Source of the DNA: Deltaproteobacteria bacterium HGW-Deltaproteobacteria-2
Lineage (GTDB): Bacteria; Desulfobacterota; Syntrophia; Syntrophales; Smithellaceae
Reading direction: 5' to 3'
Length of the DNA: 64,000 nucleotides
Assembly (NCBI GenBank): GCA_002840505.1
Contig: PHBC01000003.1
Coordinates: 1-64,000, forward strand
The notes beneath the pieces were generated by a model, which was given only the letters and a program-made list of their open reading frames with translations, ran no database searches and was not told the DNA's origin. Within the stretch, counting starts at the first letter, position 1. Each line of letters starts with the position of its first letter. Positions 1-64,000 of the stretch are shown here, one piece after another. The translations under genes were made by a program, and so were the position numbers.

Positions 1-2
1 GG

Positions 3-275
3 TCGTATCACAACGCTTTGAGTCTTGGTTATTTTATGGCCCGAAAAGCATGGAATATGCCCACAGCAAACGGTCTTCGGAACCGTAAAGAACGGGCAAT
101 AGGCTCTTTCGCCGGTATTGGATTTCAGCTGGGCTGCAGCGCTTATTTTGAACTATACAAAGAGCTTGCCTATTCAACTAAATGGATAAAAGGAACGTTC
201 GAAAGATTATACGACTTCGAAAAAAATCCCGAGGTAAAAAAACTCTTTGATAATTACGTAAAGACTTTTATATAA
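3..275 (+). CDS. C-terminal fragment of an unrecognised protein (5' end outside window)
   Basis: The reading frame is open from the first bases of the window to a TAA at 273-275, so this is the last 90 residues of a gene that starts upstream. The tail is mixed aromatic and basic, with a glycine-rich stretch (SFAGIGFQLGCSAYFELYK) that could be one hydrophobic helix, and ends in a charged helix-like segment. I do not recognise the family. The internal TTG at 18 is not a convincing start because the frame continues upstream without a stop. No partner gene can be inferred; the next gene is convergent. Confidence 0.55.
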   Translation, partial: SYHNALSLGYFMARKAWNMPTANGLRNRKERAIGSFAGIGFQLGCSAYFELYKELAYSTKWIKGTFERLYDFEKNPEVKKLFDNYVKTFI

Positions 276-407
276 AATATAAGGAATAGTTGGACTCAGG
301 CATTCCTACCGCTATGCCGCGGCTGTGTTGCCCGCAAATTTACCCAACGATCGGAAGCGCATTCCCGTTAGGGAAGTGCATCGTAAATAGATTTTTACTT
401 TACCGAG

Positions 408-434
408 AATTTTCGCCAGAATGGCGAAAACTTC
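408..434. terminator. Hairpin between convergent genes, possible terminator
   Basis: An 8-bp perfect inverted repeat (TTTTCGCC at 410-417, GGCGAAAA at 423-430, loop AGAAT) lies between the convergent genes ending at 275 and 452. There is no long T run on either side, so it is a weak terminator at best. The rest of 276-451 shows nothing else I can name. Confidence 0.35.
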
Positions 435-451
435 CTTTAGAAGTGGTGTAA

Positions 452-1219
452 TTATTTAGGCGGCATCCGTAAAGCCCCATCCAGCCTGACACAACAACCG
501 TTCATCATAACGTTGTCGATGATATGCAAAACCATTTTGGCAAATTCTAGAGGCTTGCCCAGACGCCGCGGAAACGGAACGGTCTTGGCCATATCTTCCT
601 TAACTGCGGAAGGCAGACCGGCCATCATTGGTGTCTCGAAAATTCCCGGAGCGATGGTTACAATTCTTATTCCATAATCGGAAATTTCGCGCGCGATAGG
701 CAGAGTCATACCCACAATACCTGCCTTGGAAGCGCTGTAGGCCACCTGCCCTATTTGTCCTTCAAACGCGGCAATTGAAGCGGTATTAATTATCACACCT
801 TTTTCCCCATCTTCATCAGGTTTGTTATTCATCATCTGCTCAACCGCCAGCCTGATAACGTTTAGCGTTCCCACAAGATTAATTTGGAGCACCTTATTGA
901 ACGCATCCAGCGGCAACGGTCCTTTCCTGCCTATTAGCTTCCCCGGGTTTACAACACCGGCGCAATTAATCACCACATTTATTTTTCCAAAAGTATCCAC
1001 AGCCTTTTGTATGGTCTGCCGGACATCAGTCTCGCTGGTCACATCTGTTTTTACAAATATCGCGTCTGCCCCGATATTCGCCGCTAGTTTTTCTCCCTTA
1101 TCCGCGTCAACATCAATGACAACTACTTTTGCTCCCTTTTTAACCAACTCCAAAATACTGGCTTCGCCCAATCCCGACGCGCCGCCTGTAACTAAAGCCA
1201 CAACATCCTTATGATTCAT
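452..1219 (-). CDS. Short-chain dehydrogenase, type-2 3-hydroxyacyl-CoA dehydrogenase-like
   Basis: This is a 255-residue classical SDR. The NAD-binding motif TGGASGLG is at residues 11-18, NCAG at about 85-88, and the catalytic Ser148, Tyr161 and Lys165 (YSASK) are all present. The sequence, including the acidic residue after the second strand (VVVIDVD) that favours NAD over NADP, resembles the HSD17B10 group, which oxidises short 3-hydroxyacyl-CoAs to 3-oxoacyl-CoAs with NAD. That would fit beta-oxidation in the cytoplasm. The ATG at 1219 has a GGAGG-type ribosome site just upstream. It is separated by 285 bp from the PilZ end of the lipid operon, so it probably has its own promoter. Other SDR substrates cannot be excluded. 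Confidence 0.85.
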   Translation of the reverse strand: MNHKDVVALVTGGASGLGEASILELVKKGAKVVVIDVDADKGEKLAANIGADAIFVKTDVTSETDVRQTIQKAVDTFGKINVVINCAGVVNPGKLIGRKGPLPLDAFNKVLQINLVGTLNVIRLAVEQMMNNKPDEDGEKGVIINTASIAAFEGQIGQVAYSASKAGIVGMTLPIAREISDYGIRIVTIAPGIFETPMMAGLPSAVKEDMAKTVPFPRRLGKPLEFAKMVLHIIDNVMMNGCCVRLDGALRMPPK

Positions 1220-1504
1220 ATTCCCTCCTTAGAATTATCAAAACATATCCGCACCGATTTTCCGCAAACCGTTCCAAACAGCTTTTTTTTACAATAATCA
1301 CATGTTGTTTTATATTTAATTTGATGGTTTTTCTATCACAAGAAAATCATCCCAACAAGAAACAATCTCTTGATTTTGTCATATCAAATTGGCCAGAGGC
1401 CGTTGGCATATTTTTTATAAATATTTATTAAGATTTTTTACTGCGCATCATCCCGCATATGTAGTAGCAGCGTGACATAACAATACTGGGAAGAGAAAGA
1501 ATAT

Positions 1505-1873
1505 TTACGGCATATTACCCTTACTATTCTGTTTCCATGAGATGTAATCCGATAATTTCCGGATCGCTTCTTTTGGTGTATTAACGAACGCTACACCAGC
1601 ATCATAACATTCATCTTCATAGATTATCTTTATCCATTTAACTTTGCCCATGGCAGTTATCATCTGCTGAAGATTTTTTAATTTGAAATCTATTTTCAAC
1701 AGAGTGTCAACAGGCAGAAAAATATTGGACTGAATTTTAGCGCCGGAAGCAGAGAGATCCTTGCTGATATTATAGATAACTCTTTCCTTCGAATGCTTTT
1801 TCCCTCCGGCAATAATGGTTATGATAATCTCGCTTTCCTCTTTAAGCCGTTTTTCCCGTCTCTCTTCTTTCAT
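1505..1873 (-). CDS. PilZ-domain protein
   Basis: The 122-residue protein shows the two PilZ signatures: an Arg-rich RREKR at residues 5-9 and DLSASG at residues 39-44 (D/N-x-S-x-x-G), followed by the beta-barrel pattern. PilZ domains usually bind cyclic di-GMP. It is the last gene of the FAS-like operon and its ATG overlaps the stop of the phosphopantetheinyl transferase gene (ATGA at 1870-1873), which argues for translational coupling. It could tune the lipid pathway in response to c-di-GMP, but this is inference from position. A GGDEF protein that could make the ligand is encoded at 36437-38218. Confidence 0.8.
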   Translation of the reverse strand: MKEERREKRLKEESEIIITIIAGGKKHSKERVIYNISKDLSASGAKIQSNIFLPVDTLLKIDFKLKNLQQMITAMGKVKWIKIIYEDECYDAGVAFVNTPKEAIRKLSDYISWKQNSKGNMP

Positions 1874-2538
1874 GACGATTCATTCCCTTTAAAACAAGAA
1901 TTAAAGGATACTTTTTTTTCGTTAAGAAAGGTAAATGCATAGGCAACAAAGCGACCGTCATGGCTTAGGCTGATATCAATATCCGTTTTTCTACCGTCAA
2001 TGTATACGCACGGCGGCTGAAGCTCGCCTTTTATTCTTGTTCTCTTGATTTTTATTTGATGTAAATTCAGTGAGAAATGTTTGGCTAAACTCTGCGCAAG
2101 GCAAAGACGCGAAAAAAGTGACGGATCAGTTTTTTCCCCCGGCAGGTTTTCAACGCCACAGATTATTTTATCCAGAACCGATAATTTATCAGCACCTACA
2201 CAATGAATATACTCGGAATTGGAGAAAAGACGAATGTAAACATCGCCCTTATCCGGAACTTGAACCAGGCCATCCGATTTTTTTGATTTAGTCTTTCCAA
2301 AAGTCACCGGCCACCGCTTCGGCAGGAAAGCAGCATCAGGAAAAGTTTTTTTTATCACTTTATACGCGGTTTCCTTACACGCCCAGAACGACCAGAGCGC
2401 CTCATCGGAATTTTCCGAGTTTTTAACAAATTCCATTTCAGCATCTGTGAGGATTTTTTTTAGAAAGCGCGAATCTCTGCTTTTCCATTTGTTCGCCGGA
2501 TCCTTCAAATCCACCACATCGTTCCCGACACAGGGCAA
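1870..2538 (-). CDS. 4'-phosphopantetheinyl transferase family protein
   Basis: The protein carries the family motifs GNDVVDL near its N-terminus and WACKETAYKVIKK (W-x-C-K-E-x-x-x-K) in the middle, the Mg/CoA-binding signature of Sfp/AcpS-type transferases that attach the phosphopantetheine arm to carrier proteins. About 222 residues, normal for the Sfp-like group. I place the start at a TTG at 2538: it follows a GGAGGA at 2552-2547 with 8 nt spacing and puts the conserved GNDVVDL at residue 5. A longer frame to 2571 exists. Its obvious target is the ACP encoded three genes upstream in the same operon. It overlaps the end of the acyltransferase gene by about 100 bp. Confidence 0.82.
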   Translation of the reverse strand: MPCVGNDVVDLKDPANKWKSRDSRFLKKILTDAEMEFVKNSENSDEALWSFWACKETAYKVIKKTFPDAAFLPKRWPVTFGKTKSKKSDGLVQVPDKGDVYIRLFSNSEYIHCVGADKLSVLDKIICGVENLPGEKTDPSLFSRLCLAQSLAKHFSLNLHQIKIKRTRIKGELQPPCVYIDGRKTDIDISLSHDGRFVAYAFTFLNEKKVSFNSCFKGNESS

Positions 2539-3262
2539 AATAATTTTCCTCCATTTGCGCAAGTTTATCAATTATCTGCGTGGCGTATTCCCGCTGCGCT
2601 CTTAGTTCACTTCCCTCTACAAGCTTTGGCGTAAAAACTTCCATCTGCACTGAAAATTTATCGCCCCAGGCAGGAATGGCGCTGTAATTATCCTGTTTAT
2701 CTCCCCGCAAGTACATACACATTATTTTGCAATTTTCTATTTTTTTTATAAAACGTCCCACGCCGTAAGAATAGCCTTCCTTATCCACACGTCCGGTGCG
2801 GGAACGCTTGCCTTCGGGAAAAATCATGATGGTCCCGCCATTGTTCAGAAGATAGATGCATTTTTCCATAGATTCTTTCATCTTCTCGCGGGACCCGCCG
2901 CGATTAACGGGAATGCACTTGGACAGATAACAAAGTATCGTCAGAAAAATATTGTCTTTATAGTTGTTTCTTTCCGGCAGATTCCAGGGCACTTTTTTAT
3001 AATTGATTATATGCTTGCCTAAACTAAAAATGGCGTAGCTTAAAATAAAAGAATCAATCATCGTTAAATGATTGGAGCAGATAATCCAACCCCCTTTGTG
3101 CCTGGCAAATTCAGCGGCACACCGGCGGCGGATTTCTTTCAAATCCCTAACCCGGTAAAAGAAAATTCTGGAGGCAAGAAAATATAAAGGCGCAACAACT
3201 AATACTGTAATTCGCCCTATAAAATTTTGCAGATTCAGAAATATTTTGGATTTTCTATCCAT
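2438..3262 (-). CDS. Lysophospholipid acyltransferase family protein (PlsC-like)
   Basis: The 274-residue protein has a hydrophobic N-terminal segment (about residues 14-32), the acyltransferase HX4D motif NHLTMID (His65, Asp70) and the substrate-binding FPEGKRSRTG block at about 148-157. These enzymes transfer an acyl group from acyl-ACP or acyl-CoA to a lysolipid or related acceptor at the membrane. The ATG at 3262 lies just after the ACP stop; a TTG at 3274 in the same frame would overlap it. Being next to an ACP and ketosynthase suggests it offloads the acyl chain made by this operon. Its last about 33 residues are coded in DNA that also codes the start of the next gene. Confidence 0.83.
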   Translation of the reverse strand: MDRKSKIFLNLQNFIGRITVLVVAPLYFLASRIFFYRVRDLKEIRRRCAAEFARHKGGWIICSNHLTMIDSFILSYAIFSLGKHIINYKKVPWNLPERNNYKDNIFLTILCYLSKCIPVNRGGSREKMKESMEKCIYLLNNGGTIMIFPEGKRSRTGRVDKEGYSYGVGRFIKKIENCKIMCMYLRGDKQDNYSAIPAWGDKFSVQMEVFTPKLVEGSELRAQREYATQIIDKLAQMEENYFALCRERCGGFEGSGEQMEKQRFALSKKNPHRC

Positions 3263-3266
3263 TATT

Positions 3267-3515
3267 TTATCCAAGTTTTTGTTTGATAACTTTTACAGCA
3301 TCGCCGATTGTTCTAATTACATCAGCTTCCTCATCATCAATGCTGATACCATAAACATCTTCACACCTGATGATTACATCAACCAAGCGAGCAGAATTTA
3401 CTTTTAAATCATTTAAAATGTGTGTCTCCATCGTGGCCGTGGCCAATACATCCTGATTCTTGGCATAGTCTTTTAAAATGTTAACCATTTCTTCAAATAT
3501 TTTCTTTTCATCCAT
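3267..3515 (-). CDS. Acyl carrier protein
   Basis: A small acidic helical protein of 82 residues with the carrier motif DLKVNSARLVD, Ser41 being the predicted phosphopantetheine site. The usual DSL is NSA here, so this is not a housekeeping AcpP but a specialised carrier. The start at 3515 follows AAGGAGA with normal spacing; a longer in-frame extension to 3554 lacks one. It lies between the ketosynthase and the acyltransferase, and a phosphopantetheinyl transferase is in the same operon, so the operon carries both its own carrier and the means to activate it. Confidence 0.88.
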   Translation of the reverse strand: MDEKKIFEEMVNILKDYAKNQDVLATATMETHILNDLKVNSARLVDVIIRCEDVYGISIDDEEADVIRTIGDAVKVIKQKLG

Positions 3516-3538
3516 AAAAAAACTCTCCTTATAATATA

Positions 3539-4819
3539 TTAATTTTCGTCCCACTTTTTAAAAATAATGCAGCTATTGACATCGCCAAAACCAAAACCCG
3601 CTTTAGCGATAATTTTCAGTTCAGGAAATTCCAGACATTTTTGCAGAATCTTCGGTGCGAATTTTTCTATATCGGGATGCACATCCTCACTGTTAATTGA
3701 CGGATGCAGAAATCCCTTGTAAAGCTGTAAAATAACACCCACGCATTCTATGGCGCCCGCAGCACCCAGGCAATGACCGATCATTGATTTTGTGGATTGA
3801 ATGTAAGGAAAGTTATCGGGCGTTCGCTCGAGGGCCTCCGCCCAGTTTTTTACTTCATAAGGATCGGCGTAAGTAGCCGTCAAGTGGCCGTTGATGGCGT
3901 CCACTTCCGCAGGATCAATGCCTGCGTCGGCCACGGCTCCGCGTATGCATCTCTTTACTCCTTCAGGATTGGGTGCGGTCATGGAGCCACCCATTCGCTG
4001 CCCTCCACAGTTAACATAACCGCCTATTATTTCCGCATAGATTCTGGCGCCTCTGGCCAGGGCTGTTTCCAGATCTTCCAAAACAAGCATGCCGCTGCCC
4101 GAACCGGGTACAAAACCACCAGCCGTAGCGCTCAATGGGCGAGAACCTGCCACCGGGGTATCGTTGAATTTGCGGCAAAGCACGCGCATGGCGTCAAAAC
4201 CACCCCAGATGTATGGTGTAGCTCCTTCTGAACCACCGGCCATCATCCGTTTGGCCAATCCTGTTCTTATTCTCCAGAGAGCGTTAATAATCGCTTCGTT
4301 GCCTGTAGAGCAGGCCGACGAGTTCGATGTCACTTGATTGCCCAAGCCCAGCAGACCGGAAATGCGCGCGCTGGTTCCACTGTGCATCACCTGCTCGACA
4401 ACACGACTGCCTAAACGCCTTACTCGTCCTTCATTAATCGTGGGGACTATGGTATGGGCTATCGTGTCCATGCCGCCGATTCCGGAACCGGCCATGACAC
4501 CGGTATCCCAATCCACAGTATCATCATCGTCGCTATTAAGGCTAAATCCGGCGTCTTTCCAGGCATCCACCGCCGAAACAGAGGCATAGCCGATGTTATC
4601 GTTTATCGATAGAAGTTTTTCACGGTCAAAGTAACTTTTACGGATTTCATCGAAATTTTCCGGAACACCGGCAATTTGACAACCGAAATTCAATTCCTGC
4701 AATTGAGGAATAAAACGAATACCTGAAACGCCTTCCCTCAGCGCCTTTTCATAAACATCCAGACCGTGAGCGTTGGGAGCTACCACTCCCATTCCCGTAA
4801 CAACAATTCTCTTCTTCAT
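3539..4819 (-). CDS. Beta-ketoacyl-ACP synthase (FabF-like condensing enzyme)
   Basis: The 426-residue protein has the thiolase-fold condensing-enzyme residues: Cys170 in SACSTG, His312 in NGHLTAT, Lys344 and His349 in TKSMIGH. So it should be an active decarboxylating ketosynthase rather than a chain-length factor. The first His motif differs from the usual NAHGTST (Leu after His, then TAT and DP instead of ND), which marks a divergent FabF subgroup. It extends an acyl-ACP by two carbons from malonyl-ACP. Its ATG overlaps the dehydratase stop by 4 bp (ATGA) and the ACP gene follows 23 bp downstream. Confidence 0.88.
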   Translation of the reverse strand: MKKRIVVTGMGVVAPNAHGLDVYEKALREGVSGIRFIPQLQELNFGCQIAGVPENFDEIRKSYFDREKLLSINDNIGYASVSAVDAWKDAGFSLNSDDDDTVDWDTGVMAGSGIGGMDTIAHTIVPTINEGRVRRLGSRVVEQVMHSGTSARISGLLGLGNQVTSNSSACSTGNEAIINALWRIRTGLAKRMMAGGSEGATPYIWGGFDAMRVLCRKFNDTPVAGSRPLSATAGGFVPGSGSGMLVLEDLETALARGARIYAEIIGGYVNCGGQRMGGSMTAPNPEGVKRCIRGAVADAGIDPAEVDAINGHLTATYADPYEVKNWAEALERTPDNFPYIQSTKSMIGHCLGAAGAIECVGVILQLYKGFLHPSINSEDVHPDIEKFAPKILQKCLEFPELKIIAKAGFGFGDVNSCIIFKKWDEN

Positions 4820-5286
4820 TTATCAACTCCTACTCCTGATAATTCCGCGACACAAATTATTTCGCCGTTTTCCTTTTCCATGGAAACATTTGCTTTTATA
4901 GTATTTTTACGAAAATAGATTTTTTTCGCTTTAACTATAACTCTTTCGCCCGGCGACACAATTTTTTTAAACTCCACACCATCCGCCAGTGAAAACAAAC
5001 TAATGGGCAATTTCATCTGTCCGGGCCGCATATTTTTCTGGCGCGACAGAAGGTAAATTCCAAAAGCAACGACACCGGTTTGAGCCATCGCCTCGATAAG
5101 AATCACCCCCGGTGTAATGGGATTGCCGGGGAAATGCCCGCGATAAAAATATTCATCATCGCGAAAGCGGTAAGCCCCGACTATCTGTTCATCATCAAGG
5201 CTGATAATTTCGTCAATAAAACGGAAAGGTTCCTTCTGAGGAACAAGCTGCAGAACTTCCTGCTTCAAACTTTCATCAGCCCCCAT
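4816..5286 (-). CDS. 3-hydroxyacyl-ACP dehydratase, FabZ-type hotdog protein
   Basis: A single hotdog domain of 156 residues with GHFPGNPITPGVILIEAMAQ, in which His51 and Glu65 are the FabZ catalytic pair. It removes water from 3-hydroxyacyl-ACP. The frame is open to 5304, but the ATG at 5286 has a G-rich ribosome site and leaves a typical FabZ N-terminus. The gene overlaps both neighbours: its start lies inside the end of the ketoreductase gene and its stop overlaps the ketosynthase start, a sign of tight co-translation. Confidence 0.85.
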   Translation of the reverse strand: MGADESLKQEVLQLVPQKEPFRFIDEIISLDDEQIVGAYRFRDDEYFYRGHFPGNPITPGVILIEAMAQTGVVAFGIYLLSRQKNMRPGQMKLPISLFSLADGVEFKKIVSPGERVIVKAKKIYFRKNTIKANVSMEKENGEIICVAELSGVGVDK

Positions 5287-6007
5287 AAAGCCCCCCGTTG
5301 ACATGAATTACTGAACCGGTAAGGTAGCTTCCTCTCTTGGCCAGAAAGGCGACAACTTCCGCGACTTCTTCAGGCTTCCCGATACGCCCCAGAATAATTT
5401 CATCCATGATTTTATTTTTAACTTCTTGGGGCAGTTCTTTGGTCATCTCCGTGTCAATGAAACCGGGAGCGACGGAATTAACCAGAATATTTCTTCCCTT
5501 GAGTTCCTGAGCCAGAGATCTGGTAAAGGCATCGAGCGCCGCTTTTTCCATCGTGTAGGGAATCTGGCCGGCGTTTCCTGTATGGCCGACAACACTGGAA
5601 ATGTTGATTATGCGTCCGGCCGAAGACCGAATCATAAATTGGCGTAAAATTCTTTTTGTTAAATACCAGACGCCGCGAGTCAGAGCACGCTGCGCATCAA
5701 ATTGTTCCACTTTCATCGAAATTATATCGGCATTAATTGATTGTCCGGCGTTGTTAACCAGAACATCAACGCGCCCTACGGTGTCTTTAAGCGTACCGAT
5801 TAGTGCATCCACCTGTTGAATATCGTACAGATCAGCCTGAATTAAAAATCCATCCTTTATTTCGGCGAGCAGTTTTTGCGCTTTTTCCGCGCTTTTATTG
5901 TAATGAATGCCCACATGAAAACCTTCCGCAGCCAAAGCACGACAGCACGCGGCTCCTATTCCTGTTGCACCACCTGTTACTAAAACAACCGGTTTTTCGA
6001 TCATCAT
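5276..6007 (-). CDS. 3-oxoacyl-ACP reductase, FabG-type SDR
   Basis: A 243-residue classical SDR with TGGATGIG at 11-18, NNAG at 85-88, Ser137/138, Tyr151 and Lys155 (YTMEK). The C-terminal GGLYGG matches FabG-type reductases. Predicted to reduce the 3-oxoacyl-ACP made by the operon's ketosynthase with NADPH. The start ATG at 6007 follows GAAGGGTGA. It sits between the acyl-CoA dehydrogenase and the dehydratase gene with short or negative spacing, in the order reductase, dehydratase, ketosynthase, ACP. Confidence 0.84.
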   Translation of the reverse strand: MMIEKPVVLVTGGATGIGAACCRALAAEGFHVGIHYNKSAEKAQKLLAEIKDGFLIQADLYDIQQVDALIGTLKDTVGRVDVLVNNAGQSINADIISMKVEQFDAQRALTRGVWYLTKRILRQFMIRSSAGRIINISSVVGHTGNAGQIPYTMEKAALDAFTRSLAQELKGRNILVNSVAPGFIDTEMTKELPQEVKNKIMDEIILGRIGKPEEVAEVVAFLAKRGSYLTGSVIHVNGGLYGG

Positions 6008-6045
6008 TCACCCTTCACTTTTCACCATTCACTATTCACTTTATA

Positions 6046-7245
6046 TTAAACAATTTCCCGTCCAATTATCATGTTTTGCACTTCCCGGACACCCTCGTAA
6101 ATGTCGATAATATGAGCGTCACGCGCAAGTTTGGATATTTCATAATCTGCCGTAAAACCATAGCCGCCGTGCAGATGAAGACCTTCAGTTGAACAAAAGA
6201 TTGCGGCTTCTGCCGCCGTGTTTTTAGCGAGAGATGCGTAGATTCCGGCATCACTTGCTTTTTCCTTAATCTTACAAACTGCTTTAAGAAGAGCCAGTTC
6301 CGCCAGTTCCACTTTTTTCCACATGGTTGTCAGCATTTCTCTGGCCACGGGAAGATCGCAAAGCCTGTGACCAAATTGTTTGCGTTCCCTTGTATATTCC
6401 AAAGTAACTGTAAATGCCCTTTTGGCTAAACCCAATCCAATTGCCGCAACCATCGGTCGGGCAAAATCCAAAACGTCAACGACATATTTAAAACCAAGCC
6501 GCCTGTCTCCAATAACCTGATTCGGAGGAATAATAACATCTTCAAAAGTTACGCTGGCGGTATTAGATAGTCTTTGTCCCAGCTTATCCTCCGGTTTACC
6601 AATTATTATCTTCCCGCCTGCAGGCACTTTGATTTCCCTGGTGGCATTTCCGATATTGGGAATATCGGCGGACGTAACCTGCTCTACCGGAACAATAACA
6701 CAAGCTATAAAATTACCTGTCGGTTTCCCCACTTTACAAAGAACAGTAAACTGAGAGGCATAGGAAGCATTGGTAATAAAACATTTGGAGCCGTTTAAAA
6801 CATAATTACCGTCGTCATTCTTGCTGATAAAACTGGTCATCATCGCATTATCGGAACCGGCGTTAGGCTCTGTTAAACAAAAAGAAGCTAAAATAGGTTT
6901 CTTAACAAAAGGCTTGAGAAATAATTCTTTTTGTTCATCCGTGCCATGCAGACTAATTACAACATTAGCTAAATCATTGCACATCGCCGAAGTGGAGATA
7001 CCTGTATCGCCATAGGAAAGTTCTTTAATAATCAAGGCCGAAGTAATTGCGTCAATTTCATAACCCTGGACAGATTCCGGAATACATAAATTGAGAATGC
7101 CCGTTTCCCAGGCTTTGTTAATGATCTCCCAGGGGAAAACATGACCTTTTTCCAGTTCCAAAATATGCGGTGTTATTTCATTTTTTACAAACTTTCTTAC
7201 AGTATCCAGGTACGTTAATTGGCTTTCATTAAGACTCAAATCCAT
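6046..7245 (-). CDS. Acyl-CoA dehydrogenase
   Basis: A full-length (399 residues) FAD-dependent acyl-CoA dehydrogenase. FCLTEPNAGSD is the FAD/substrate motif at mid-protein, RKQFGHRL the second signature, and Glu384 in DIYEGVREVQ is the predicted catalytic base. Such enzymes form a 2,3-double bond in acyl-CoA with electrons passed to ETF; some anaerobes use them as enoyl-CoA reductases. It is embedded in a FAS-like operon (38 bp from fabG, 108 bp from the carboxyltransferase) in which I see no FabI/FabK-type enoyl reductase, so a role in saturating or desaturating the operon's product is possible but unproven. Confidence 0.88.
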   Translation of the reverse strand: MDLSLNESQLTYLDTVRKFVKNEITPHILELEKGHVFPWEIINKAWETGILNLCIPESVQGYEIDAITSALIIKELSYGDTGISTSAMCNDLANVVISLHGTDEQKELFLKPFVKKPILASFCLTEPNAGSDNAMMTSFISKNDDGNYVLNGSKCFITNASYASQFTVLCKVGKPTGNFIACVIVPVEQVTSADIPNIGNATREIKVPAGGKIIIGKPEDKLGQRLSNTASVTFEDVIIPPNQVIGDRRLGFKYVVDVLDFARPMVAAIGLGLAKRAFTVTLEYTRERKQFGHRLCDLPVAREMLTTMWKKVELAELALLKAVCKIKEKASDAGIYASLAKNTAAEAAIFCSTEGLHLHGGYGFTADYEISKLARDAHIIDIYEGVREVQNMIIGREIV

Positions 7246-7353
7246 AAATCAACCCCTTCTCCTCCATTATTTTTTTATAGACGAGCTTATAAAACAACTC
7301 CTTTAATGAACGATATTTCTTCAAAAAAGGAGTCTTATTTTCTTACTGTTGCT

Positions 7354-8796
7354 TTATGCGGCAACTTTTTTTTTAGGAATATTTTCCACTCCCGCACTTT
7401 TCGGTGAATCTATTCCATATTTCGACCGTAAAAATTTTTCCATAGTTGCGGGATATAGAATATATGCCAGCACATCTTCATCGGTGCGTGCAAGATCACC
7501 AATCTTTTTTTTCGCCGCTTCGATTTCCGGCTCCAGATAATCTGCCGGCCTTCCGGATACCGGTTCCTGTCCGCGTTTGTAGTTTTTCAATATTTTTTTG
7601 GTTAATTCCGCGTTAATCGGCATCGGAGTTTTGCCGTAAAGACCAAGAACCAAATCCTTCAGCTGATTGGAAACCCGCACATAACGGCCGAAAAGAACAT
7701 TCAGCACGGCCTGTGCTCCGATAATCTGCGATACCGGAGTAACCAAAGGAGGAGAACCCATATCTTTGCGAGTCTCCGCCACTTCCTTGTAAATTTCTCC
7801 CAGCCTGTCGAGCGCGTTCATTTCTTTGAGCTGGCCGGTCAGATTGGAAATCATGCCGCCGGGAACCTGATGGGCCAGAACTCCGTTATCAATAATGGAA
7901 AGTTTATGGGTGGACAGATGGGCGTTGTACTTCGGAGCAATACTTTCCAGATGCTCGCCCAGCTCCAGCAATTTGTGTAAATCAATTCCTGTCTCGCGTG
8001 CTGTCCCGCGCAGGGCCGCAACAATCGGTTCAATGGCCGGCATCGAAGTTCTCAGCGCGAATGGCGCAAGGCATGTATCAACAACATCTATACCGGCTTC
8101 TATTGCCTTTAAGTAAGTCATCGAAGCCATTCCACTGGTGTAATGTGAATGCAGATGCAAGGGAACTTTTATTTCTTTTTTAATGGCGGAAACCAGATCA
8201 TAAGCATCAAAGGGGGAAAGAATGCCGCTCATGTCTTTGATACAAATGGCATCCGCACCCATCTGCTCCAGTTCTTTAGCTTTCCTCACAAAATATTCCA
8301 GGTTATAAACTTCTCCACCCATAGAAACATCAGTCAATGAATAACAAAAGGCCCCCTGAAACTGCTTGCCGTTGGCCTTGATTCTTTCCGCGCAGGATTC
8401 CATATTGCGGAAATCGTTTAAAGCATCAAAGCAACGGAAAATATCAATGCCGATTTCGCAGGCCTTATCCACAAAAGCACGCACAACATCGTCGGCATAA
8501 TGACGATAACCAACAAGATTTTGCCCGCGTATGAGCATGGCAAAGGGAGTTTTTGTGATATATTTTTTCAAAATTTTCGGCCGCATCCAGGGATCTTCAG
8601 CCAAGAACCTGTGCATAGTATCAAAAGTCGCGCCACCCCACACTTCCATAGCGTGAAAGCCGCAGCTATCCATCTCCTCAGCGATAGGAATCATATCCTC
8701 CGTACGCATCCGTGTCGCGTAAATCGACTGATGCCCGTCACGGAAAGTGTTATCCTGAATCTTCAGAGGATTCATTTTATTTCCTGCTTTGTCCAA
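7354..8796 (-). CDS. Carboxyltransferase subunit (pyruvate carboxylase B / oxaloacetate decarboxylase alpha / 5S type) without biotin domain
   Basis: The 480-residue protein has the HMGL-like TIM barrel with DNTFRDGHQS at 15-24, the catalytic-lysine region CIKDMSG and the metal-binding HLHSHYTSG, then the conserved PYC/OADA C-terminal domain. It would move a carboxyl group between biotin and a 2-oxo acid or acyl-CoA. It ends in KKKVAA with no AMKM biotinylation motif, so the biotin carrier must be a separate protein not in this window. The TTG start at 8796 follows GGAGGG with good spacing; an ATG seven codons on is the alternative. Placed 56 bp after fabD, it may feed carboxylated precursors to the lipid operon or be part of central C3/C4 metabolism. 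Confidence 0.8.
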   Translation of the reverse strand: MDKAGNKMNPLKIQDNTFRDGHQSIYATRMRTEDMIPIAEEMDSCGFHAMEVWGGATFDTMHRFLAEDPWMRPKILKKYITKTPFAMLIRGQNLVGYRHYADDVVRAFVDKACEIGIDIFRCFDALNDFRNMESCAERIKANGKQFQGAFCYSLTDVSMGGEVYNLEYFVRKAKELEQMGADAICIKDMSGILSPFDAYDLVSAIKKEIKVPLHLHSHYTSGMASMTYLKAIEAGIDVVDTCLAPFALRTSMPAIEPIVAALRGTARETGIDLHKLLELGEHLESIAPKYNAHLSTHKLSIIDNGVLAHQVPGGMISNLTGQLKEMNALDRLGEIYKEVAETRKDMGSPPLVTPVSQIIGAQAVLNVLFGRYVRVSNQLKDLVLGLYGKTPMPINAELTKKILKNYKRGQEPVSGRPADYLEPEIEAAKKKIGDLARTDEDVLAYILYPATMEKFLRSKYGIDSPKSAGVENIPKKKVAA

Positions 8797-8852
8797 ATTG
8801 TTCCCTCCTTCACGAAATTCAATCGCTTAGGCTATGCATACAAAAAACTAAT

Positions 8853-9797
8853 TCACGTCTTAAAAATTTTTTCTGCCGCGTTTAGTCCGGTAATCGATTG
8901 ACAGGTTATACCTATCGTTTTAAAAAATTCGCGCAAGGGACGTGCCGGACCGATTTCATAGATGAATTCAGCCTTCGCCGCCAAACTCTGCATATTTTTT
9001 CGCCAATGTACGGTATTGCTGAGTTGATTTACAAGTTTTTCTCTTATTGCTTGAATATCATCCGAATGGAAACCTCCGGTGAAATTAGAAGTTACTTTAG
9101 TGGCGTTGCGAGGATTCAATTCTTTGCCTATTTTTTCCAAAGTATCGGCAAATCGATCTTCTATCGATTTCATCAAATAACTATGAAACGGAGCACTTAC
9201 ATTCAATCGAATAAACCGGAATGATTTTCCGGGTGGAAAATTTTGTTCCAGTCTTTTTTCCGCTTCGTCAATAGCCGGCAATTCTCCGCTGATAACGACC
9301 TGGTTAGCAGAATTAATGTTGGCTATGCCGGCATTCAGACCATCCATAATTTTCTTAAGCATTTCTATATCGATATCTTCGGAAATAACCGCCGCCATGC
9401 CACCAACACCAACAGGCACAGCCTCCTGCATCAACTTGCCACGCATCTGAACTATTTTTAAAGTATCAGCCAGAGGCATTACCTCTGCCGCAACAAGAGC
9501 CGTAAATTCTCCTAAAGAATGACCGCCGAAATAATCAGGCGCAAAGTCATAATTTTTAGATAAGCCTCTAAGCATGGCTATTTCTGTCGTCACAATACAG
9601 GGTTGTGTATATTCGGTAAGATTCAGCCTTTCATCTTCGCCAAAGCACATGGCAGAAACATCCCAACCCAGAGCATCGGCAGCTTCTTCGTATGTTTGAC
9701 GGCTTACAGGACTCTGTTCATAAAAATCTTTGCCCATTCCGGGTTTTTGCGAACCCTGTCCGGGGAAAACAACAGCTATATTTTTGTTATCCTTCAT
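8853..9797 (-). CDS. fabD: Malonyl-CoA:ACP transacylase
   Basis: A 314-residue FabD-type acyltransferase: VFPGQGSQKPGMG at the N-terminus, Ser94 in GHSLGEF as nucleophile and a His in APFHS as partner. It moves malonyl from CoA to ACP, supplying the extender for the ketosynthase of the same operon. The ATG at 9797 follows an AGGAAG site. It is the first gene of the minus-strand operon ending near 1505; the 500-bp AT-rich region upstream is the likely promoter region. Whether it is the only FabD of the genome cannot be told from this window. Confidence 0.88.
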   Translation of the reverse strand: MKDNKNIAVVFPGQGSQKPGMGKDFYEQSPVSRQTYEEAADALGWDVSAMCFGEDERLNLTEYTQPCIVTTEIAMLRGLSKNYDFAPDYFGGHSLGEFTALVAAEVMPLADTLKIVQMRGKLMQEAVPVGVGGMAAVISEDIDIEMLKKIMDGLNAGIANINSANQVVISGELPAIDEAEKRLEQNFPPGKSFRFIRLNVSAPFHSYLMKSIEDRFADTLEKIGKELNPRNATKVTSNFTGGFHSDDIQAIREKLVNQLSNTVHWRKNMQSLAAKAEFIYEIGPARPLREFFKTIGITCQSITGLNAAEKIFKT

Positions 9798-9833
9798 GCA
9801 AAAAAAACTTCCTTATTATGTGTTCGGTGAATG

Positions 9834-10333
9834 TACTCTAAAATGCATATAATAACAATTATAAATTACTTAAATTTAAAGCACAATATGTGCCATTAGC
9901 AGGTATTATATCATGACATTAAAGTAATTTGTATTTATTGCGTTTTTTAAAATATCATCAGGAAATAATATCAATGGAATACTGCCGTCATGTGTAAAAT
10001 ATTTCGCACTGTGAATAATGTTTTACTCAACAAATAGGTACCTGGTTTATGTTATTGCCAGCATCAGAGATCAAACAACTCTGCCGCCTTAATTTTACAT
10101 AAGTCTTTATAAATAAAAAACCTATCTAAACGGAGAGCAAGAGTCATTTTTTTGTTAATATAACCTTTTGCCGGTATTTGAGCAACTATCAAAATGCTAA
10201 AAAAACACTTATCTACTCAAAAATAATAAGCTTTAAGTAGAGAAGGGAATAAAGTAAGGGTAAAGGGCTTCTGAGCACCCTTTGCCCTGTCACAAAAAAG
10301 TTAAAACTAAATGCAATATTAATCCTTTTTCGC
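9834..10333. other. AT-rich intergenic region between divergent operons
   Basis: This 500-bp stretch separates fabD (minus) from the 3-hydroxyacyl-CoA dehydrogenase gene (plus) and has no convincing gene. It holds one hairpin (GGGTAAAGGG at 10258-10267 with CCCTTTGCCC at 10278-10287, one G-T pair) lacking a T run. Regulatory sites for both directions are expected here; only the plus-strand promoter at its right edge is clear. Confidence 0.5.
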
Positions 10334-10363
10334 TTGACAGTTAAGCCTTCCTTTACCTATACT
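10334..10363 (+). promoter_or_regulatory. Sigma-70-type promoter for the 3-hydroxyacyl-CoA dehydrogenase gene
   Basis: A perfect -35 box TTGACA (10334-10339) is followed after 18 bp by TATACT (10358-10363). The predicted start of transcription is near 10370, about 65 nt before the chosen ATG. This also shows why the longer reading frame opening at the TTG of the -35 box cannot be the true start. Confidence 0.75.
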
Positions 10364-10435
10364 CCGCGAACGAGAAAAAGAATTGCTGCCTATAATTCTT
10401 ATCGAATAAAAAATAACTTAGGAAGGAGAGTCACA

Positions 10436-11599
10436 ATGAAATTGGATGATATTAAGAAAGTTGCAGTAATCGGTTCAGGAGCCATGGGAAACGGCATCGC
10501 CCAGATATGCGCGCAGGCCGGCCTGAAGGCTGTCATGGTAGACATCAAGCAGGAATTTGTCGACAAAGGTATGGCTACGGTCAACAAAAGTCTGGATACA
10601 ATGGTCAGCAAAGGTAAGATGACTGCCGAAAAAAAGGCCGAGGTGCTTGGTAACTTGTCAACGTCTTTAAGCAACACCGAGGCGGTCAAGGATGTTCAGG
10701 TAGTTATTGAGGCTGTTCCGGAAGTTATGGATCTGAAGAAAAAGGTGTTTGCCGAAGTATCAGCTGCGGCTCCGGCTGACGCGCTCTTGGCGTCCAACAC
10801 CTCTACCATGAGCATTTCCGAAATCGGCACGGTCGTGAAAAATCCGGAGCGGATTCTCGGCATGCATTTCTTCAATCCCGCACCGGTTATGAAAGGTGTA
10901 GAAGTAATTTATGCAAATAAAACCACTGACGCCAACGTGGACCTGCTCTGTGAAATGACCAAGAAGATCGGTAAGGTTCCGGTTAAGGTCCTCAAGGATG
11001 CCCCGGGCTTTATCGTCAACCGTATAGGCGCTCCCAACCAGGCCTTGATCAGCGCCATTTTGGATGAAGGCAAGATCAAAGTGGACACCATTGACACCAT
11101 CATGAAGGTAGCCGCCGGTATGCCCATGGGACCATTTGAACTCGCTGATTTCGTCGGCATTGATGTTTTCTATCATACCCTCAAATATTATGCCGAGACG
11201 CTTTCTCCGGAATACAAACCCGGCAAAGTACTGCAGAATCTGCTCGACAGCAAAAAACTAGGCATGAAGACCGGCCAGGGAATTTATACCTGGGAGGGCG
11301 GCAAGGCCAAGATCGATGCTTCCGCGCAGTCTCAGGAATTCGGCCCCATGGATTTTCTGTCCATTCAGATCAACGAAGCAGTGCGGGTTTTAAAAGAGAA
11401 GATCGCGGCTTCCGCGGCAGATATCGACCTGGGTATGGTTCACTGCATGAGAGCGTTTGCCGGACCGTTTGCCCTCGGCGCGGGTATGGACCACACGCAG
11501 ATGGCGGATATTCTGAATAAGTTGCACGCACGTTTCGGTCTTAAGATTTTCAAACCTGAGCCCGAAATTGTAGACGGTTCCTTTAAAGCGATGAAATAG
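10436..11599 (+). CDS. 3-hydroxyacyl-CoA dehydrogenase
   Basis: The 387-residue protein starts MKLDDIKKVAVIGSGAMG, with the Rossmann GxGxxG motif at residues 11-16 (IGSGAMG) and NTSTMSISE and GMHFFNPAPVM typical of the 3HCDH family. It is longer than the about 280-residue 3-hydroxybutyryl-CoA dehydrogenases, because a second helical C-terminal 3HCDH-like domain (about 300-387) follows the first. It oxidises 3-hydroxyacyl-CoA with NAD, or the reverse. AGGAAGGAGAG precedes the ATG. The gene stands alone between its own promoter and a strong terminator and has a higher codon G+C than its surroundings, suggesting high expression. Confidence 0.88.
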   Translation: MKLDDIKKVAVIGSGAMGNGIAQICAQAGLKAVMVDIKQEFVDKGMATVNKSLDTMVSKGKMTAEKKAEVLGNLSTSLSNTEAVKDVQVVIEAVPEVMDLKKKVFAEVSAAAPADALLASNTSTMSISEIGTVVKNPERILGMHFFNPAPVMKGVEVIYANKTTDANVDLLCEMTKKIGKVPVKVLKDAPGFIVNRIGAPNQALISAILDEGKIKVDTIDTIMKVAAGMPMGPFELADFVGIDVFYHTLKYYAETLSPEYKPGKVLQNLLDSKKLGMKTGQGIYTWEGGKAKIDASAQSQEFGPMDFLSIQINEAVRVLKEKIAASAADIDLGMVHCMRAFAGPFALGAGMDHTQMADILNKLHARFGLKIFKPEPEIVDGSFKAMK

Positions 11600-11669
11600 T
11601 TTTTCTTATTTTTAATCTGGTTGACAATATCAACGTTTGATAACTGACCAGATTTTAGAATTCACAAAA

Positions 11670-11704
11670 CACGGCCTTCGAGATTTCGGAGGCCGTGCTT
11701 TTTA
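11670..11704 (+). terminator. Rho-independent terminator of the 3-hydroxyacyl-CoA dehydrogenase gene
   Basis: CACGGCCT (11670-11677) pairs perfectly with AGGCCGTG (11690-11697), followed by CTTTTT. It lies 70 bp after the stop codon. Confidence 0.8.
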
Positions 11705-11900
11705 GTGACACTCGCTGAGGTCGAATGAAATGAAGATCGAAGCGTAAGTGGAACTATCCCTGAAACGGAGTGAAGTGGGATAATGAGACCCCAGTTTCAG
11801 AAACGCAGTACACTGAAACTTGATAGTCGAATTATCCCGGAAGCGTAGCGTAATGGGATAGTGACACTCGCCGATATACAAGACGGTACTTCTCATACTC
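11702..11900. repeat. Dispersed intergenic repeat (ATTATCCC / GGGATAAT family), member 1
   Basis: The stretch holds oppositely oriented GGGATAAT and ATTATCCC blocks with AAGCG/GTAGCG words, and the phrase TAGTGACACTCGC occurs at both ends. The same vocabulary (CGAATTATCCC, CACTGAAA, GAAGCG) recurs at 29700-29880 and 61044-61290. The minus-strand frame across it has no protein character. I take it as a non-coding, mobile or REP-like intergenic repeat. Confidence 0.5.
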
Positions 11901-11949
11901 TCTTCTATCAGAAGCAATATCTGATTAAATCAAACGGTGAAAAATAAAC

Positions 11950-11976
11950 TTGACTTTTATATTTCGCCCATATAAT
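11950..11976 (+). promoter_or_regulatory. Putative promoter for the acyl-CoA synthetase leader
   Basis: TTGACT (11950-11955) and TATAAT (11971-11976) are separated by 15 bp, slightly short of ideal. A near-palindrome CCATCAAATGATGG at 11981-11994 overlaps the predicted transcription start and could be an operator. Confidence 0.45.
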
Positions 11977-12026
11977 GATACCATCAAATGATGGAATAAG
12001 ACGATTATAGTAGCCCTAGCACTGGT

Positions 12027-12134
12027 GTGATTTCTTTAGTTTCAATAAAATCACAACACGTAAAGGCAAAGACAGAAAGCTATAGATCTTTCATGCAGTT
12101 CTGTCTCAAAAGACTGGAGGGGATGTAACGCCCC
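12027..12134 (+). ncRNA. Structured 5' leader of the acyl-CoA synthetase gene, class unknown
   Basis: Three hairpins follow each other in a predicted leader of about 330 nt: GTGATTT/AAATCAC (12027-12054), a perfect 8-bp AGACAGAA/TTCTGTCT (12070-12106) and GGGG/CCCC (12119-12134). The unpaired stretch AAAGGCAAAG between the first two and AAAGC in the second loop faintly recall GEMM (c-di-GMP) riboswitch words, but the arrangement does not fit that consensus. I call it only a candidate cis-regulatory RNA. Confidence 0.35.
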
Positions 12135-12314
12135 ATTGGTAGAACGAACATAGCGAAGGTTGAAGAGTTAGTCGAAATATCCCTTAATCAAACACCATTC
12201 GATATTATTCCGCCAAAAGCTGTGTAATATCAATGATTATTTAACCTTTGACAAATTCAATTTTAATCTGCTATGCCCATCATACAAAAAAATTAAAACA
12301 GGAAAGGAATGAAT

Positions 12315-14216
12315 ATGGCCGATTTATTAAAGTACAAGGATATCTTTTCTCAATCCATCAATGAGCCCGAAGTTTTCTGGGGTAAAGCAGCTGAAAACGT
12401 TATCTGGGACAAAAAATGCGACAAGGTTCTCGACGACAGCAAAAAACCTTTTTACCGCTGGTTTGTAGGCGGACAATTGAATACCTGCTACAACGCTCTC
12501 GATTATCAGGTAGAATCAGGACGGGGAGAACAAACGGCAATTATCTATGACAGTCCCGTAACCAGTACCGTTCAAAAAATTTCCTATAAAGAATTACTGG
12601 AGATGGTATCAAAGTTCGCCGGTGTCCTCAGTTCACTAGGTGTGAAAAAAGGCGATACGGTTATCATTTACATGCCCATGATACCTCAAGCCCTGGTCGC
12701 GATGCTTTCCTGCGCCCGCATCGGCGCTGTTCATTCTGTTGTCTTCGGTGGATTCGCACCTAATGAATTGGCCATCCGCATCGACGACGCCAAGCCAAAA
12801 GTTATGATCTCGGCATCCTGCGGTATCGAAGGGAAAAAGACTATTCCCTACAAACCGCTTCTGGATGAGGCTATAAAAATCGCCTCTCATAAACCACAGA
12901 AATGCATTATTTATCAGCGCCCGCAGGTGAAAGCAGAATTGGATGCGTCACGCGATCTCGATTGGAACGATCTGATGAAAGACGCTAAAGCTGTTCCCTG
13001 CGTATCTGTTGCCGCTACAGACCCTCTTTATATTCTCTACACTTCCGGAACAACCGGTAAACCCAAAGGAGTCATGCGGGATAACGGCGGCCATGCTGTC
13101 GCGCTGAAATGGTCGATGAAATACATTTACGACATGAAGCCGGGAGAAGTTTACTGGGCTGCATCCGATGTCGGCTGGGTTGTCGGCCATTCCTATATTG
13201 TCTATGCTCCGTTGCTTTACGGCTGCACCACTATCGTTTATGAAGGAAAACCCATTGGCACTCCGGACCCGGGCGCTTTCTGGCGCGTCATTTCTCAGCA
13301 CGGCGTCTCCGTTTTATTTACAGCGCCAACAGCTTTCCGCGCCATCAAAAAGGAAGACCCCAATGGCGATTATCTGAAAAAATATGATATCAAATGCCTC
13401 AGATATCTATTCCTCGCGGGCGAACGTCTTGATCCCGACACCTATCATTGGGCAAGCGACATGCTGAAAATTCCCGTGGTAGATCACTGGTGGCAGACAG
13501 AAACCGGTTGGCCCATCGCCGCCAACTGCATGGGCACTGAAAAGTTCCCCATTAAAGCTGGTTCACCGACAAAACCAGTTCCCGGTTACAATGTGCAGAT
13601 ACTCGATGCCGATGGAAATCAACTCCCCAACGGCGAAGAAGGATCTGTCGTAATCAAGCTTCCCCTGCCCCCGGGATGCCTGCCCACACTGTGGCAGGAT
13701 GACAAACGTTATCTGGAATATGTAACGGAAAGACCAGGTTATTATGTGACCGGCGACGGCGGACGCTTCGATGAAGACGGCTACATATTTATCATGGGAC
13801 GCATTGACGACGTTATCAACGTTGCAGGACATCGCTTGTCTACCGGCGCGATGGAAGAAATAGTTTCCAAGCATAAGGATGTTGCGGAATGTGCTGTTTT
13901 CGGCGCTGAAGATCAACTTAAAGGTCAGGTTCCCGTGGGATTCGTCGTGCTGAAAGCCGGCGTCGACCGCGATCCGAAAGACATTATCAAAGAACTTGTC
14001 CAGATGGTTCGCAATGAACTTGGCGCACTGGCCTGCTTCAAGGAAGCTGCTGTGGTCAGGGCTCTGCCGAAAACCCGCTCAGGAAAAACCCTGCGCAGTA
14101 CCATGCGCAAAATAGTTGACGGCAAGGATTATGTGGTACCTTCCACTATTGACGATCCTGCAGCTTTGGATGTCATTGCTCAAGCAGCCAAAACAATCGG
14201 CTACGGGAAAAAATAA
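12315..14216 (+). CDS. AMP-forming short-chain acyl-CoA synthetase, PrpE/ACSS3-like (acetate/propionate-CoA ligase)
   Basis: The protein of about 633 residues has the complete acyl-adenylate signature YTSGTTGKPKGV, the SDVGWVVGHSYIVYAPLLYG block shared with PrpE and ACSS3, DHWWQTETGWPI, the hinge region TGDGG and the catalytic lysine PKTRSGK near the end. It activates a short-chain acid with ATP to acyl-CoA, AMP and pyrophosphate; in Syntrophus the acetyl-CoA synthetase is known to be used in the ATP-forming direction, which could apply here. Of two in-frame ATGs (12309, 12315) the second has better spacing from AAGGA. The substrate (acetate or propionate) cannot be fixed from sequence. A hairpin-rich leader precedes it. 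Confidence 0.87.
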   Translation: MADLLKYKDIFSQSINEPEVFWGKAAENVIWDKKCDKVLDDSKKPFYRWFVGGQLNTCYNALDYQVESGRGEQTAIIYDSPVTSTVQKISYKELLEMVSKFAGVLSSLGVKKGDTVIIYMPMIPQALVAMLSCARIGAVHSVVFGGFAPNELAIRIDDAKPKVMISASCGIEGKKTIPYKPLLDEAIKIASHKPQKCIIYQRPQVKAELDASRDLDWNDLMKDAKAVPCVSVAATDPLYILYTSGTTGKPKGVMRDNGGHAVALKWSMKYIYDMKPGEVYWAASDVGWVVGHSYIVYAPLLYGCTTIVYEGKPIGTPDPGAFWRVISQHGVSVLFTAPTAFRAIKKEDPNGDYLKKYDIKCLRYLFLAGERLDPDTYHWASDMLKIPVVDHWWQTETGWPIAANCMGTEKFPIKAGSPTKPVPGYNVQILDADGNQLPNGEEGSVVIKLPLPPGCLPTLWQDDKRYLEYVTERPGYYVTGDGGRFDEDGYIFIMGRIDDVINVAGHRLSTGAMEEIVSKHKDVAECAVFGAEDQLKGQVPVGFVVLKAGVDRDPKDIIKELVQMVRNELGALACFKEAAVVRALPKTRSGKTLRSTMRKIVDGKDYVVPSTIDDPAALDVIAQAAKTIGYGKK

Positions 14217-14235
14217 TATTTCTTAGTTTGTGATT

Positions 14236-14266
14236 GCGCGTCCTGCAAGTCAGGACGCGCATTTTC
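14236..14266 (+). terminator. Rho-independent terminator of the acyl-CoA synthetase gene
   Basis: A perfect 10-bp stem (GCGCGTCCTG at 14236-14245, CAGGACGCGC at 14251-14260) with a 5-nt loop is followed by ATTTT, 20 bp after the stop codon. Confidence 0.8.
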
Positions 14267-14501
14267 CATCCTTTTTTTCTCAAACAAATTCCTGAACATT
14301 TCTTCCTATAATCCTTAATTTTCAAGTCCTTGTTTTCATACTACGTTACAAATGGTAGAAGATTTGGATATGCTCAAGAATGATGAAATAAACAGATTAC
14401 ATGGAAAATGTGGGATCAATAATCACTAGAAATTAAATTTTGTTAAATCAGGGCTATTTTTTTCTCTTTTCTGCGATTGAAACTATCGCCCTGCGAAAAA
14501 A

Positions 14502-15260
14502 CTATATATGCTTTTTCGCGGTATTATCAGAGTCTTGGAACAGCGATTTGCGTAGAATAAGATGATAACTTTTAAGAACATTGCGATACTGTTCAATGAA
14601 AGTATGGCTTTCTTCTATTGTTGATGTCATGAATGTCCGCATCATTTGTTTCATCATATTTATGTGATCCCCTATATCTTCGCCTTTCATTGAAAAAAGA
14701 ACGATTTCCGTCATTTTTTTTCGCAATGGGCGACACGTATTAGATAACAATATAACAATAATGTTATGCGCGATATCCGCAACTAATTCTTGCGATTTGA
14801 GTTCAAGTTCCACTAAACGATTTTTGTCATGCAGGTTGGCAAGGCCTTCATCTAAAATTTCCATCGCGGTTTTAAAATCACGAGGTGTGTAATGTTTTAC
14901 TGCCATTTTAAGTATTTCCGGATAGAATGCTATCCAGAACTCCCATAATTCGTCAATTATGTACGGATCAATCAGCAATTCTTCATCAGTCTGTTCTAAC
15001 TGCAGGAAAAGGATTCTCAAAAAATCAATACTTGCTCCTTTCAGAAAATCCCGCACATAGATACCATCACCCTGGCGAATGAAAAGAACATTCATCATCT
15101 CCAAATGTTTTAATCCGATTCTAAGCGATACTCTGTCCACATCCATTTCTTTGGCAAGCTGCCTTTCAGAGGGTAACTTATCACCCGGTTTAAGCTGTCT
15201 GCTGAAAATCTGCTTAATTAATATATTCACTACTCTCTCGTGGACTTGTACGTCCTCCAT
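14502..15260 (-). CDS. GntR-family transcriptional regulator, FadR subfamily
   Basis: The 252-residue protein opens with the GntR winged-helix: LKPGDKLPSERQLAKEMDVDRVSLRIGLKHLEM, then GDGIYVRDF, and continues into an all-helical FCD-type ligand domain. Members bind a short acid or acyl-CoA and control catabolic genes. The ATG at 15260 follows AGGAG. It lies between the acyl-CoA synthetase gene (convergent) and the divergent TRAP/lipid cassette, either of which could be its target. I found no clear TGGTnnnACCA operator in its upstream region, unlike the case at 44953-45040. Confidence 0.85.
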   Translation of the reverse strand: MEDVQVHERVVNILIKQIFSRQLKPGDKLPSERQLAKEMDVDRVSLRIGLKHLEMMNVLFIRQGDGIYVRDFLKGASIDFLRILFLQLEQTDEELLIDPYIIDELWEFWIAFYPEILKMAVKHYTPRDFKTAMEILDEGLANLHDKNRLVELELKSQELVADIAHNIIVILLSNTCRPLRKKMTEIVLFSMKGEDIGDHINMMKQMMRTFMTSTIEESHTFIEQYRNVLKSYHLILRKSLFQDSDNTAKKHI

Positions 15261-15605
15261 AACTTCTCCTTATCAATATTCTGCTTGTTTTGACTTTGTA
15301 TTTAAACGCATTCATTCATAAAATGAAAAAATATCTTGACATCCGGATAATGTATATCTATTATTGGACTATTAACTAAGCTAAATTGTTTTACCATAAC
15401 GTTTGTATTAAAGTACCATATCACTTTCTTATTAACAAGGAATAAGTTGAATAGTGTTGTGATAACGAGTCCTTTGTCGGAAAAGTCCACCAAAAAGAAT
15501 GTGGATTAAAAATTATTTTTTTAACTTTGCCTTTGAATCTTCATATCTGGCAGTGAATTTAATAAATTTCATTTAATGGTCAAACTCTTTCTAAAAGGAG
15601 GTTTT
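15261..15605. other. Divergent promoter region before the TRAP/lipid cassette
   Basis: About 345 bp of AT-rich DNA between the FadR-type regulator and the first copy of the cassette's signal-peptide gene. A minus-strand frame of 63 codons (15302-15493) has no ribosome site or family likeness and I do not call it. Just before 15606 there is a strong AAAAGGAGG ribosome site. Confidence 0.4.
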
Positions 15606-15854
15606 ATGAAGTTAAGAAAATTTTTCTGGTTTATCTTTTTCGGATTAACAGAGTTTTTTATTAGTCCTGCTTTTGCACTTACTCTTGGAGAAAAAGTAAA
15701 ATATATCAGGTTTTTAATGGGATCTAAAATAGAACTTACACCGCGTGAAAGAGAGAAATATGCGAAGGCTTTTCTAGAGTCCACTAGCGGAATTACATTA
15801 ATAATCTCATTTTATATTCAAAATCTTTTTGAAAGGAGGTTTTATGACATGTAG
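15606..15854 (+). CDS. Truncated secreted copy of the TRAP protein N-terminus (two LTPxEK repeats)
   Basis: The start MKLRKFFWFIFFG, behind AAAAGGAGG, gives a signal peptide ending ...SPAFA, followed by two repeat units (LTLGEKVKYIRFLMGSKIE and LTPREREKYAKAFLESTSG) and then 20 residues of read-through into the next repeat copy. The signal peptide and repeats match those of the full-length binding protein at 16010-17404. The solute-binding domain is missing. This may be a degenerate duplicate or a small secreted repeat protein; the intact ribosome site and open frame leave the second possibility open. Confidence 0.5.
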   Translation: MKLRKFFWFIFFGLTEFFISPAFALTLGEKVKYIRFLMGSKIELTPREREKYAKAFLESTSGITLIISFYIQNLFERRFYDM

Positions 15855-16013
15855 AAAAACTTATTAGGCTCCTCTGTTTGGTTTACTTGTTTTTCTTATT
15901 AGGACAACTTCTGCCTTTGAGCCTACGGTGCGAGAAAAGAACAAATATGCGAGTAGTCTTACGTTAAAAGTCTCATTTTATATTCAAAATCTTTTTGAAA
16001 GGAGGTTTTATGA
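15805..16013 (+). repeat. Direct repeat carrying ribosome site and signal-peptide start
   Basis: A 43-nt block is identical at 15805-15847 and 15971-16013 (period 166 bp); it ends in GAAAGGAGGTTTTATGA, the ribosome site and start codon of the following copy. Similarity continues past the identical block with a few changes. It marks a tandem duplication of the 5' part of the TRAP binding-protein gene. Confidence 0.85.
15844..15970 (+). pseudogene. Decayed second copy of the TRAP protein 5' end
   Basis: Starting at the ATG at 15844 the DNA reads MTCRKTY then stop, against MKCRKLVRLL in the intact gene; one extra A in the run after the AGA codon explains the frameshift. Further on, remnants of the signal peptide end (TSAF) and of a repeat unit (REKNKYASSLT) can be read in the shifted frame. 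The ribosome site is intact, so translation would abort after seven codons. Confidence 0.7.
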
Positions 16014-17404
16014 AATGTAGAAAACTTGTTAGGCTTCTCTGTTTGGGCTTAGTTGTATTTTTTATTGGATCAACTTCTGCTTTTGCTCTTACGCCTGGAG
16101 AAAAGGTTAGATATGCAAGGGGTTTATTGGGATTGGTATCTGCAGGAGAACTTACACCACAGGAAAGAGAAAAATATGAGTTTTTTTCAATGGGTTCTAA
16201 AATAGAACTTACATCGCAGGAAAAAGAAAAGTATGCGAAGGCTTTTCTAGAATCCGCGAGCGGTCTCAAACCGCAGGAAAAGGCAAGATATGCAAAATTT
16301 TTAATGGGATCCTTTAGCGAACTTACGCCTCAAGAAAGAGAAAAATATTCTGATATTTTTCTGGAATTCGCACTCATGCTTACACCTCAAGAAAAGGCAA
16401 ACTACGCAAATCTTCCTGGCGTACAGCACTTAAAAAAAATTAAATCAAACAGTGATTACACTTATGCTGTCAAGATGGCTACGCTTGCCCCCGATGGTGT
16501 CGGGTGGGCTACTTTAATTAAAGAAGTAATCAATCCCGGAATATTAAAGATGACAAGCGGCTTGATAACTTTGGATTGGTATTATGGTGGCACGATGGGC
16601 GATGATCAGGATATCCTGGCCAAAATGCGCAATGGGCAACTGCAGGGAGGTGGATTTACCGGATGGGGACTGGTGTTGGCTTGTCCGGAGATGGCAATAA
16701 TGGAACTCCCGTTCTTGTTTAATAATTATGATGAAGTGGAATATATTTACTCCAAGCTGAGACCTCGCATTAGTCAGTGGTTCGAAAAGCGAGGATACCA
16801 TCTTGTTCTGTTGGCAGAACAGGATTTTGATCAAATCTACTCCACGAAGTATCCAATCAAAACACCCGAAGATTTTAAGAAGAGCCGTTTCTTGACATGG
16901 TACGGACCTGTGGAAGAGAGAACTTTAAAAGCTTTGGGCGCAAGCCCTTTGCCGATTCGCGTGCCCGAGGTAGCGGCTTCCATCCGGACAGGAGTATGCG
17001 ATGCCTTCATCAGTCCGGCTCTCTGGGCGGTCGGCACCCAAATGTACACCATAATGAAATACATCAATCCTGTTCACATAAGATATTCACCGGCAGGTGG
17101 TGTTATAACTAATCAGACATGGAATCTAATGCCTAAAGAAGCTCAGGTGGCTATCGATTATTTCGTAATGTCAGTGGAAAAGGATTTTCGGCAAAAAGTC
17201 CGTGCCGGCAATGAAAAATGCATTAAGTCTATGATTAAATATGGTATGAAAGAAGTCAAGATGACCCCGGCGGAGCTTGATATTTTAAAGAAGAGACTCG
17301 TGTCGGTTTGGGACGAATCAGCCGAGAAGGGATATTATTCCAGGGCCGAGTTAGCCGAAGTTAAAGCTCTTTTAGCGGAGTATCGAGCCAAGAATAAAAA
17401 ATAA
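16010..17404 (+). CDS. TRAP-type (DctP family) solute-binding protein with N-terminal LTPQEK repeats
   Basis: The 464-residue protein has a signal peptide (cleavage after about residue 26, SAFA), then six units of about 19 residues of the pattern LTPQEKxKYAKxLxxSxS (residues 27-135), and then a DctP-type periplasmic binding domain (about 145-464) with GGTMGDDQDILAKMRNGQLQ, MELPFLF and the RVPEVAASIRTGVCDAFI strand-helix. DctP proteins bind carboxylates or other small acids for TRAP transporters. The repeats are not part of the normal family. The start at 16010 follows AAAGGAGG. No DctQ/DctM membrane genes are nearby. Downstream genes code for lipid-binding proteins and a fatty acyl-CoA ligase, suggesting a hydrophobic acid as ligand. 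Confidence 0.83.
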   Translation: MKCRKLVRLLCLGLVVFFIGSTSAFALTPGEKVRYARGLLGLVSAGELTPQEREKYEFFSMGSKIELTSQEKEKYAKAFLESASGLKPQEKARYAKFLMGSFSELTPQEREKYSDIFLEFALMLTPQEKANYANLPGVQHLKKIKSNSDYTYAVKMATLAPDGVGWATLIKEVINPGILKMTSGLITLDWYYGGTMGDDQDILAKMRNGQLQGGGFTGWGLVLACPEMAIMELPFLFNNYDEVEYIYSKLRPRISQWFEKRGYHLVLLAEQDFDQIYSTKYPIKTPEDFKKSRFLTWYGPVEERTLKALGASPLPIRVPEVAASIRTGVCDAFISPALWAVGTQMYTIMKYINPVHIRYSPAGGVITNQTWNLMPKEAQVAIDYFVMSVEKDFRQKVRAGNEKCIKSMIKYGMKEVKMTPAELDILKKRLVSVWDESAEKGYYSRAELAEVKALLAEYRAKNKK

Positions 17405-17491
17405 ATACAATTTGTCTTAAATTATTTTAAAATACAAGAACAGTTATTAAATTGGCATAACGAAAATTACAATAGATTGGAGGATAAAAAA

Positions 17492-18088
17492 ATGAGTGAA
17501 GACATTACAAAAAGTACAGCAAATCAGACTTTTACTATTTCCGTTAATGTAAGAGAGTTGTTAACTGAGTTTGTCCCAAAACTAGCCAGGGAATATATTA
17601 AGATGCGGGGAGCGCAGGAAGAACTAAAAGATACGGAACTGACATTGACCTTGGACATATCGGGCAGTTTATACAGTTATATCATCAAGGACGGTGTCAA
17701 TTTTGATGTAAAGGAAGGCGAGATTGCAAATCCTAATGTTCGGATCTCATTCTCCATGGAAAGCATGTCTAAAATGCTGGATATGAAGAACGTAGACATG
17801 TTGATCGGCATGCAGAGACAGTTGACACGACAAAAATTCGAGGTACTTTCCGGGTTGAAGGGAACCAGTGTGTTCCAGATAACAAATTCAGACGGTACTA
17901 TTTCCGAGATTACAGCAACATTTAATGATACACAGACCCCTAAGGCTTTACTAAGGCTCTCCTTGGAGAATGCCAATCTTATTAATAGCGGAAAGGAGTC
18001 ACCCATCAATCTTTACATGGCCGGGAAAATGAAGATAGACGGCGATATAGCCTTTGCCATGAAACTGCAACCGCTGTTTACAGCATAA
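17492..18088 (+). CDS. SCP2-type sterol/lipid carrier domain protein
   Basis: A 198-residue protein without signal peptide. The central pattern of a beta-sheet with FDVKEGEIANPNVRISFSMESMSKMLDM followed by the MKIDGDIAFAMKLQPLF ending is that of the SCP2 fold, whose members hold acyl chains or sterols in a hydrophobic tunnel. The second part (about 110-198) repeats the pattern loosely. The ATG at 17492 follows GGAGG. It lies 87 bp after the TRAP binding-protein gene and probably shares its transcript. A cytoplasmic lipid carrier acting between import and CoA activation is a reasonable guess. Confidence 0.65.
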   Translation: MSEDITKSTANQTFTISVNVRELLTEFVPKLAREYIKMRGAQEELKDTELTLTLDISGSLYSYIIKDGVNFDVKEGEIANPNVRISFSMESMSKMLDMKNVDMLIGMQRQLTRQKFEVLSGLKGTSVFQITNSDGTISEITATFNDTQTPKALLRLSLENANLINSGKESPINLYMAGKMKIDGDIAFAMKLQPLFTA

Positions 18089-18192
18089 AATTTTTGATAC
18101 ATTATTAAGATTTTTATAGTCGGTTGCTTATGGTAGCTATTCGATTCTACTTAAACATTATGAATTTTGACTTGGGATTGTCTTAAATAGCC

Positions 18193-18633
18193 ATGGGTAT
18201 AAAAAATATTTTTTACAAAACCCGGCTTTCGTTATTAATGTATGGCTTTGCGTGGCTTATTCGACTAGTCGGAATCATCAATAGGGATTTCCACGCGCGA
18301 TTGTCCCGGAACGACTACTCATTTATCATGAGTTCCAGAGAAGATGATACTGCTCGATACTTTCGGTTTATCGGCGGAAATCTGCGTTCAGGCCGTAGCC
18401 GAATTCCGGTAGATTTCGCACTGATTTGGCGGGACAATCAATCCGGTGGCAGAGTGATGACAGATATTGTTCTAGGCAAGCGCAAGGCACTTTACAATGC
18501 CGTGATCAAAGGAGTACTCACCCTGGAAGGCGAAGGAAAATATGTTTCATTGTTTATGGAAATCATGAATCATCTCAATCGAATTTTCACAAAGAATAAG
18601 ACAAAAGGCGGAGGTTACGATAAAAAAGCCTGA
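18193..18633 (+). CDS. Small protein of unknown function, possibly SCP2-like
   Basis: A 146-residue basic protein. Residues about 8-25 (LLMYGFAWLIRLVGII) are hydrophobic enough for an amphipathic or single membrane helix. The rest alternates strands and ends in a helix (LEGEGKYVSLFMEIMNHLNRIF), a layout that loosely recalls SCP2-type domains such as its neighbour, but I see no diagnostic motif. The start codon lacks a strong ribosome site. It is placed between the SCP2-like and START-domain genes in the same direction, so it likely belongs to the same lipid-handling cassette. Confidence 0.55.
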   Translation: MGIKNIFYKTRLSLLMYGFAWLIRLVGIINRDFHARLSRNDYSFIMSSREDDTARYFRFIGGNLRSGRSRIPVDFALIWRDNQSGGRVMTDIVLGKRKALYNAVIKGVLTLEGEGKYVSLFMEIMNHLNRIFTKNKTKGGGYDKKA

Positions 18634-18708
18634 TTACAGGCGCGGGATTACATGAAGATTGCACCAAGTATCTGGGGTTTAACAGTTAAAACATACATGG
18701 AGGTGTTT

Positions 18709-19977
18709 ATGCAGTTAATCATCAGGTTTTTCTGTGTTGTATGCGGAGTGTTACTTCTGGGTTCCATTGCCTGCGCTGAAGGCCAGTGGGAGCTTATCGA
18801 GTCAAAAAACGGCATTGATACATACAAGATGACCCATCCGGGAACCGATATATGCACGTTCAAGGGAATGGGCTTTGTTGATGCCAAAATAGAAGTCGTC
18901 GGTGAGGTAATGCGTAATATTCAAGCATACCCCGAGTGGATGGCCAAGTTCAAGAAAACGACCATACTTAAAACCATTGACCGGAACACATATGTTTTTC
19001 ATGCCATTTTGAAAACACCAATACCATTTCAAAATAGAGATATAGTAATCGAAAACCAGACAAAGTATAACTTTAACAACGGCACTTGTCTGATCTCTTT
19101 CCGGTCGTCAAATAGCTTCAACTATCCTAAACAGGAGGGATACTTCAGGATCACCGAACTGGAAGGCCAATATTATCTTGAATATTTCGGCAGAGATAAG
19201 ACACGGATTACTTATCAGTACCGGTCCGATCCCGGCGGCAATATTCCTGTTCATCTGGCTAACGAGATAGAAATCAAGCATTATCCGGCTCAGACTATTA
19301 CCGGCTTACGCAAGATAGTGCAAAAGAAAAAATATATAGATGCCGGTCTGGCCTCGCCTGATCATGACATGATTGAACGGATGCTGGACAGTAAAAAAGA
19401 TGTGGCCAACATATTGAAAAACAGGATCGGTGAATACATTATTGACCCGGTTTTACTGAATATGCTGTTCGAAATGACGACACCCAAAAAGATCGTGGAC
19501 AACGTGTATGCTACCCGTTCTGATTTTGCAAGCATTCGGCAGGGGATAGTCGATCTGTTAAATGTCGTTACCGAAAAGGGACATACCGGACAACAGAAGC
19601 AGGAAGTTGATACTATAATCGCCTATCTAACGGATAAGGAGTTTGACAGCTTTTTTTCTATGAAGAACTTCATGGGCGAGAAATGGCTTTTGGATGAGAT
19701 CATAAAAGATAAAAAACTCGTCCATGGACTTTTCGACATGGAAAGCAGTCTTGCCAAGGTGATTTTTGAAAAGGTCACTACATCCAAAACAGCGGTGACT
19801 TCATTCATCAAAGACAAGCGGCTTGCTGAAAGCATTCTTACGAATGCATCCATCCGGGAAAAGTTGTGGGCGGATAAGGTGCTCAGGATGAGGCTGACCA
19901 ACGAATTGGGCATGTTTAGAAGCACCAGGGATTTTGAAAATCTAATCGCGGAGCGTGTGAAAAGCTATTCACTATAA
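18709..19977 (+). CDS. Secreted START/SRPBCC-domain protein with extra C-terminal domain
   Basis: The ATG at 18709 follows ATGGAGGTG and opens a clear signal peptide (MQLIIRFFCVVCGVLLLGSIACA). The mature protein begins with a START-like lipid-binding domain (about residues 25-215): WELIESKNGIDTYKM, GFVDAKIEVVGEVMRNIQAYPEWM, and NEIEIKHYPAQTITGLRKIV at its end. The same landmarks occur in the 50783-51469 protein. A further about 200 residues of charged helices (from about 225) have no counterpart in that paralogue and are unknown to me. START domains enclose one lipid or sterol. Periplasmic transfer of a hydrophobic substrate is the likely role. Upstream in-frame codons from 18652 lack a ribosome site. 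Confidence 0.78.
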   Translation: MQLIIRFFCVVCGVLLLGSIACAEGQWELIESKNGIDTYKMTHPGTDICTFKGMGFVDAKIEVVGEVMRNIQAYPEWMAKFKKTTILKTIDRNTYVFHAILKTPIPFQNRDIVIENQTKYNFNNGTCLISFRSSNSFNYPKQEGYFRITELEGQYYLEYFGRDKTRITYQYRSDPGGNIPVHLANEIEIKHYPAQTITGLRKIVQKKKYIDAGLASPDHDMIERMLDSKKDVANILKNRIGEYIIDPVLLNMLFEMTTPKKIVDNVYATRSDFASIRQGIVDLLNVVTEKGHTGQQKQEVDTIIAYLTDKEFDSFFSMKNFMGEKWLLDEIIKDKKLVHGLFDMESSLAKVIFEKVTTSKTAVTSFIKDKRLAESILTNASIREKLWADKVLRMRLTNELGMFRSTRDFENLIAERVKSYSL

Positions 19978-20063
19978 ACCGCCCGATAGTTTACGGGAAA
20001 GTTTTTTCCCATCGTTTGATATTTAGTGATTTGTTCTCAAAAATAATTCAGAGGTGAGTTTTT

Positions 20064-21944
20064 ATGGTCAGTGCTGCCTTACCGTGGCTAAAGGAATATA
20101 ATATCTTCGGCATACCACAAACGTTAAACCCTTATCCGGATAAACCCGCATACGATATTCTGTATGAGACAGCCAGGAGATTCAAGAAACAGGGTCTTGT
20201 TCAGATAGACTATTTTATGAGTTATCCGGAAGTGAAGAATCATGTTGATCGTCTGGCTACGGTCTTGTTTAACATGGGACTGAAAAAAGGCGACAGGGTT
20301 GCAACTCTTTTACCGACTTCAATCCAGTTTGTTATCGCGGATTATGCTATTTCCAGAGCCGGTCTGGTACATATCCCCAGCAGCTCTCTGGAACCGGCCG
20401 ATCATTTGCAACATAAATTCAAAGAAGGTTCACCCTATTCTCTGATTTGTCTGGATGAATATCTGGACGTCGTTAAAAATATAGTACAGCATGTTGAGAT
20501 AAAGAATATTATCGTTTCAAAATTAGACGATTATTCGCTTAATAAACCCAAAAGCTATGAACCGCTTACATTAAAAGGCGCGCAGTGGTGGACTGAATTG
20601 ATTTCAAAGACTCCCCCCAGTCCTCCCGAAATCACCTTTGATGTGGCAAAAGATCTGGAATTGATCCTTTTCACCGGTGGGACAACAGGTCTTCCCAAAG
20701 GATGCATGCTGACGCATCGCAACGTGTACGCCAACACTATGCAAAACGCCAATGCCATGGGCGGAGCGCAAAAGCTGGTCAAAGGTGCTCTGACCGTTTT
20801 AATGGGACTACCTTTCTTCCATTCCTATGGTCACTGTACCATGCATACTATGACCTACGAGGGCTATAATCAGATATTGATTCCCGATGCGCGTGATACA
20901 GCAAGCATGGTCAGAATGATCAAGGAGTATCATCCGTTTTTACAGATAGGCGTGCCGACTCAATTCCTGAAATTAACACAGGGAGAATTAAAGGATGTTA
21001 ACATTCTGGGCATTTCCGGTTCGGCACCCTTGCCCAAGACAGTTCAGGAAGAATTTGAAAAGAAGGGCGGCGGAGGCGGAATCATGGAAGGTTACGGTCT
21101 TTCCGAAATGTCGCCCGTTACCCATCTGAATACATCATTTCTGCTGCGGATTTTGGGCGGTAGAACTCTTGTAAAAATAAACAGCAAGCTTCTTCAGATA
21201 CCGGGTGTTGTCCCTATGATCAATAATTTTTTACGTCTTTTAGGCAGTAGAAATACCGGCTTCATGATGAGCAAAGGCATGGGCCTTTTATCGAGGCTGA
21301 CCGCGAATAAAGCAACAAAACCGAAAAAGGTCGTTGAAAAAAGAGGAACCATAGGCGTTCCGATGCCCGATACGGAAATAAAGATTGTCGATATCGATAC
21401 AGGAGCGATCCTGTCCTGGGATGAAATTGTTAAAGGCAAGACAGGTGAAATGTATCTGCGCGGTCCGCAGAGGATGCTGGGATACTGGCCCACGCCGGGA
21501 AGCGGTCTCGATGAAGAGGGGTACGTTCATACAGGCGATGTCGTCAAGGTTGATGAAAACGGTTATTTCTATATCGTTGATAGAACCAAGGACATGATAA
21601 TTGTTTCAGGATTCAAGGTATATTCCAGAGAGATTGACGACATCTTACAGGGGTGTCCCGGCGTAGGAAGGGCTGCGACAATCGGCATTCCCGATCCCGA
21701 AAGACAGGGTAGTGAGCGTGTATGTGTGTTTGTCGAGCCGCAGAACGGATGCGAAAGGGACATTACCGAAGAAAAGATAATAAATTATCTGAAGAATTCA
21801 GTGGCAAAATATGCAGTACCGAAAGTTGTGAAGATAGTTGAATCAATACCCCTTACTGAAGTCCAGAAAGTGAACAAGAAATTATTGCGCCAGATAGCTG
21901 AAAAGGAAGCCGCCGGCAAGAAAGCAGATGGTGCAAGCTCATAA
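20064..21944 (+). CDS. Long-chain fatty-acid-CoA ligase (AMP-binding)
   Basis: The 626-residue protein has LILFTGGTTGLPKGCMLTHRN (P-loop-like acyl-adenylate motif), GYGLSEMSPVTH, the YVHTGDVVKVDENGYFYIVDRTKDMI hinge region and a C-terminal lysine in TEVQKVNKKLLR. The last departs slightly from the usual PxxxxGKxxK, with VQKVNK in place of SGK. It should activate a fatty or other hydrophobic acid to its CoA ester. GAGGTGAG precedes the ATG. It ends the TRAP/SCP2/START cassette, 86 bp after the START gene, and so would catalyse the trapping step after uptake. Confidence 0.86.
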   Translation: MVSAALPWLKEYNIFGIPQTLNPYPDKPAYDILYETARRFKKQGLVQIDYFMSYPEVKNHVDRLATVLFNMGLKKGDRVATLLPTSIQFVIADYAISRAGLVHIPSSSLEPADHLQHKFKEGSPYSLICLDEYLDVVKNIVQHVEIKNIIVSKLDDYSLNKPKSYEPLTLKGAQWWTELISKTPPSPPEITFDVAKDLELILFTGGTTGLPKGCMLTHRNVYANTMQNANAMGGAQKLVKGALTVLMGLPFFHSYGHCTMHTMTYEGYNQILIPDARDTASMVRMIKEYHPFLQIGVPTQFLKLTQGELKDVNILGISGSAPLPKTVQEEFEKKGGGGGIMEGYGLSEMSPVTHLNTSFLLRILGGRTLVKINSKLLQIPGVVPMINNFLRLLGSRNTGFMMSKGMGLLSRLTANKATKPKKVVEKRGTIGVPMPDTEIKIVDIDTGAILSWDEIVKGKTGEMYLRGPQRMLGYWPTPGSGLDEEGYVHTGDVVKVDENGYFYIVDRTKDMIIVSGFKVYSREIDDILQGCPGVGRAATIGIPDPERQGSERVCVFVEPQNGCERDITEEKIINYLKNSVAKYAVPKVVKIVESIPLTEVQKVNKKLLRQIAEKEAAGKKADGASS

Positions 21945-22127
21945 AAATATGCTCTGGCTGAACTCTGGGTTGCCTAAAGCGCAATTGGTTTTTGTCATTT
22001 TGGGAGAAACACTCAAAATGGCAGAATTCAAATCCCCTTGTCCGCAATAAATTTCATCAAAATAAAATACATATACTGACAGGAAGAGAATTGCCGCATA
22101 AAATGTGGCAATTCTTCTATTTCTTTT

Positions 22128-22177
22128 GTCATTCCCGTCCCGCATACGCGGGATTTTACTCCGGCGGGAATCCAGTT
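22128..22177. repeat. REP-like intergenic palindrome (GTCATTCC...CGCGG...GGAATCCAG type)
   Basis: GTCATTCCCG ... CCCGCATACGCGGG ... CGGGAATCCAG forms nested inverted repeats. The same type occurs at 25734-25804, 30221-30269 and in several copies at 33382-33556. These are non-coding repeats scattered between genes of many proteobacteria. Confidence 0.6.
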
Positions 22178-22190
22178 ACGATTTAAATAA

Positions 22191-22220
22191 AAAAGGGCGC
22201 GTTATTCACCGCGCCCTTTT
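22191..22220. terminator. Bidirectional terminator between convergent genes
   Basis: AAAAGGGCGCG (22191-22201) and CGCGCCCTTTT (22210-22220) form a perfect stem with a T run on either strand, ideally placed between the acyl-CoA ligase gene and the convergent ydbL-like gene. Confidence 0.85.
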
Positions 22221-22240
22221 CTTCATTATACCGACATTTG

Positions 22241-22813
22241 CTATTTTTTCTTCTCCCAATTGCCGCCGTCGTTTTGCACCCACCAGCCGGACTGAGATTT
22301 TTCTCTCCAACTGTTGGCGAATATTTTCTTTATCTGTGGCACCGAGTCCGAGCCGAGCTTGTTCGCGCTGGCGATTTCGCTGTAAAGCGCCGCGCGATCT
22401 TTGTTTTCCTGATCGATTAGTTTATTGACCAGGCTTCTTTCCTGTAGATTTAATCCTGCCGTATCTTTGGCCTCGATCAACCCCTTGTTGTTTTCGCCTA
22501 GCGCACCCTTGTCATAGAATGTCTTCAACTGCGCGTACCGGCTCTTAATCGATTCCTTGATGCCGCGGATAGCGGGGGTTGACACATCAATATTCACTTC
22601 GGCGTATGCCGGTCTCGCGCCGAACATGAAATCCAGAGAACTTGTGGGGCCCGGCTTTTCCACAGGCGATTCCGGGGTATTGGTACGGATATCATCAACG
22701 ATCTTGTCCGCTGCTTTCTGAACTTCAGCCGCCGGGAAATAGATGTTTACGGTAACGCAGGCAACAATTACAAAAGCTGCAATATAACTGATTGCTTTGA
22801 ATGTTTTTTTCAT
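22241..22813 (-). CDS. YdbL/DUF1318-family lipoprotein-like protein
   Basis: The 190-residue protein starts with a signal segment ending IVACVTVNIYFPAAEVQKAADKIV; the Cys near residue 19 looks like a lipobox residue. The C-terminal half (from about 95) matches the YdbL/DUF1318 pattern: IKSRYAQLKTFYDKGALGENNKG, LVNKLIDQENKDRAALYSEIA and the WWVQNDGGNW ending. GGAGG precedes the ATG. It lies 49 bp downstream of a YdbH-like gene, as in the enterobacterial ydbH-ynbE-ydbL operon, where YdbH and YnbE bridge the envelope to move phospholipids and YdbL modulates them. No separate ynbE is seen; the lipoprotein N-terminus here may cover that role. Confidence 0.75.
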   Translation of the reverse strand: MKKTFKAISYIAAFVIVACVTVNIYFPAAEVQKAADKIVDDIRTNTPESPVEKPGPTSSLDFMFGARPAYAEVNIDVSTPAIRGIKESIKSRYAQLKTFYDKGALGENNKGLIEAKDTAGLNLQERSLVNKLIDQENKDRAALYSEIASANKLGSDSVPQIKKIFANSWREKSQSGWWVQNDGGNWEKKK

Positions 22814-22862
22814 AAATCCTCCTGTTTCAATAAGTGTTTTTTATTTTAACACAATTTATTTT

Positions 22863-25472
22863 TTACGGCACGTTCTTTGTTTCTTTTTGTGATTTGGTTA
22901 TTCTGCTCATTCTTTCGGCCATATCCTTGAAACTGATATAACTATCGGGATTCTGATTGACAATATCTACTCCCCTGAACAACGCCTTTCTTACAAGATA
23001 TTCTTTACCCGAGTCGTGAATAAGTCCCCGCAGTTTGAAAATATCATCCTTGAGAGTGCACCTCATGCCGATTTGGCTGTAAGGATAATCTTTGAAAAAC
23101 TGGTTGATGCCGCTGTTTAAGATGGCGGAAATCGCTCCTGAACCGGTGCTGACGATAGAAAGATCATTAATCGCATCAACGCTGATCAGTTTCGGCACAC
23201 TTCTGCTTGTATCCGTTTCGATCACAAGATCAAAACTGGACGGCTGATCATATTCCATCGAAAAATTCTTTAACGATCCTTTGATAAGACCTGTCATCCG
23301 TCCCACCTTGAGGCTCGACGTGAGCTTTTCCAGATCGATATGATCAAAACCGGCATCGGCTCCAAAAAACTGTGACGCGGAAAATAACCGGCCGGCAAAA
23401 ATGTTTTCTATTTTGATTTGTCCGCCGAAGGACTGCGCGACAAGCGCACCGCTGGCAGTCCACTTTCCATTCTGAAAAATTATGGAAGGTAATTTCCCGT
23501 CAATCATTCCGGATAAAAGCACCGGCTCTTCCTGTTCTATTATTTGCTCAATATTAACATGTCTGATGACCATGCCCGTTTCCGCGCGCATTTCCGGTCG
23601 CAAAAGATTTTCCACCCTGAAACCCGCAAGGCTGATTTCACCATCGAATATTTTGGCGTTTATCGGATCAGGCAGGATAAACCTGTTGCCGGAGAATACA
23701 ACCGGCATAGCAAATTTGCTGATCCGGATATTATCCTTTTCCAACAGATCAAAAGCAACGGCGCCGGTCTTGCCGCCGGAAGAAGATGCGGCAGGAGTAC
23801 CGGTAAAAGCAAGATCGTAGGGCAGTGAAACGTTCAGCCCGGTCAGTGTCAGCGAGTTTGCGGGCGAACGCACATCGACGCCGCGCAGGGCCAGATCACC
23901 CTCAATCATTTTTTGCCGGTCGGATATCAGAGCCGTGAGTTTTAAATCCGCGTCGCCTTCGATCTTCAAATCCTTAAAATTGGAATAATTCTGACTGATA
24001 TAATTTTGCGCGGCAACGCTAAACAGACGCTTGAGCAAAATGCTTTTTGCGTTGAGAGAAATGAGATTTCTGTCGGGCGACACATCAGCGGAAAATTTAT
24101 AATTGCCGGTCTGAAAGAGATCGCCTGTCCCCGACAAAGAAAGCGAAAAAGGTTTTTGAGCAAATGCGCCCTGCGCGGAAATCTTAGCTTTTTTGCCCTT
24201 GAAGTCCTGATAATAAGCTCCCCAGAGAAACTCACCGACCGCGCAATCCGTGTTGAAATTGAAACTGCCTTTGCGGCCTCCGCCCGGCGCATCAAACTTA
24301 AGTTCCGTTCTGCTGTTCATCTTTTCTGCGGCTTTGGAACTATCGGCAGAAGCGAAACCCCCTTGGCGAAGGTCAACAATTGCTTTTGCCTTCCATATCA
24401 GAGCATCCTCTTCCTGTCTGCCCCAGCTTTCTATTTCAAATCCGCTTTTACCCTTAAATTTCCAGTCGCGATAATTATCGGGCAGCAGTGGTTTTATAAG
24501 GACGCTAATCCGCGCGATGTCCAGGGACGAGGCATGCAAAGAAGCGTTCCAAACCAGTGGATTGGCGGTTACCGAAATTCCGCCTTTCAGCAATCCGATG
24601 TCCGCGCCTGATATTTCCAGCGACGTAAGAGAAAAACCGGATGTCTTCTGATCGTATGATGCATTGAAGTGAGCCTCGATATTTTTAATCGCAAGCCGCC
24701 CTTTGCCTACTCCCTGAGTAATATTACTGACTGTTGCGCTGGCGCCGTCCAGAGAGATCATATCACCGTCCAGTTTGAGACCGGATGTGAACGCTCCGTT
24801 ATCGAGTTTTATGTCACTATATAAACTCTTATCCAAAATAATCCGAAACGAACCGGAAGCATGAGGCGCTGGCGAAAATCGGGCAAGGTCAAGTGCCGTT
24901 TCCAGTGAGCCTTCGACGGCAGTGCTTCCGGAAGTAATGATAAAACCGCTCTTACCGTTAAGATGACCGGCGCCATCAGGATTAAAATCATTTATGCTCA
25001 TATTCATGCCGGACAGAGAATAGATTGTCGCATCCGCTTTCAAATCCAGCCGGCCGTTTTTCACTTCCAGAAGATGGACCCGAGGCAGCTTTTTGAGGGT
25101 TTCCAACGGGTTGGTTTCCGATTTTTCTTTTTTCAGATAGAATATAAATTTCGGATCGGTAAGAACCATCTTCTCTATATTGATTTTCCACCAGCGGCTG
25201 ACACTGCCTTTGATATCCGCCCTGGGCAGAGAAATCGTAAAACCTTTTTCCTTCATTTCCTTGATCTGCAGGCCGCTGATATGGCCGCCGAGATGACGAT
25301 CAAGATAAATGTCATCGACATGCAGATAAATACCGGTCATGGGCTGCGCATATGCCGCCAGCCTGTTTACGGCGCGGGGGGACTGCAAAAGGGGAAACAG
25401 TCCGATAAGCACTGCCGCAGGCACGGCAAGAATTAAAATGATTATGGTAATGACGAATACTTTCTTTTTCAT
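22863..25472 (-). CDS. YdbH/AsmA-like intermembrane lipid-transport protein
   Basis: An 869-residue protein with one N-terminal membrane anchor (about residues 5-27, VFVITIIILILAVPAAVLIG) followed by a long beta-rich periplasmic body with repeated short strands, typical of AsmA-like bridge proteins. The C-terminal part, with LVRKALFRGVDIVNQNPDSYISFKDM and a preceding GVSGAISAILNSGINQFF-like stretch, resembles YdbH. Such proteins form a hydrophobic groove spanning the periplasm for phospholipid transfer to the outer membrane. Upstream of and presumably cotranscribed with the ydbL-like gene. The assignment rests on overall character plus the neighbour rather than on a short motif. Confidence 0.72.
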   Translation of the reverse strand: MKKKVFVITIIILILAVPAAVLIGLFPLLQSPRAVNRLAAYAQPMTGIYLHVDDIYLDRHLGGHISGLQIKEMKEKGFTISLPRADIKGSVSRWWKINIEKMVLTDPKFIFYLKKEKSETNPLETLKKLPRVHLLEVKNGRLDLKADATIYSLSGMNMSINDFNPDGAGHLNGKSGFIITSGSTAVEGSLETALDLARFSPAPHASGSFRIILDKSLYSDIKLDNGAFTSGLKLDGDMISLDGASATVSNITQGVGKGRLAIKNIEAHFNASYDQKTSGFSLTSLEISGADIGLLKGGISVTANPLVWNASLHASSLDIARISVLIKPLLPDNYRDWKFKGKSGFEIESWGRQEEDALIWKAKAIVDLRQGGFASADSSKAAEKMNSRTELKFDAPGGGRKGSFNFNTDCAVGEFLWGAYYQDFKGKKAKISAQGAFAQKPFSLSLSGTGDLFQTGNYKFSADVSPDRNLISLNAKSILLKRLFSVAAQNYISQNYSNFKDLKIEGDADLKLTALISDRQKMIEGDLALRGVDVRSPANSLTLTGLNVSLPYDLAFTGTPAASSSGGKTGAVAFDLLEKDNIRISKFAMPVVFSGNRFILPDPINAKIFDGEISLAGFRVENLLRPEMRAETGMVIRHVNIEQIIEQEEPVLLSGMIDGKLPSIIFQNGKWTASGALVAQSFGGQIKIENIFAGRLFSASQFFGADAGFDHIDLEKLTSSLKVGRMTGLIKGSLKNFSMEYDQPSSFDLVIETDTSRSVPKLISVDAINDLSIVSTGSGAISAILNSGINQFFKDYPYSQIGMRCTLKDDIFKLRGLIHDSGKEYLVRKALFRGVDIVNQNPDSYISFKDMAERMSRITKSQKETKNVP

Positions 25473-25733
25473 TATCCCGAACCATACTTCATGTTACGAT
25501 GCGCCTGATAATTCCGAAAGGCACCATTTTTAAAATAGGTATGTGTTAAAATATTATTTTATCCCAAAGCCGTCAAGAAATGAAGTTTGTTGCTGTAACT
25601 GTAAGAAGCATATAACATATCTTCGAAAATATCGACCCCGCATACACGGGATAAACTCCAGCCGGCGGTGCACCCCTTAGGTTATTAACAGTCCAACAAT
25701 AATAACGACATTGGGCACGTAGCCACTACAGTC

Positions 25734-25804
25734 GTCACCCCGGCGGAGGCCGGGGTCCAGTTTTAATAATTCTGGATTCCGGCTAGACCCATGCCGGAAT
25801 GACC
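25734..25804. repeat. Pair of REP-like palindromes
   Basis: Two inverted-repeat units, GTCACCCCGGCGGAGGCCGG...CCAG and CTGGATTCCGG...CCGGAATGAC, face each other. The surrounding 25500-25960 region has no gene; it also contains AT-rich DNA and a C-rich palindromic run (CCTCCCTTGAGGGGAGG) near 25850-25935. Confidence 0.6.
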
Positions 25805-25967
25805 AATGTCTAGACTATTATGAGACAATTAATAAATCCATCATTCTCTTTCCTCCCTTGAGGGGAGGAAATTAAAAGGAGGGTGAAGTATTTTTTTAAT
25901 CGCCCCCTCCCCTCAATCCCCTCCCTCAAGGGTCGGGGAAGTTTTTGAAGAAGGCAACTTGGTATCA

Positions 25968-26141
25968 ATCCATTTTCTGTAAATATTCAATTCTCTCAAT
26001 CAGCGGCGGCCAATTCACAACCAGACAAACAAAATAGAGCCCGACAAGGGATAAAACAATCATAAATATTAATTGTTGTAAAATATGTTTCTTTTTCCAG
26101 TGGCCGATTTCATGGGCAAGCACCACCAGTATTTGGTCGTG
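25968..26141 (-). pseudogene. Truncated, internally deleted copy of the M48 peptidase gene
   Basis: Read on the minus strand this stretch encodes ILVVLAHEIGHWKKKHIL, continues through VGLYFVCLVVNWP, and then jumps directly to PLIERIEYLQKMD and stop. The intact gene at 27812-29074 has the same two segments about 90 codons apart (VVNWPSLYG... and PPLIERIEYLKSID). So this copy lacks everything before the zinc motif and has a deletion between the two segments. Nucleotide identity with the intact gene is high across about 130 bp, so the duplication is fairly recent. Confidence 0.85.
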
Positions 26142-26204
26142 CTGAAAAAAGGATGTTTTATTAATACTCACATCTTCTGCTTGACAGAAACGTTCCCACG
26201 CTAT

Positions 26205-26286
26205 AGGTAACGAACAGGGGTGGCCGACAAGGTCTGAGATTATACCCTTTGAACCTGATCCGGGTAATGCCGGCGTAGGGAGAGAA
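26205..26286 (+). promoter_or_regulatory. TPP riboswitch (THI element)
   Basis: The conserved core is complete: AGGGGTG, then GTCTGAGATTATACCCTT, GAACCTGATCCGGGTAAT and GCCGGCGTAGGGA. It lies 97 nt before thi4. Binding of thiamine pyrophosphate should switch off the two thiamine genes through the terminator that follows. Confidence 0.93.
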
Positions 26287-26298
26287 AAAGGTGTATCC

Positions 26299-26332
26299 AT
26301 CCGTTTCCCCTCATGAGGAAACGGATTTTTTT
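26299..26332 (+). terminator. Intrinsic terminator, expression platform of the TPP riboswitch
   Basis: ATCCGTTTCC (26299-26308) pairs perfectly with GGAAACGGAT (26317-26326) and is followed by a run of seven T. It stands between the aptamer and thi4, so control is by transcription attenuation. Confidence 0.88.
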
Positions 26333-26382
26333 ATGGGTATCCATACCAGTCAGCCACCCAATAAAATCTTTGGGAGGTATTC

Positions 26383-27153
26383 ATGTTAAACGAAGTAATT
26401 ATCAGTCGGGCAATTCTGGATTCCTATTTTAAAAAGCTTGATAGCTGTTTGGATCTTGATGTCGCCATAGTCGGCGGCGGACCATCAGGTTTGGTGGCCG
26501 GATACTATCTGGCCAGGGCAGGACGGAAAGTGTCACTTTTCGAACGCAAGCTCTCGATAGGGGGTGGCGTTTGGGGAGGCGGCATGATGTTCAATTCCAT
26601 CGTGGTGCAGGAGGCCGGCCGGCAACTGCTTGACGAATTCGACCTCAAAGGTTCGGAATATACGCCCGGCTATTATGTGCTCGATGCCGTGGATGTCACT
26701 GCAACACTCATCCACAAGGCCGTGCGGGCCGGTCTGCAGATCTTCAACCTCATTACCATGGAGGATGTGGTGATCAAGAACGAGCGCGTGGCCGGTCTGG
26801 TCATCAATTGGAGCGCTGTTGATATCCTGAAGTGGCATGTGGACCCGATAACCCTTCACGCCAAATATGTCATCGACGGCACGGGGCATCCCGCCAATGT
26901 CGCCGAAGTACTCGTCCGGAAAATGGGCGTCAGACTGAATACGAGCACCGGCGGCATCGTGGGTGAAAAATCCATGGAGGCCGAACAGGGCGAGATGCAA
27001 ACTGTAGAAAACACCCGCGAGGTCTATCCCGGGCTTTATGTCAGCGGCATGGCCGCCAATGCGGTTTATGGCGGCTATCGCATGGGTCCGGTCTTCGGCG
27101 GCATGCTGCTCTCGGGCCGCAAGGCGGCTGAAATGATTCTGGCGCACCTATGA
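26383..27153 (+). CDS. thi4: Sulfide-dependent ADP-thiazole synthase (Thi4 family)
   Basis: A 256-residue flavoprotein-like fold with [18 protein letters not shown] at the N-terminus, [18 protein letters not shown], a conserved DGTGH and the closing [21 protein letters not shown]. Thi4 makes the thiazole half of thiamine from NAD, glycine and a sulfur source. Eukaryotic Thi4 sacrifices an active-site Cys; this protein has only one Cys (residue 22, outside the active region), so it must use free sulfide, as the archaeal and anaerobic types do. GGGAGG precedes the ATG at 26383. It is under a TPP riboswitch, overlaps thiE by 4 bp, and is visibly more GC-rich than its flanks. Confidence 0.9.
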
Positions 27154-27800
27154 TTACAGCAAAAGATCAAACACTCAGAGCAGACCTGCGGCGCGGGCTT
27201 TATCTTGTATTGACTGAACCGCGAGACGGGTATGAAACGGTCTGCCGGTGGGCGGTGGAGGCAGGTCTTCCGGCAGTGCAATTGCGCTACAAGGGCAGTG
27301 ACGATCGTGAACATCTTGCTCTGGCGCAAGCTCTGCGACTGATCACCAAAGGCACCGGCACGCTCTTCATCGTGAATGACCGGCCCGATATCGCACGCAT
27401 CTCGCAAGCCGACGGAGTGCATCTGGGTCAGAATGATCTTCCGGTTGCGGAAGTCCGGCGGATCATCGGCCCGGCCATGTTGCTGGGCCTTTCCACGCAT
27501 GACATAGAGCAGGTTGCCACCGCGAACACCGCGCCTGTAGATTACATCGGGTTCGGGCCTTTGTTCTCCACCAATTCCAAGGCGCAACCCGATCCGGTAA
27601 CCGGTCCCGGGGCATTGAAAGCCGCGCTGGTCATCAGCCGACATCCCGTCGTAGCCATAGGCGGGCTGAATCTGGAGCGTATCAAGCAACTGCATGCACG
27701 CCCGCATAATGCGGCAGTTATCCGGGCTGTAAGTGACGCGCCCAATCCTCTGGCCGCTATGCGCGCGATCAATGCTGCTTGCCTGGACATGGACTTGTGA
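27150..27800 (+). CDS. thiE: Thiamine-phosphate synthase
   Basis: The 216-residue TIM-barrel protein carries ThiE landmarks: LPAVQLRYK at the first substrate strand, [22 protein letters not shown], the [13 protein letters not shown] loop and AIGGL at the phosphate site. It joins hydroxymethylpyrimidine pyrophosphate and thiazole phosphate. The start overlaps the thi4 stop (ATGA), so the two are coupled. As with thi4, G+C is above the neighbourhood. thiC and other thiamine genes are not in the window. Confidence 0.9.
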
Positions 27801-27811
27801 CGTCTGTCGGT

Positions 27812-29074
27812 TTAAGTATTGCCGATTTCTTTATCGATTGATTTTAAATATTCGATTCTCTCAATCAGCGGAGGATGGGAATAATAAAACCAGACATATA
27901 AAGGGTGAGGATGCAGATTAGATAGATTGTCTTTGGCTAATCGTTTGAGTGCGTTAATCATGGGCTCTGATGTTCCGGTTAACTCATGAGCCATTTTGTC
28001 AGCTTCACGTTCATACCGTCGTGAAATAATAGCGCCCAGGGGACTAAAGAAAAATCCTATGCAACTCAAATAAATAGAAACCAAAAGCAATCCGGCGTAA
28101 ACAGGCTTGTTTTTTAATCCGAACGCGCCATACAGCGACGGCCAGTTCACAACCAGATAAACAAAATAGAGCCCGACAAGGGATAAAACAATCATAAATA
28201 TTAATTGCTTCAGGATATGCTTCTTTTTCCAGTGGCCGATTTCATGCGCGAGCACCGCCAGTATTTCTTCGTGCGAATGAGAAGCAAGCAAAGTGTCATA
28301 CAGAACGATGCGCTTGGTTTTGCCAATGCCGGTAAAATAGGCGTTGGTATGCTTGGAACGTTTGCCTTCATCAACCTGAAAAATTCCCTTGGCCTTTAAT
28401 CCGACTTTGGCCAGCAGCGATGTGATTTTTTCTTTCAGCTCTTCATCCTTAATCGGTTCATATTTATTAAAGAGCGGAGCGATGACCACCGGATAAAGCC
28501 ACATCAGTAAAATTTCAAACGCTGTAAAAAACACCCAGGCCCAGAACCACCAGCTTTTCGGCAGGTAAAGAATAAAAGCCATGAAGGCGGAAAGCAGTAC
28601 TCCCATTAAGACGGCGGAAATGATCACAGATTTCACAAGGTCCGTAAGCCACAGCTTCCAGGTAATCGTGGAAAAACCATATTTCTTTTCCAGAACAAAC
28701 GTGTGGTAAATGTCGAATGGAATTCCCGCGACACCACCGATGACCGACAGTACCCCGAAAAAAATCAGCGCCTGCCAGATTAAGTGCCACTGCAACCCAA
28801 AGAGTTTCCCGACAAGCACCGGCAGTAAAAGAAACAATATGGCCAGTTCCAGAATGTCTTCGACTAAATTTTCTTTAGTTTCCAGACGCGAATTGTCATA
28901 AGTATAATCCACCATTTTCGCCAGAGTTGCTTCATCAATCATACCCTGAAAAACAGGAGGAATCTCCTTGCCGTGATTTCGCAAATGTCTGATGTTGAGT
29001 TGCTGTAAAATATAACGCCAGATTATCCGGCCGAGAAACAAAATTAAAAATAAAATTAAAAGCGTATTTTCCAT
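27812..29074 (-). CDS. M48 family metallopeptidase (Ste24/CAAX-protease-like membrane protein)
   Basis: A 420-residue membrane protein with several transmembrane segments, the zinc motif HEIGH at about residue 278 (AVLAHEIGHWKKKH), and a downstream EREADKMAHEL that supplies the third ligand. The long N-terminal membrane part and the YEPIKDEELKEKI region are like Ste24-type rather than the shorter HtpX proteases. Probably membrane-protein quality control or cleavage of a membrane substrate. The stop is 12 bp from the thiE stop (convergent). A deleted copy of its 3' half lies on the other side of the thiamine cassette. Confidence 0.88.
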   Translation of the reverse strand: MENTLLILFLILFLGRIIWRYILQQLNIRHLRNHGKEIPPVFQGMIDEATLAKMVDYTYDNSRLETKENLVEDILELAILFLLLPVLVGKLFGLQWHLIWQALIFFGVLSVIGGVAGIPFDIYHTFVLEKKYGFSTITWKLWLTDLVKSVIISAVLMGVLLSAFMAFILYLPKSWWFWAWVFFTAFEILLMWLYPVVIAPLFNKYEPIKDEELKEKITSLLAKVGLKAKGIFQVDEGKRSKHTNAYFTGIGKTKRIVLYDTLLASHSHEEILAVLAHEIGHWKKKHILKQLIFMIVLSLVGLYFVYLVVNWPSLYGAFGLKNKPVYAGLLLVSIYLSCIGFFFSPLGAIISRRYEREADKMAHELTGTSEPMINALKRLAKDNLSNLHPHPLYVWFYYSHPPLIERIEYLKSIDKEIGNT

Positions 29075-29129
29075 AAACTACTGATCTTTATGAAACTCCT
29101 CTCTTAAGGAAACAACCATCTTTATATTA

Positions 29130-29402
29130 TTAATAAGCTTCTTTCCTCTTCATTATATCCATGATGAAAATCAATATTTGTTTTTCATCAACCTGATAAA
29201 ACAAACGATATTCTCCAATTCGATACCGGTAAACATCTTTAAATTCACCTTTTAGTTTCTTGATATTTTTGCCAAAGAAAGGATTGATTCTTAATTGGGG
29301 ATAAACGTATGTTTTGACTTTATTATAAATTTTACTGATATCTTTTTTAGAAATGACACGCTGAAATGTTTCCGTCTCCGCAATTTCAAATCTATTTAAC
29401 AA
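29130..29402 (-). CDS. RelE/ParE-superfamily toxin
   Basis: The 90-residue protein has the RelE-type core: TFQRVISKKDISKIYNKVKTYV, NPFFGKNIKKLKGEFKDVYRYRIGEYRLFYQVDE and the closing ILIFIMDIMKRKEAY. RelE-type toxins cleave mRNA at the ribosome, while some relatives act on gyrase; the target is not decided by sequence alone. It overlaps the upstream antitoxin gene by about 11 bp, the usual arrangement. Confidence 0.83.
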   Translation of the reverse strand: MLNRFEIAETETFQRVISKKDISKIYNKVKTYVYPQLRINPFFGKNIKKLKGEFKDVYRYRIGEYRLFYQVDEKQILIFIMDIMKRKEAY

Positions 29403-29634
29403 TTCGATATTTCCCCTTCTTAATATCTTCCTTAGCCTTTCTTAATGATGAGACCAGAACCTTGTCCTTCAATATCGCGGCCATTTCATGATCATCAACA
29501 AATGCTTCTTCAGTCACATGGGAAAGAGTTGCATATTCGATAAAGTTTGATATTGTTCGCCTCTGTGCCTGAGCAGCGGTCCTGAAGATATCATAGGTAT
29601 CATCATCTATTCGCAATGTTATTGTTTTACCCAT
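29392..29634 (-). CDS. Ribbon-helix-helix antitoxin
   Basis: An 80-residue protein with an N-terminal ribbon-helix-helix (KTITLRIDDDTYDIFRTAAQ ... ISNFIEYAT) that would bind its own promoter, and a charged C-terminus that would wrap the toxin. The ATG at 29634 has GAGG 8 nt upstream; the in-frame extension to 29661 does not. It is directly followed by the RelE-type toxin gene. Confidence 0.82.
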   Translation of the reverse strand: MGKTITLRIDDDTYDIFRTAAQAQRRTISNFIEYATLSHVTEEAFVDDHEMAAILKDKVLVSSLRKAKEDIKKGKYRIVK

Positions 29635-29699
29635 AATCCAAACCTCTTCATTTTTATTCAATTATAAACTATTTGCCGCATTCAATCAAGCATCTTCTT

Positions 29700-29880
29700 T
29701 TTAATGAGACTCATTGAAAACGAATTCCGACGAATCGGAGTGAAGTTTGAAATGTTAGTCGAATTATCCCCGAAGCGAAGCGGAGCGGGATAATGATCAT
29801 CCTTTGATATACCAGAAGCGTAGTGCACTGAAATTTGTCGGACGAATTATCCCGCAAAGCGGAGGGTATGAACCCCAAAG
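29700..29880. repeat. Dispersed intergenic repeat (ATTATCCC family), member 2
   Basis: Contains CGAATTATCCCCGAAGCG, GGGATAATGATCAT, a CACTGAAATTTGTCGGA word and a second CGAATTATCCCGC. These correspond to blocks in the repeats at 11702-11900 and 61044-61290. No open frame with protein character. Confidence 0.5.
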
Positions 29881-29967
29881 TTTACATTGAGGTTCACGCA
29901 CGGGGTTAATTACATAATCATGCTTTGCGGTTAATAATTAAGTATTCTGTTCCCGAAATTATCCTAT

Positions 29968-30132
29968 TCAATTTTTTATATTTTTATATGCAAACAAACT
30001 CAAGCCGAAACCAACAACGATAAGAGAACCTCCACAGGGCATATTCATGCCTAAAAATGTAAAATCAAAGAATTTTAAAATCCCTTCCCCGATAAACATT
30101 AAACCGCCAATAATCAAAGCATACTTTTCCAT
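29968..30132 (-). CDS. Small membrane protein of unknown function
   Basis: A 54-residue protein with two hydrophobic segments (ALIIGGLMFIGEGILKFF and GSLIVVGFGLSLFAY). The ATG at 30132 sits behind an excellent GGAGGA ribosome site, which is the main reason to call it real. The longer frame to 30168 has no ribosome site. I do not recognise the family; it stands alone between repeats. Confidence 0.55.
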   Translation of the reverse strand: MEKYALIIGGLMFIGEGILKFFDFTFLGMNMPCGGSLIVVGFGLSLFAYKNIKN

Positions 30133-30220
30133 GGTAGTTCCTCCTCCATTAATAATATTTAAAAACACGGTAAGCCCTCCGTGCCTTTAGTGTTGTGAGT
30201 CATAAATATCTTTACAGCAT

Positions 30221-30269
30221 GTCATTTCGAAGTCCCGCATACGCGGGATCATACTCCGCGAGAAATCTT
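30221..30269. repeat. REP-like palindrome
   Basis: GTCATTTCGAAGTCCCGCATACGCGGGATCAT and a following CCGCGAGAAATC show the same scheme as the element at 22128-22177 (CCCGCATACGCGGG core). Confidence 0.5.
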
Positions 30270-30347
30270 AATGATCATAAGAATATACAAGATATCTCCC
30301 GTTGGTCGATATGACAAGTTTTCATTGAAACACTACACTAGCTGGTT

Positions 30348-31136
30348 TTATTTCCCCACCGGGCAGGAATTGAGGCAGTCGAAGCAATAATAGAATACCC
30401 CTGTGTTCATGTTCTGCCAGAACTCCCAGAAATCCGGGCTTTTGATCAAGTTGATTTTTTCTTCGTCGCCGGGCGCCTTGATCAGCTTTATCCCGAACCG
30501 GATAAGGCCGGGTAGACCGTATTTCATGTGGTGCACTGCGCAACGCATGACCGCCTCTTCGCCCTTAAGCCTGAGCGCGCCCGTGGGGCAGGCCTCCACG
30601 CACAGGTCGCACTCGGAACAATAATTTTCCTTCACGGGTTTGCCCGGATCCAGGTCCGCGCTGGTGAGGATGGCCAGGAATCTGACGCGCGGCCCGAATT
30701 CTTTGGTAATCAAAAGGCCGTTCTTCCCGATCGACCCGAGTCCGGCCTCATAGGCAATATGACGCAGACTCAGTTCTGCGATAAGTCCACCGGTTTCTCT
30801 CTGCATGGGCAAAGGAAGATAGGTCGGGATCGGGCTGGCCGAAAAACCGGCATCATCCAGATCTCGCATTAAAGCGAAACCCACGCGGGCCAATTCCTCG
30901 TAGAGTAGTTTTGTGGAAAACTGCGCGATTCTGATGTTGCTCTGGGATGCCGCAACCGAGGAGCTGACCATGCGCACGCCCACGATCAGTAAAGATTTGG
31001 CTTGGGGGTCGATCTTGCTTATCTCCTCTTTTGCGCCGGGATATTTTTCCATCTGAGCCGTGGTGCATGCAGAGACCATATCCACTCCCAATTCTTTTGC
31101 TCTTTTGAAAATTTTATCGGTAAGTTTTTTATCCAT
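30348..31136 (-). CDS. QueG-like double [4Fe-4S] protein
   Basis: The 262-residue protein has a ferredoxin-like motif CSECDLCVEACPTGAL and a final CFDCLNSCP, together enough for two 4Fe-4S clusters, behind an N-terminal region (GVRMVSSSVAAS, GSIGKNGLLITKEFGPRVRF) shared with epoxyqueuosine reductase relatives. True QueG is larger and B12-dependent; this shorter form is common in anaerobes and of unknown substrate. The ATG at 31136 follows GGGAG; the frame upstream to 31166 lacks a ribosome site. The gene is more GC-rich than its neighbours. It is related in design to the protein at 41549-42505. Confidence 0.72.
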   Translation of the reverse strand: MDKKLTDKIFKRAKELGVDMVSACTTAQMEKYPGAKEEISKIDPQAKSLLIVGVRMVSSSVAASQSNIRIAQFSTKLLYEELARVGFALMRDLDDAGFSASPIPTYLPLPMQRETGGLIAELSLRHIAYEAGLGSIGKNGLLITKEFGPRVRFLAILTSADLDPGKPVKENYCSECDLCVEACPTGALRLKGEEAVMRCAVHHMKYGLPGLIRFGIKLIKAPGDEEKINLIKSPDFWEFWQNMNTGVFYYCFDCLNSCPVGK

Positions 31137-31239
31137 GTAGATACTCCCTTTTTTAATGAGACCCAAGATTTAATGAAACATAGCGCACTGAAGCTTACAG
31201 ATCGAATTAATGAAACTAAACTATTATAAACGAAATGCA

Positions 31240-31672
31240 GTAATATTTGCTAGTTGAATTATCTTAGATCGAAGGACTCTTTAAACGACTGATGACTGCC
31301 AACGTCCTGACCGTTGCAATGAATAGCTAATATTTTCAGGACAACGCGTAAACGCAAAACAATTATTTTTCAAAAGGATAACGTGATTAGATGTAGATGC
31401 ACTTTAATAACGAAAAAATATGATTATCGCTATTGGGGTAGTAACTTAATAACTTAAGGGCGTCCCCCCTACACTACTCATGTTAGCACTTCTAAAAACC
31501 TAAGCATCAGGTCTTGAAATAACAGTTTTTCTTAACAATTCTGTATTCCTGTTTCATCACCTATATGTAACAAGTGTCATGGTTCGATATGACAAAAATC
31601 TCCACCCACCCCTAAGAAAAGCAGAGGATTAGAAGATTAGATTATTGGCGGTTTGGATATCCACAAAATCAC
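31240..31672. other. Intergenic stretch without recognisable genes
   Basis: About 430 bp of AT-rich DNA between the divergent QueG-like and acyl-CoA ligase genes. The part next to 31136 (31155-31260) has worn pieces of the dispersed ATTATCCC repeat (CGCACTGAAGCTT, ATCGAATTA). Otherwise nothing is visible up to the promoter at 31673. Confidence 0.4.
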
Positions 31673-31701
31673 TTGACAGAAGGATTTTTCGGCTATAGTA
31701 T
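31673..31701 (+). promoter_or_regulatory. Sigma-70-type promoter of the acyl-CoA ligase gene
   Basis: TTGACA (31673-31678), a 17-bp spacer and TAGTAT (31696-31701) lie about 36 bp before the start codon at 31738. Confidence 0.65.
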
Positions 31702-31737
31702 GCCAGTTAACGTAAGGTGGGTTTAGGGAGGTGTAAA

Positions 31738-33378
31738 ATGTCAGCTTTTGTCCATAAAACGATCGGCGAACTAATCAAGGATACATCTACACGCTATCCG
31801 AAAAACATCGCTTTGATTTCTCCGGAGTTCGGAATCAGGCAGACTTACCGCGAATTTTACCAGACATGCCGAGATGTCGCCAAAGGGCTCATGGCAATTG
31901 GCATTAAGCGTGGCGATCATGTCGCCGTCTGGACGACCAATATTCCCGAATGGACTTATCTGCAGTGTTCTCTGGGAATGACGGGCGGCGTACTGGTTTC
32001 TGTGAACACGAATTATCAGACCCATGAACTGGAATACATCTTGAAGCAGTCGGATTCCACGACTTTGTTTCTTATTGATTCCTACCGGGACACCAGTTTT
32101 TACGATACTGTCCGTAAGATCACCCCCGAGCTGGATTCCTGTAAAGCGGGCTCGCTGGTTTCGGAAAAACTGCCGCTTTTAAAAAACGTGATCTATATCG
32201 GCAAAAAAGACAACACGCCCGGCATGTTTAAATTTTCCGATCTAATCAAAATGGGAGAGAAAATAACCGATAAGGAACTTGATGACCGGATGAATTCTCT
32301 TACCGATGATGACGTGATCAATATGCAATACACTTCGGGCACCACGGGTTTTCCGAAAGGTGTCATGCTGACTCATCACAATATCGTCAACAACGCCCGG
32401 ATGGTCGGAGATGTCATGGGCATGACGAATAAAGACAGTCTGTTGATTCAGGTGCCGTTTTTTCATTGCTTCGGCTGTGTGATGAGCACTCTTAATTGCG
32501 TTTACCACGGCTCAACAATGGTCATTCTGGAATTTTTTGACGCACTCAAAGCGCTTCAGTTTATCGCGTCGGAGCATTGCACCGCCGTCAACGGCGTGCC
32601 GACAATGTTTGTGACGATGTTGAATCATCCCGATTTTGAAAAGTACGATATGAGTTCTCTGCGCACGGGCATTATGGCCGGAGCGCCCTGCCCTGAAGAG
32701 TCGATGAATCAGGTGCGCACGAAAATGCACTGTTCCGAAATCGTCATTGCCTTCGGTCAGACAGAATCTTCTCCCGTAATGACAATGACACGGCGTGACG
32801 ATCCGGTGAAGCTGCGCGTGGCCAGTGTCGGCAGGCTTTTACCAGATATTGAAGGCAAAATCGTTGATCCGGAAACGGGCCATGACGCGCCCGTAAATGT
32901 GCAGGGCGAGATTGTTACAAGAAGCGCCTGTGTGATGAAGGGCTATTATAAAATGCCGGAGGCAACGGCCGAGGCCGTCGACAAGGAAGGCTGGCTCCAT
33001 ACGGGAGATCTGGGAACGCTTGATGAACAAGGCTATTTCAAGGTAACCGGGCGAATCAAGGATATGATTATTCGCGGCGGTGAAAATATCTATCCCCGCG
33101 AGCTGGAGGAATTTCTCTATAAACACCCCAAAGTGATGAATGTTCAGGTAATCGGCATTCCTGATAAGAAATATGGCGAGCAGGTTCTGGCGGCAATCCA
33201 GCTCAAGGCGGGACAAACGGCATCCGCTGAAGAGTTCATCGAGTTTTGCAAAGGCAAAATCGCGCGGCATAAGATTCCGAAGTATTGGGAGTTCGTAGAC
33301 AGCTACCCGATGACAGCCAGCGGCAAGATTCAGAAATTTAAAATGAAGGAAATGTTTGAAAAGAAATATCATTCTTAA
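31738..33378 (+). CDS. Acyl-CoA ligase (AMP-binding, medium/long-chain type)
   Basis: A 546-residue acyl-adenylate enzyme with MQYTSGTTGFPKGVMLTHHN, AFGQTESSPV, GWLHTGDLGTLDEQGYFKVTGRIKDMIIRGGENIYP and the catalytic lysine in PMTASGKIQKFKM. All motifs are intact. The group includes medium-chain and long-chain fatty-acid ligases; the substrate is not fixed by sequence. The ATG at 31738 follows GGGAGGTG. A MerR-type regulator and an ADP-forming acyl-CoA synthetase follow in the same direction, but the repeat array between argues for separate transcripts. Confidence 0.87.
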   Translation: MSAFVHKTIGELIKDTSTRYPKNIALISPEFGIRQTYREFYQTCRDVAKGLMAIGIKRGDHVAVWTTNIPEWTYLQCSLGMTGGVLVSVNTNYQTHELEYILKQSDSTTLFLIDSYRDTSFYDTVRKITPELDSCKAGSLVSEKLPLLKNVIYIGKKDNTPGMFKFSDLIKMGEKITDKELDDRMNSLTDDDVINMQYTSGTTGFPKGVMLTHHNIVNNARMVGDVMGMTNKDSLLIQVPFFHCFGCVMSTLNCVYHGSTMVILEFFDALKALQFIASEHCTAVNGVPTMFVTMLNHPDFEKYDMSSLRTGIMAGAPCPEESMNQVRTKMHCSEIVIAFGQTESSPVMTMTRRDDPVKLRVASVGRLLPDIEGKIVDPETGHDAPVNVQGEIVTRSACVMKGYYKMPEATAEAVDKEGWLHTGDLGTLDEQGYFKVTGRIKDMIIRGGENIYPRELEEFLYKHPKVMNVQVIGIPDKKYGEQVLAAIQLKAGQTASAEEFIEFCKGKIARHKIPKYWEFVDSYPMTASGKIQKFKMKEMFEKKYHS

Positions 33379-33381
33379 GCT

Positions 33382-33556
33382 GTCATTCCGGCGAAGGCCG
33401 GAATCCAGTATTTTCAGTAAGTTCTGGATACCGGCCTGCGCCGGTATGACGAAGATACTGGATGCCGGATCAAGTCCGGCATGACAAAGGAACTGGATCC
33501 CCGCCGACGCGGGGATGACAAAACCACTGGATATCGGCCTGCGCCGGTATGACGAA
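33382..33556. repeat. Array of REP-like palindromes
   Basis: At least four units of the type GTCATTCCGGCGAAGGCCGGAA or GGATACCGGCCTGCGCCGGTATGAC are packed head to tail, each with a GC-rich inverted repeat (GCCGG/CCGGC) and joined by CTGGAT words. A further hairpin GGCGCGTTT/AAACGCGCC lies near 33597-33617. No coding potential. Confidence 0.75.
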
Positions 33557-33644
33557 TAGAGGGATTGTTCCTCCGAACAATCCGGTATAAGGCAAGCGGC
33601 GCGTTTGGCAAACGCGCCCTACAAAATAATGAAAGGACATCAGA

Positions 33645-34040
33645 ATGAAAACCGTTTCCGATGAAATCAGTATTGGTGAACTGGCCAGGAAACTGGAAAT
33701 GAGTCAACGCACCATTCGCTATTATGAAGAGATTGGTCTGCTTAATTCCATTAAACGCATCGAGGCCGGCCGCAGAGTTTATACAGACGATGATCTGCGT
33801 CGCCTGAAACTGATCAAACGGCTAAAAATTATGGGAATGACCCTGTCGGAGATGCAGGAATTGGAAGCAATGTGGACAATTGAGAAATCTAATGATAAGG
33901 TTCTCGGGCGATTGCTGGAATTAATGGGCAATCAATTGCGCAGGCTTGAAGATCGTATCGCCGATCTTAATATTTTGAGAAATGAAATTATGGAGTATCA
34001 AAAACGGATTAAATCTAAAATTGGCAAATCACGGGCATAA
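33645..34040 (+). CDS. MerR-family transcriptional regulator
   Basis: The 131-residue protein opens with ISIGELARKLEMSQRTIRYYEEIGLL, the MerR winged-helix with the RYYE signature, followed by RRVYTDDDLRRLKLIKRLKIMG and a long coiled-coil dimerisation helix to the end. There is no cysteine-rich effector site, so it is not a metal sensor; related proteins in proteobacteria control acyl-CoA catabolism genes. It lies between the acyl-CoA ligase and the ADP-forming acyl-CoA synthetase genes, likely targets. Confidence 0.85.
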   Translation: MKTVSDEISIGELARKLEMSQRTIRYYEEIGLLNSIKRIEAGRRVYTDDDLRRLKLIKRLKIMGMTLSEMQELEAMWTIEKSNDKVLGRLLELMGNQLRRLEDRIADLNILRNEIMEYQKRIKSKIGKSRA

Positions 34041-34265
34041 AACCCTCAAGTAAGTTCTGGAGTTCACTACAATAGTCCCCCTTAGCTTTACACGTTGGAT
34101 CCCCCTGTACGCTTTGCATTCAGGATAATTCTACTTGCAATTTTAACAATCTGATGTTTGATTTCCGATATAAATTAGAGAATATGCATTCAATATTAAA
34201 CTGAAAATCTGAACATCGTTGTCAATATTGATAATGGTTTGTTTAAAAAGGAGTAACACAGCAAA

Positions 34266-36359
34266 ATGGAGAAGTTTTTCTATCCGCGCAGCATGGTGGT
34301 TATAGGTGCTTCAGTAAAGAGAATGAATCTGGGACATATAATCGTATTGAATAATCGAAGAAACGGCTACGAAGGAAACATCTATGGCGTGGGCAGTAAA
34401 GAAGGAGATATTGCCGGCGCGCCTGTTTTTGACAGCGTTGATAAGCTTCCGGAAGTTCCTGATGTCGCCATTATTATTTCCCCGGCAAAGACTGTTCCGG
34501 ATTTTATGGAGGCCTGCGGGAAAAAGGGCATTAAGCGGGTTGTCATCGAATCCGGCGGATTTAGCGAATATTCAAAAGGTGAGCGAACCATGGAGAAAAA
34601 ATTACTGGAGATCGCCGACCGTTATAATATTCGCTTCATCGGTCCCAACTGTGTAGGCACGGTAAATTTCGATATCAAAATGATGATGCCCTTCGGTTTC
34701 TTCCCGGGAACACCATCCGGAGGACGCGTGGCCATGATTGTCCAGAGTGGCGGTGTCGGCGGTTCCTACCTTAGAGAATTAGGCGACAATGCCATCATCC
34801 CCGGCAAATTCGCCGCTATCGGCAACAAATTGCAGATAGACGAGGTGGATGTTTTCGACTATTTGCTCAAAGATGAAAAGACCGATGTTATCACAATGTA
34901 TATGGAAGGATTCAAGCGCGGGAGAGCGTTCTTTGATCTGGCGCTTAAATCGGACAAACCGATAATAGTCCAAAAATCAAACCGCAGTGCACTCACCGCC
35001 AGTATCGCTCAGTCCCATACAACAGCCCTTTCCGCCGACGATGCCGTTGTCGACGGTTGTTTTCGACAGGCAGCAATCATCCGTGCGGAGGGCGACATTG
35101 ATTTTATCAGCGCAGTAAAGATTATCCGGCTTCCGCTCATGAAAAGCAGGCGGGTTGCCGTGCTGTCCCGTTCCGGCGGACACGCTGTCATGACCGTTGA
35201 TGCCTGCGCCAAATTCGGATTTTCGCTGGTTGATTTTCCCCCGGCCTTCATCGAAACGATAAAAACCATCTATCACACGCGGATAATTGCTCATCAGAAC
35301 CCCCTCGATCTTGGAGAAATCTTCGACTACACCATCTTTACCAAAATTCTGGAAGAAGCTCTGAAGTTGCCGGAGGTTGACGGCGTTCTGTTCAATCACC
35401 TTTATGTGTCCAGCTACGAAGGTGAAACGTCACGCGAGTTCTTAAGCAATGTCGGCAGGCTTGTGAAACAATATCAAAAACCTGTCGCCGTAACAGTGAT
35501 TACCGATGCAGCTGAATTGCTGAATATATCGAGGACGCAGGGATATCCCCTCTTTACAACGCCCCTGATGGCGGCCAAAGCGCTCAATATGTCGGCCACT
35601 TATTACGAAGAAAAAACAGCGCGGGACGCCAGAGGCGAAAATGTTCAGGTCTCTGTTGATCCGGCCGCAATCGAAAAAATAAAAAATACATGCCGGACAG
35701 AAAAGCGGATTCCCCTGACGGACGAAGCTCTGCAAATTGCCGAAGCCGCGGGCATCCGATGCATTTCCGGCGTTACCGTCAAATCCGCAAAAGAAACCGG
35801 CAAAATCAAATTTGATTTCCCTGTTGCCGTGAAGCTTCTTTCACGGGATGCTTCCCATAAATCAGATGTGGGCGGTGTAAAACTAAAAATTAAAAATCAT
35901 AAGGAACTTGCCCAGGCTATCTCCGACATGAAAAAAGCTTTCAAAAAAATTACACCTCAACCCAAAATTGACGGTTTTCTGATCCAGAAAATGGCGGAAG
36001 AAGGTGTGGAATGTTTTGTCGGCGGCCGCCAGGATCCGGTTTTCGGACCGATTGTCATTGCCGGTCTGGGTGGTATTTTTCTCGAAATCTTCAAGGACAC
36101 AGCTATCCGTCTTGCTCCGGTAACGAAAAACGAAGCCATGGATATGTTGAAAAATCTAAAGACCTATCCGATACTGCAAGGCGCAAGAGGCAAGATGAAA
36201 GCGGATATAGAAGCCTTTGCCGATGTAATTTGCCGAATGTCACAGCTTTTGGCAACGGTGACGGATCTCGCCGAAATCGACCTGAATCCCGTTATCGTTC
36301 ATGAGGTAGGCAAAGGAGTTTCCATCGTCGACAGCCGGGTTTTCTTCAAAGGCAGATGA
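34266..36359 (+). CDS. ADP-forming acyl-CoA synthetase (acetate-CoA ligase, fused alpha-beta)
   Basis: The 697-residue protein has the NDP-forming layout in one chain: a CoA-binding Rossmann domain (about 1-125), succinyl-CoA-ligase-like flavodoxin domains (to about 450, with QSGGVGGSYL and SRSGGHAVM), and an ATP-grasp domain at the C-terminus (QKMAEEGVECFVGGRQDPVFG, then GLGGIFLEIFKD). Such enzymes convert acyl-CoA, ADP and phosphate to acid, CoA and ATP, giving substrate-level ATP in anaerobes. The start follows GGAG with long spacing. Alternative: a relative acting on another acyl group or an acyltransferase-like Pat protein, but no GNAT domain is present. Confidence 0.86.
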   Translation: MEKFFYPRSMVVIGASVKRMNLGHIIVLNNRRNGYEGNIYGVGSKEGDIAGAPVFDSVDKLPEVPDVAIIISPAKTVPDFMEACGKKGIKRVVIESGGFSEYSKGERTMEKKLLEIADRYNIRFIGPNCVGTVNFDIKMMMPFGFFPGTPSGGRVAMIVQSGGVGGSYLRELGDNAIIPGKFAAIGNKLQIDEVDVFDYLLKDEKTDVITMYMEGFKRGRAFFDLALKSDKPIIVQKSNRSALTASIAQSHTTALSADDAVVDGCFRQAAIIRAEGDIDFISAVKIIRLPLMKSRRVAVLSRSGGHAVMTVDACAKFGFSLVDFPPAFIETIKTIYHTRIIAHQNPLDLGEIFDYTIFTKILEEALKLPEVDGVLFNHLYVSSYEGETSREFLSNVGRLVKQYQKPVAVTVITDAAELLNISRTQGYPLFTTPLMAAKALNMSATYYEEKTARDARGENVQVSVDPAAIEKIKNTCRTEKRIPLTDEALQIAEAAGIRCISGVTVKSAKETGKIKFDFPVAVKLLSRDASHKSDVGGVKLKIKNHKELAQAISDMKKAFKKITPQPKIDGFLIQKMAEEGVECFVGGRQDPVFGPIVIAGLGGIFLEIFKDTAIRLAPVTKNEAMDMLKNLKTYPILQGARGKMKADIEAFADVICRMSQLLATVTDLAEIDLNPVIVHEVGKGVSIVDSRVFFKGR

Positions 36360-36436
36360 TTAGAGGATTGGAAGATTGGAAGATTTGATATCCAAGGATA
36401 TTCCTTGCTCTTTCGACACCATCTCGAAAGCCCGAA

Positions 36437-38218
36437 TCAAGTAGCGGAATATTGTTTTCCTTCTTTCAAAGTTTCAATAGCGGGCGGTAGTTCGAGTTGA
36501 TTACTATTATGAACATTACTATTTACGCAAATACCATCTCGTCCGTACTTTTTCGCCTGGTACATAAGCTGATCAACTCTATGAACAAAAGCTTTCATCT
36601 CTTCTTTAAAATTGTATTGCGCAAGACCTATACTGACAGTTATATAAACTTGTTGACCAGGAATCGGGGAAAATACCTCTTTCTTTAATTCATTATGTAT
36701 TCTTTTCGCCGTTGCGAATCCCTCATCTTCTTTGGTCATGGGCAGTATGATTGTAAATTCCTCTCCGCCGTAACGATAGGCGGAATCAGTTTCGCGCAGA
36801 CATCTTTTTATAACCTGACTGAGTTGTGATAATGCATTATCTCCCTCAATATGACCGTATCTGTCGTTGAACTCCTTGAATCTGTCGAGATCCAGCAGCA
36901 AAAGGGTTAACGGTTGCCCGTGTCGGTTCGACCGCTCTATTTCTTTTTTAAGTTGATCGTAAAAATGCCTCGAATTGTAGAGCTTTGTGAGATCATCAAT
37001 TATGCTGAGGTCTTGGTATCTTTGTTCGCTTGCACGCAACTCATCTTCCGCAAGCTTGCGCTCTGTAATATCCCTGAGCCTGCTAACCAAGTATTCTTCT
37101 CCGCAAAAATCAATAGTTGAAGCACTAATATCAGCGAAAAACATAGATTTATCTTTTTTCATCATAGGTATATCTTTCGCTATCAATATTTCTTTTCTTA
37201 TTTGTTTTTCCATCTGATTAATGACATGCGGCAAGAATTCCGGCGGATGAATATCTGAAACGCTCATTTTCAGAAGTTCTTCTTTTGTATATCCAAGCAT
37301 ACTGCATATTTTTGCATTAACATCCGAGAACATACGGTTGCCGATATTTAATATGATGATTCCATCTGATGCAGATTCAAATATCGTTCTAAATTTTAAA
37401 TCTGTTTCTTTAAGAGCTTCTTCCGCCTTCTTGCGCTCGGTGATATCGCGATAATTAACAATTACTGCGTCAACAATATTATTATTGATAAGATTGCTTC
37501 CGACAGCTTCCAGTATTCGCCAGCTGCCATCTTTATGACGGAGACGCATTTCAGATTGTAAAACAATCGGGGTTGTACTTCTGACTAATGTAATGAATTT
37601 ATCATTTAAAAATTTTAAGTCGTCCGGATGGATGAGTTCAAATCCGCTGGCACCAATTCTTTCCTCAACTTTAAAACCTAAAACTTTTTCTATTGCCGGA
37701 TTTATATATGTAATAACGCCTTCGCGATTTACGACAACAATAATATCGGAGGAATGCTCTACAAGAGCCTTAAAGCGCTGTTGTTCCTGGCTTAATTTCT
37801 CTTCTATTCGTCTTTGCTTTTTTCTAATTTCCGCATCCGATAATTCTCTGGCTATGGCCGGACACAGGCCAGGGAAATTATTCTTTAAGACGTAATCATG
37901 GGCACCCAAACGCATACATTCTACGGCGATATCTTCACCAACGGCTCCGGATACAATAATGAAGGGAATGTCGATATTTGCTTCCTTTAATACGGTAATG
38001 GCAGAGGGGCCGCTAAAGTTCGGCATTCTATAGTCGCAGAGGATGATGTCCCATTGCTTCTCTTTGAGGGCTTCTTTCATTGTAGAAGCGGTTTGTACCC
38101 GTTCATACAAAGGATTATATCCGCCCTTCTTCAGTGCACGAATTAAAAGCTTGGTATCATCTTCCGAATCTTCAACAATTAATACCCGTAGTGATTTATC
38201 ATCCATGGAATTGCTCAC
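36437..38218 (-). CDS. Response regulator with two PAS domains and GGDEF diguanylate cyclase
   Basis: The 593-residue protein comprises a receiver domain (about 8-130; VLIVEDSEDD, phospho-acceptor in LCDYRMP), two PAS domains with PAC tails (about 150-265 and 275-395), and a GGDEF domain (about 410-575; DLDRFKEFNDRYGH and the active-site RYGGEEFTI). It should make cyclic di-GMP in response to phosphorylation and PAS signals. No EAL domain. The GTG at 38218 and ATG at 38206 are both possible starts; neither has a strong ribosome site. The c-di-GMP could reach the PilZ protein at 1505-1873. Confidence 0.9.
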   Translation of the reverse strand: MSNSMDDKSLRVLIVEDSEDDTKLLIRALKKGGYNPLYERVQTASTMKEALKEKQWDIILCDYRMPNFSGPSAITVLKEANIDIPFIIVSGAVGEDIAVECMRLGAHDYVLKNNFPGLCPAIARELSDAEIRKKQRRIEEKLSQEQQRFKALVEHSSDIIVVVNREGVITYINPAIEKVLGFKVEERIGASGFELIHPDDLKFLNDKFITLVRSTTPIVLQSEMRLRHKDGSWRILEAVGSNLINNNIVDAVIVNYRDITERKKAEEALKETDLKFRTIFESASDGIIILNIGNRMFSDVNAKICSMLGYTKEELLKMSVSDIHPPEFLPHVINQMEKQIRKEILIAKDIPMMKKDKSMFFADISASTIDFCGEEYLVSRLRDITERKLAEDELRASEQRYQDLSIIDDLTKLYNSRHFYDQLKKEIERSNRHGQPLTLLLLDLDRFKEFNDRYGHIEGDNALSQLSQVIKRCLRETDSAYRYGGEEFTIILPMTKEDEGFATAKRIHNELKKEVFSPIPGQQVYITVSIGLAQYNFKEEMKAFVHRVDQLMYQAKKYGRDGICVNSNVHNSNQLELPPAIETLKEGKQYSAT

Positions 38219-38528
38219 AGAAAAAATTATTTATAATACCGTACTGATAATTTGTATCTAATCAATTTGGCGATCAAATGAGCAACAGCAGGACCATTTA
38301 TCAAAACGAAGCAAGAAATACGCAATATTGTTTTATTTATTTGAACTAAATTCGATATAACAGTACTTATATTCCAAGAACTTATCAATCCCTCGAACGA
38401 GGGATATTAACAAATATTTGCATTTTTAATAACTTATGATAGAAAATTATAAAATATTATACTTGAGCAGCAATATTTTTTTATTTTTGCTTTTAATAAA
38501 ACGACGTCTCTTCTGTTTATAAAATGGT
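38219..38528. other. Intergenic region between divergent signalling genes
   Basis: About 310 bp of AT-rich sequence between the diguanylate cyclase and the PAS-LuxR gene. I see no gene; promoters in both directions are expected but none is clear-cut. Confidence 0.4.
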
Positions 38529-39413
38529 ATGCTCATGAACGAACATAAAACAGCCACTCCTTCTAATAAACACATCAACAAATTTTTCTGGAACGCCCCT
38601 AATCCTATGGCTATTACCAAAGCTCAGGATGGAACCTACATTGAAGTAAATGAAGCTTTCGTTAATTCTATGGGACTCAAGAAACAAGAGATAATAGGAC
38701 AAACATCCATTGGACTTGAATATATAACTGCGGACCAAAGATTGTTCCTTTCTAATGAAATAAAAGAAAACGGATATGCTCAAAACGTTGAGCTGGAAGT
38801 CAAAATAAAAAATAATGAAACCCGATTGGGATTATTTAATTCATCACCGGTCAAGATGGGAGATGATGCTTTATGGCTAACGGTTGTAACCGATATTTCC
38901 AATCGCAGTCTGGCCTTGAATGCACGGCAGGATGACATTCTATTCAAGTCATTTTCTGCCATTGAGGGAATAGGTGTTATCATAATACGAGGGCCGCAAC
39001 AAAATATAAATTCACTCTTTATCAATGATGAAGCAAGAAGAGCTCTGGACAAGCGGTCTTTGCAAGATCTATTCAACGAGATAAGCGGTCGTGAATCGGC
39101 ATATTTCAGCACCGCAACCGGATGTTATCATGTCAAAACAATTTCATCCTGCCATTGTTCTTCGTTAAAAATCATTTTGCTGGAACGGATGTCTCATTTG
39201 ATATTCATGAAAGAGAAACTAAAAAAATATGAACTGACTACCAGACAACAAGAAATAGCTCTTTTAGCCGCAATCGGACATTCCAACAACGAAATTGCCA
39301 AAATACTTTTCATTTCTGAATATACTGTAAAAGATCACTTGAAAGAAATTTTTCAAAGAATCGGCATCTGCAAACGAAGCGAACTTTGTCCCAGGATATT
39401 AGAACTGCGATGA
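38529..39413 (+). CDS. PAS-domain LuxR-type transcriptional regulator
   Basis: The 294-residue protein has an N-terminal PAS domain (about 15-125, NPMAITKAQDGTYIEVNEAF), a middle region without known motif, and a C-terminal LuxR helix-turn-helix (about 230-290: LTTRQQEIALLAAIGHSNNEIAKILFI, SEYTVKDHLKEIFQRIG). No receiver domain, so the PAS domain or the middle region is the sensor. Start at ATG 38529 or 38535. It neighbours the diguanylate cyclase (divergent) and the patatin-like gene (same strand, 160 bp on), which may be its target. Confidence 0.85.
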   Translation: MLMNEHKTATPSNKHINKFFWNAPNPMAITKAQDGTYIEVNEAFVNSMGLKKQEIIGQTSIGLEYITADQRLFLSNEIKENGYAQNVELEVKIKNNETRLGLFNSSPVKMGDDALWLTVVTDISNRSLALNARQDDILFKSFSAIEGIGVIIIRGPQQNINSLFINDEARRALDKRSLQDLFNEISGRESAYFSTATGCYHVKTISSCHCSSLKIILLERMSHLIFMKEKLKKYELTTRQQEIALLAAIGHSNNEIAKILFISEYTVKDHLKEIFQRIGICKRSELCPRILELR

Positions 39414-39572
39414 TTTTCAATAAGAAGGATTTATTATTTTCTCATTTATCAAGCAGAATACCGTGCAGGAAATTCTGCTTTTGGCATAAAAAATAAAATT
39501 GCTGCCTTTTATATTATTTTCACACATCGAGAAAAGCATAATAATTGAATTTCTTTGAAGAAGGAGAAATAA

Positions 39573-40790
39573 ATGCGAAAATCTGTGATACGCAAGAAAG
39601 CCTTAGCCCTTTCCGGAGGTGGACCGGCAGTGGGGATCGAAATTGGCGCTTTGAAAGCATTTGAAGAAAAAGGAATAGACTTTGACATCTTTTCCTGCGC
39701 GTGTGTGGGCAGTTGGGTCGGCTGTCTATACAACAGTCTTTCGCCCGGACCTGACAAGATGAAAAAGGTCGAAGATTTCTTTTTTGATAAAATCTTCATT
39801 CCGGATGATATTTATGAAAGTTTCCCCATTTGTTATAAAGTATTTCGTGTGGATTATTTTGAAGATATGAAAAAATACGCCGAAAAGCTCTTTAACCCGG
39901 ACACATACCAGAATCTTTTTCTATTTGATCGAATCATGCAATATTTTCAGCAAATGCAATCGAATCCGCCAAAAACCGGAGATGAGATAAACTATTATAT
40001 TTCTGAAGGTCTCGCCCTTAATCCAATGGTTAGATTGATGAGTGAAATTATTTATAAAGTTAAAAAAAACGGAATCGCAGGATTGGTTAACAGCACTGAT
40101 TTTGTCGAAGCGAATATCAATATGGAGAATCTCTTCAAAAGCGACAAACTTGTTTATCTTAACGCTTATAATATGACAAAAGCTAAACTGGAAAGATTCA
40201 TAAACCGTAAGGGACATAAAGAATATGATCCGATAAGCGCAGATGCCTTAATGGCCGGTTCAAGCGTTCTCGAATATACAGAGAATCGAACAATTGGCAG
40301 TGCCCCGGACAAATATTGCGAAGGCGCTGTTATCAACACCGTTGAGCTGGACACCCTGCTTGAACATGATCATAAAAGAGAATTAGATGAAATCTGGGTA
40401 GTAAAAATAGCAGACTATCAAGAGGTCAAACCACCAAAAAATTTAATCGAAGCCGCATTAACTGCTGTTATGCTTCCATTTGATACTATTTCTGATGATG
40501 ATATAGAAATATTCTCTCATCATCTAACACAGATCTCAGAGCGTGAGTATACAAGATTAATAAAAATTAATATGAATTATGGGGCCGTCAATTATCACTG
40601 GAACCATTCAAATTTAAAAGAAGGCATCGAAACCGGTTACAGAGGTACAATTAAGGCGATTGAAGAATACGAGGAAAAGCAGAAAATAGAAACGCGCAGC
40701 AACGCAAAGAGAGAACGCGTAATGAATTTGCTTACACCTCACAAGGCCATGAGGGCTGAACGCTGGAATTTAGATGACAAACGAAAATAA
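39573..40790 (+). CDS. Patatin-like protein with altered catalytic residues
   Basis: The N-terminus KKALALSGGGPAVGIEIGALKAFEEKGIDFDIF gives the patatin oxyanion loop (GGGxxG, residues 15-21) in the correct context. The next segment SCACVGSWVGCLY aligns with the usual GTSAGALVGALY, which puts Cys44 at the nucleophile serine and Cys42 at the first Gly. The later DG(G/A) motif is EGA (YCEGAVINTVEL, about residue 250), with Glu in place of the catalytic Asp. Patatins hydrolyse lipid acyl esters; this one may be a Cys-dependent or inactive member. Length 405 residues. GAAGGAG precedes the ATG. Confidence 0.75.
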   Translation: MRKSVIRKKALALSGGGPAVGIEIGALKAFEEKGIDFDIFSCACVGSWVGCLYNSLSPGPDKMKKVEDFFFDKIFIPDDIYESFPICYKVFRVDYFEDMKKYAEKLFNPDTYQNLFLFDRIMQYFQQMQSNPPKTGDEINYYISEGLALNPMVRLMSEIIYKVKKNGIAGLVNSTDFVEANINMENLFKSDKLVYLNAYNMTKAKLERFINRKGHKEYDPISADALMAGSSVLEYTENRTIGSAPDKYCEGAVINTVELDTLLEHDHKRELDEIWVVKIADYQEVKPPKNLIEAALTAVMLPFDTISDDDIEIFSHHLTQISEREYTRLIKINMNYGAVNYHWNHSNLKEGIETGYRGTIKAIEEYEEKQKIETRSNAKRERVMNLLTPHKAMRAERWNLDDKRK

Positions 40791-40863
40791 AAGAAAATTT
40801 TTTACAAATCAAGAATTCGTAATGCTATTGTGCAAAATATTACAGAAGAAATTTATTCGATAC

Positions 40864-40935
40864 TTATTTAGTCACGTTTGTAATTACACTGAACCGCGAG
40901 GTGAAATCGTAATGCTCCAAATCCGTCTGCGCCAT
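40864..40935 (-). pseudogene. Duplicated 3' end of the QueG-like gene
   Basis: Minus-strand reading gives MAQTDLEHYDFTSRFSVIT and stop, against AQKDLEHYDFKSRFSVMNN at the true end of the QueG-like gene (about 41558-41615). The match is clear in DNA as well. It lies immediately downstream of the membrane-protein gene 40940-41521, so that gene is bracketed by two copies of the same gene end. Confidence 0.75.
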
Positions 40936-40939
40936 ATTT

Positions 40940-41521
40940 TTATCTGCCAGAACGCTTGAGTGATGCTATGAAGCTTTGCAGATCCAGCATCAAAATTCCG
41001 GCATGCAGATAGCAGGCAAAGAGCCACAGGGGAACATTAAATATATTTGTGTAGTAGTAATCAAAATATCCAAGCTTGGATGTCGCTCCCTCCCAAAAGC
41101 AGCCGACAAACCCCATTATCAGGCAGGCCTTGATGGCCGTGGACCGATGTTCGCTGAGGAATAGAATACGAGCAACCCAAATCGCCAGGACTATCCAGAA
41201 GTAGATCATGGGATGTGAATTACCCGCCATTCCCGAACCAAAATATACCAGTGTGCACACAGCACCATTGGCGGCAATAGAAATATAGCTCGGTGTTTCC
41301 TTCCATGAAGAAGAAAACGGGCTGGTGGCAAAGAAAAAGCTGGTCGTTGCGCAGGCAAATATGGGAAATGTCCAAACAGACTGACCATGGAACAAAACAT
41401 TCAGTGGCTGCCAGTAGTAAACGAGGATGTTGTTATCAATGTGAAAATATTTGTCGCAGACGGTGAACCATGCCGCTGCGCCTATAATGCCTATGACTGT
41501 AAGTATGTGGTGTGGTTTCAC
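40940..41521 (-). CDS. Integral membrane protein of unknown function
   Basis: A 193-residue protein with about five or six hydrophobic segments (for example TVIGIIGAAAWFTV, PIFACATTSFFFA, MIYFWIVLAIWVARILF, ACLIMGFVGCFWEG, PLWLFACYLHAGILML). I do not recognise the family. It starts at a GTG at 41521 with GGAGAT just upstream. It follows the QueG-like gene by 27 bp in the same direction and so belongs to the glycyl radical locus by position. The duplicated gene end beyond it suggests it was inserted into this place. Confidence 0.65.
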   Translation of the reverse strand: MKPHHILTVIGIIGAAAWFTVCDKYFHIDNNILVYYWQPLNVLFHGQSVWTFPIFACATTSFFFATSPFSSSWKETPSYISIAANGAVCTLVYFGSGMAGNSHPMIYFWIVLAIWVARILFLSEHRSTAIKACLIMGFVGCFWEGATSKLGYFDYYYTNIFNVPLWLFACYLHAGILMLDLQSFIASLKRSGR

Positions 41522-41548
41522 GTATATCTCCAGTATGTTAGATTTTCA

Positions 41549-42505
41549 TTAGATGTTATTCATTACACTGAATCGTGATTTAAAATCATAATGTTCCAAA
41601 TCTTTTTGCGCCAGCTTTCGCGAAGGACATTTATGCAAACAGCAGCCACAGAAATCGCCGCAGATAATCCCGAAGCAGTTTTCCAGCATGGATTTATCGT
41701 AATAATGCATCTCCCCGCTCGATTGCGCTATGGCATAATTGATGAATGATCCGGGACCATCGGGAATTTTGATATCGCTCCTTCCGCCGGAGCCCTTGAC
41801 CATTCCGTGGATGGCATATATACAGCGAACATTATCATGTGCTGCATATTCGAATGTTCGTTCGCCAATCTGCACTGTCTGTTTTTCGTCAGCGGATAGA
41901 GCCTGCGTGGGACAGGTTTTCACGCAAATGGCGCCGCATTGCTCCTTCCGGCACAATTGTGGTCCATTGTAAAGATATGTCGGCTCAAGTTCCGCCGACG
42001 TCAAAATAGAATTGAATCGCTGCATGGCGCCAAATTCCGGCGTCAGGGCAAGTCCGTTCCACCCGAAGTCAGCAATCCCCGCGGCAACTGCCGCGTGACG
42101 GTGCGAAAACTCAGCTCGCAACTTTCCCTCAACCAGGCTTTCGTCCATGTATTTAGTCATACTGGTTAACCACGTAGGCAAGAAACAAAGGCTCTTGTGT
42201 CCCTGATACTCCAGCAATTTTGCGACACGGTTGACAATGCGCGAGCTTTCGATATTCGTTAATCCGTATCCGTAAAAAAGATAAGGTGTGATTGATTTGC
42301 ATCTGTCTTCATAGACTCCCCACACATCCGCTGTACCCTGTAAAATGTGCAGTCCGATTGAAATAACCGATTTGCATTGCGGCATAAAATCGGTGGGCCG
42401 GTGTCCATCCGGCGCATGGGCAAACCTTTCCACTGGCGCGATACCTACCAGATCAGCGCCCAGATCAAGCAGAGTTTTAACAGTTTTTTGCGTTAGATTA
42501 TCCAT
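41549..42505 (-). CDS. QueG-like double [4Fe-4S] protein of the glycyl radical locus
   Basis: The 318-residue protein has Cys clusters CRKEQCGAICVKTCPTQAL and CFGIICGDFCGCCLHKCPS, consistent with two 4Fe-4S clusters, after an N-terminal region like the catalytic part of epoxyqueuosine reductase relatives (DLVGIAPVERFAHAP, IADFGWNGLALTPEFGAMQRF). It lacks a CX3CX2C radical SAM motif, so it is not a standard glycyl radical activase. It is 33 bp downstream of the glycyl radical enzyme gene, behind GAAGGAGA, and presumably is cotranscribed. An electron-transfer or reductase role linked to the radical enzyme's product is the most natural guess. Confidence 0.72.
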   Translation of the reverse strand: MDNLTQKTVKTLLDLGADLVGIAPVERFAHAPDGHRPTDFMPQCKSVISIGLHILQGTADVWGVYEDRCKSITPYLFYGYGLTNIESSRIVNRVAKLLEYQGHKSLCFLPTWLTSMTKYMDESLVEGKLRAEFSHRHAAVAAGIADFGWNGLALTPEFGAMQRFNSILTSAELEPTYLYNGPQLCRKEQCGAICVKTCPTQALSADEKQTVQIGERTFEYAAHDNVRCIYAIHGMVKGSGGRSDIKIPDGPGSFINYAIAQSSGEMHYYDKSMLENCFGIICGDFCGCCLHKCPSRKLAQKDLEHYDFKSRFSVMNNI

Positions 42506-42538
42506 GAGTCAGTCTCCTTCTAAAAATTAATTTTCTTT

Positions 42539-44920
42539 TCAATGTACCGCGTTCATGGTCCGCGCGATTAATTCATCCTGCAGATCCGTCGACAAATCGC
42601 CAAAGTAAACCGAATATCCGGAAATGCGCACCAGCAGAAATGGATATTTCTCAGGATTTTCTTTCGCTTCACGAAGCACTGAAGCATCCAGCACGTTTAA
42701 CTGAACCTGCATGCCGCCGCGCTTAAAATAAACATCAAGAAGTGAATTCATCAGACCGCGGCCTTGTTCATCACGCAGAGTACTGGCATCAAGTTTAAGG
42801 TTAAAATTAATCCCGTTGGCGATTTGCTTGTAATCAATTTTGTTCATGGAATTTATCAACGCAGTCGGTCCGCTTCTATCCATGCCGTTCTGCGGCGCCA
42901 TGCCCGAGGCAAAGGATTCGCCACGCTGTCTGCCGCAGGGGAACGGCCCGGTCAGCTTGCCGAAATGTATATGCGCGGTATTGGAATAAAGACCCGCGAT
43001 ATATTGACCGCCGCGCGTGTTTTGCCCGGCATTGCGCATGGCTTTCGCGTACTCGCTTACGACAAAATCTGTCCAGAAATCGGCGCGATCATTATTATTA
43101 CCGAACTTCGGAGCCTTTCGCATTAAAGTAAACCAGTACGGATCAGCATTACGAGCGGTCAGTACTTCCCGTAGACGAGCCAGAGATATTTTTTTATCCT
43201 GAAAGACAATCTTCTCGATAGCGCACAGGGAATCACCGGCGGTCGATACTCCCACGCCCTGTATGCCGGAAAAGTTGTACAGAGCGGCTCCCTGAGTGGC
43301 GCACGCGCCTGAGGTCAGGCAACCGTCAATAAAGACACTGGTGAGCGGAACTGGACGATAACGGGCATGCGCCCGTTCGATGCATTGCAAATCTTTGATC
43401 ATTCTGCCGACCATGTGATTCAATTGAGTCACAAAGGCGGCGGTTACGTCATCGATATTTTTCATTCGTTCGACAGGAAGTGTCTTTGCGCCAATCCGCA
43501 AAAACGAACCAAAACACCTCCCCTGGTTCAGCGCAAGTTCCATCGCCAGCGGCACATTCACCATTGCCGCGTCGGTCGAACCGAGCGTCTTGCCCGGAGC
43601 GGTCGGTTCCACACACCCGATGGCCACATAATCGCGGGCATCGTGAATATCATAACCGACCCCGGTCATGGTGGGAATGATCACATCATCATTGAATAAA
43701 GACGGGGTATTACTTCCGCCAGCCAACGCGGTGTATATGATTTTTTTAAACCCGGCAGGCGATTCGGCGTGGAGGCGGGCATGGAAATTCGGCTGCCGCA
43801 TGCGTAAATCATTGGCGATATCAATCAACATATAACTCAATTCATTGGTCGCGTCTTTTCCTTCTCTATCCATTCCTCCTATGGTAACAACCTGCCAGCT
43901 CGGCATACCGCCGAATAATATGGTGAGGGCCTGCGAAAATACCGGTATTGTCTCGCAAAGCTTGATACTGAAAGCGGCAAGCAACTCGCGGGTTTGTTCC
44001 GGAGTGATGCGTCCTGCTGCAAGGTCGCGCTGATAGTAGGGATATAGTAATTGGTCCACGCGACCGGGACAAACGGTTTCACCCATGCTTTCCTGAAAGA
44101 TGGCGATGTGAAGAAAGAAAAGACTCTGAAGAGCTTCGCGAAAAGTTTTTGCACCATGCCGCGGAACATTGCGGCAGATCGTTGCAATGTTAAGAAGTTC
44201 GGCGCGACGCGTTTTATCGGTCTCGGCGACGGCAAGTGATTCCGCGCAATCGGCATATCGCTCACCGAAGAGAGCAAGAGCCTCCGCTGATGTTAAGGCC
44301 GCCTGATAGAAGGCATCTTTTTCCGGATAGGTATTGCGTTTTCTGAGATCTTCAATTTCTTTTTTGATCGTATCGGTGCCGAGTGCCATGAGCTTGGCAT
44401 GATTGGGGGTAAAGTGGGCTATGCCTCCCACCTCATTGATAAAGTAATCTTTTGCCCGCAATTGTTCCAAAGAATATCGAATTCGTTCAAACACATTGGG
44501 AAAAGCTTTGGCAATAATAAACCGATTTTGCCAAAACGGCATAATCATCGCAAGTTTTAATTGCTCTTTACGCGAAATGAACAGAGGATTGACGGCGCGA
44601 CCGGTAAACTTCAGCAAGTCTAGCAACACCACCAGACCATGCGACTCAGGATAGATAATTCCGCCAACACGCTTCGAGGTATAATTCCCGACGATGAGCT
44701 CGTTCGGATATATGATAACGCTCTTATTAATTAATACATGCCGTAGAGCTTCCGCCATTTGTATTATGATTGGTTTTTTCCGATTTTTTCTATCTTTGAA
44801 ATATTCCGTCCAAAGAAGCGCCCGTTCCGTGCATATGCCTCTTTCGTATTCCTGCACTTGTCGCTTCAGGCGAGTTATGCGGTCATCAACGCCCTCTATT
44901 TTAACCTGCGATGTTTGCAT
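42539..44920 (-). CDS. Glycyl radical enzyme (PFL/eliminase family), substrate unknown
   Basis: The 793-residue protein has both halves of the family signature: the active-site Cys in GCVEPTAPGKT (about residue 434) and the glycyl-radical loop RISGYSVYFGDLS near the C-terminus (about 767). The Glu two residues after the Cys (CVE) is shared by eliminating members such as choline lyase, glycerol dehydratase and HypD, rather than by pyruvate formate-lyase. The substrate pocket does not match one I can name. The ATG at 44920 has GAGG upstream; the frame is open to 44935. It is divergent from a FadR-type regulator with a double operator between them. No radical SAM activase gene is adjacent. Confidence 0.87.
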   Translation of the reverse strand: MQTSQVKIEGVDDRITRLKRQVQEYERGICTERALLWTEYFKDRKNRKKPIIIQMAEALRHVLINKSVIIYPNELIVGNYTSKRVGGIIYPESHGLVVLLDLLKFTGRAVNPLFISRKEQLKLAMIMPFWQNRFIIAKAFPNVFERIRYSLEQLRAKDYFINEVGGIAHFTPNHAKLMALGTDTIKKEIEDLRKRNTYPEKDAFYQAALTSAEALALFGERYADCAESLAVAETDKTRRAELLNIATICRNVPRHGAKTFREALQSLFFLHIAIFQESMGETVCPGRVDQLLYPYYQRDLAAGRITPEQTRELLAAFSIKLCETIPVFSQALTILFGGMPSWQVVTIGGMDREGKDATNELSYMLIDIANDLRMRQPNFHARLHAESPAGFKKIIYTALAGGSNTPSLFNDDVIIPTMTGVGYDIHDARDYVAIGCVEPTAPGKTLGSTDAAMVNVPLAMELALNQGRCFGSFLRIGAKTLPVERMKNIDDVTAAFVTQLNHMVGRMIKDLQCIERAHARYRPVPLTSVFIDGCLTSGACATQGAALYNFSGIQGVGVSTAGDSLCAIEKIVFQDKKISLARLREVLTARNADPYWFTLMRKAPKFGNNNDRADFWTDFVVSEYAKAMRNAGQNTRGGQYIAGLYSNTAHIHFGKLTGPFPCGRQRGESFASGMAPQNGMDRSGPTALINSMNKIDYKQIANGINFNLKLDASTLRDEQGRGLMNSLLDVYFKRGGMQVQLNVLDASVLREAKENPEKYPFLLVRISGYSVYFGDLSTDLQDELIARTMNAVH

Positions 44921-44952
44921 CAATACAAACCTCAAATAATATTTTCGGCTTA

Positions 44953-45040
44953 TTTGGTAATACCAATATCGTTAAATATGGCATATTGTCAATATATTTT
45001 TTTGAAATATAGCTAATTATACGATATTGGTCTTACCAAA
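44953..45040. promoter_or_regulatory. Double FadR/PdhR-type operator in divergent promoter region
   Basis: TTGGTAATACCAA (44954-44966) and TTGGTCTTACCAA (45027-45039) are each near-perfect palindromes of the TTGGTnnnACCAA kind bound by FadR-subfamily GntR proteins. They sit inside larger 20-nt arms (44953-44972 and 45021-45040) that are inverted copies of each other with 19 of 20 matches, centres 73 bp apart. The regulator gene 45179-45892 next door is a FadR-type protein, so autoregulation and control of the glycyl radical operon are likely. Confidence 0.85.
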
Positions 45041-45178
45041 TTTAAGCAAGTCTTCAATATGATAAAAGTTTGATTCCTTACTAAAAACGGTTTTTATCTC
45101 TTTTTAAAAATCCCCTACCCTCTTTTTATACTTTTATATTTTAATTAAATCTTCCCGTAAGATATGATATGAGAAGTC

Positions 45179-45892
45179 ATGGATAAAAAACTTTCCAATA
45201 AAATAGTCCGGGATATCAAACAAAAAATTCTTTCCGGAGCTTTACGCACCGGTGATCGTCTGCCTGCGGAACGCGAATTGGCTGAAAAATATAAAGTGAG
45301 CAGGATAACTATCCGTAACGCTATATCCAGATTGGTTTATCTCGGCTTTTTGCAGACAATGCCGCAAAGCGGAACCTTTATCGCCGACTTTAAGAAAAAC
45401 GCGTCTATGGAACTTCTGGTTGACATTATCTCCAGCGATGATGAAGTGGATAAATCAATTCTCATTGAGCTTATGGAAATCAGGCGAGTATTCGAAGGCT
45501 ACTGCGCCGGTCGCGCTGTAATAAAAATGGATGAATCAAGCCGAGAAGAGCTAAGAGATATGGTCAACGGCATGATTGCAAACAAGAATAATCCTGAACA
45601 ACTGGTGGAGCTTGATTACAAAATTCATTATCTATTAATGGAACTTGCCGGTAATAACGTACTGCGTCTCTTGTTCAACTCGTTTAAGCCCGTGTATCAG
45701 TTTTATCTCAAAATATTCTATGCAGTTCCAAAAAATGTAACGGGAATCCTGCCTTACTATGAACGTTTTTATAGCGCGGTCGAGTTGCGTGATGACCGCA
45801 TTGCGGCTTTTGTAATGAGTGAACTGCTTGACTACGCTGAAAGGGCTACGGTCAGAATAATTGAGAATCTGCCCCAAATAAAAATAAAATAA
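45179..45892 (+). CDS. GntR-family regulator, FadR subfamily, of the glycyl radical locus
   Basis: The 237-residue protein has the winged helix-turn-helix at residues 5-75 (LRTGDRLPAERELAEKYKVSRITIRNAISRLVYLGFL, then SGTFIADF) and a helical FCD ligand domain with the metal/ligand-type His and Asp pattern (LDYKIHYLLMELAGN). It should respond to a small organic acid, probably the substrate or product of the adjacent pathway. GAGAAG precedes the ATG. Divergent from the glycyl radical enzyme gene and convergent with the transporter gene; two matching operators lie upstream. Confidence 0.87.
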   Translation: MDKKLSNKIVRDIKQKILSGALRTGDRLPAERELAEKYKVSRITIRNAISRLVYLGFLQTMPQSGTFIADFKKNASMELLVDIISSDDEVDKSILIELMEIRRVFEGYCAGRAVIKMDESSREELRDMVNGMIANKNNPEQLVELDYKIHYLLMELAGNNVLRLLFNSFKPVYQFYLKIFYAVPKNVTGILPYYERFYSAVELRDDRIAAFVMSELLDYAERATVRIIENLPQIKIK

Positions 45893-45924
45893 CTTAATCC
45901 ATATTTTCTTTGCCAACAGTTAAA

Positions 45925-47166
45925 TCAGCTGTATTGCTTTCCTTTTTTCAACGTGAGAATGGCAAGGGCGATGCAGCTCAGCACAAAAATATTTATCATC
46001 CAGAGATAGTGATACGATCCGAATTTATCGTAGATAAAACCGCCTAAAACCGGTCCGATTGCTCCACCAACACCGATAAAAAAAGTTAAAAGACCATAGA
46101 TTGATCCCAAAACATGCCTGCCGAAACGATGGGCTATAAGAAGCGGTATTACCGGCGCAAGTGAACCGTAACCGAATCCGTAGACGAGAGCGCAAATATA
46201 GAGATCAAAGACGCTCTGCATATTCAACATCAGTATTGTTCCCACCAGCATAAACGCTATGCCCGCAAAAGAAACATATTTGGGATCTTTTATTTTGTCC
46301 GTCATCCAGCCGAAAAGGAATTGTCCGATAAAACCGGTCAAGCTTATCGCCGCCAGAGATGAGGCGGCGGCCATTTTGTCAATGCCATTGTCTGTCGCGT
46401 ATGCTACCTGATGCACAAAAACGGACATACTGATCATAACAGCCAGACCCTGACAGACCGCCAGCGTCCAGAAACGCGAATCTTTAAAAAGAGTCAGAGT
46501 GGATACTTTGTGGACAATCTGTGTTTCGGACAATGGAGCACACATCGTTGTCGTATCTCCATCAGGCAAAAGGCAATACGCTTCAGGATTTGTTTTCCTC
46601 ATAAGTGTTTGGGATATAACAATGCCCATTATTAATATAATGAAGCTTAAAGCCATCAACCCGAAACGCCAGTTAAAAGCATCGACAATGTAACCGGTAA
46701 GCGGCGTCAGCATAACGGTTCCCAGACTTATGCCCATGGAAGCAATTCCGACAGCCAGGCCTCTCTTTTTGATAAACCATTTACTGACGGAAGAACTGCA
46801 GGCGACAACACCCATTCCGGCGGCTCCCAATCCAACCATTAATCCATAACTAAGGTACAAACCGAAAGGAGTTTCTACAAAGCTGGTCATCATATAACCG
46901 CAGGCGGCAATTAAAGCTCCTGTTGTTATTATCCAACGTGGCGCGATACGATCCAGCATTCTGCCGACAAATATGGCGCAAAATGAATAGACAAGCATGT
47001 TGATGGCCGCCGCCAGTGATATTACCGAACGCGACATACCGAATTCCGTCGCCATCGGTTTAAGAAAAACGCCGAAGCAGTAACGGGCACCGTAATTCAT
47101 GCCCATTACCAGAAACGCGCCGCCTACGATGTACCATCCCCAGAATATTTTTTGATTATTTTCCAT
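45925..47166 (-). CDS. MFS transporter, oxalate/formate antiporter (OFA)-like
   Basis: A 413-residue protein with 12 predicted membrane segments and MFS loop motifs (GRMLDRIAPRWIITTGAL between segments 2 and 3, GWMTDKIKDPKYVSFAG in the second half). The opening GGAFLVMGMNYGARYCFGVFLKPMATEFGMSRS is typical of the OFA/monocarboxylate branch. It probably moves a carboxylate across the inner membrane, and its place beside the glycyl radical locus makes it the candidate substrate or product transporter. No strong ribosome site is visible. It lies convergent to the regulator, 32 bp away. Confidence 0.82.
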   Translation of the reverse strand: MENNQKIFWGWYIVGGAFLVMGMNYGARYCFGVFLKPMATEFGMSRSVISLAAAINMLVYSFCAIFVGRMLDRIAPRWIITTGALIAACGYMMTSFVETPFGLYLSYGLMVGLGAAGMGVVACSSSVSKWFIKKRGLAVGIASMGISLGTVMLTPLTGYIVDAFNWRFGLMALSFIILIMGIVISQTLMRKTNPEAYCLLPDGDTTTMCAPLSETQIVHKVSTLTLFKDSRFWTLAVCQGLAVMISMSVFVHQVAYATDNGIDKMAAASSLAAISLTGFIGQFLFGWMTDKIKDPKYVSFAGIAFMLVGTILMLNMQSVFDLYICALVYGFGYGSLAPVIPLLIAHRFGRHVLGSIYGLLTFFIGVGGAIGPVLGGFIYDKFGSYHYLWMINIFVLSCIALAILTLKKGKQYS

Positions 47167-47226
47167 GAATTAATTTTTTAAAAAATTGAATTTAAATATC
47201 CGCCGATTCTCTTTGGCAAATAAAGA

Positions 47227-48375
47227 TCAATTCGATGCGCGGCAATCGTTATACATTTGCAGCATTTTGTTATACCTATTAACCATAGACTCAAGTACGG
47301 CTGCTTTACCCTGCGTATCTGCCACTAATCGATTATACCAGCGACTTTTTTCATTGTATGCGCTGATCTTGACATTAAGATTATGGATTTTCCGCGAGTC
47401 GCCATAAGTATATCTTTGGTCTGTCGCGATGGACTCATTCTCCGCATCGAGTTCTTGTTTTATACTGTCAATCTGGTCATTCAGGCTATTAATCTCTGCT
47501 TTCTTGAGTTCGATATCATTGAGAAGACTCTCTGAGGGCGCAACGCATGTACGCTGCGAAACAGGCGGCGATTGAAGGCCAAATATCTGCACGGAGATAT
47601 ACGTTTCCATGCCGTTCATTTTTCCTTTCAATACTGCGGCACCGATCTCTTCCACTTCCGAAGAGAGGATATTTCTCCTGTGACCGGGGCTCTGCATCCA
47701 GCCATCGACGATCTTTTTATTTGTGTAGAAATCACCGTTTCCAATATTCTCCGCTATGATCTTATACTGGTAGCCTACACTCTGAGCTATATCGGAGGCT
47801 TGCTGGCCCGTGGGAGAAACATGGGCGAAATACTGTTTCTCGAGCATATCCTTTGCTCTTGATTCCGCAATGGTATTGAGGAGTAGATTCGTTCTCAAAG
47901 CCGGTAGTCTATTGAGAACACGGGCATTATTGGTAAGGATGATAATTGCCTCCCGGGTAAGTACTTCCCGCGACGCACGGCGTCCGACAGGATTGTCGGC
48001 GGTAAGAACCTTCTGAGAGGAGAGAGGGTTTCCAACAAAATTACCTGACTTGAACAAGTAACGGGGCGATTGTATCTGTGTATAAATAACCACACCCGCA
48101 ATAAGAGCAACTATGATAATTCCTGTCCCATACTTTGTACAGAACTCTGATCTTGCGCGCTTCACTTCGACTTCCCCGACCATCGCAGCAAATGTCTGTC
48201 GGTCACGCAGTGGCCGCCATAAAGTCGTGCTGCCATAACGAATTAGCGTACTCCCGGTAATTTCACCAGTCTTTAGAAACGCTTGTATCTGACTGGTCGT
48301 AAAGGGACCGCGCATGACACTCATCCCACGCCAATTCTGTTCCATGAAGTACCAGTTCGTAGACTCATTTGCCAT
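47227..48375 (-). CDS. Membrane-anchored CAP-domain protein with GYF-like domain
   Basis: The 382-residue protein starts with a GYF_2-like module (NWYFMEQNWRGMSVMRGPFTTSQIQAFLKTGEI, then WRPLRDRQTF), followed by one membrane helix (about residues 84-102, GIIIVALIAGVVIYTQI), a CAP/SCP-PR1 domain (about 145-275: MLEKQYFAHVSPTGQ, ENIGNG, WMQSPGHRRNIL) and a C-terminal coiled coil (about 285-360). It is likely exposed in the periplasm or envelope, with the GYF module inside. The role of bacterial CAP proteins is largely unknown. Start chosen at MANEST; a TTG 12 codons upstream is possible, neither with a clear ribosome site. Confidence 0.75.
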   Translation of the reverse strand: MANESTNWYFMEQNWRGMSVMRGPFTTSQIQAFLKTGEITGSTLIRYGSTTLWRPLRDRQTFAAMVGEVEVKRARSEFCTKYGTGIIIVALIAGVVIYTQIQSPRYLFKSGNFVGNPLSSQKVLTADNPVGRRASREVLTREAIIILTNNARVLNRLPALRTNLLLNTIAESRAKDMLEKQYFAHVSPTGQQASDIAQSVGYQYKIIAENIGNGDFYTNKKIVDGWMQSPGHRRNILSSEVEEIGAAVLKGKMNGMETYISVQIFGLQSPPVSQRTCVAPSESLLNDIELKKAEINSLNDQIDSIKQELDAENESIATDQRYTYGDSRKIHNLNVKISAYNEKSRWYNRLVADTQGKAAVLESMVNRYNKMLQMYNDCRASN

Positions 48376-48665
48376 GAAAGAATATTTAACAGATTGGACG
48401 AATACAGGCAAGAGAACAATCTACCGGCGCAAGAAGAACAGAGGGTAAGTTTACTTTAACTATTGCCCGGTCACACAACTGTCTCTTTGTCACTTCGAAC
48501 GTACATGAGAAGTTTTAAAGACAATATCTTCACCTTAATCCGCAGGTCGGGTACAATATTTAATTTGACATCTGATTTTGAATAATTTACAAAACAAAAT
48601 ATTTTTATTGAACAATCTTCATTTATACAAAAGCACCGGACAAATAAATTATTAAGGAATATCCC

Positions 48666-50723
48666 ATGAAACGAATACTGTCTTTTGTTTTTTGCATTCT
48701 TCTGATGTCAGTGATTTTTGCCGAGGCAGGCATATCAGACAAAAATGATAAATTGATTCAAGCAGCGGAAACAGGCAATCTGCAAGGTGTGCAAAGCGCA
48801 CTTGCGGAAGGCGCAGATATCAATGCCCTGGTGGTAAAAAAATATGAGTTCGGTATGGAAAAAGGTACAACAGCTTTAATAGCGGCATCAGAAAAAGGTC
48901 ATAAAGAAGTCGTCAAACTTCTCTTGAATAGGGGCGCTAATGTAAGAATAAAAGATATTCCTAATGGATTTACGGCTCTGGTAGTGGCATCGCAAAATGG
49001 TCACACCGATATAGTAAAACTCCTTTTGGATAAAGGCGCTAACGCTGATGAAATAGAAATCCTAACCGGCTACCCTACGTTAATATGGGCATCGGATAAA
49101 GGCTATGCGGAAATCGTTAAACGCCTTCTGGAAAAAGGAGCTAACGTAAACATAAAAGAGACCGCTAACGGCTATACCGCCCTTATGATGGCGTCACAAA
49201 AAGGTTATACCGAAGTTGTTAAAATTCTTTTGGATAAAGGTGCCGATGTAAATATGTCAGCTAATAAGGATGGGGCAACCGCCTTGATCTTGGCATCACA
49301 AAGCGGTCACACAGAGGTTGTTAAACTACTTTTGAATAAAGGTGCCGACCTGAACAAAACAGAAAAAATCAGCGGCGCCAATGCTCTGATATTGGCATCA
49401 CAAAAAGGCCATGCAGAAATTGTTAAGCTTCTTTTGAACGAGAACGTTGATATAAATTTTAGGGATGCTAAAAACAATTTAACTGCTCTGGCGTGGGCAT
49501 CTTCCGGTGGCCATGCAAAGGTAGTAAAGCTCCTTTTGGATAAAGGTGCCGATATAAATATAACAAATGAAAACGGATTCAGCTCACTGATATGGGCGGC
49601 AGATTATGGTCATACGGAAGTCGTCAAACTTCTTCTGGATAAAGGTGCAAGTATTGATGCTAGAGAAACGACCACCGGCTATAATGCATTGATGTACGCA
49701 GCAGACAACGGATATGCCGATACTGTCAGAATCCTTTTAGATAAGAAAGCTGATGTTAATACAAGAGATGTGACTCGCGGCGAAACGTCTTTAATGCGGG
49801 CATCAGGAAATGGGCATATTGAGGTCGTCAAAGTTCTTTTAGAGAAAGGTGCCGCTGTAAATACAAAATCTACTTCTGAAGGGACAACAGCTTTAATGAT
49901 TGCTGCAAGTAAAGGCCATACAGAGGTAGTAAAATTTCTTTTGGACAAAGGCGCTGATGTAAATGCCAAAAGCACCAACGGATCAACCGCCTTGAAAATG
50001 GCATCTTCTGGCGGTCATATGGAAATCGTTAAAATTCTATTGAATAAGGGCGCGGACATAAATGTAAAGGATATTTACGGATACAATGCATTGATGTGGG
50101 CAACGGAGAAAGGCGATAAGGAAATCGTCAAACTCTTTTTGGATAAAGGTGTTGACGTGAATGCAAGTGGTGTTTACGAAATTACTGCTCTAATAGTAGC
50201 GTCGTTTTCTGGCCGTACGGAAATAGTCAAACTTCTCTTGGATAGAGGTGCCAATGTAAATCTAAAAGATACCCAGGGGTTTACTGCCCTAATGGTGGCA
50301 TCCTCAGCCGGCCATGCAAAAACTGGCCTTATAACGATTAATCAAACTATGTTTGCATCACCAGCTGCTTATACGGCGATTGTCAAACTTCTTTTAGATA
50401 AAGGAGCAAAAATAGAAGTACGCAATTCCGATAACGCAACCGCCTTTTTCATAGCATCGCAGAATGGTCTTACGGAAGTTGTCAAACTTCTTTTGGAAAA
50501 AGGTGCTGATGTAAATGTACAAAACATTAATGACGCAACACCTTTGATGATGGCATCTATTGGCGGCCATACAGAGGTTGTCAAACTTCTTCTGGAAAAA
50601 GGTGCTAACATGAATGTAAAAACGAATATTGATGGAGTCGAATATACTGCTTTGAAGATAGCAAAAAAGAAAGGCTGGCGAGAAATTATAACCATATTGA
50701 AACAAGCCGGAGCAAAGGAATAG
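48666..50723 (+). CDS. Secreted ankyrin-repeat protein
   Basis: A signal peptide (MKRILSFVFCILLMSVIFAEA) leads a 685-residue protein built almost wholly of 33-residue ankyrin repeats (consensus ALMxASxxGHTEVVKLLLDKGADVN), about 18 copies from residue 35 to the end. One repeat near residue 550-580 is longer, with an insert (KTGLITINQTMFASPAAYTA). Ankyrin solenoids bind proteins. In the periplasm they may act as scaffolds or inhibitors; no enzyme domain is present. AAGGA precedes the ATG. Between repeats the DNA is also repetitive, so the copy number could change by recombination. Confidence 0.9.
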   Translation: MKRILSFVFCILLMSVIFAEAGISDKNDKLIQAAETGNLQGVQSALAEGADINALVVKKYEFGMEKGTTALIAASEKGHKEVVKLLLNRGANVRIKDIPNGFTALVVASQNGHTDIVKLLLDKGANADEIEILTGYPTLIWASDKGYAEIVKRLLEKGANVNIKETANGYTALMMASQKGYTEVVKILLDKGADVNMSANKDGATALILASQSGHTEVVKLLLNKGADLNKTEKISGANALILASQKGHAEIVKLLLNENVDINFRDAKNNLTALAWASSGGHAKVVKLLLDKGADINITNENGFSSLIWAADYGHTEVVKLLLDKGASIDARETTTGYNALMYAADNGYADTVRILLDKKADVNTRDVTRGETSLMRASGNGHIEVVKVLLEKGAAVNTKSTSEGTTALMIAASKGHTEVVKFLLDKGADVNAKSTNGSTALKMASSGGHMEIVKILLNKGADINVKDIYGYNALMWATEKGDKEIVKLFLDKGVDVNASGVYEITALIVASFSGRTEIVKLLLDRGANVNLKDTQGFTALMVASSAGHAKTGLITINQTMFASPAAYTAIVKLLLDKGAKIEVRNSDNATAFFIASQNGLTEVVKLLLEKGADVNVQNINDATPLMMASIGGHTEVVKLLLEKGANMNVKTNIDGVEYTALKIAKKKGWREIITILKQAGAKE

Positions 50724-50782
50724 ACGGATTTATTTTTAGTCTTTGTATATTTTTTCGATAATTTATTTTTCCAGGATATGGA

Positions 50783-51469
50783 TTAGCGTTTGAGTTTCTC
50801 TGTGGTTGTGACAACATTTTTGACATTCTTGAATTTGTCCTTCTTCACCATTTGTCTGAGGCCGGCGATGGTCCTTATGCCATAATCTTTGGTGAGCATA
50901 TTGACAAGAAAATGAGGCAATCTTCCGCCTTGATCACCAAGAACATGATAGGTAACCTCAGTTTTGTCTGCGCCTTTTGGTACCAGTATACAATCAGTGA
51001 TAGATGACGGCATCCGTACGACATTTTTTTTATGATTATATGAGGTTTTTATCCCTTCTGCGTGGCAATAGATAGCACCTGTTGATTTATCCACTGACCA
51101 TAAAGCTTTTGCCACAGCATCACGATCGCTCACAGGGAAATGCAAATCGATCAAACTATAGAAATAGATAACATCCCCCTCACTTCTCATTTCAGGGGTA
51201 TTGACTATGAAAGATTCTTTACACAAAAATACATATTGAGGCATTACGGAAATATCACGCATAACAGCTTCGACGACCGCGATCGGCGCATCCACGAAAC
51301 CTGTGGCCTTTATCTCATTAACACTGCTTCTGCTAGTTGGCCTGGCATAGCCTGTAATACCATCTGATTCTCCGATTTTCTTCCAGCCGTCATCTGCCGC
51401 CCACGCAACCGCAATACTTATTACAACGATAAAAAAGATTAACTTACTGAGGTTAAAAATTTTCGACAT
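50783..51469 (-). CDS. Secreted START/SRPBCC-domain protein
   Basis: The start at 51469 opens a signal peptide (MSKIFNLSKLIFFIVVISIAVAWA) and a single START-like domain of about 200 residues: WKKIGESDGITGYARPT, GFVDAPIAVVEAVMRDISVMPQYV, and MLTKDYGIRTIAGLRQMVKK. It is clearly related to the N-terminal domain of the 18709-19977 protein but lacks its C-terminal part. It probably binds a lipid in the periplasm. It follows a TetR-type regulator gene on the same strand, with which an upstream in-frame ATG (51508) would overlap. Confidence 0.75.
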   Translation of the reverse strand: MSKIFNLSKLIFFIVVISIAVAWAADDGWKKIGESDGITGYARPTSRSSVNEIKATGFVDAPIAVVEAVMRDISVMPQYVFLCKESFIVNTPEMRSEGDVIYFYSLIDLHFPVSDRDAVAKALWSVDKSTGAIYCHAEGIKTSYNHKKNVVRMPSSITDCILVPKGADKTEVTYHVLGDQGGRLPHFLVNMLTKDYGIRTIAGLRQMVKKDKFKNVKNVVTTTEKLKR

Positions 51470-51494
51470 AATTATTTTTCGCTTGAAATTTCCA

Positions 51495-52151
51495 TCACTG
51501 GCCGACAAGAATCTTCTTAAACCACGGGAAAAAGAGTGTCATGCTGGCGTCTTTCACCCAGGTTCGATATTGTTCCTCCAAAGGATTCATGTTCAGTATC
51601 TGGGCCTGGCATGATCTGGCTCCGACCAATGATATCATAAGGCTGTAGAAACAATAAATGAACATCTCTATTTCGCGGCTCGATCCCTGCAGGGTAAGTT
51701 TTTCTTCCATGCCACGTCTCATAGCAGCCATGCTCATAATGATAAAACGGTAACCGGGTATTTCTTCGATATTACCAATGTTAACCGCATTAAGTGCGGC
51801 TATACGCAAAGCGTCGGGTTTGTCCATTGTGTAATCAAGCATTCGGTCGATGAAAAGCGAAAACCCTTCCTTAAACGACATTGTATCGAGGCCTTCATAC
51901 CAGGATTCCTGCGCCGGAATTGTCTCATTATAAATAGCTTCGGCCATTGCATAGAATAACTTTTCTTTGGAACCGAAATAATAATGAATCATCGGATGTT
52001 CTACACCAGCCTGTTTGGCAATCATGCGCGTACTGGCAGTTTTAAACGAATACGATGAGAACACTTCTCTGGCTGCCAGTAAAATTCTTTCCCTGGCAGT
52101 TTTTTCATTGGCGGTAGAATGTTTTCTGATTGTTTTCTTTAATTTTTCCAT
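51495..52151 (-). CDS. TetR-family transcriptional regulator
   Basis: The 218-residue protein has the TetR helix-turn-helix at about residues 15-62 (ARERILLAAREVFSSYSFKTASTRMIAKQAGVEHPMIHYYFGSKEKLF) and a variable helical ligand domain. It is divergent from the acyl-CoA dehydrogenase pair, and the promoter between carries a palindrome fitting a TetR-type operator over its -10 box. So it most likely represses the dehydrogenase genes and perhaps itself, with an acyl-CoA as inducer. The START-domain gene follows on its strand. Confidence 0.87.
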   Translation of the reverse strand: MEKLKKTIRKHSTANEKTARERILLAAREVFSSYSFKTASTRMIAKQAGVEHPMIHYYFGSKEKLFYAMAEAIYNETIPAQESWYEGLDTMSFKEGFSLFIDRMLDYTMDKPDALRIAALNAVNIGNIEEIPGYRFIIMSMAAMRRGMEEKLTLQGSSREIEMFIYCFYSLMISLVGARSCQAQILNMNPLEEQYRTWVKDASMTLFFPWFKKILVGQ

Positions 52152-52335
52152 AATTAAACACTATCTATATAAAACCATGTGGTAAATATAATATTTAATG
52201 TTTTACAGATCTTATTTTGCTAATTCAGCACATTTTACAGTCATAACTTATTATTGTATAAGTTATTGTTTATATAGTTATATATAACACATAACACAAT
52301 ATTAAACATAAAGATAGAAATATTTAAAAAAGAGA

Positions 52336-52375
52336 TTGACACGCATTATTTTTTCTAGTACTTACCAATCGGTAA
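52336..52375 (+). promoter_or_regulatory. Promoter with overlapping TetR-type operator
   Basis: TTGACA (52336-52341), 17-bp spacer and TACTTA (52359-52364) form a promoter for the dehydrogenase genes. The palindrome TTACCAATCGGTAA (52362-52375) covers the end of the -10 box and the likely transcription start, so a bound repressor would block initiation. Confidence 0.72.
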
Positions 52376-52561
52376 ACAATTTTGTGACAAATTTTGAACA
52401 GACGAAATTCTGCGCACGCTGTTTTTGTTTGTTTTAATTTTTGATTGTTTTTTTTAAATGACCACGTTACAAAGTTGTCGCAGCATCAAAAAGTTTTTGG
52501 TTTTGATATAGATATTTTTTAAAAAGGTTGGTTATTAAAAAAGCTTAAAAAGGAGGACGGA

Positions 52562-53668
52562 ATGTCAACGTTTAGTTTGGATGAAGATCAACGACAGATT
52601 AAAGAATCCATGGAAAGTTTCGCGGCCGATGAATTAAGACCACTTTCAAGGGATTGCGATGAGGAATTTCGTGTTCCACCAGAATTTCTTGAAAAAACAT
52701 GGGGCTTGGGACTTACAGCCAATATCATACCTGAAGAGTATGGTGGCTATGGTTTTAACAGGTCTTGCCTTAATAATGTCATTATGGCAGAGGCACTTGC
52801 TTATGGCGATCTCTCATTGTCTCTCGCGGCAATGGCGCCGAATCTCTTTGTGTTGCCTATTCTGGAAATGGGAACAGATGCTCAGAAGAAAAAATATCTT
52901 CCAACTTTTTGCGGCGACAAATACAAGGTTGGAACCATGGCTATCATGGAACACTCCATTTCCTTTGATCCGTTTGACGTAAAGACAAAAGCTGTCCTGA
53001 GCAACGATAATTATGTAATAAACGGAGAAAAATGCCTGGTTCCAATGGCGGATCAAGCAGAATACATGATCGTGATTGCTTCGACAGACAAAGGCACCGG
53101 CGCTTTTATCGTCGATAAAAACGCGGCGGGCGTCTCCTTGGTAGAAAAAGAAAAGAATATGGGTCTCAACGCTCTTCCCCTTTACAGAGTTGCCTTTAAA
53201 GATTGCAAGGTTCCTGCTGAAAATTGCCTTGGCGGGGAGAAGGGAATTGATTACACAAGACTTTTGTGTCTCTCCCGTATCGGACTTTCTGCCACAATGG
53301 TGGGTGTAGCACAGGCAGTTTTGGATTACAGCATAAAGTATACAAAGGAACGCGTCGCTTTCGGACAACCTATCGCTACACGTCAGTCAATCGCATTCAT
53401 GCTTGCCGATGCAGCCATAGAAATAGAAGGAATAAGATCTTTAACCTGGAAGGCGGCCTGGACAGCAGATCAGGGAGAAGCAATGAAGGACGAGCTTCTA
53501 AGAATTTCCTATCTCACAAAGACATATTCCGCTGAACAGGTATTTAAGATTGCTGACTACGGAGTGTCGATGTTGGGAGGCCATGGTCTTATCCGTGAAC
53601 ATAACATCGAGCTGTGGTTCAGGAATGCAAGGGCATTTTCAATGTTAGAAGGTCTGATAATGGCGTAA
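52562..53668 (+). CDS. Acyl-CoA dehydrogenase, first of a pair, short C-terminus
   Basis: A 368-residue acyl-CoA dehydrogenase fold: FAADELRPLSRDCDEEF, IIPEEYGGYG, MAIMEHSISFDPFDVKTKA where most members have TEPxAGSD, and RVAFGQPIATRQSIAFMLAD. It ends in MLEGLIMA, so the usual DIYEGTxxIQ tail is cut to LEG plus four residues; Glu363 could stand for the catalytic base but the FAD-contacting tail is gone. The atypical motifs suggest that it works as a heteromer with the next gene product. GGAGG precedes the ATG; the second dehydrogenase gene follows after 24 bp. Confidence 0.85.
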   Translation: MSTFSLDEDQRQIKESMESFAADELRPLSRDCDEEFRVPPEFLEKTWGLGLTANIIPEEYGGYGFNRSCLNNVIMAEALAYGDLSLSLAAMAPNLFVLPILEMGTDAQKKKYLPTFCGDKYKVGTMAIMEHSISFDPFDVKTKAVLSNDNYVINGEKCLVPMADQAEYMIVIASTDKGTGAFIVDKNAAGVSLVEKEKNMGLNALPLYRVAFKDCKVPAENCLGGEKGIDYTRLLCLSRIGLSATMVGVAQAVLDYSIKYTKERVAFGQPIATRQSIAFMLADAAIEIEGIRSLTWKAAWTADQGEAMKDELLRISYLTKTYSAEQVFKIADYGVSMLGGHGLIREHNIELWFRNARAFSMLEGLIMA

Positions 53669-53692
53669 GCCTTATAATGAAGGAGGAGCAAA

Positions 53693-54892
53693 ATGATAAG
53701 CTTTAAAGAATCTGAAATGGAAAAACAGGTAAAAGATCTGATCCATGGTATGGCCAAAGATATCATGAGACCGATTGCACGATATTATGATGAACATGAG
53801 CATCAAAGACCAACGGAACTGGAGCCTTTTCGCGTTATCATGCAGGCAGGTGGAATGGGAGCAGGCAGAAAGAAGAAAAGCGGTGAAAAGAAGGAAATTA
53901 AAGTAACTGATGATAAGATTGGCTCAAATGCAATGTCTATTACTGGGGCGGAAGAACTGGCCTGGGGTGATGTCGGATTAATGCTGGCCCTGCCCGGATC
54001 CGGCCTGGGAAACGCAGCCATCGGTGCCGTCGCTACCGATGAACAATATGAGCGTTTTGGACAGAAGTATGCCGCCATGGCTATTACCGAGCCTGGTTGC
54101 GGATCGGATGCCAGCGCCGTCAGCACGACAGCCGTACTTGATGGTGATGAATATGTATTAAATGGTGAAAAGATATTTGTAACGGATGGTGATCGCTGTG
54201 AAGTAGTAGTAGTCTGGGCGACTCTGGACAAGAGTAAGGGCAGAAATGCAATAAAATCTTTTGTAGTAGAAAAAGGAACACCGGGCCTGACCGTAGGTAA
54301 ACTGGAACATAAATGCGGTATCCGGGCTTCAGATACTGCGGTACTGATCCTTCAGGATTGCAGAATACCAAAAACTAACATATTGGGTGATCCCGAGATA
54401 AGACCCGAAGGCGGTTTCAAGGGCGTTATGGCAACTTTTGATGCCTCACGACCATTGGTTGGAGCTCTGGGACTGGGTTGCGCAAGAGCTGCCTATGAAT
54501 TCACCAAAGAAACCCTGGCTAAAGAAGGGATAGAAATACGGTACGACAAACCCCTGATTAAGCAAAGCGCTATTGAAAAAGACATGCTCTGGATGGAAGC
54601 CCAGTTGGAAATGATGCGCGTCATAATACAAAAGGCTGCATGGATGGCCGATAATGGCCGGCCGAATAATTTAGAGGCTTCCATGGCAAAGGCCAAAGGA
54701 GGAAAGGCAGGCAATCTGGTTGTTCAGAAATGCGTTGAACTTCTTGGACCTATCGGATATTCTCAGAGATATTTGCTGGAAAAATGGATGAGAGACAATA
54801 AGGTCAATGATATCTATGAAGGCACACAGCAGATTCAGATGATTGTTATAGCAAGACGTATTCTTGACTATGGAAGAGACATGCTAGCGTAA
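53693..54892 (+). CDS. Acyl-CoA dehydrogenase, second of a pair
   Basis: A 399-residue acyl-CoA dehydrogenase with MAITEPGCGSDASAV, the middle-domain strands and DIYEGTQQIQMIVIARRIL, where Glu376 is the predicted base. An extra basic loop (GAGRKKKSGEKKEIKV, about residues 55-70) interrupts the N-terminal helical domain. This partner has all the standard residues while the upstream one does not, as in heterotetrameric dehydrogenases. It follows by 24 bp with its own AAGGAGG site, and a terminator closes the unit. Confidence 0.88.
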   Translation: MISFKESEMEKQVKDLIHGMAKDIMRPIARYYDEHEHQRPTELEPFRVIMQAGGMGAGRKKKSGEKKEIKVTDDKIGSNAMSITGAEELAWGDVGLMLALPGSGLGNAAIGAVATDEQYERFGQKYAAMAITEPGCGSDASAVSTTAVLDGDEYVLNGEKIFVTDGDRCEVVVVWATLDKSKGRNAIKSFVVEKGTPGLTVGKLEHKCGIRASDTAVLILQDCRIPKTNILGDPEIRPEGGFKGVMATFDASRPLVGALGLGCARAAYEFTKETLAKEGIEIRYDKPLIKQSAIEKDMLWMEAQLEMMRVIIQKAAWMADNGRPNNLEASMAKAKGGKAGNLVVQKCVELLGPIGYSQRYLLEKWMRDNKVNDIYEGTQQIQMIVIARRILDYGRDMLA

Positions 54893-54916
54893 AACAAAAA
54901 TACATTGTTTTTTCCG

Positions 54917-54955
54917 GTGGCTTGTGTGTACTACACGCAAGCCACTATTTTTTTT
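54917..54955 (+). terminator. Rho-independent terminator of the dehydrogenase pair
   Basis: GTGGCTTG (54917-54924) pairs with CAAGCCAC (54938-54945), with an inner GTG/CAC extension and TACTA loop, followed by eight T from 54948. Confidence 0.85.
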
Positions 54956-55015
54956 AACAACAATACCATTCAATAATATTGACGTCACATTTTGCAATAA
55001 AAAGAGGTCCGATCA

Positions 55016-56611
55016 ATGAAAGTAGCCATCATTGCCCCACCGTATCCTTTGGAAGAAGCACCGGCACCACCTTTGGGTATTTCTTATGTTTCGGCTGCCT
55101 TCGAAGCGGCTGGCGCAGAGGTGGAAATTTTTGATTACATCGTTTCTCAATATACACCGGACAAACTAAGAGAAAGGCTGGACAGATTTAAGCCTGATAT
55201 AGTGGGTGCAACGTCGGTTACATTGAATTTTAAATCGGCAGCAGAAATTGTTAGAACTGCAAAAAGGCATAATCCTTCCGTGATCACGATAATGGGAGGT
55301 CCCCATGTTTCCTTTGACGCAATTAATGTTCTTCAGTCCTATCCGGAAATAGACATGATCGTAATAGGAGAAGGGGAAGAAACCATCAAGGAATTGATGT
55401 TAATCAAAATGATCATGAACAAATGGAGTAATGTCAAAGGCATTGCCTTTCGTCAGGACAATGAAGTCATTTTTACCGAACCACGAGAATTAATCTCCAA
55501 TCTCGATACGTTGCCCCTTCCGGCAAGGCATCTATTGTCTTTATCCCGGTATCAGGCTCTGGGTTTTCCTGTCAGCATAATCACAAGTCGAGGTTGTCCT
55601 TATCAATGCATCTTTTGCCAGGGTCGCAGAATGGTGGGAAAGAAAGTCCGCCATAGAAGTCCTTCTCTGGTAGTCGATGAAATCGAAAACATTTTATCTT
55701 ATGGAATAACCAGAATCAATGTGGCAGATGATCTTTTTACTGCAAACAAGAAAAGGGCAAGAAAAGTCTGCGAGGAAATTCAGCGTCGGAGTTTAAAATT
55801 TGGCTGGAGTGCATTTTCACGCGTGGATACAATGGATAAAGAAACTCTGGAAATCATGCGTGACACTGGATGTGATAGTGTAGGTTTGGGAATTGAATCG
55901 GGAAACCAGGAAATACTTGATCGCATCAAAAAGAAAATTACTTTGGATGAAACAAGGCGGGCCATAAAGATATGCAAGGAAGTGGGACTACCCGCCCATG
56001 CATATTTTATAGCGGGGCTCCCGGGAGAATCTCCTCAAAGTTTGAAGGATACAAAAGAATTTGCCGAAAGTTTAGATGTACCTTTCGGATATCATTTGCT
56101 TGCACCTTTTCCCGGTACAACGGTAAGGGAAAATATTGACGAGTATGATCTTGAAATTTTGACTGATGATTGGGATCAGTATGATGCAAACAGAGCAATT
56201 GTAAAAACTTCAAAAATTTCATCGGAACAAATTGCTGAATTTGTAGCTGAATATGATAAAGAAGTTAATGATGGGTGGGAAGATTTTTTACAGCAATACA
56301 AAAACAAGACGGGCAAAAACACGCCAGAGGAAAATTTCATGGTTGAAGGACACTTAAGGACGGATCTGATTTACAAACTTTTAGCACAAGACATCATTGA
56401 ACGTTACGGTTCCTTCCCGACAGAAAGTTTTCAAAAGAATTCTTCTGATGAAAGCGTTGACATACTTTGCAGAAAAGTTCAGAAGATTACGGATATGGAA
56501 ACGCATATAGTTAATAATACTTTAAAAAGCCTTATTAATTCCGGCTATATTAAATCTCAACTTGCTGGTGATAAAATCACTTGGCATTGGACACATAACA
56601 ACAAGGCATAA
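55016..56611 (+). CDS. B12-binding-domain radical SAM protein
   Basis: The 531-residue protein has an N-terminal cobalamin-binding-type Rossmann domain (residues 1-150: MKVAIIAPPYPLEEAPAPPLGISYVSAAF, GGPHVSF, VIGEGEETIKEL) and a radical SAM core with GCPYQCIFCQ (CX3CX2C, about residues 195-205) and GLGIESGNQEILDRI. The C-terminal about 130 residues are helical and unassigned. The class includes methyltransferases and ring-forming enzymes (for example BchE and HpnP types); the substrate is unknown. GAGGTCC precedes the ATG. It sits between the paired dehydrogenases and paired MaoC genes but behind a terminator. Confidence 0.87.
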   Translation: MKVAIIAPPYPLEEAPAPPLGISYVSAAFEAAGAEVEIFDYIVSQYTPDKLRERLDRFKPDIVGATSVTLNFKSAAEIVRTAKRHNPSVITIMGGPHVSFDAINVLQSYPEIDMIVIGEGEETIKELMLIKMIMNKWSNVKGIAFRQDNEVIFTEPRELISNLDTLPLPARHLLSLSRYQALGFPVSIITSRGCPYQCIFCQGRRMVGKKVRHRSPSLVVDEIENILSYGITRINVADDLFTANKKRARKVCEEIQRRSLKFGWSAFSRVDTMDKETLEIMRDTGCDSVGLGIESGNQEILDRIKKKITLDETRRAIKICKEVGLPAHAYFIAGLPGESPQSLKDTKEFAESLDVPFGYHLLAPFPGTTVRENIDEYDLEILTDDWDQYDANRAIVKTSKISSEQIAEFVAEYDKEVNDGWEDFLQQYKNKTGKNTPEENFMVEGHLRTDLIYKLLAQDIIERYGSFPTESFQKNSSDESVDILCRKVQKITDMETHIVNNTLKSLINSGYIKSQLAGDKITWHWTHNNKA

Positions 56612-57021
56612 TGATTTGTGCCTGAATTTTATCTTTCAGTTTTGCAGTATTTCTTCATATACTCATTGGCGTTTCACTATTTCCGGTTTAAAAATAATTT
56701 CATGCCACTTCATTTTAAAGAATACAAAGAGTGATTAATTATCAATATAACCTACCGCGTTGTTATTTTTCTTATTTCCCCAATTCATACAACATTTCAA
56801 TCCGTAATGAATGAGGCGTAGTATTTTTCTCTTTAAAAAACGAGGCTTATAAAATAAAGATCACTCGTTATACATTCGTTGAGAAAGCCGATAATCCTGA
56901 TGAATCGGAGCCAACAAAAATAGCGCTTTGATTTAGAATTGAGATTAGAATTTTGTAATTAAATCGTGTTATTCTGATATAAATATGATATAAATTTAAC
57001 TCATTTTTACAGGAGGCAATT
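56612..57021. other. AT-rich intergenic region before the MaoC pair
   Basis: About 410 bp without a credible frame. Weak matches to the dispersed repeat vocabulary (GATGAATCGGAG) occur near 56900. A promoter for the MaoC genes should lie in the AT-rich end (TGATATAAATATGATATAAAT) but I cannot fix it. Confidence 0.4.
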
Positions 57022-57486
57022 ATGGCAGACAGGTCAAAGCTGGGTATGGAATTCCCTGCTTACACTTTTACAATAGAAAAAGATAAAATTATCGAGTTTG
57101 CCATTGCTGTTTCTCAAAAAGATAGTAAGGAACAAATCAATCCCATTTACTATGATGAAGAGGCTGCAAAAAAAGCAGGATATCAAGGGATACCGATTCC
57201 TCCGACCTTTCCCATCTGCTCTTTTTTTTGGACTGGTGGCGGTTTAATGGGAACGGCTAAAATTTTGGGTATTGATTTGAGCCGGCTTTTGCACAGAGAA
57301 GAAGAATATGAATATTTTGGCATCATTTACGCCGGCGACGTCATCACCCGAAAAATGAAAGTTATCGATATGTTTAAAAAGGGAAGCAGAAACATGATTG
57401 TGGAGGCTACTGTTTTGGAAACAGAATTTATAAATCAACGGGGCGAATTGGTAATCAAATCCCGCTCAAGATTAATGGAAAGATAG
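57022..57486 (+). CDS. MaoC-like hydratase subunit, N-terminal hotdog type
   Basis: A 154-residue single hotdog protein: FPAYTFTIEKDKIIEFAIAVSQKD, PIYYDEEAAKKAGYQGIPIPPTF and YEYFGIIYAGDVITRKMKV. This is the non-catalytic N-terminal hotdog seen in double-hotdog hydratases and in HadA/ChsH1-type partners, where the active-site Asp/His pair is absent. It likely pairs with the next gene product. GGAGG precedes the ATG and only 10 bp separate the two genes. Confidence 0.82.
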   Translation: MADRSKLGMEFPAYTFTIEKDKIIEFAIAVSQKDSKEQINPIYYDEEAAKKAGYQGIPIPPTFPICSFFWTGGGLMGTAKILGIDLSRLLHREEEYEYFGIIYAGDVITRKMKVIDMFKKGSRNMIVEATVLETEFINQRGELVIKSRSRLMER

Positions 57487-57496
57487 GAATATAAAT

Positions 57497-57946
57497 ATGG
57501 CTCTAAATTATGATGACATTGACGTGGGATACAAAATGCCTGTTTACACATCCGAGCCCATTACCAGAACACATCTGGTCCGTTATGCCGGAGCTTCCGG
57601 TGATTTCAATCCGCTTCATCATGATCAGACCTTCATTAAAATGATAGGCATGAAAAATGTTATTGCCCACGGCATGTTAATTATGGGCATTGCCGGCGAA
57701 GCCGTTACTTCCTGGATCGAAAACAAATGTTTAAGAAAATTTAACACCCGTTTTTTGAGTATGGCAGAGCCAGTCGATCTGGATGATATGGAAAACACAA
57801 AAGATCGAGCAACAATAATCGTTAGTGGCGAGGTGGTTAAAAAATTTGAAGAAAACGGCGAGAAACGAATTCAGTGCGACATCATTGCTCAGGATGCTTT
57901 AGGCAGTAAAAAGCTCTCGGGATTTTTTATTGCAGCCCTGCCTTAA
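57497..57946 (+). CDS. MaoC-like (R)-enoyl-CoA hydratase subunit, catalytic
   Basis: A 149-residue hotdog protein with the hydratase-2 motif YAGASGDFNPLHHD (catalytic Asp and His) and AHGMLIMGIAGEAV. It should hydrate 2-enoyl-CoA to 3-hydroxyacyl-CoA or the reverse, acting together with the preceding subunit as a HadAB- or ChsH-like heterodimer. AGGAATATAA precedes the ATG. The nearby paired acyl-CoA dehydrogenases would supply enoyl-CoA. Confidence 0.85.
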   Translation: MALNYDDIDVGYKMPVYTSEPITRTHLVRYAGASGDFNPLHHDQTFIKMIGMKNVIAHGMLIMGIAGEAVTSWIENKCLRKFNTRFLSMAEPVDLDDMENTKDRATIIVSGEVVKKFEENGEKRIQCDIIAQDALGSKKLSGFFIAALP

Positions 57947-57999
57947 TCAATTCAACCTTATAAATTGATCTTTTATAAAAAATAAATACAGGTAATTAT

Positions 58000-59355
58000 A
58001 TGAAGGCCCATATTTTAGTAATTGATGACGACGCGGTTGCCTGTGAGTTTTTGCAGGAAGCTCTTTCGCTTGATGGTTATGAAGTAAAATCCTATACATC
58101 AGCTAAAGAAGCTTTAAAGCAAGACCTCTCCCGGTATGATCTGCTGATGTCCGATATTCGTATGCCTGAAATGGATGGTTTGCAATTTCTAGGTGAAGTG
58201 CACAAAAAGTGGCCGGACTTACCCGTTATCCTCATGACCGCTTATGGTTCTCTGGAAACTACAATGGAGGCTATAAGTCTGGGCGCCTGGGATTACATAA
58301 GCAAACCATTCTCACCTGAAGATTGCCGGTCTATTGTAAAAAAAGTATTGGAAGTCAGAGAGCTTCGGGAAAAACGACTGAAACTTGATTTGTCAGAAAC
58401 AGACAAAGGACAAGAGTTGCTGGGGTCATCCGCACCAATGGTAGAATTTTATAAACAGATCGCTCGTGTCGCCGATGCCTCTGCCAGTGTTTTAATAGAA
58501 GGTGAAAGCGGAACAGGAAAAGAATTGACTGCCCGATCTTTACACAACATGTCTTCAAGGCGGGACAAACCTTTTGTTGTAGTTCATTGCGGGGCTATTC
58601 CCGATAATTTGCTGGAATCGGAACTGTTCGGATACGAAAAAGGAGCGTTTACCGGCGCCAGTCATCAACATGTCGGACTACTGGAATCAGCTGAAGGAGG
58701 AACGGTTTTTCTCGACGAAATTACAGAAATGTCAACTGCTCTGCAAGGCAAGTTTTTACGGTTTATGCAAAATGGTGAAATAAGGAAAATCGGAAGTCAT
58801 GAAGTTCATCACGTTGCTGTACGCGTGGTTGCCGCAGCAAATAAAAATATTGACCAGGAAGTAGATGCCGGACGTTTTCGTTTGGATTTGTTATATAGAT
58901 TTATCGTACGCTTACGTGTTCCGCCTTTGAGAGAGCGTAAAGACGATATTCCTTTGCTTATTGAATCAATGCTAAAAAAATTCGGATATGCCAATGTACG
59001 CATTTCCGTAGAAGCGATGGAATTACTTATGTCTTATGATTGGCCGGGCAACGTTAGAGAAATGGAAAACATGCTTCAGCAAACACTTCTACTGTCTCCT
59101 TTCGCGGTTATCCTGCCGGAAAATCTGCCAGTTCGTTTTCAGCAGCAACAAGAGCTTGTCAAAAGTGACGCTTCGTATGAGCTCTCACCACTGGAAATTG
59201 CCGAAAGAGATAAAATTCTGCAAACTCTTCAGGCGACTCTCTGGAACCAGTCAAAGGCGGCTCAGATTCTGGATATTGATCGTAAAACATTACGCTTGAA
59301 AATTCGCCGTTATGGCTTAATCAGCGGTAAAAACACATCACCGAAAAACCCTTAA
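58000..59355 (+). CDS. Sigma-54-dependent response regulator (NtrC family)
   Basis: The 451-residue protein has a receiver domain (1-120, phospho-acceptor Asp52 in MSDIRMPEMDG), a sigma-54 AAA+ domain (about 145-380) with Walker A GESGTGKE (about 168-175), the sigma-54 contact loop GAFTGA, and GGTVFLDE, and a Fis-type DNA-binding helix-turn-helix at the end (NQSKAAQILDIDRKTLRLKIRRYG). All key residues are intact. Its partner is probably the histidine kinase encoded convergently at 59400-60953. I did not find a convincing sigma-54 (GG-N10-GC) promoter nearby. Confidence 0.92.
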   Translation: MKAHILVIDDDAVACEFLQEALSLDGYEVKSYTSAKEALKQDLSRYDLLMSDIRMPEMDGLQFLGEVHKKWPDLPVILMTAYGSLETTMEAISLGAWDYISKPFSPEDCRSIVKKVLEVRELREKRLKLDLSETDKGQELLGSSAPMVEFYKQIARVADASASVLIEGESGTGKELTARSLHNMSSRRDKPFVVVHCGAIPDNLLESELFGYEKGAFTGASHQHVGLLESAEGGTVFLDEITEMSTALQGKFLRFMQNGEIRKIGSHEVHHVAVRVVAAANKNIDQEVDAGRFRLDLLYRFIVRLRVPPLRERKDDIPLLIESMLKKFGYANVRISVEAMELLMSYDWPGNVREMENMLQQTLLLSPFAVILPENLPVRFQQQQELVKSDASYELSPLEIAERDKILQTLQATLWNQSKAAQILDIDRKTLRLKIRRYGLISGKNTSPKNP

Positions 59356-59399
59356 AATATTACGATCAGCCATCATTGCGAGACAAAAAAGATGACTTC

Positions 59400-60953
59400 C
59401 TATGCTGGAGAAGTATTTTCCTGCGGGGCTATCGGAAGATTAAGAATAACTGAAGTACCCTGTCCCGATGTACTTTTTATTTCCATTGTGCCGCCATGGA
59501 CTTTGATTATGTCACGGACGATAGCCAACCCCAATCCGCGCATGCCTTCATCCTGTCTTGTACTGAAAAACGGTTCGCATACCTTCTCCACCATATCAGG
59601 TGTCATTCCCACGCCCGTATCGGTAATGATTATCGACTCAAAATTTTTAGGGAAAAGATTTTTAACCGCTATGCTTATTGTTCCACCTTGCGGCATTGCT
59701 TCAAAAGCATTTTGTATTATATTCATAAATGCGGTTTGAATACGATAACGATCCACGTATAAAGGTTTAACCTCCTCGTCAATATTCACTGTTATTTTTA
59801 CTTTGCTTCTTTGCATAAAAGGTTCGACAAGAGGCAATGTCTCATTTAAAATTTGTTGAACAGTCAAGACTTCAAAATGTGGTTCCGGAAGGCGCGTGGC
59901 TCTGCGCACATTTTGAATTACATTGTCCAATCGTTGAGTTTGTTGCACAATCAAATTAAGTTTATGTGCTACATCTGGCGGCCAGCCCCCTCTTTCCAAA
60001 AGAAGTTTGGATAACCCTCCGATGGAATGAAGCGGCGTGCCTAAATCATGAGCCAGGTTAGCCGTCAACTGACCCAGGGCAGTTAATTGTTTCAAATCAG
60101 TAACCTGTTTTTGCAGTTGAACAACATTGAGCGTCTCTTCGCGAACACGGTCTTCCAGATGTCTGTTGAGTTCCAGATTTCTGTTCATTACATCCTGAAT
60201 TTCATCAGCCATAATGTTGAAGTGCTTGGATATCTGTCCCCATTCATCACTGTGAACAACGGGAATCCTGTTTATATATTGTCCTTTCTGAAATTCATCA
60301 ATCGTTTGAATAATCACTTTAAGAGGTTTGTCGATTATCCAGCGATAACTCAATCCCAAAACAAGAAGAATGAAAATTAATAATCCGATGCTGCTGAAAA
60401 TCAGCAATTGCCGGGCGCTATTCATGATTTCGGCATTCGCGCGTGAAAAACCGATAACTCCCACAACCAGACGTGAACTTTTTGTTTCCCCTGAAACAGG
60501 ATAAAGCAGGCCCAGCGCGGGACCATTCTCCGTCTCTATTTTAACGTAACGCAGTTTGTTTTCATATCCTGTGGACGCAACCATATTATCAGGCCATTCA
60601 TATTGGACACGGCTTGCGCCGGCCACGTAATCTACCTCTTTATGACTGGTATCAAAAATATCAATTCTTGCCAGACGTATATCCGTCTGCACATGATCTT
60701 TAAGCGCTGAATCAAGAGCTCGGAGACCACGTTTTGTCGGGAAATACTGATAGAAAGCGCTGACTGTTTCAGCAACATTCTCCAGTCTCTTTACTTGCTG
60801 GTCAACCAATATTCCATCCATAACCGTAAGTTGAATAATGCCCCAAATGGCCATGGTGAAGGCAAGACCAATGATAATAAGAAGCATCAATCTTAGCCGG
60901 ACAGTAAGCCTGTCATGAAAATCAATAATATTTTGCAGGATTTTCTTAAACAT
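59400..60953 (-). CDS. Membrane sensor histidine kinase
   Basis: A 517-residue kinase: membrane helix (about 18-42), periplasmic sensor segment of about 140 residues, second membrane helix (about 185-207), HAMP domain (about 208-260), coiled coil, then a HisKA region with the phospho-acceptor in LTANLAHDLGTPLHSIGGL (about residue 300) and an HATPase domain with NIIQNAFEAMP (N box), DTGVGM and GLGLAI. Convergent to the NtrC-type regulator with a 44-bp gap, hence probably its cognate sensor. The signal is not evident from the sensor segment. Confidence 0.9.
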   Translation of the reverse strand: MFKKILQNIIDFHDRLTVRLRLMLLIIIGLAFTMAIWGIIQLTVMDGILVDQQVKRLENVAETVSAFYQYFPTKRGLRALDSALKDHVQTDIRLARIDIFDTSHKEVDYVAGASRVQYEWPDNMVASTGYENKLRYVKIETENGPALGLLYPVSGETKSSRLVVGVIGFSRANAEIMNSARQLLIFSSIGLLIFILLVLGLSYRWIIDKPLKVIIQTIDEFQKGQYINRIPVVHSDEWGQISKHFNIMADEIQDVMNRNLELNRHLEDRVREETLNVVQLQKQVTDLKQLTALGQLTANLAHDLGTPLHSIGGLSKLLLERGGWPPDVAHKLNLIVQQTQRLDNVIQNVRRATRLPEPHFEVLTVQQILNETLPLVEPFMQRSKVKITVNIDEEVKPLYVDRYRIQTAFMNIIQNAFEAMPQGGTISIAVKNLFPKNFESIIITDTGVGMTPDMVEKVCEPFFSTRQDEGMRGLGLAIVRDIIKVHGGTMEIKSTSGQGTSVILNLPIAPQENTSPA

Positions 60954-61043
60954 AGACTATTTTTATATCAAAAATATAAATATTTAACTAGCAGTAAACC
61001 ACAGTATTCAATCTCCTATGCGGGATAATTTTTAATTCATATA

Positions 61044-61290
61044 TATCGGGATTGAATAATTCGATGTACACATTGCATTACGCTACGCTTATGAAACTTG
61101 GAACTCATTATCCCACGTCGCTTCGCTTCGGGGATAATTCGCCTTACGCTTTAATGAGCCTTAATTTTTACCCTAAAGGGCACTGCGCCGAAACGCAGTT
61201 ATCGGAAAATTTTAAGAGCGCATTATCCCGCCACCTTCAGGTGGCAGGGACAAACTTCATCCCGACTCGTCGGGATTCGTTTTCAGCTTG
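61044..61290. repeat. Dispersed intergenic repeat (ATTATCCC family), member 3
   Basis: Contains CATTATCCCACGTCGCTTCGC, GGGATAATTCGCCTTACGC, GCACTGCGCCGAAACGCAG, GCATTATCCCGCC and CCCGACTCGTCGGGA, in inverse orientation to the elements at 11702-11900 and 29700-29880. A plus-strand open frame across it has no protein character. Confidence 0.5.
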
Positions 61291-61300
61291 GCTCACTAAA

Positions 61301-61333
61301 AAAGAAGGGACAGGCAAAACCTGTCCCTTCTTT
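61301..61333 (-). terminator. Rho-independent terminator of the Ala/Lys-rich protein gene
   Basis: A perfect 14-bp stem, AAAGAAGGGACAGG (61301-61314) and CCTGTCCCTTCTTT (61320-61333), with loop CAAAA. On the minus strand it is followed by a run of T and lies 28 bp after the stop of the gene at 61361. Confidence 0.85.
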
Positions 61334-61360
61334 GAAAGTACATAAATTTTTTCTACTAAC

Positions 61361-61651
61361 TTATTTTGCAGCGGGAGCTGCTTCTTCAACTTTCTCTTCA
61401 GCTTTCTTTGCGGCTTTCTTTACTTTCTTTTTGGCTTTCTTTGCGGCTTTGGCTTTCTTTGCATCAGCCTTTACAGCGGCCTCATCCTTTACTTCAGCAG
61501 CCTTTACAGCGGCCTCATCCTTTACTTCAGCAGCCTTTACAGCGGCGGTAGCCTTTACATCAGCAGCTTTTACAGCAGCCTTGTCAGCGGCCATAACGGT
61601 CATGGAAAATGCGAAAACCAATGCAACAACAAACAATACTAAACGCTTCAT
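61361..61651 (-). CDS. Small secreted Ala/Lys-rich repeat protein
   Basis: A signal peptide (MKRLVLFVVALVFAFSMTVMA) is followed by 75 residues made of Ala, Lys, Glu and Val only, with the unit KAAEVKDEAAV repeated twice in a row and a Lys-rich tail (AKKAKKKVKKAAKKAEEKV). The mature protein should form one long, highly charged helix, like some periplasmic or nucleic-acid/polymer-binding proteins. AAGGAGG precedes the ATG and a strong terminator follows, so it is a genuine single-gene unit, probably highly expressed. Family unknown to me. Confidence 0.7.
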   Translation of the reverse strand: MKRLVLFVVALVFAFSMTVMAADKAAVKAADVKATAAVKAAEVKDEAAVKAAEVKDEAAVKADAKKAKAAKKAKKKVKKAAKKAEEKVEEAAPAAK

Positions 61652-61757
61652 CTTTTAAATCCTCCTTAAATTACATTTAATTTTAATATTCCCCTTTTAA
61701 TTAAGGGACTCCTACCAACAACTACTTTTCCTTGAAACAGGTTTTGTTTCAAGTGTT

Positions 61758-62099
61758 TTAATATCTTTTTTTCTTAAAAGTTACTTTTGATACTCTCGAT
61801 GCTGTCAGCTTGCCGTCTTTTTCCGTATATTCTATTTTCACCGCATCATTTATGACGATACCTGTAGATGGTTTTTCTAAAGCAAACTCCATTGCTTCTA
61901 CATCACCTTTTAAGGTACGTTCAATCTTAATAGATTCATTGGAAATTTCGACGACTTTTCCCGTCGCATGCATTTTTGCGGCCTTAACAACACTTGTTTT
62001 AACAGGCCCTGCATTAGCAGTGGAAACTGGTATATCACCGGCAAAAGCAAACGTTGACAAAACAAGAACTAAGCCAAACATGTATAAAGCTTTTTTCAC
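61758..62099 (-). CDS. Small secreted protein of unknown function
   Basis: A 113-residue protein with a signal peptide (VKKALYMFGLVLVLSTFAFA) and a small beta-rich domain (ATGKVVEISNESIKIERTLKGDVEAMEFAL, VINDAVKIEYTEKDGKLTASRVSKV) that looks like a single OB- or SH3-like barrel of the DUF5666 style. It starts at a GTG at 62099, eight bases after GGAGG. It lies 106 bp upstream of the Ala/Lys-rich gene on the same strand. A short inverted repeat (61731-61738 and 61746-61753) lies just beyond its stop but lacks a T run. Confidence 0.65.
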   Translation of the reverse strand: MKKALYMFGLVLVLSTFAFAGDIPVSTANAGPVKTSVVKAAKMHATGKVVEISNESIKIERTLKGDVEAMEFALEKPSTGIVINDAVKIEYTEKDGKLTASRVSKVTFKKKRY

Positions 62100-62241
62100 G
62101 ATGAACTACCTCCGTAGTATTCCGGCTGCATATAACAGCAACTAGTATGCCAGCGGACGATACTAATTAATAATTTATAAGTATTTGTAATAATTAACAA
62201 TTATTTTCTATCTGCAAAATCAACCTACTTTTTTATTCGGC

Positions 62242-62285
62242 ATTTGATGAATAATTCCCCCACATTGGGGAATTATTCATCAAAT
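62242..62285. promoter_or_regulatory. Perfect 19-bp inverted repeat in divergent promoter region
   Basis: Arms 62242-62260 (ATTTGATGAATAATTCCCC) and 62267-62285 are exact reverse complements with a 6-nt loop CACATT. It stands between the divergent genes starting at 62099 and 62407. It could be an operator, a leader hairpin or a mobile miniature repeat. Confidence 0.6.
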
Positions 62286-62406
62286 ATATTTCATACCTTT
62301 GTGGCAAATCAAAGAAATTTCTCGATTTTTTCATGAAAAACATTATGTGGGATTGACCGACCACATCCTTTCATGTTACGCCCACAAAAAGCGTGGGAAT
62401 GCATAC

Positions 62407-63783
62407 ATGACCGAAGAAAAAATGGATTGGGACATTATTGTTGTTGGCGGCGGAGCCGCCGGTCTTATGGCCGCAGGCAAAGCGGCAGATTGCGGCGCTA
62501 AAGTTTTATTAATCGAAAAAACAGACAGTTGCGGCAAAAAAATTCTGGTCAGTGGCAAAACGCGCTGCAACTTAACCAATTCTGCTGATTTAAAAAATTT
62601 TATTTCCATGTACGGCAACAATGGTCGTTTTCTTTTCAGCGCTTTCCATAATTTTTTTCGTCCGGAGTTGCTTGATTTTCTGAATGGCCACGGCCTGGCC
62701 ACCAAGGTGGAACGAGGCGGAAGAATATTTCCTGTTTCCGATGATGCTCATGATGTCGTGCGCGTTTTTAAAAAATACCTAACCAAAAATAATGTTCAGA
62801 TAAAACTTAACACTAAAGTCAACGGCATCATTATAAAAGACAATGCCGTTAGCGGTGTTAAGACAGAACACGGAAACTATCATTGCAAAGCAGCGATTCT
62901 GGCGACAGGCGGCGCCACATGGCCATCTACCGGTTCTACCGGTGACGGTTATAAAATAAGCACCGCTCTTGGACACACCTTAGTTAAACTTAAACCAGCA
63001 TTGGTACCCTTGATTGTCCGCGAGCAGAAACTTGCTCAATCCATGCAGGGAGTGAGCTTACGCAATGTCCGCGCCACGGCTTTTCAGGGAGAAGCAGCAG
63101 CAATTGATTCCACGCTGACACCTGACTGTGTCTATGGACGCGGAGAAAAGAAATCACCGCGAACTCCAGTAATCGAAAGTCGCTTCGGCGAAATGCTCTT
63201 CACTCATTTCGGATTAGGCGGCCCCATCATTTTGCTGATAAGTCTGGCTGTCGTTGAAGCTTTGGAAAAAGGCCCTGTGTCTTTATTGATTGATCTAAAG
63301 CCGGCATTGACCCGCGAACAGCTTCATAAGCGCCTGCAGAGGGACATGGATAAGTCCAGTAAAAGAAAAATCAGCGGCATTATGAAGGAATATCTGCCCG
63401 CAAAGATGATTGAACCTTTTATTGAATTAACCGGCATTGATAAAGAAAAACTGGCTCATCAAATAACCGCCGCTGAAAGAGGAAAAATTGTAGAGCTGTT
63501 TAAAGCTCTTCGTTTTAATATCAAAGCTCCTTTGTCACTCGAAAAAGCCATAGTTACCGCTGGCGGTGTTTCGCTTGACGAAATAGATCAGCGCACAATG
63601 GCTTCCAAACTAGTCAACGGATTATACTTCTGCGGAGAGGTCATGGATATAGACGCCGATACCGGCGGTTATAATCTGCAGGCCGCTTTCTCCACCGGTT
63701 ATTTAGCAGGCAAAAAAGCCGCTGAATATGTAAGTCCATTTTCAAACCAAAGACTCTATCGAAGGGGCAGAGATGATGCTTAG
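62407..63783 (+). CDS. BaiN/HI0933-family FAD-dependent oxidoreductase
   Basis: The protein of about 458 residues opens MTEEKMDWDIIVVGGGAAGLMAAGKAADCGAKVLLIEK, a FAD-binding GxGxxG-type fold, followed by KKILVSGKTRCNLTN and, at the end, GLYFCGEVMDIDADTGGYNLQAAFSTGYLAG, all hallmarks of the HI0933/YhiN/BaiN flavoproteins. BaiN acts on bile-acid intermediates; most members have no assigned substrate. An open frame extends upstream to 62299, but the conserved part begins near the ATG at 62407. Monocistronic as far as seen. Confidence 0.87.
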   Translation: MTEEKMDWDIIVVGGGAAGLMAAGKAADCGAKVLLIEKTDSCGKKILVSGKTRCNLTNSADLKNFISMYGNNGRFLFSAFHNFFRPELLDFLNGHGLATKVERGGRIFPVSDDAHDVVRVFKKYLTKNNVQIKLNTKVNGIIIKDNAVSGVKTEHGNYHCKAAILATGGATWPSTGSTGDGYKISTALGHTLVKLKPALVPLIVREQKLAQSMQGVSLRNVRATAFQGEAAAIDSTLTPDCVYGRGEKKSPRTPVIESRFGEMLFTHFGLGGPIILLISLAVVEALEKGPVSLLIDLKPALTREQLHKRLQRDMDKSSKRKISGIMKEYLPAKMIEPFIELTGIDKEKLAHQITAAERGKIVELFKALRFNIKAPLSLEKAIVTAGGVSLDEIDQRTMASKLVNGLYFCGEVMDIDADTGGYNLQAAFSTGYLAGKKAAEYVSPFSNQRLYRRGRDDA

Positions 63784-63802
63784 CTACCGAATATTTGCCT
63801 GA

Positions 63803-64000
63803 TTATTCATAGTGTGTCCACATGCGGATAACTTTCACTGTTTTGATATCATCAAGTATTTGGTAAACTAAGCGATGCTGAATATTGATTCGCCTCGAAT
63901 AAGCGCCGCTAAGATCACCAACGAGCTTCTCATATGATGGTGGATTTTGATATGGATCTTTACGCAGAATATTTAATATGCGGCTGGCCTGTGGTTTGAG
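63803..64000 (-). CDS. YoeB/Txe-family toxin, C-terminal part (5' end outside window)
   Basis: The minus strand from the window edge encodes 65 residues ending in a TAA at 63803: LKPQASRILNILRKDPYQNP, then PSYEKLVGDLSGAYSRRINI, QHRLVYQI and VKVIRMWTHYE. The SGAYSRRIN...HRLVY core and the closing HY are the signatures of YoeB/Txe ribosome-dependent mRNA endonucleases, the His-Tyr being catalytic. The antitoxin gene should lie just outside the window. This would be the second toxin-antitoxin system of the window. Confidence 0.85.
   Translation of the reverse strand, partial: LKPQASRILNILRKDPYQNPPSYEKLVGDLSGAYSRRINIQHRLVYQILDDIKTVKVIRMWTHYE

Follow-up and report, generated by a model that had tools for sequence, protein, structure and literature searches.

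Five adjacent genes in the window (the whole 64,000-nucleotide stretch of DNA analyzed) look like a local juxtaposition within one Smithella genome, and with slightly better than even confidence we assign them to separate modules: a satellite receptor working on a shared DctQM membrane transporter, an SCP2-orf3-START lipid unit, and an independently placed acyl-CoA ligase. In the first module, the DctP binder encoded in the window would bind a hydrophobic and probably acidic compound in the periplasm and dock on the genome's sole DctQM (TPAT-type). The genes for this transporter are on a different contig, C5, together with those for two paralogous binders and a TatT lipoprotein; the 12 other full-length binders of the window binder's clade would supply the same DctQM. 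SCP2-orf3-START would form a neighboring lipid-handling unit, which other genomes of the genus carry without the binder. The ligase could trap an acid as a CoA ester. Below, G000 is the source genome, other G-numbers are genomes compared with it, and C-numbers are contigs.

A Five-Gene Stretch That May Share One Transcript

The genes encode, in order, a TRAP (DctP) binder, an SCP2 protein, a 146-aa protein (orf3), a START protein, and an acyl-CoA ligase (Table 1). An earlier sequence-only reading had placed five co-directional genes at 16010-21944 and named a TRAP binder, SCP2, START, and an acyl-CoA ligase; the reading frames were found there, and all four families pass Pfam cut-offs. The only forward-strand terminator-like matches between 15500 and 22080 lie within the ligase gene (20247-20264 and 20290-20302). 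Signals of this kind also arise in shuffled sequence (promoter-like sites in the region, 27 vs. 20.9, sd 4.2; terminator-like matches, 10 observed vs. 6.7, sd 2.9). One transcript for the five genes is possible, and the genes could thus act jointly in the source strain. For the divergent GntR-family regulator, the best NCBIfam matches were PdhR, LldR, NanR, and FadR, each below its cut-off. The binders linked to masBD in G000 C6 and G008 C1 also have a GntR gene ahead of them; its similarity to the divergent regulator is only ~40%, over the first part.

Table 1. Features at the five-gene locus (window coordinates)
Feature	Position	Strand	Listed ORF	Basis and remarks
GntR-family regulator	14502..15260	-		PF00392 3.2e-14; divergent from binder gene
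Promoter-like site TTGACA-17-TATTAT	15336..15364	+		Consensus match only, 11/12
Short upstream ORF	15576..15854	+		Signal peptide and two ~19-aa repeats; runs into ribosome-binding site of next copy
TRAP-type (DctP) periplasmic binder	16010..17404	+	16010-17404	PF03480 1.3e-40; signal peptide by eye; ~19-aa repeats
SCP2-domain protein	17492..18088	+	17477-18088	PF02036 3.5e-14; ATG 17492 chosen by eye
orf3, 146-aa protein	18193..18633	+	18193-18633	Hydrophobic N-terminus; between SCP2 and START, also in relatives
START-domain protein	18709..19977	+	18652-19977	PF01852 1.3e-13; start 18709 chosen by eye
AMP-forming acyl-CoA ligase	20064..21944	+	20064-21944	PF00501 5e-67 and PF13193 2.8e-13
Terminator-like hairpin	22191..22220	+		3′ of ligase gene, pattern scan

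The SCP2 protein (PF02036, 53.4 bits vs. a cut-off of 21.3) matches structures 4uei (1e-9) and 1c44 (1.8e-7) by profile and is probably cytoplasmic, with no signal peptide recognized by eye. The START domain spans residues 41-205 of 441 (PF01852, 51.2 bits vs. 22), with 3qsz (5.5e-14; nearest by sequence) and 1ln1 as the best PDB matches; the protein appears by eye to carry a signal peptide and to be secreted. Both domains place these proteins with the SCP2 carriers and the START/StAR-related lipid-transfer proteins, but, unlike the latter, the window START protein carries an extra C-terminal region of ~200 aa, to which no search assigned a family. Orf3 had no Pfam or NCBIfam match, and its best PDB hit was a ribosomal protein (E-value 0.15); the earlier reading of it as a possible second SCP2-type carrier gained no support from comparison with the SCP2 profile (hhalign probability 0.2%, from only four close rows, Neff 1.4), and a single-sequence model was unreliable (mean pLDDT 45). 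Its orthologues are 67-81% identical. The ligase, previously read as a fatty acyl-CoA ligase, has the AMP-binding and C-terminal domains that this requires, but none of the best 25 NCBIfam matches listed reaches its subfamily or equivalog cut-off (top, PRK06187, 320 bits vs. 476); it is a putative ligase of long-chain type, by similarity.

The Five Genes Are Not Linked in Relatives

We searched for the binder and for SCP2/START in 60 genomes and for masD, the DctP family, and the ligase in 25 (own genome included in both; G016 outside the latter). Among the 60, orthologues of SCP2 and START that exceed 60% identity were seen only within the same genus. The SCP2-orf3-START trio recurs in G006 and G013 (Smithella group) without binder or ligase, and in all five other ligase-bearing genomes of the genus (15 searched) no ligase orthologue lay less than 1.5 kb from START or SCP2. 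Binder-SCP2 adjacency was found in the source genome only, as was START-ligase adjacency. G000 and G013 have both the binder clade and an SCP2 orthologue, and in G013 (filed as Syntrophaceae bacterium; 87% complete) these are on different contigs. We therefore reject a conserved five-gene cassette, since in the relatives searched the binder and the ligase are not linked to SCP2-orf3-START, an outcome that the earlier reading had itself named as refuting, and we caution against treating the five genes as a single pathway.

One DctQM Locus Accompanies 13 Full-Length Receptors

The window binder is a confident DctP protein (PF03480, 139.9 bits vs. 23.4; NF037995, 205.1 vs. 50). Its AF2 model has a mean pLDDT of 87, and the core superimposes on TRAP binders with Z about 35 (best row Z 35.6, rmsd 1.9, 306 residues). 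No DctQ or DctM was found next to it, as the sequence-only reading had said; we reject a binder without any transporter, given the one DctQM locus on another contig, which explains the lack of membrane subunits beside the window binder.

G000 has 14 PF03480 matches, 13 full-length DctP proteins and one fragment, and a single PF06808 (DctM) match (C5:147237-148469); at 98.4% completeness of the assembly, a further DctM may have been missed. The 14 places are the same that the window binder itself matches, and all belong to one clade. The 12 other full-length binders are 63-79% identical to the window binder, and the two encoded beside DctQM are 75% identical to it. The order at C5 is P-P-DctQ-DctM-TatT, and Q-M-TatT after one or two binders also occurs in G004, G008, and G013. 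TatT (PF16811) is absent at the window locus; of the eight TatT genes in G000, five are at most a few genes away from a binder (one at the DctQM locus, one at the binder fragment). Within the genus, only 5 of the 17 genomes carry the binder clade.

DctP:DctM matches, counting partial and split ones, number 16:5, 16:5, 22:1, and 21:2 in G060-G063 (D. alkenivorans, one MAG of Desulfatibacillum, and two further MAGs whose binders are related) and 2:2, 9:6, 13:19, 6:6, 15:22, and 23:27 in G064-G069. Desulfatibacillum and relatives have a separate receptor expansion. Among the titles, abstract openings, and passages searched, a set to which the AK-01 genome paper (Callaghan 2012) does not belong, no DctP expansion in Smithella or Desulfatibacillum is reported; the main text of PMC5606693 does not contain "TRAP." The relevant passages of PMC2405808 give 11 complete TRAP sets, and those of PMC5109826 state that Desulfococcus multivorans forms a complete TRAP set on phenylacetate.

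About six ~19-aa repeats precede the DctP domain of the window binder. Besides the short upstream ORF, a further partial copy lies at about 15802-15924, and a stretch homologous to that ORF stands before the masBD-linked binders of G000 C6, SDB_sulfate1, and D17. In a tree of the 13 own-genome binders and 74 of 84 ORFs (10 dropped; rows above 480 aa cut to 400), the window binder clusters with L058, L057_13944, and L079_5935 (87/87), and the mas-linked binders form another group (93/95), both within one 11-row clade (100/98). We doubt that the window binder is a simple recent copy of a masBD-linked binder: the leader and repeats are common to both, but the tree groups differ. Its gene may be a mosaic, with moderate support. 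The "Desulfati" group of the tree comprises loci L091-L115, for some of which the filed name goes no further than Desulfobacterales, Deltaproteobacteria, or Proteobacteria.

The Canonical Carboxylate-Binding Arginine Is Absent

Leu295 of the window binder occupies the column of the canonical carboxylate-binding Arg (SiaP Arg-147), on which five structure alignments agree. None of 60 aligned rows (the window binder plus 59 taken from the 84 ORFs) has Arg there; the Smithella rows have Leu (14/16) or Gln (2/16). In the passages of PMC4646407 that treat this residue, 96.8% of DctP proteins have the Arg and 3% (199/6142) do not, so its absence does not exclude the window binder from the family. 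Tp0957 aligns with Ala at this position, as those passages likewise state. A different residue, Arg358, does not vary in either expanded group (42/42 rows), and an ordinary acid could therefore be the ligand, held differently; Arg358 occurs in 1 of 18 more distant rows, 13 of which have an adjacent TatT gene. It is plausible that the window binder takes up a hydrophobic and probably acidic ligand. This is the part of the earlier hydrophobic-acid uptake proposal that endures, given the Arg-to-Leu change, the TatT genes in the genome, and paralogues beside alkylsuccinate synthase and near acyl-CoA genes; the idea that the five genes form a single conserved system does not.

Paralogous Binders Lie near Alkylsuccinate Synthase Genes

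Three of the five masD (alkylsuccinate synthase) places in G000 have a binder within about 1.1 kb (chance estimate under random placement, 1.6e-4 for a 3 kb rule and 1.2e-3 for 6 kb), one of the three being a fragment beside a truncated masD; two of the five places lie at opposite ends of C5 and may thus be one gene or repeats. MasD and MasB were named by match to 9o8u. Across G000-G015, kinship uncorrected and counting a masD fragment in G004, the binder is present in 4 of 6 masD-positive vs. 1 of 10 masD-negative genomes (p 0.036). G001 and G011 have masD without binders of the window clade, and G013 has such binders without masD. The mas-locus binder of G008 contains an in-frame stop. Satellite binders in G000 also lie near acyl-CoA genes; thiolases and biotin-carboxylase subunits among the neighbors were named by eye.

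Alternative Readings

The five genes could still be a real functional cassette that came together recently in the Smithella lineage at hand, with capture by the binder, transfer by START and SCP2, and trapping as a CoA ester, a reading that we consider improbable. They share one strand with short gaps, a promoter-like site ahead, a terminator-like site after, and none between genes, and the TRAP binder, SCP2, START, and acyl-CoA ligase families all handle hydrophobic or acidic ligands; binder-SCP2 and START-ligase adjacency, however, were seen in the source genome only, and since by eye START would be secreted but SCP2 would not, hand-over would need a membrane step, known for none of the five. 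We rate no higher the idea that the orphan binders are periplasmic sensors or carriers (chemotaxis, signaling, ligand buffering) rather than transport receptors. An excess of 13 full-length binders over one DctM would fit it, surplus TctC receptors are suggested to serve signaling or chemotaxis in the passages of PMC5812351 that discuss them, and kinase-like and response-regulator genes (by eye; L065:4059-6655) lie ~2.5 kb before the mas-linked binder of G008 C1, but the satellites have stayed close in sequence to the window binder, as have the two at the DctQM locus, and most TatT genes of G000 keep near a binder.

Import of ordinary C4-dicarboxylates (fumarate or succinate), for example of fumarate for alkane addition, seems less probable still. 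Arg358 could hold a carboxylate, and a similarly built binder precedes masB-masD in G000. Atribacterial fumarate-addition operons, in the passages of PMC6776118 describing them, all have DctPQM, read there as fumarate/succinate transport. Set against this are the loss, in every row aligned, of the Arg that nearly all DctP proteins have according to the same passages of PMC4646407, and the consideration that a single C4 system has no obvious need for 13 receptors.

Relation to Known Transport Systems

Among the nearest described systems is the TPR-protein-associated TRAP transporter (TPAT) of Treponema pallidum, composed of TatP(T) Tp0957, TatQM, and TatT: the window binder is likewise a DctP-type protein without the canonical Arg, and the source genome has TatT beside DctQM. 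Unlike TPAT, there are 13 full-length receptors per DctM, and the window binder has repeats, a signal peptide (by eye) without a lipobox, no adjacent TatT, and the Arg358 that is rare in the mostly TatT-adjacent distant rows. Among free-living proteobacteria, TPAT occurs mostly in hydrocarbon degraders, according to passages of PMC5812351. The Bordetella Bug/TctC expansion (TTT family), as those passages describe it, similarly combines many paralogous receptors lacking nearby membrane genes with few membrane subunits, but the Smithella receptors are DctP (PF03480) proteins of another transporter class, in fewer copies and with masD and acyl-CoA neighbors. In the atribacterial operons, too, a TRAP binder adjoins alkyl- or arylsuccinate synthase; DctP, DctQ, and DctM lie together in the operons described, unlike the G000 mas locus with its lone binder and DctQM elsewhere.

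We tentatively extend the separate-module reading, with confidence short of even, to anaerobic hydrocarbon degraders (Smithella and, separately, Desulfatibacillum and relatives): these may use a TRAP hub in which few membrane transporters, of TPAT type in Smithella, are served by a dozen or more interchangeable receptors without the canonical Arg. Each receptor would have its gene in a degradation island and deliver the hydrophobic acid that this island handles. Such islands would hold genes for alkylsuccinate synthase, beta-oxidation, a dehydratase, or a carboxylase. If the hub is real, a shared TRAP transporter with exchangeable, scattered receptors would be a testable route by which syntrophic alkane degraders bring substrates of low solubility or amphipathic character through the periplasm, and a TRAP counterpart of the Bug receptor expansion; gene neighbors would point to candidate ligands for each receptor.

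A side observation concerns site 219 of the binders (Trp219 in the window binder), which, by analogy with SiaP, would lie at the cleft: across 26 rows it is Q in 18, W in 3, H in 3, and Y in 2, between invariant glycines.

A receptor family proposed to share one DctQM

The host genome (G000; 3.28 Mb in 11 contigs) contains 13 full-length DctP matches and a 14th that is a fragment, and the window binder itself matches all 14 places. We found one DctM in this 98.4% complete assembly. The sequence-only reading had described the window binder as having no membrane subunits; this is correct for its own locus, but one DctQM is present elsewhere in the genome, on contig C5, in the order P-P-DctQ-DctM-TatT. 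The C5 locus is composed like a TPR-protein-associated TRAP transporter (TPAT) system, a type known from Treponema pallidum, and Q-M-TatT also follows one or two binders in genomes G004, G008 (SDB_sulfate1), and G013, which, like G007 (D17), share a genus with G000. Five of the eight TatT genes of G000 lie a few genes or less from a binder (at the C5 locus, at three satellites, the binder paralogues apart from DctQM, and beside a masD with the binder fragment), and all five carry an SGC lipobox-like motif. Other satellites are close to acyl-CoA dehydrogenase, CoA ligase, HGD-D-type dehydratase, BcrAD-type activator, carboxylase, and thiolase genes, some of these families having been verified solely for a member at a different locus and the thiolases and biotin carboxylase being assigned by eye. 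Such neighbors are common in G000 anyway (38 candidate ligases), and any link between them and the satellites is tentative.

The window locus and its conservation

Open reading frames and family matches bear out the five co-directional genes of the earlier reading, all on the + strand (table). Because our scan listed no + strand terminator-like site between them, a single transcript is possible, the flanking sites being consensus matches and weak evidence. By eye, the START protein is secreted and the SCP2 protein is not. The binder comprises a signal peptide (by eye), about six repeats of ∼19 aa, and then the DctP domain; a short ORF bearing the same repeats stands 5′ of it.

Features of the window
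Feature	Position	Strand	Evidence
GntR-type regulator, divergent, upstream of binder	14502-15260		
Promoter-like site 5′ of binder	15336-15364		consensus match, 11/12; weak
DctP-type TRAP binder / SCP2 protein / 146-aa protein without family (orf3) / START protein / AMP-forming acyl-CoA ligase	16010-21944	+	ORFs and families
Terminator-like hairpin 3′ of ligase gene	22191-22220		consensus match; weak
DUF1318 protein and 869-aa protein	22241-25472	-	weak T2SSN match (869-aa protein)
Short ORF with HEIGH segment	25965-26300	-	by eye
TPP riboswitch	26206-26298		RF00059, 64.6 bits
Two thiamine-synthesis genes	26383-27153, 27150-27800		by eye
Peptidase-like gene	27812-29074		
Gene downstream of PFL2-type gene	41549-42505		weak reductive-dehalogenase/QueG-type matches
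Glycyl radical enzyme, PFL2 type	42539-44935	-	
685-aa protein, largely ankyrin repeats	48666-50723	+	
Second START-domain gene	50783-51508	-	PF01852, 3.1e-8

The proposal that these genes form one conserved hydrophobic-acid uptake cassette did not survive comparison: the full five-gene linkage of START, SCP2, orf3, binder, and ligase was not found in the relatives searched. Across 60 genomes, G000 included, START matches of at least 61% over most of the protein were confined to the same genus: G004 (split in two, on different contigs), G006, G008, G010, and G013 (present twice). SCP2, orf3, and START stand together in G000, G006, and G013. G008 retains orf3-START close to a contig end, G004 has a broken orf3 5′ of START, and G005 retains SCP2 and an orf3 match with a stop codon inside the orf3 stretch; no START match was found beside the latter pair. 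No binder of the window binder's clade was found in G006, and the three in G013 are on contigs other than that of SCP2. Ligase orthologues (75-79%) were found in G002, G003, G006, G010, and G013, with a more distant relative (50%) in G043; none of these has START, SCP2, or orf3 within 1.5 kb. The 61% START copy of G013 (contig C5, L041:6452-13410) is preceded by two beta-ketoacyl synthase III genes, a gene that fuses an alpha/beta hydrolase to a ligase similar to olefin beta-lactone synthetase, and a gene for an OleD-like reductase. By its family matches, of which the Ole-specific ones fall below curated cut-offs, this group of genes is reminiscent of an ole (long-chain olefin) cluster, which hints that the START family encounters long-chain lipids or hydrocarbons.

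Ligand site of the binder

According to PMC4646407, 96.8% of DctP proteins have Arg at the carboxylate site (SiaP Arg-147), and the TPAT binder Tp0957, with Ala at this position, has a hydrophobic pocket; our own alignment agrees on that Ala. In the window binder, five alignments to TRAP structures concur in placing Leu295 at this position, and none of 60 rows has Arg. The Smithella group has Leu (14/16) or Gln (2/16), the Desulfatibacillum group (26 rows) has Val (10), Ile (7), Leu (4), Met (4), or Gln (1), and 18 more distant rows have Trp (17) or Phe (1); a further 26-row binder alignment gave Leu 22, Gln 2, Ile 1, and Val 1. Every row of the two expanded groups has Arg358 (42/42), as does 1 of the 18 other rows. 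This invariance counts against a purely hydrophobic ligand, and the window binder may hold an acid in a new way. Its AF2 model has an ordinary TRAP-binder fold.

Association with alkane activation

The G000 binder at C6:118347 has repeats, a short leader ORF, and an upstream GntR gene in common with the window binder, and is followed by MasB (1.8e-29 to 9o8u_B) and MasD (1324 bits to 9o8u_A), alkylsuccinate synthase. The order binder-MasB-MasD is the same in D17 and SDB_sulfate1; in the latter, an in-frame stop interrupts the binder. In G000, a binder lies within ∼1.1 kb at three of five masD places. One of these three binders is a fragment next to a truncated masD, and the five masD places include both ends of a single contig; random placement gave estimates of 1.6e-4 (3 kb rule) and 1.2e-3 (6 kb rule). 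Among G000-G015, the binder clade is present in 4/6 masD-positive versus 1/10 other genomes (p 0.036). The association is suggestive but not strict, since G001 and G011 have masD only and G013 has binders only. No MasD-like gene was found around the Desulfatibacillum-type binders (loci L091-L115), where the scan covered flanks of at most 6 kb.

In SDB_sulfate1, kinase-like and response-regulator genes were seen by eye ∼2.5 kb before the mas-linked binder (L065:4059-6655, contig C1). masD paralogues occupy contig ends in G000 (C5:1-2007, C5:290845-292740, C6:3-2390) and short contigs in G008, and near-identical copies may therefore break these assemblies.

Two receptor expansions

The closest named relatives of the window binder are from Smithella spp. 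(D17, SDB_sulfate1, and M82, the last being G004) and Syntrophaceae MAG UBA6255 (G013). At 37-46% identity, the family is also multicopy in Desulfatibacillum and relatives, with DctP:DctM matches of 16:5 (G060, D. alkenivorans), 16:5 (G061), 22:1 (G062; its single DctM partial), and 21:2 (G063), as against 2:2, 9:6, 13:19, 6:6, 15:22, and 23:27 in the comparison genomes G064-G069; these counts take in partial and split matches, and DctP may include other clades. TatT is scarce in G060-G063 (2, 2, 1 below cut-off, and 1). Our tree unites all 29 Smithella-group rows in a single clade (100/100) separate from the 30 rows of L091-L115, and the Smithella expansion is thus, on this phylogeny, its own. 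L091 and L100, where P, Q, M, and TatT are all in one place, are nearest to it (92/68, weak).

Several Desulfatibacillum-group DctP genes (L096, L101, L104; matches in G062 and G063) lie in open frames of ∼490-615 aa and may carry extensions. One contig filed as an Alphaproteobacteria MAG (L083, PHEM01000066.1) has a binder that shows no difference from a G000 binder in the tree alignment, and is thus probably mis-binned Smithella DNA.

Proposed mechanism

Gene content, counts, linkage, and loss of the Arg are the directly observed part of the mechanism. We propose that one DctQM would serve the window binder together with the 12 other full-length binders, TatT assisting some of them, and that the substrates would be hydrophobic acids matched to each binder's neighboring catabolic genes. 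The ligase would trap an acid as its CoA ester, and START and SCP2 would handle lipid on opposite sides of the inner membrane. Taken singly, three elements are already known: TPAT, the orphan receptor expansion of Bug (TctC receptors, Bordetella), and the presence of TRAP genes at fumarate-addition loci (PMC5812351 and PMC6776118). A limited search, covering few subscription papers, returned no description of a TPAT-type transporter with 13 receptors.

Other genes of the window

The DUF1318 and 869-aa genes lie directly downstream of the five genes; they are reminiscent of the YdbL/YdbH pair, which is implicated in lipid transport. The TPP riboswitch precedes the two thiamine-synthesis genes, and the HEIGH-bearing ORF appears by eye to be a truncated part-copy of the peptidase-like gene. 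The second START gene adjoins a TetR gene and is close to genes for acyl-CoA dehydrogenases; elsewhere in G000 there are four more START-type matches plus one C-terminal fragment.
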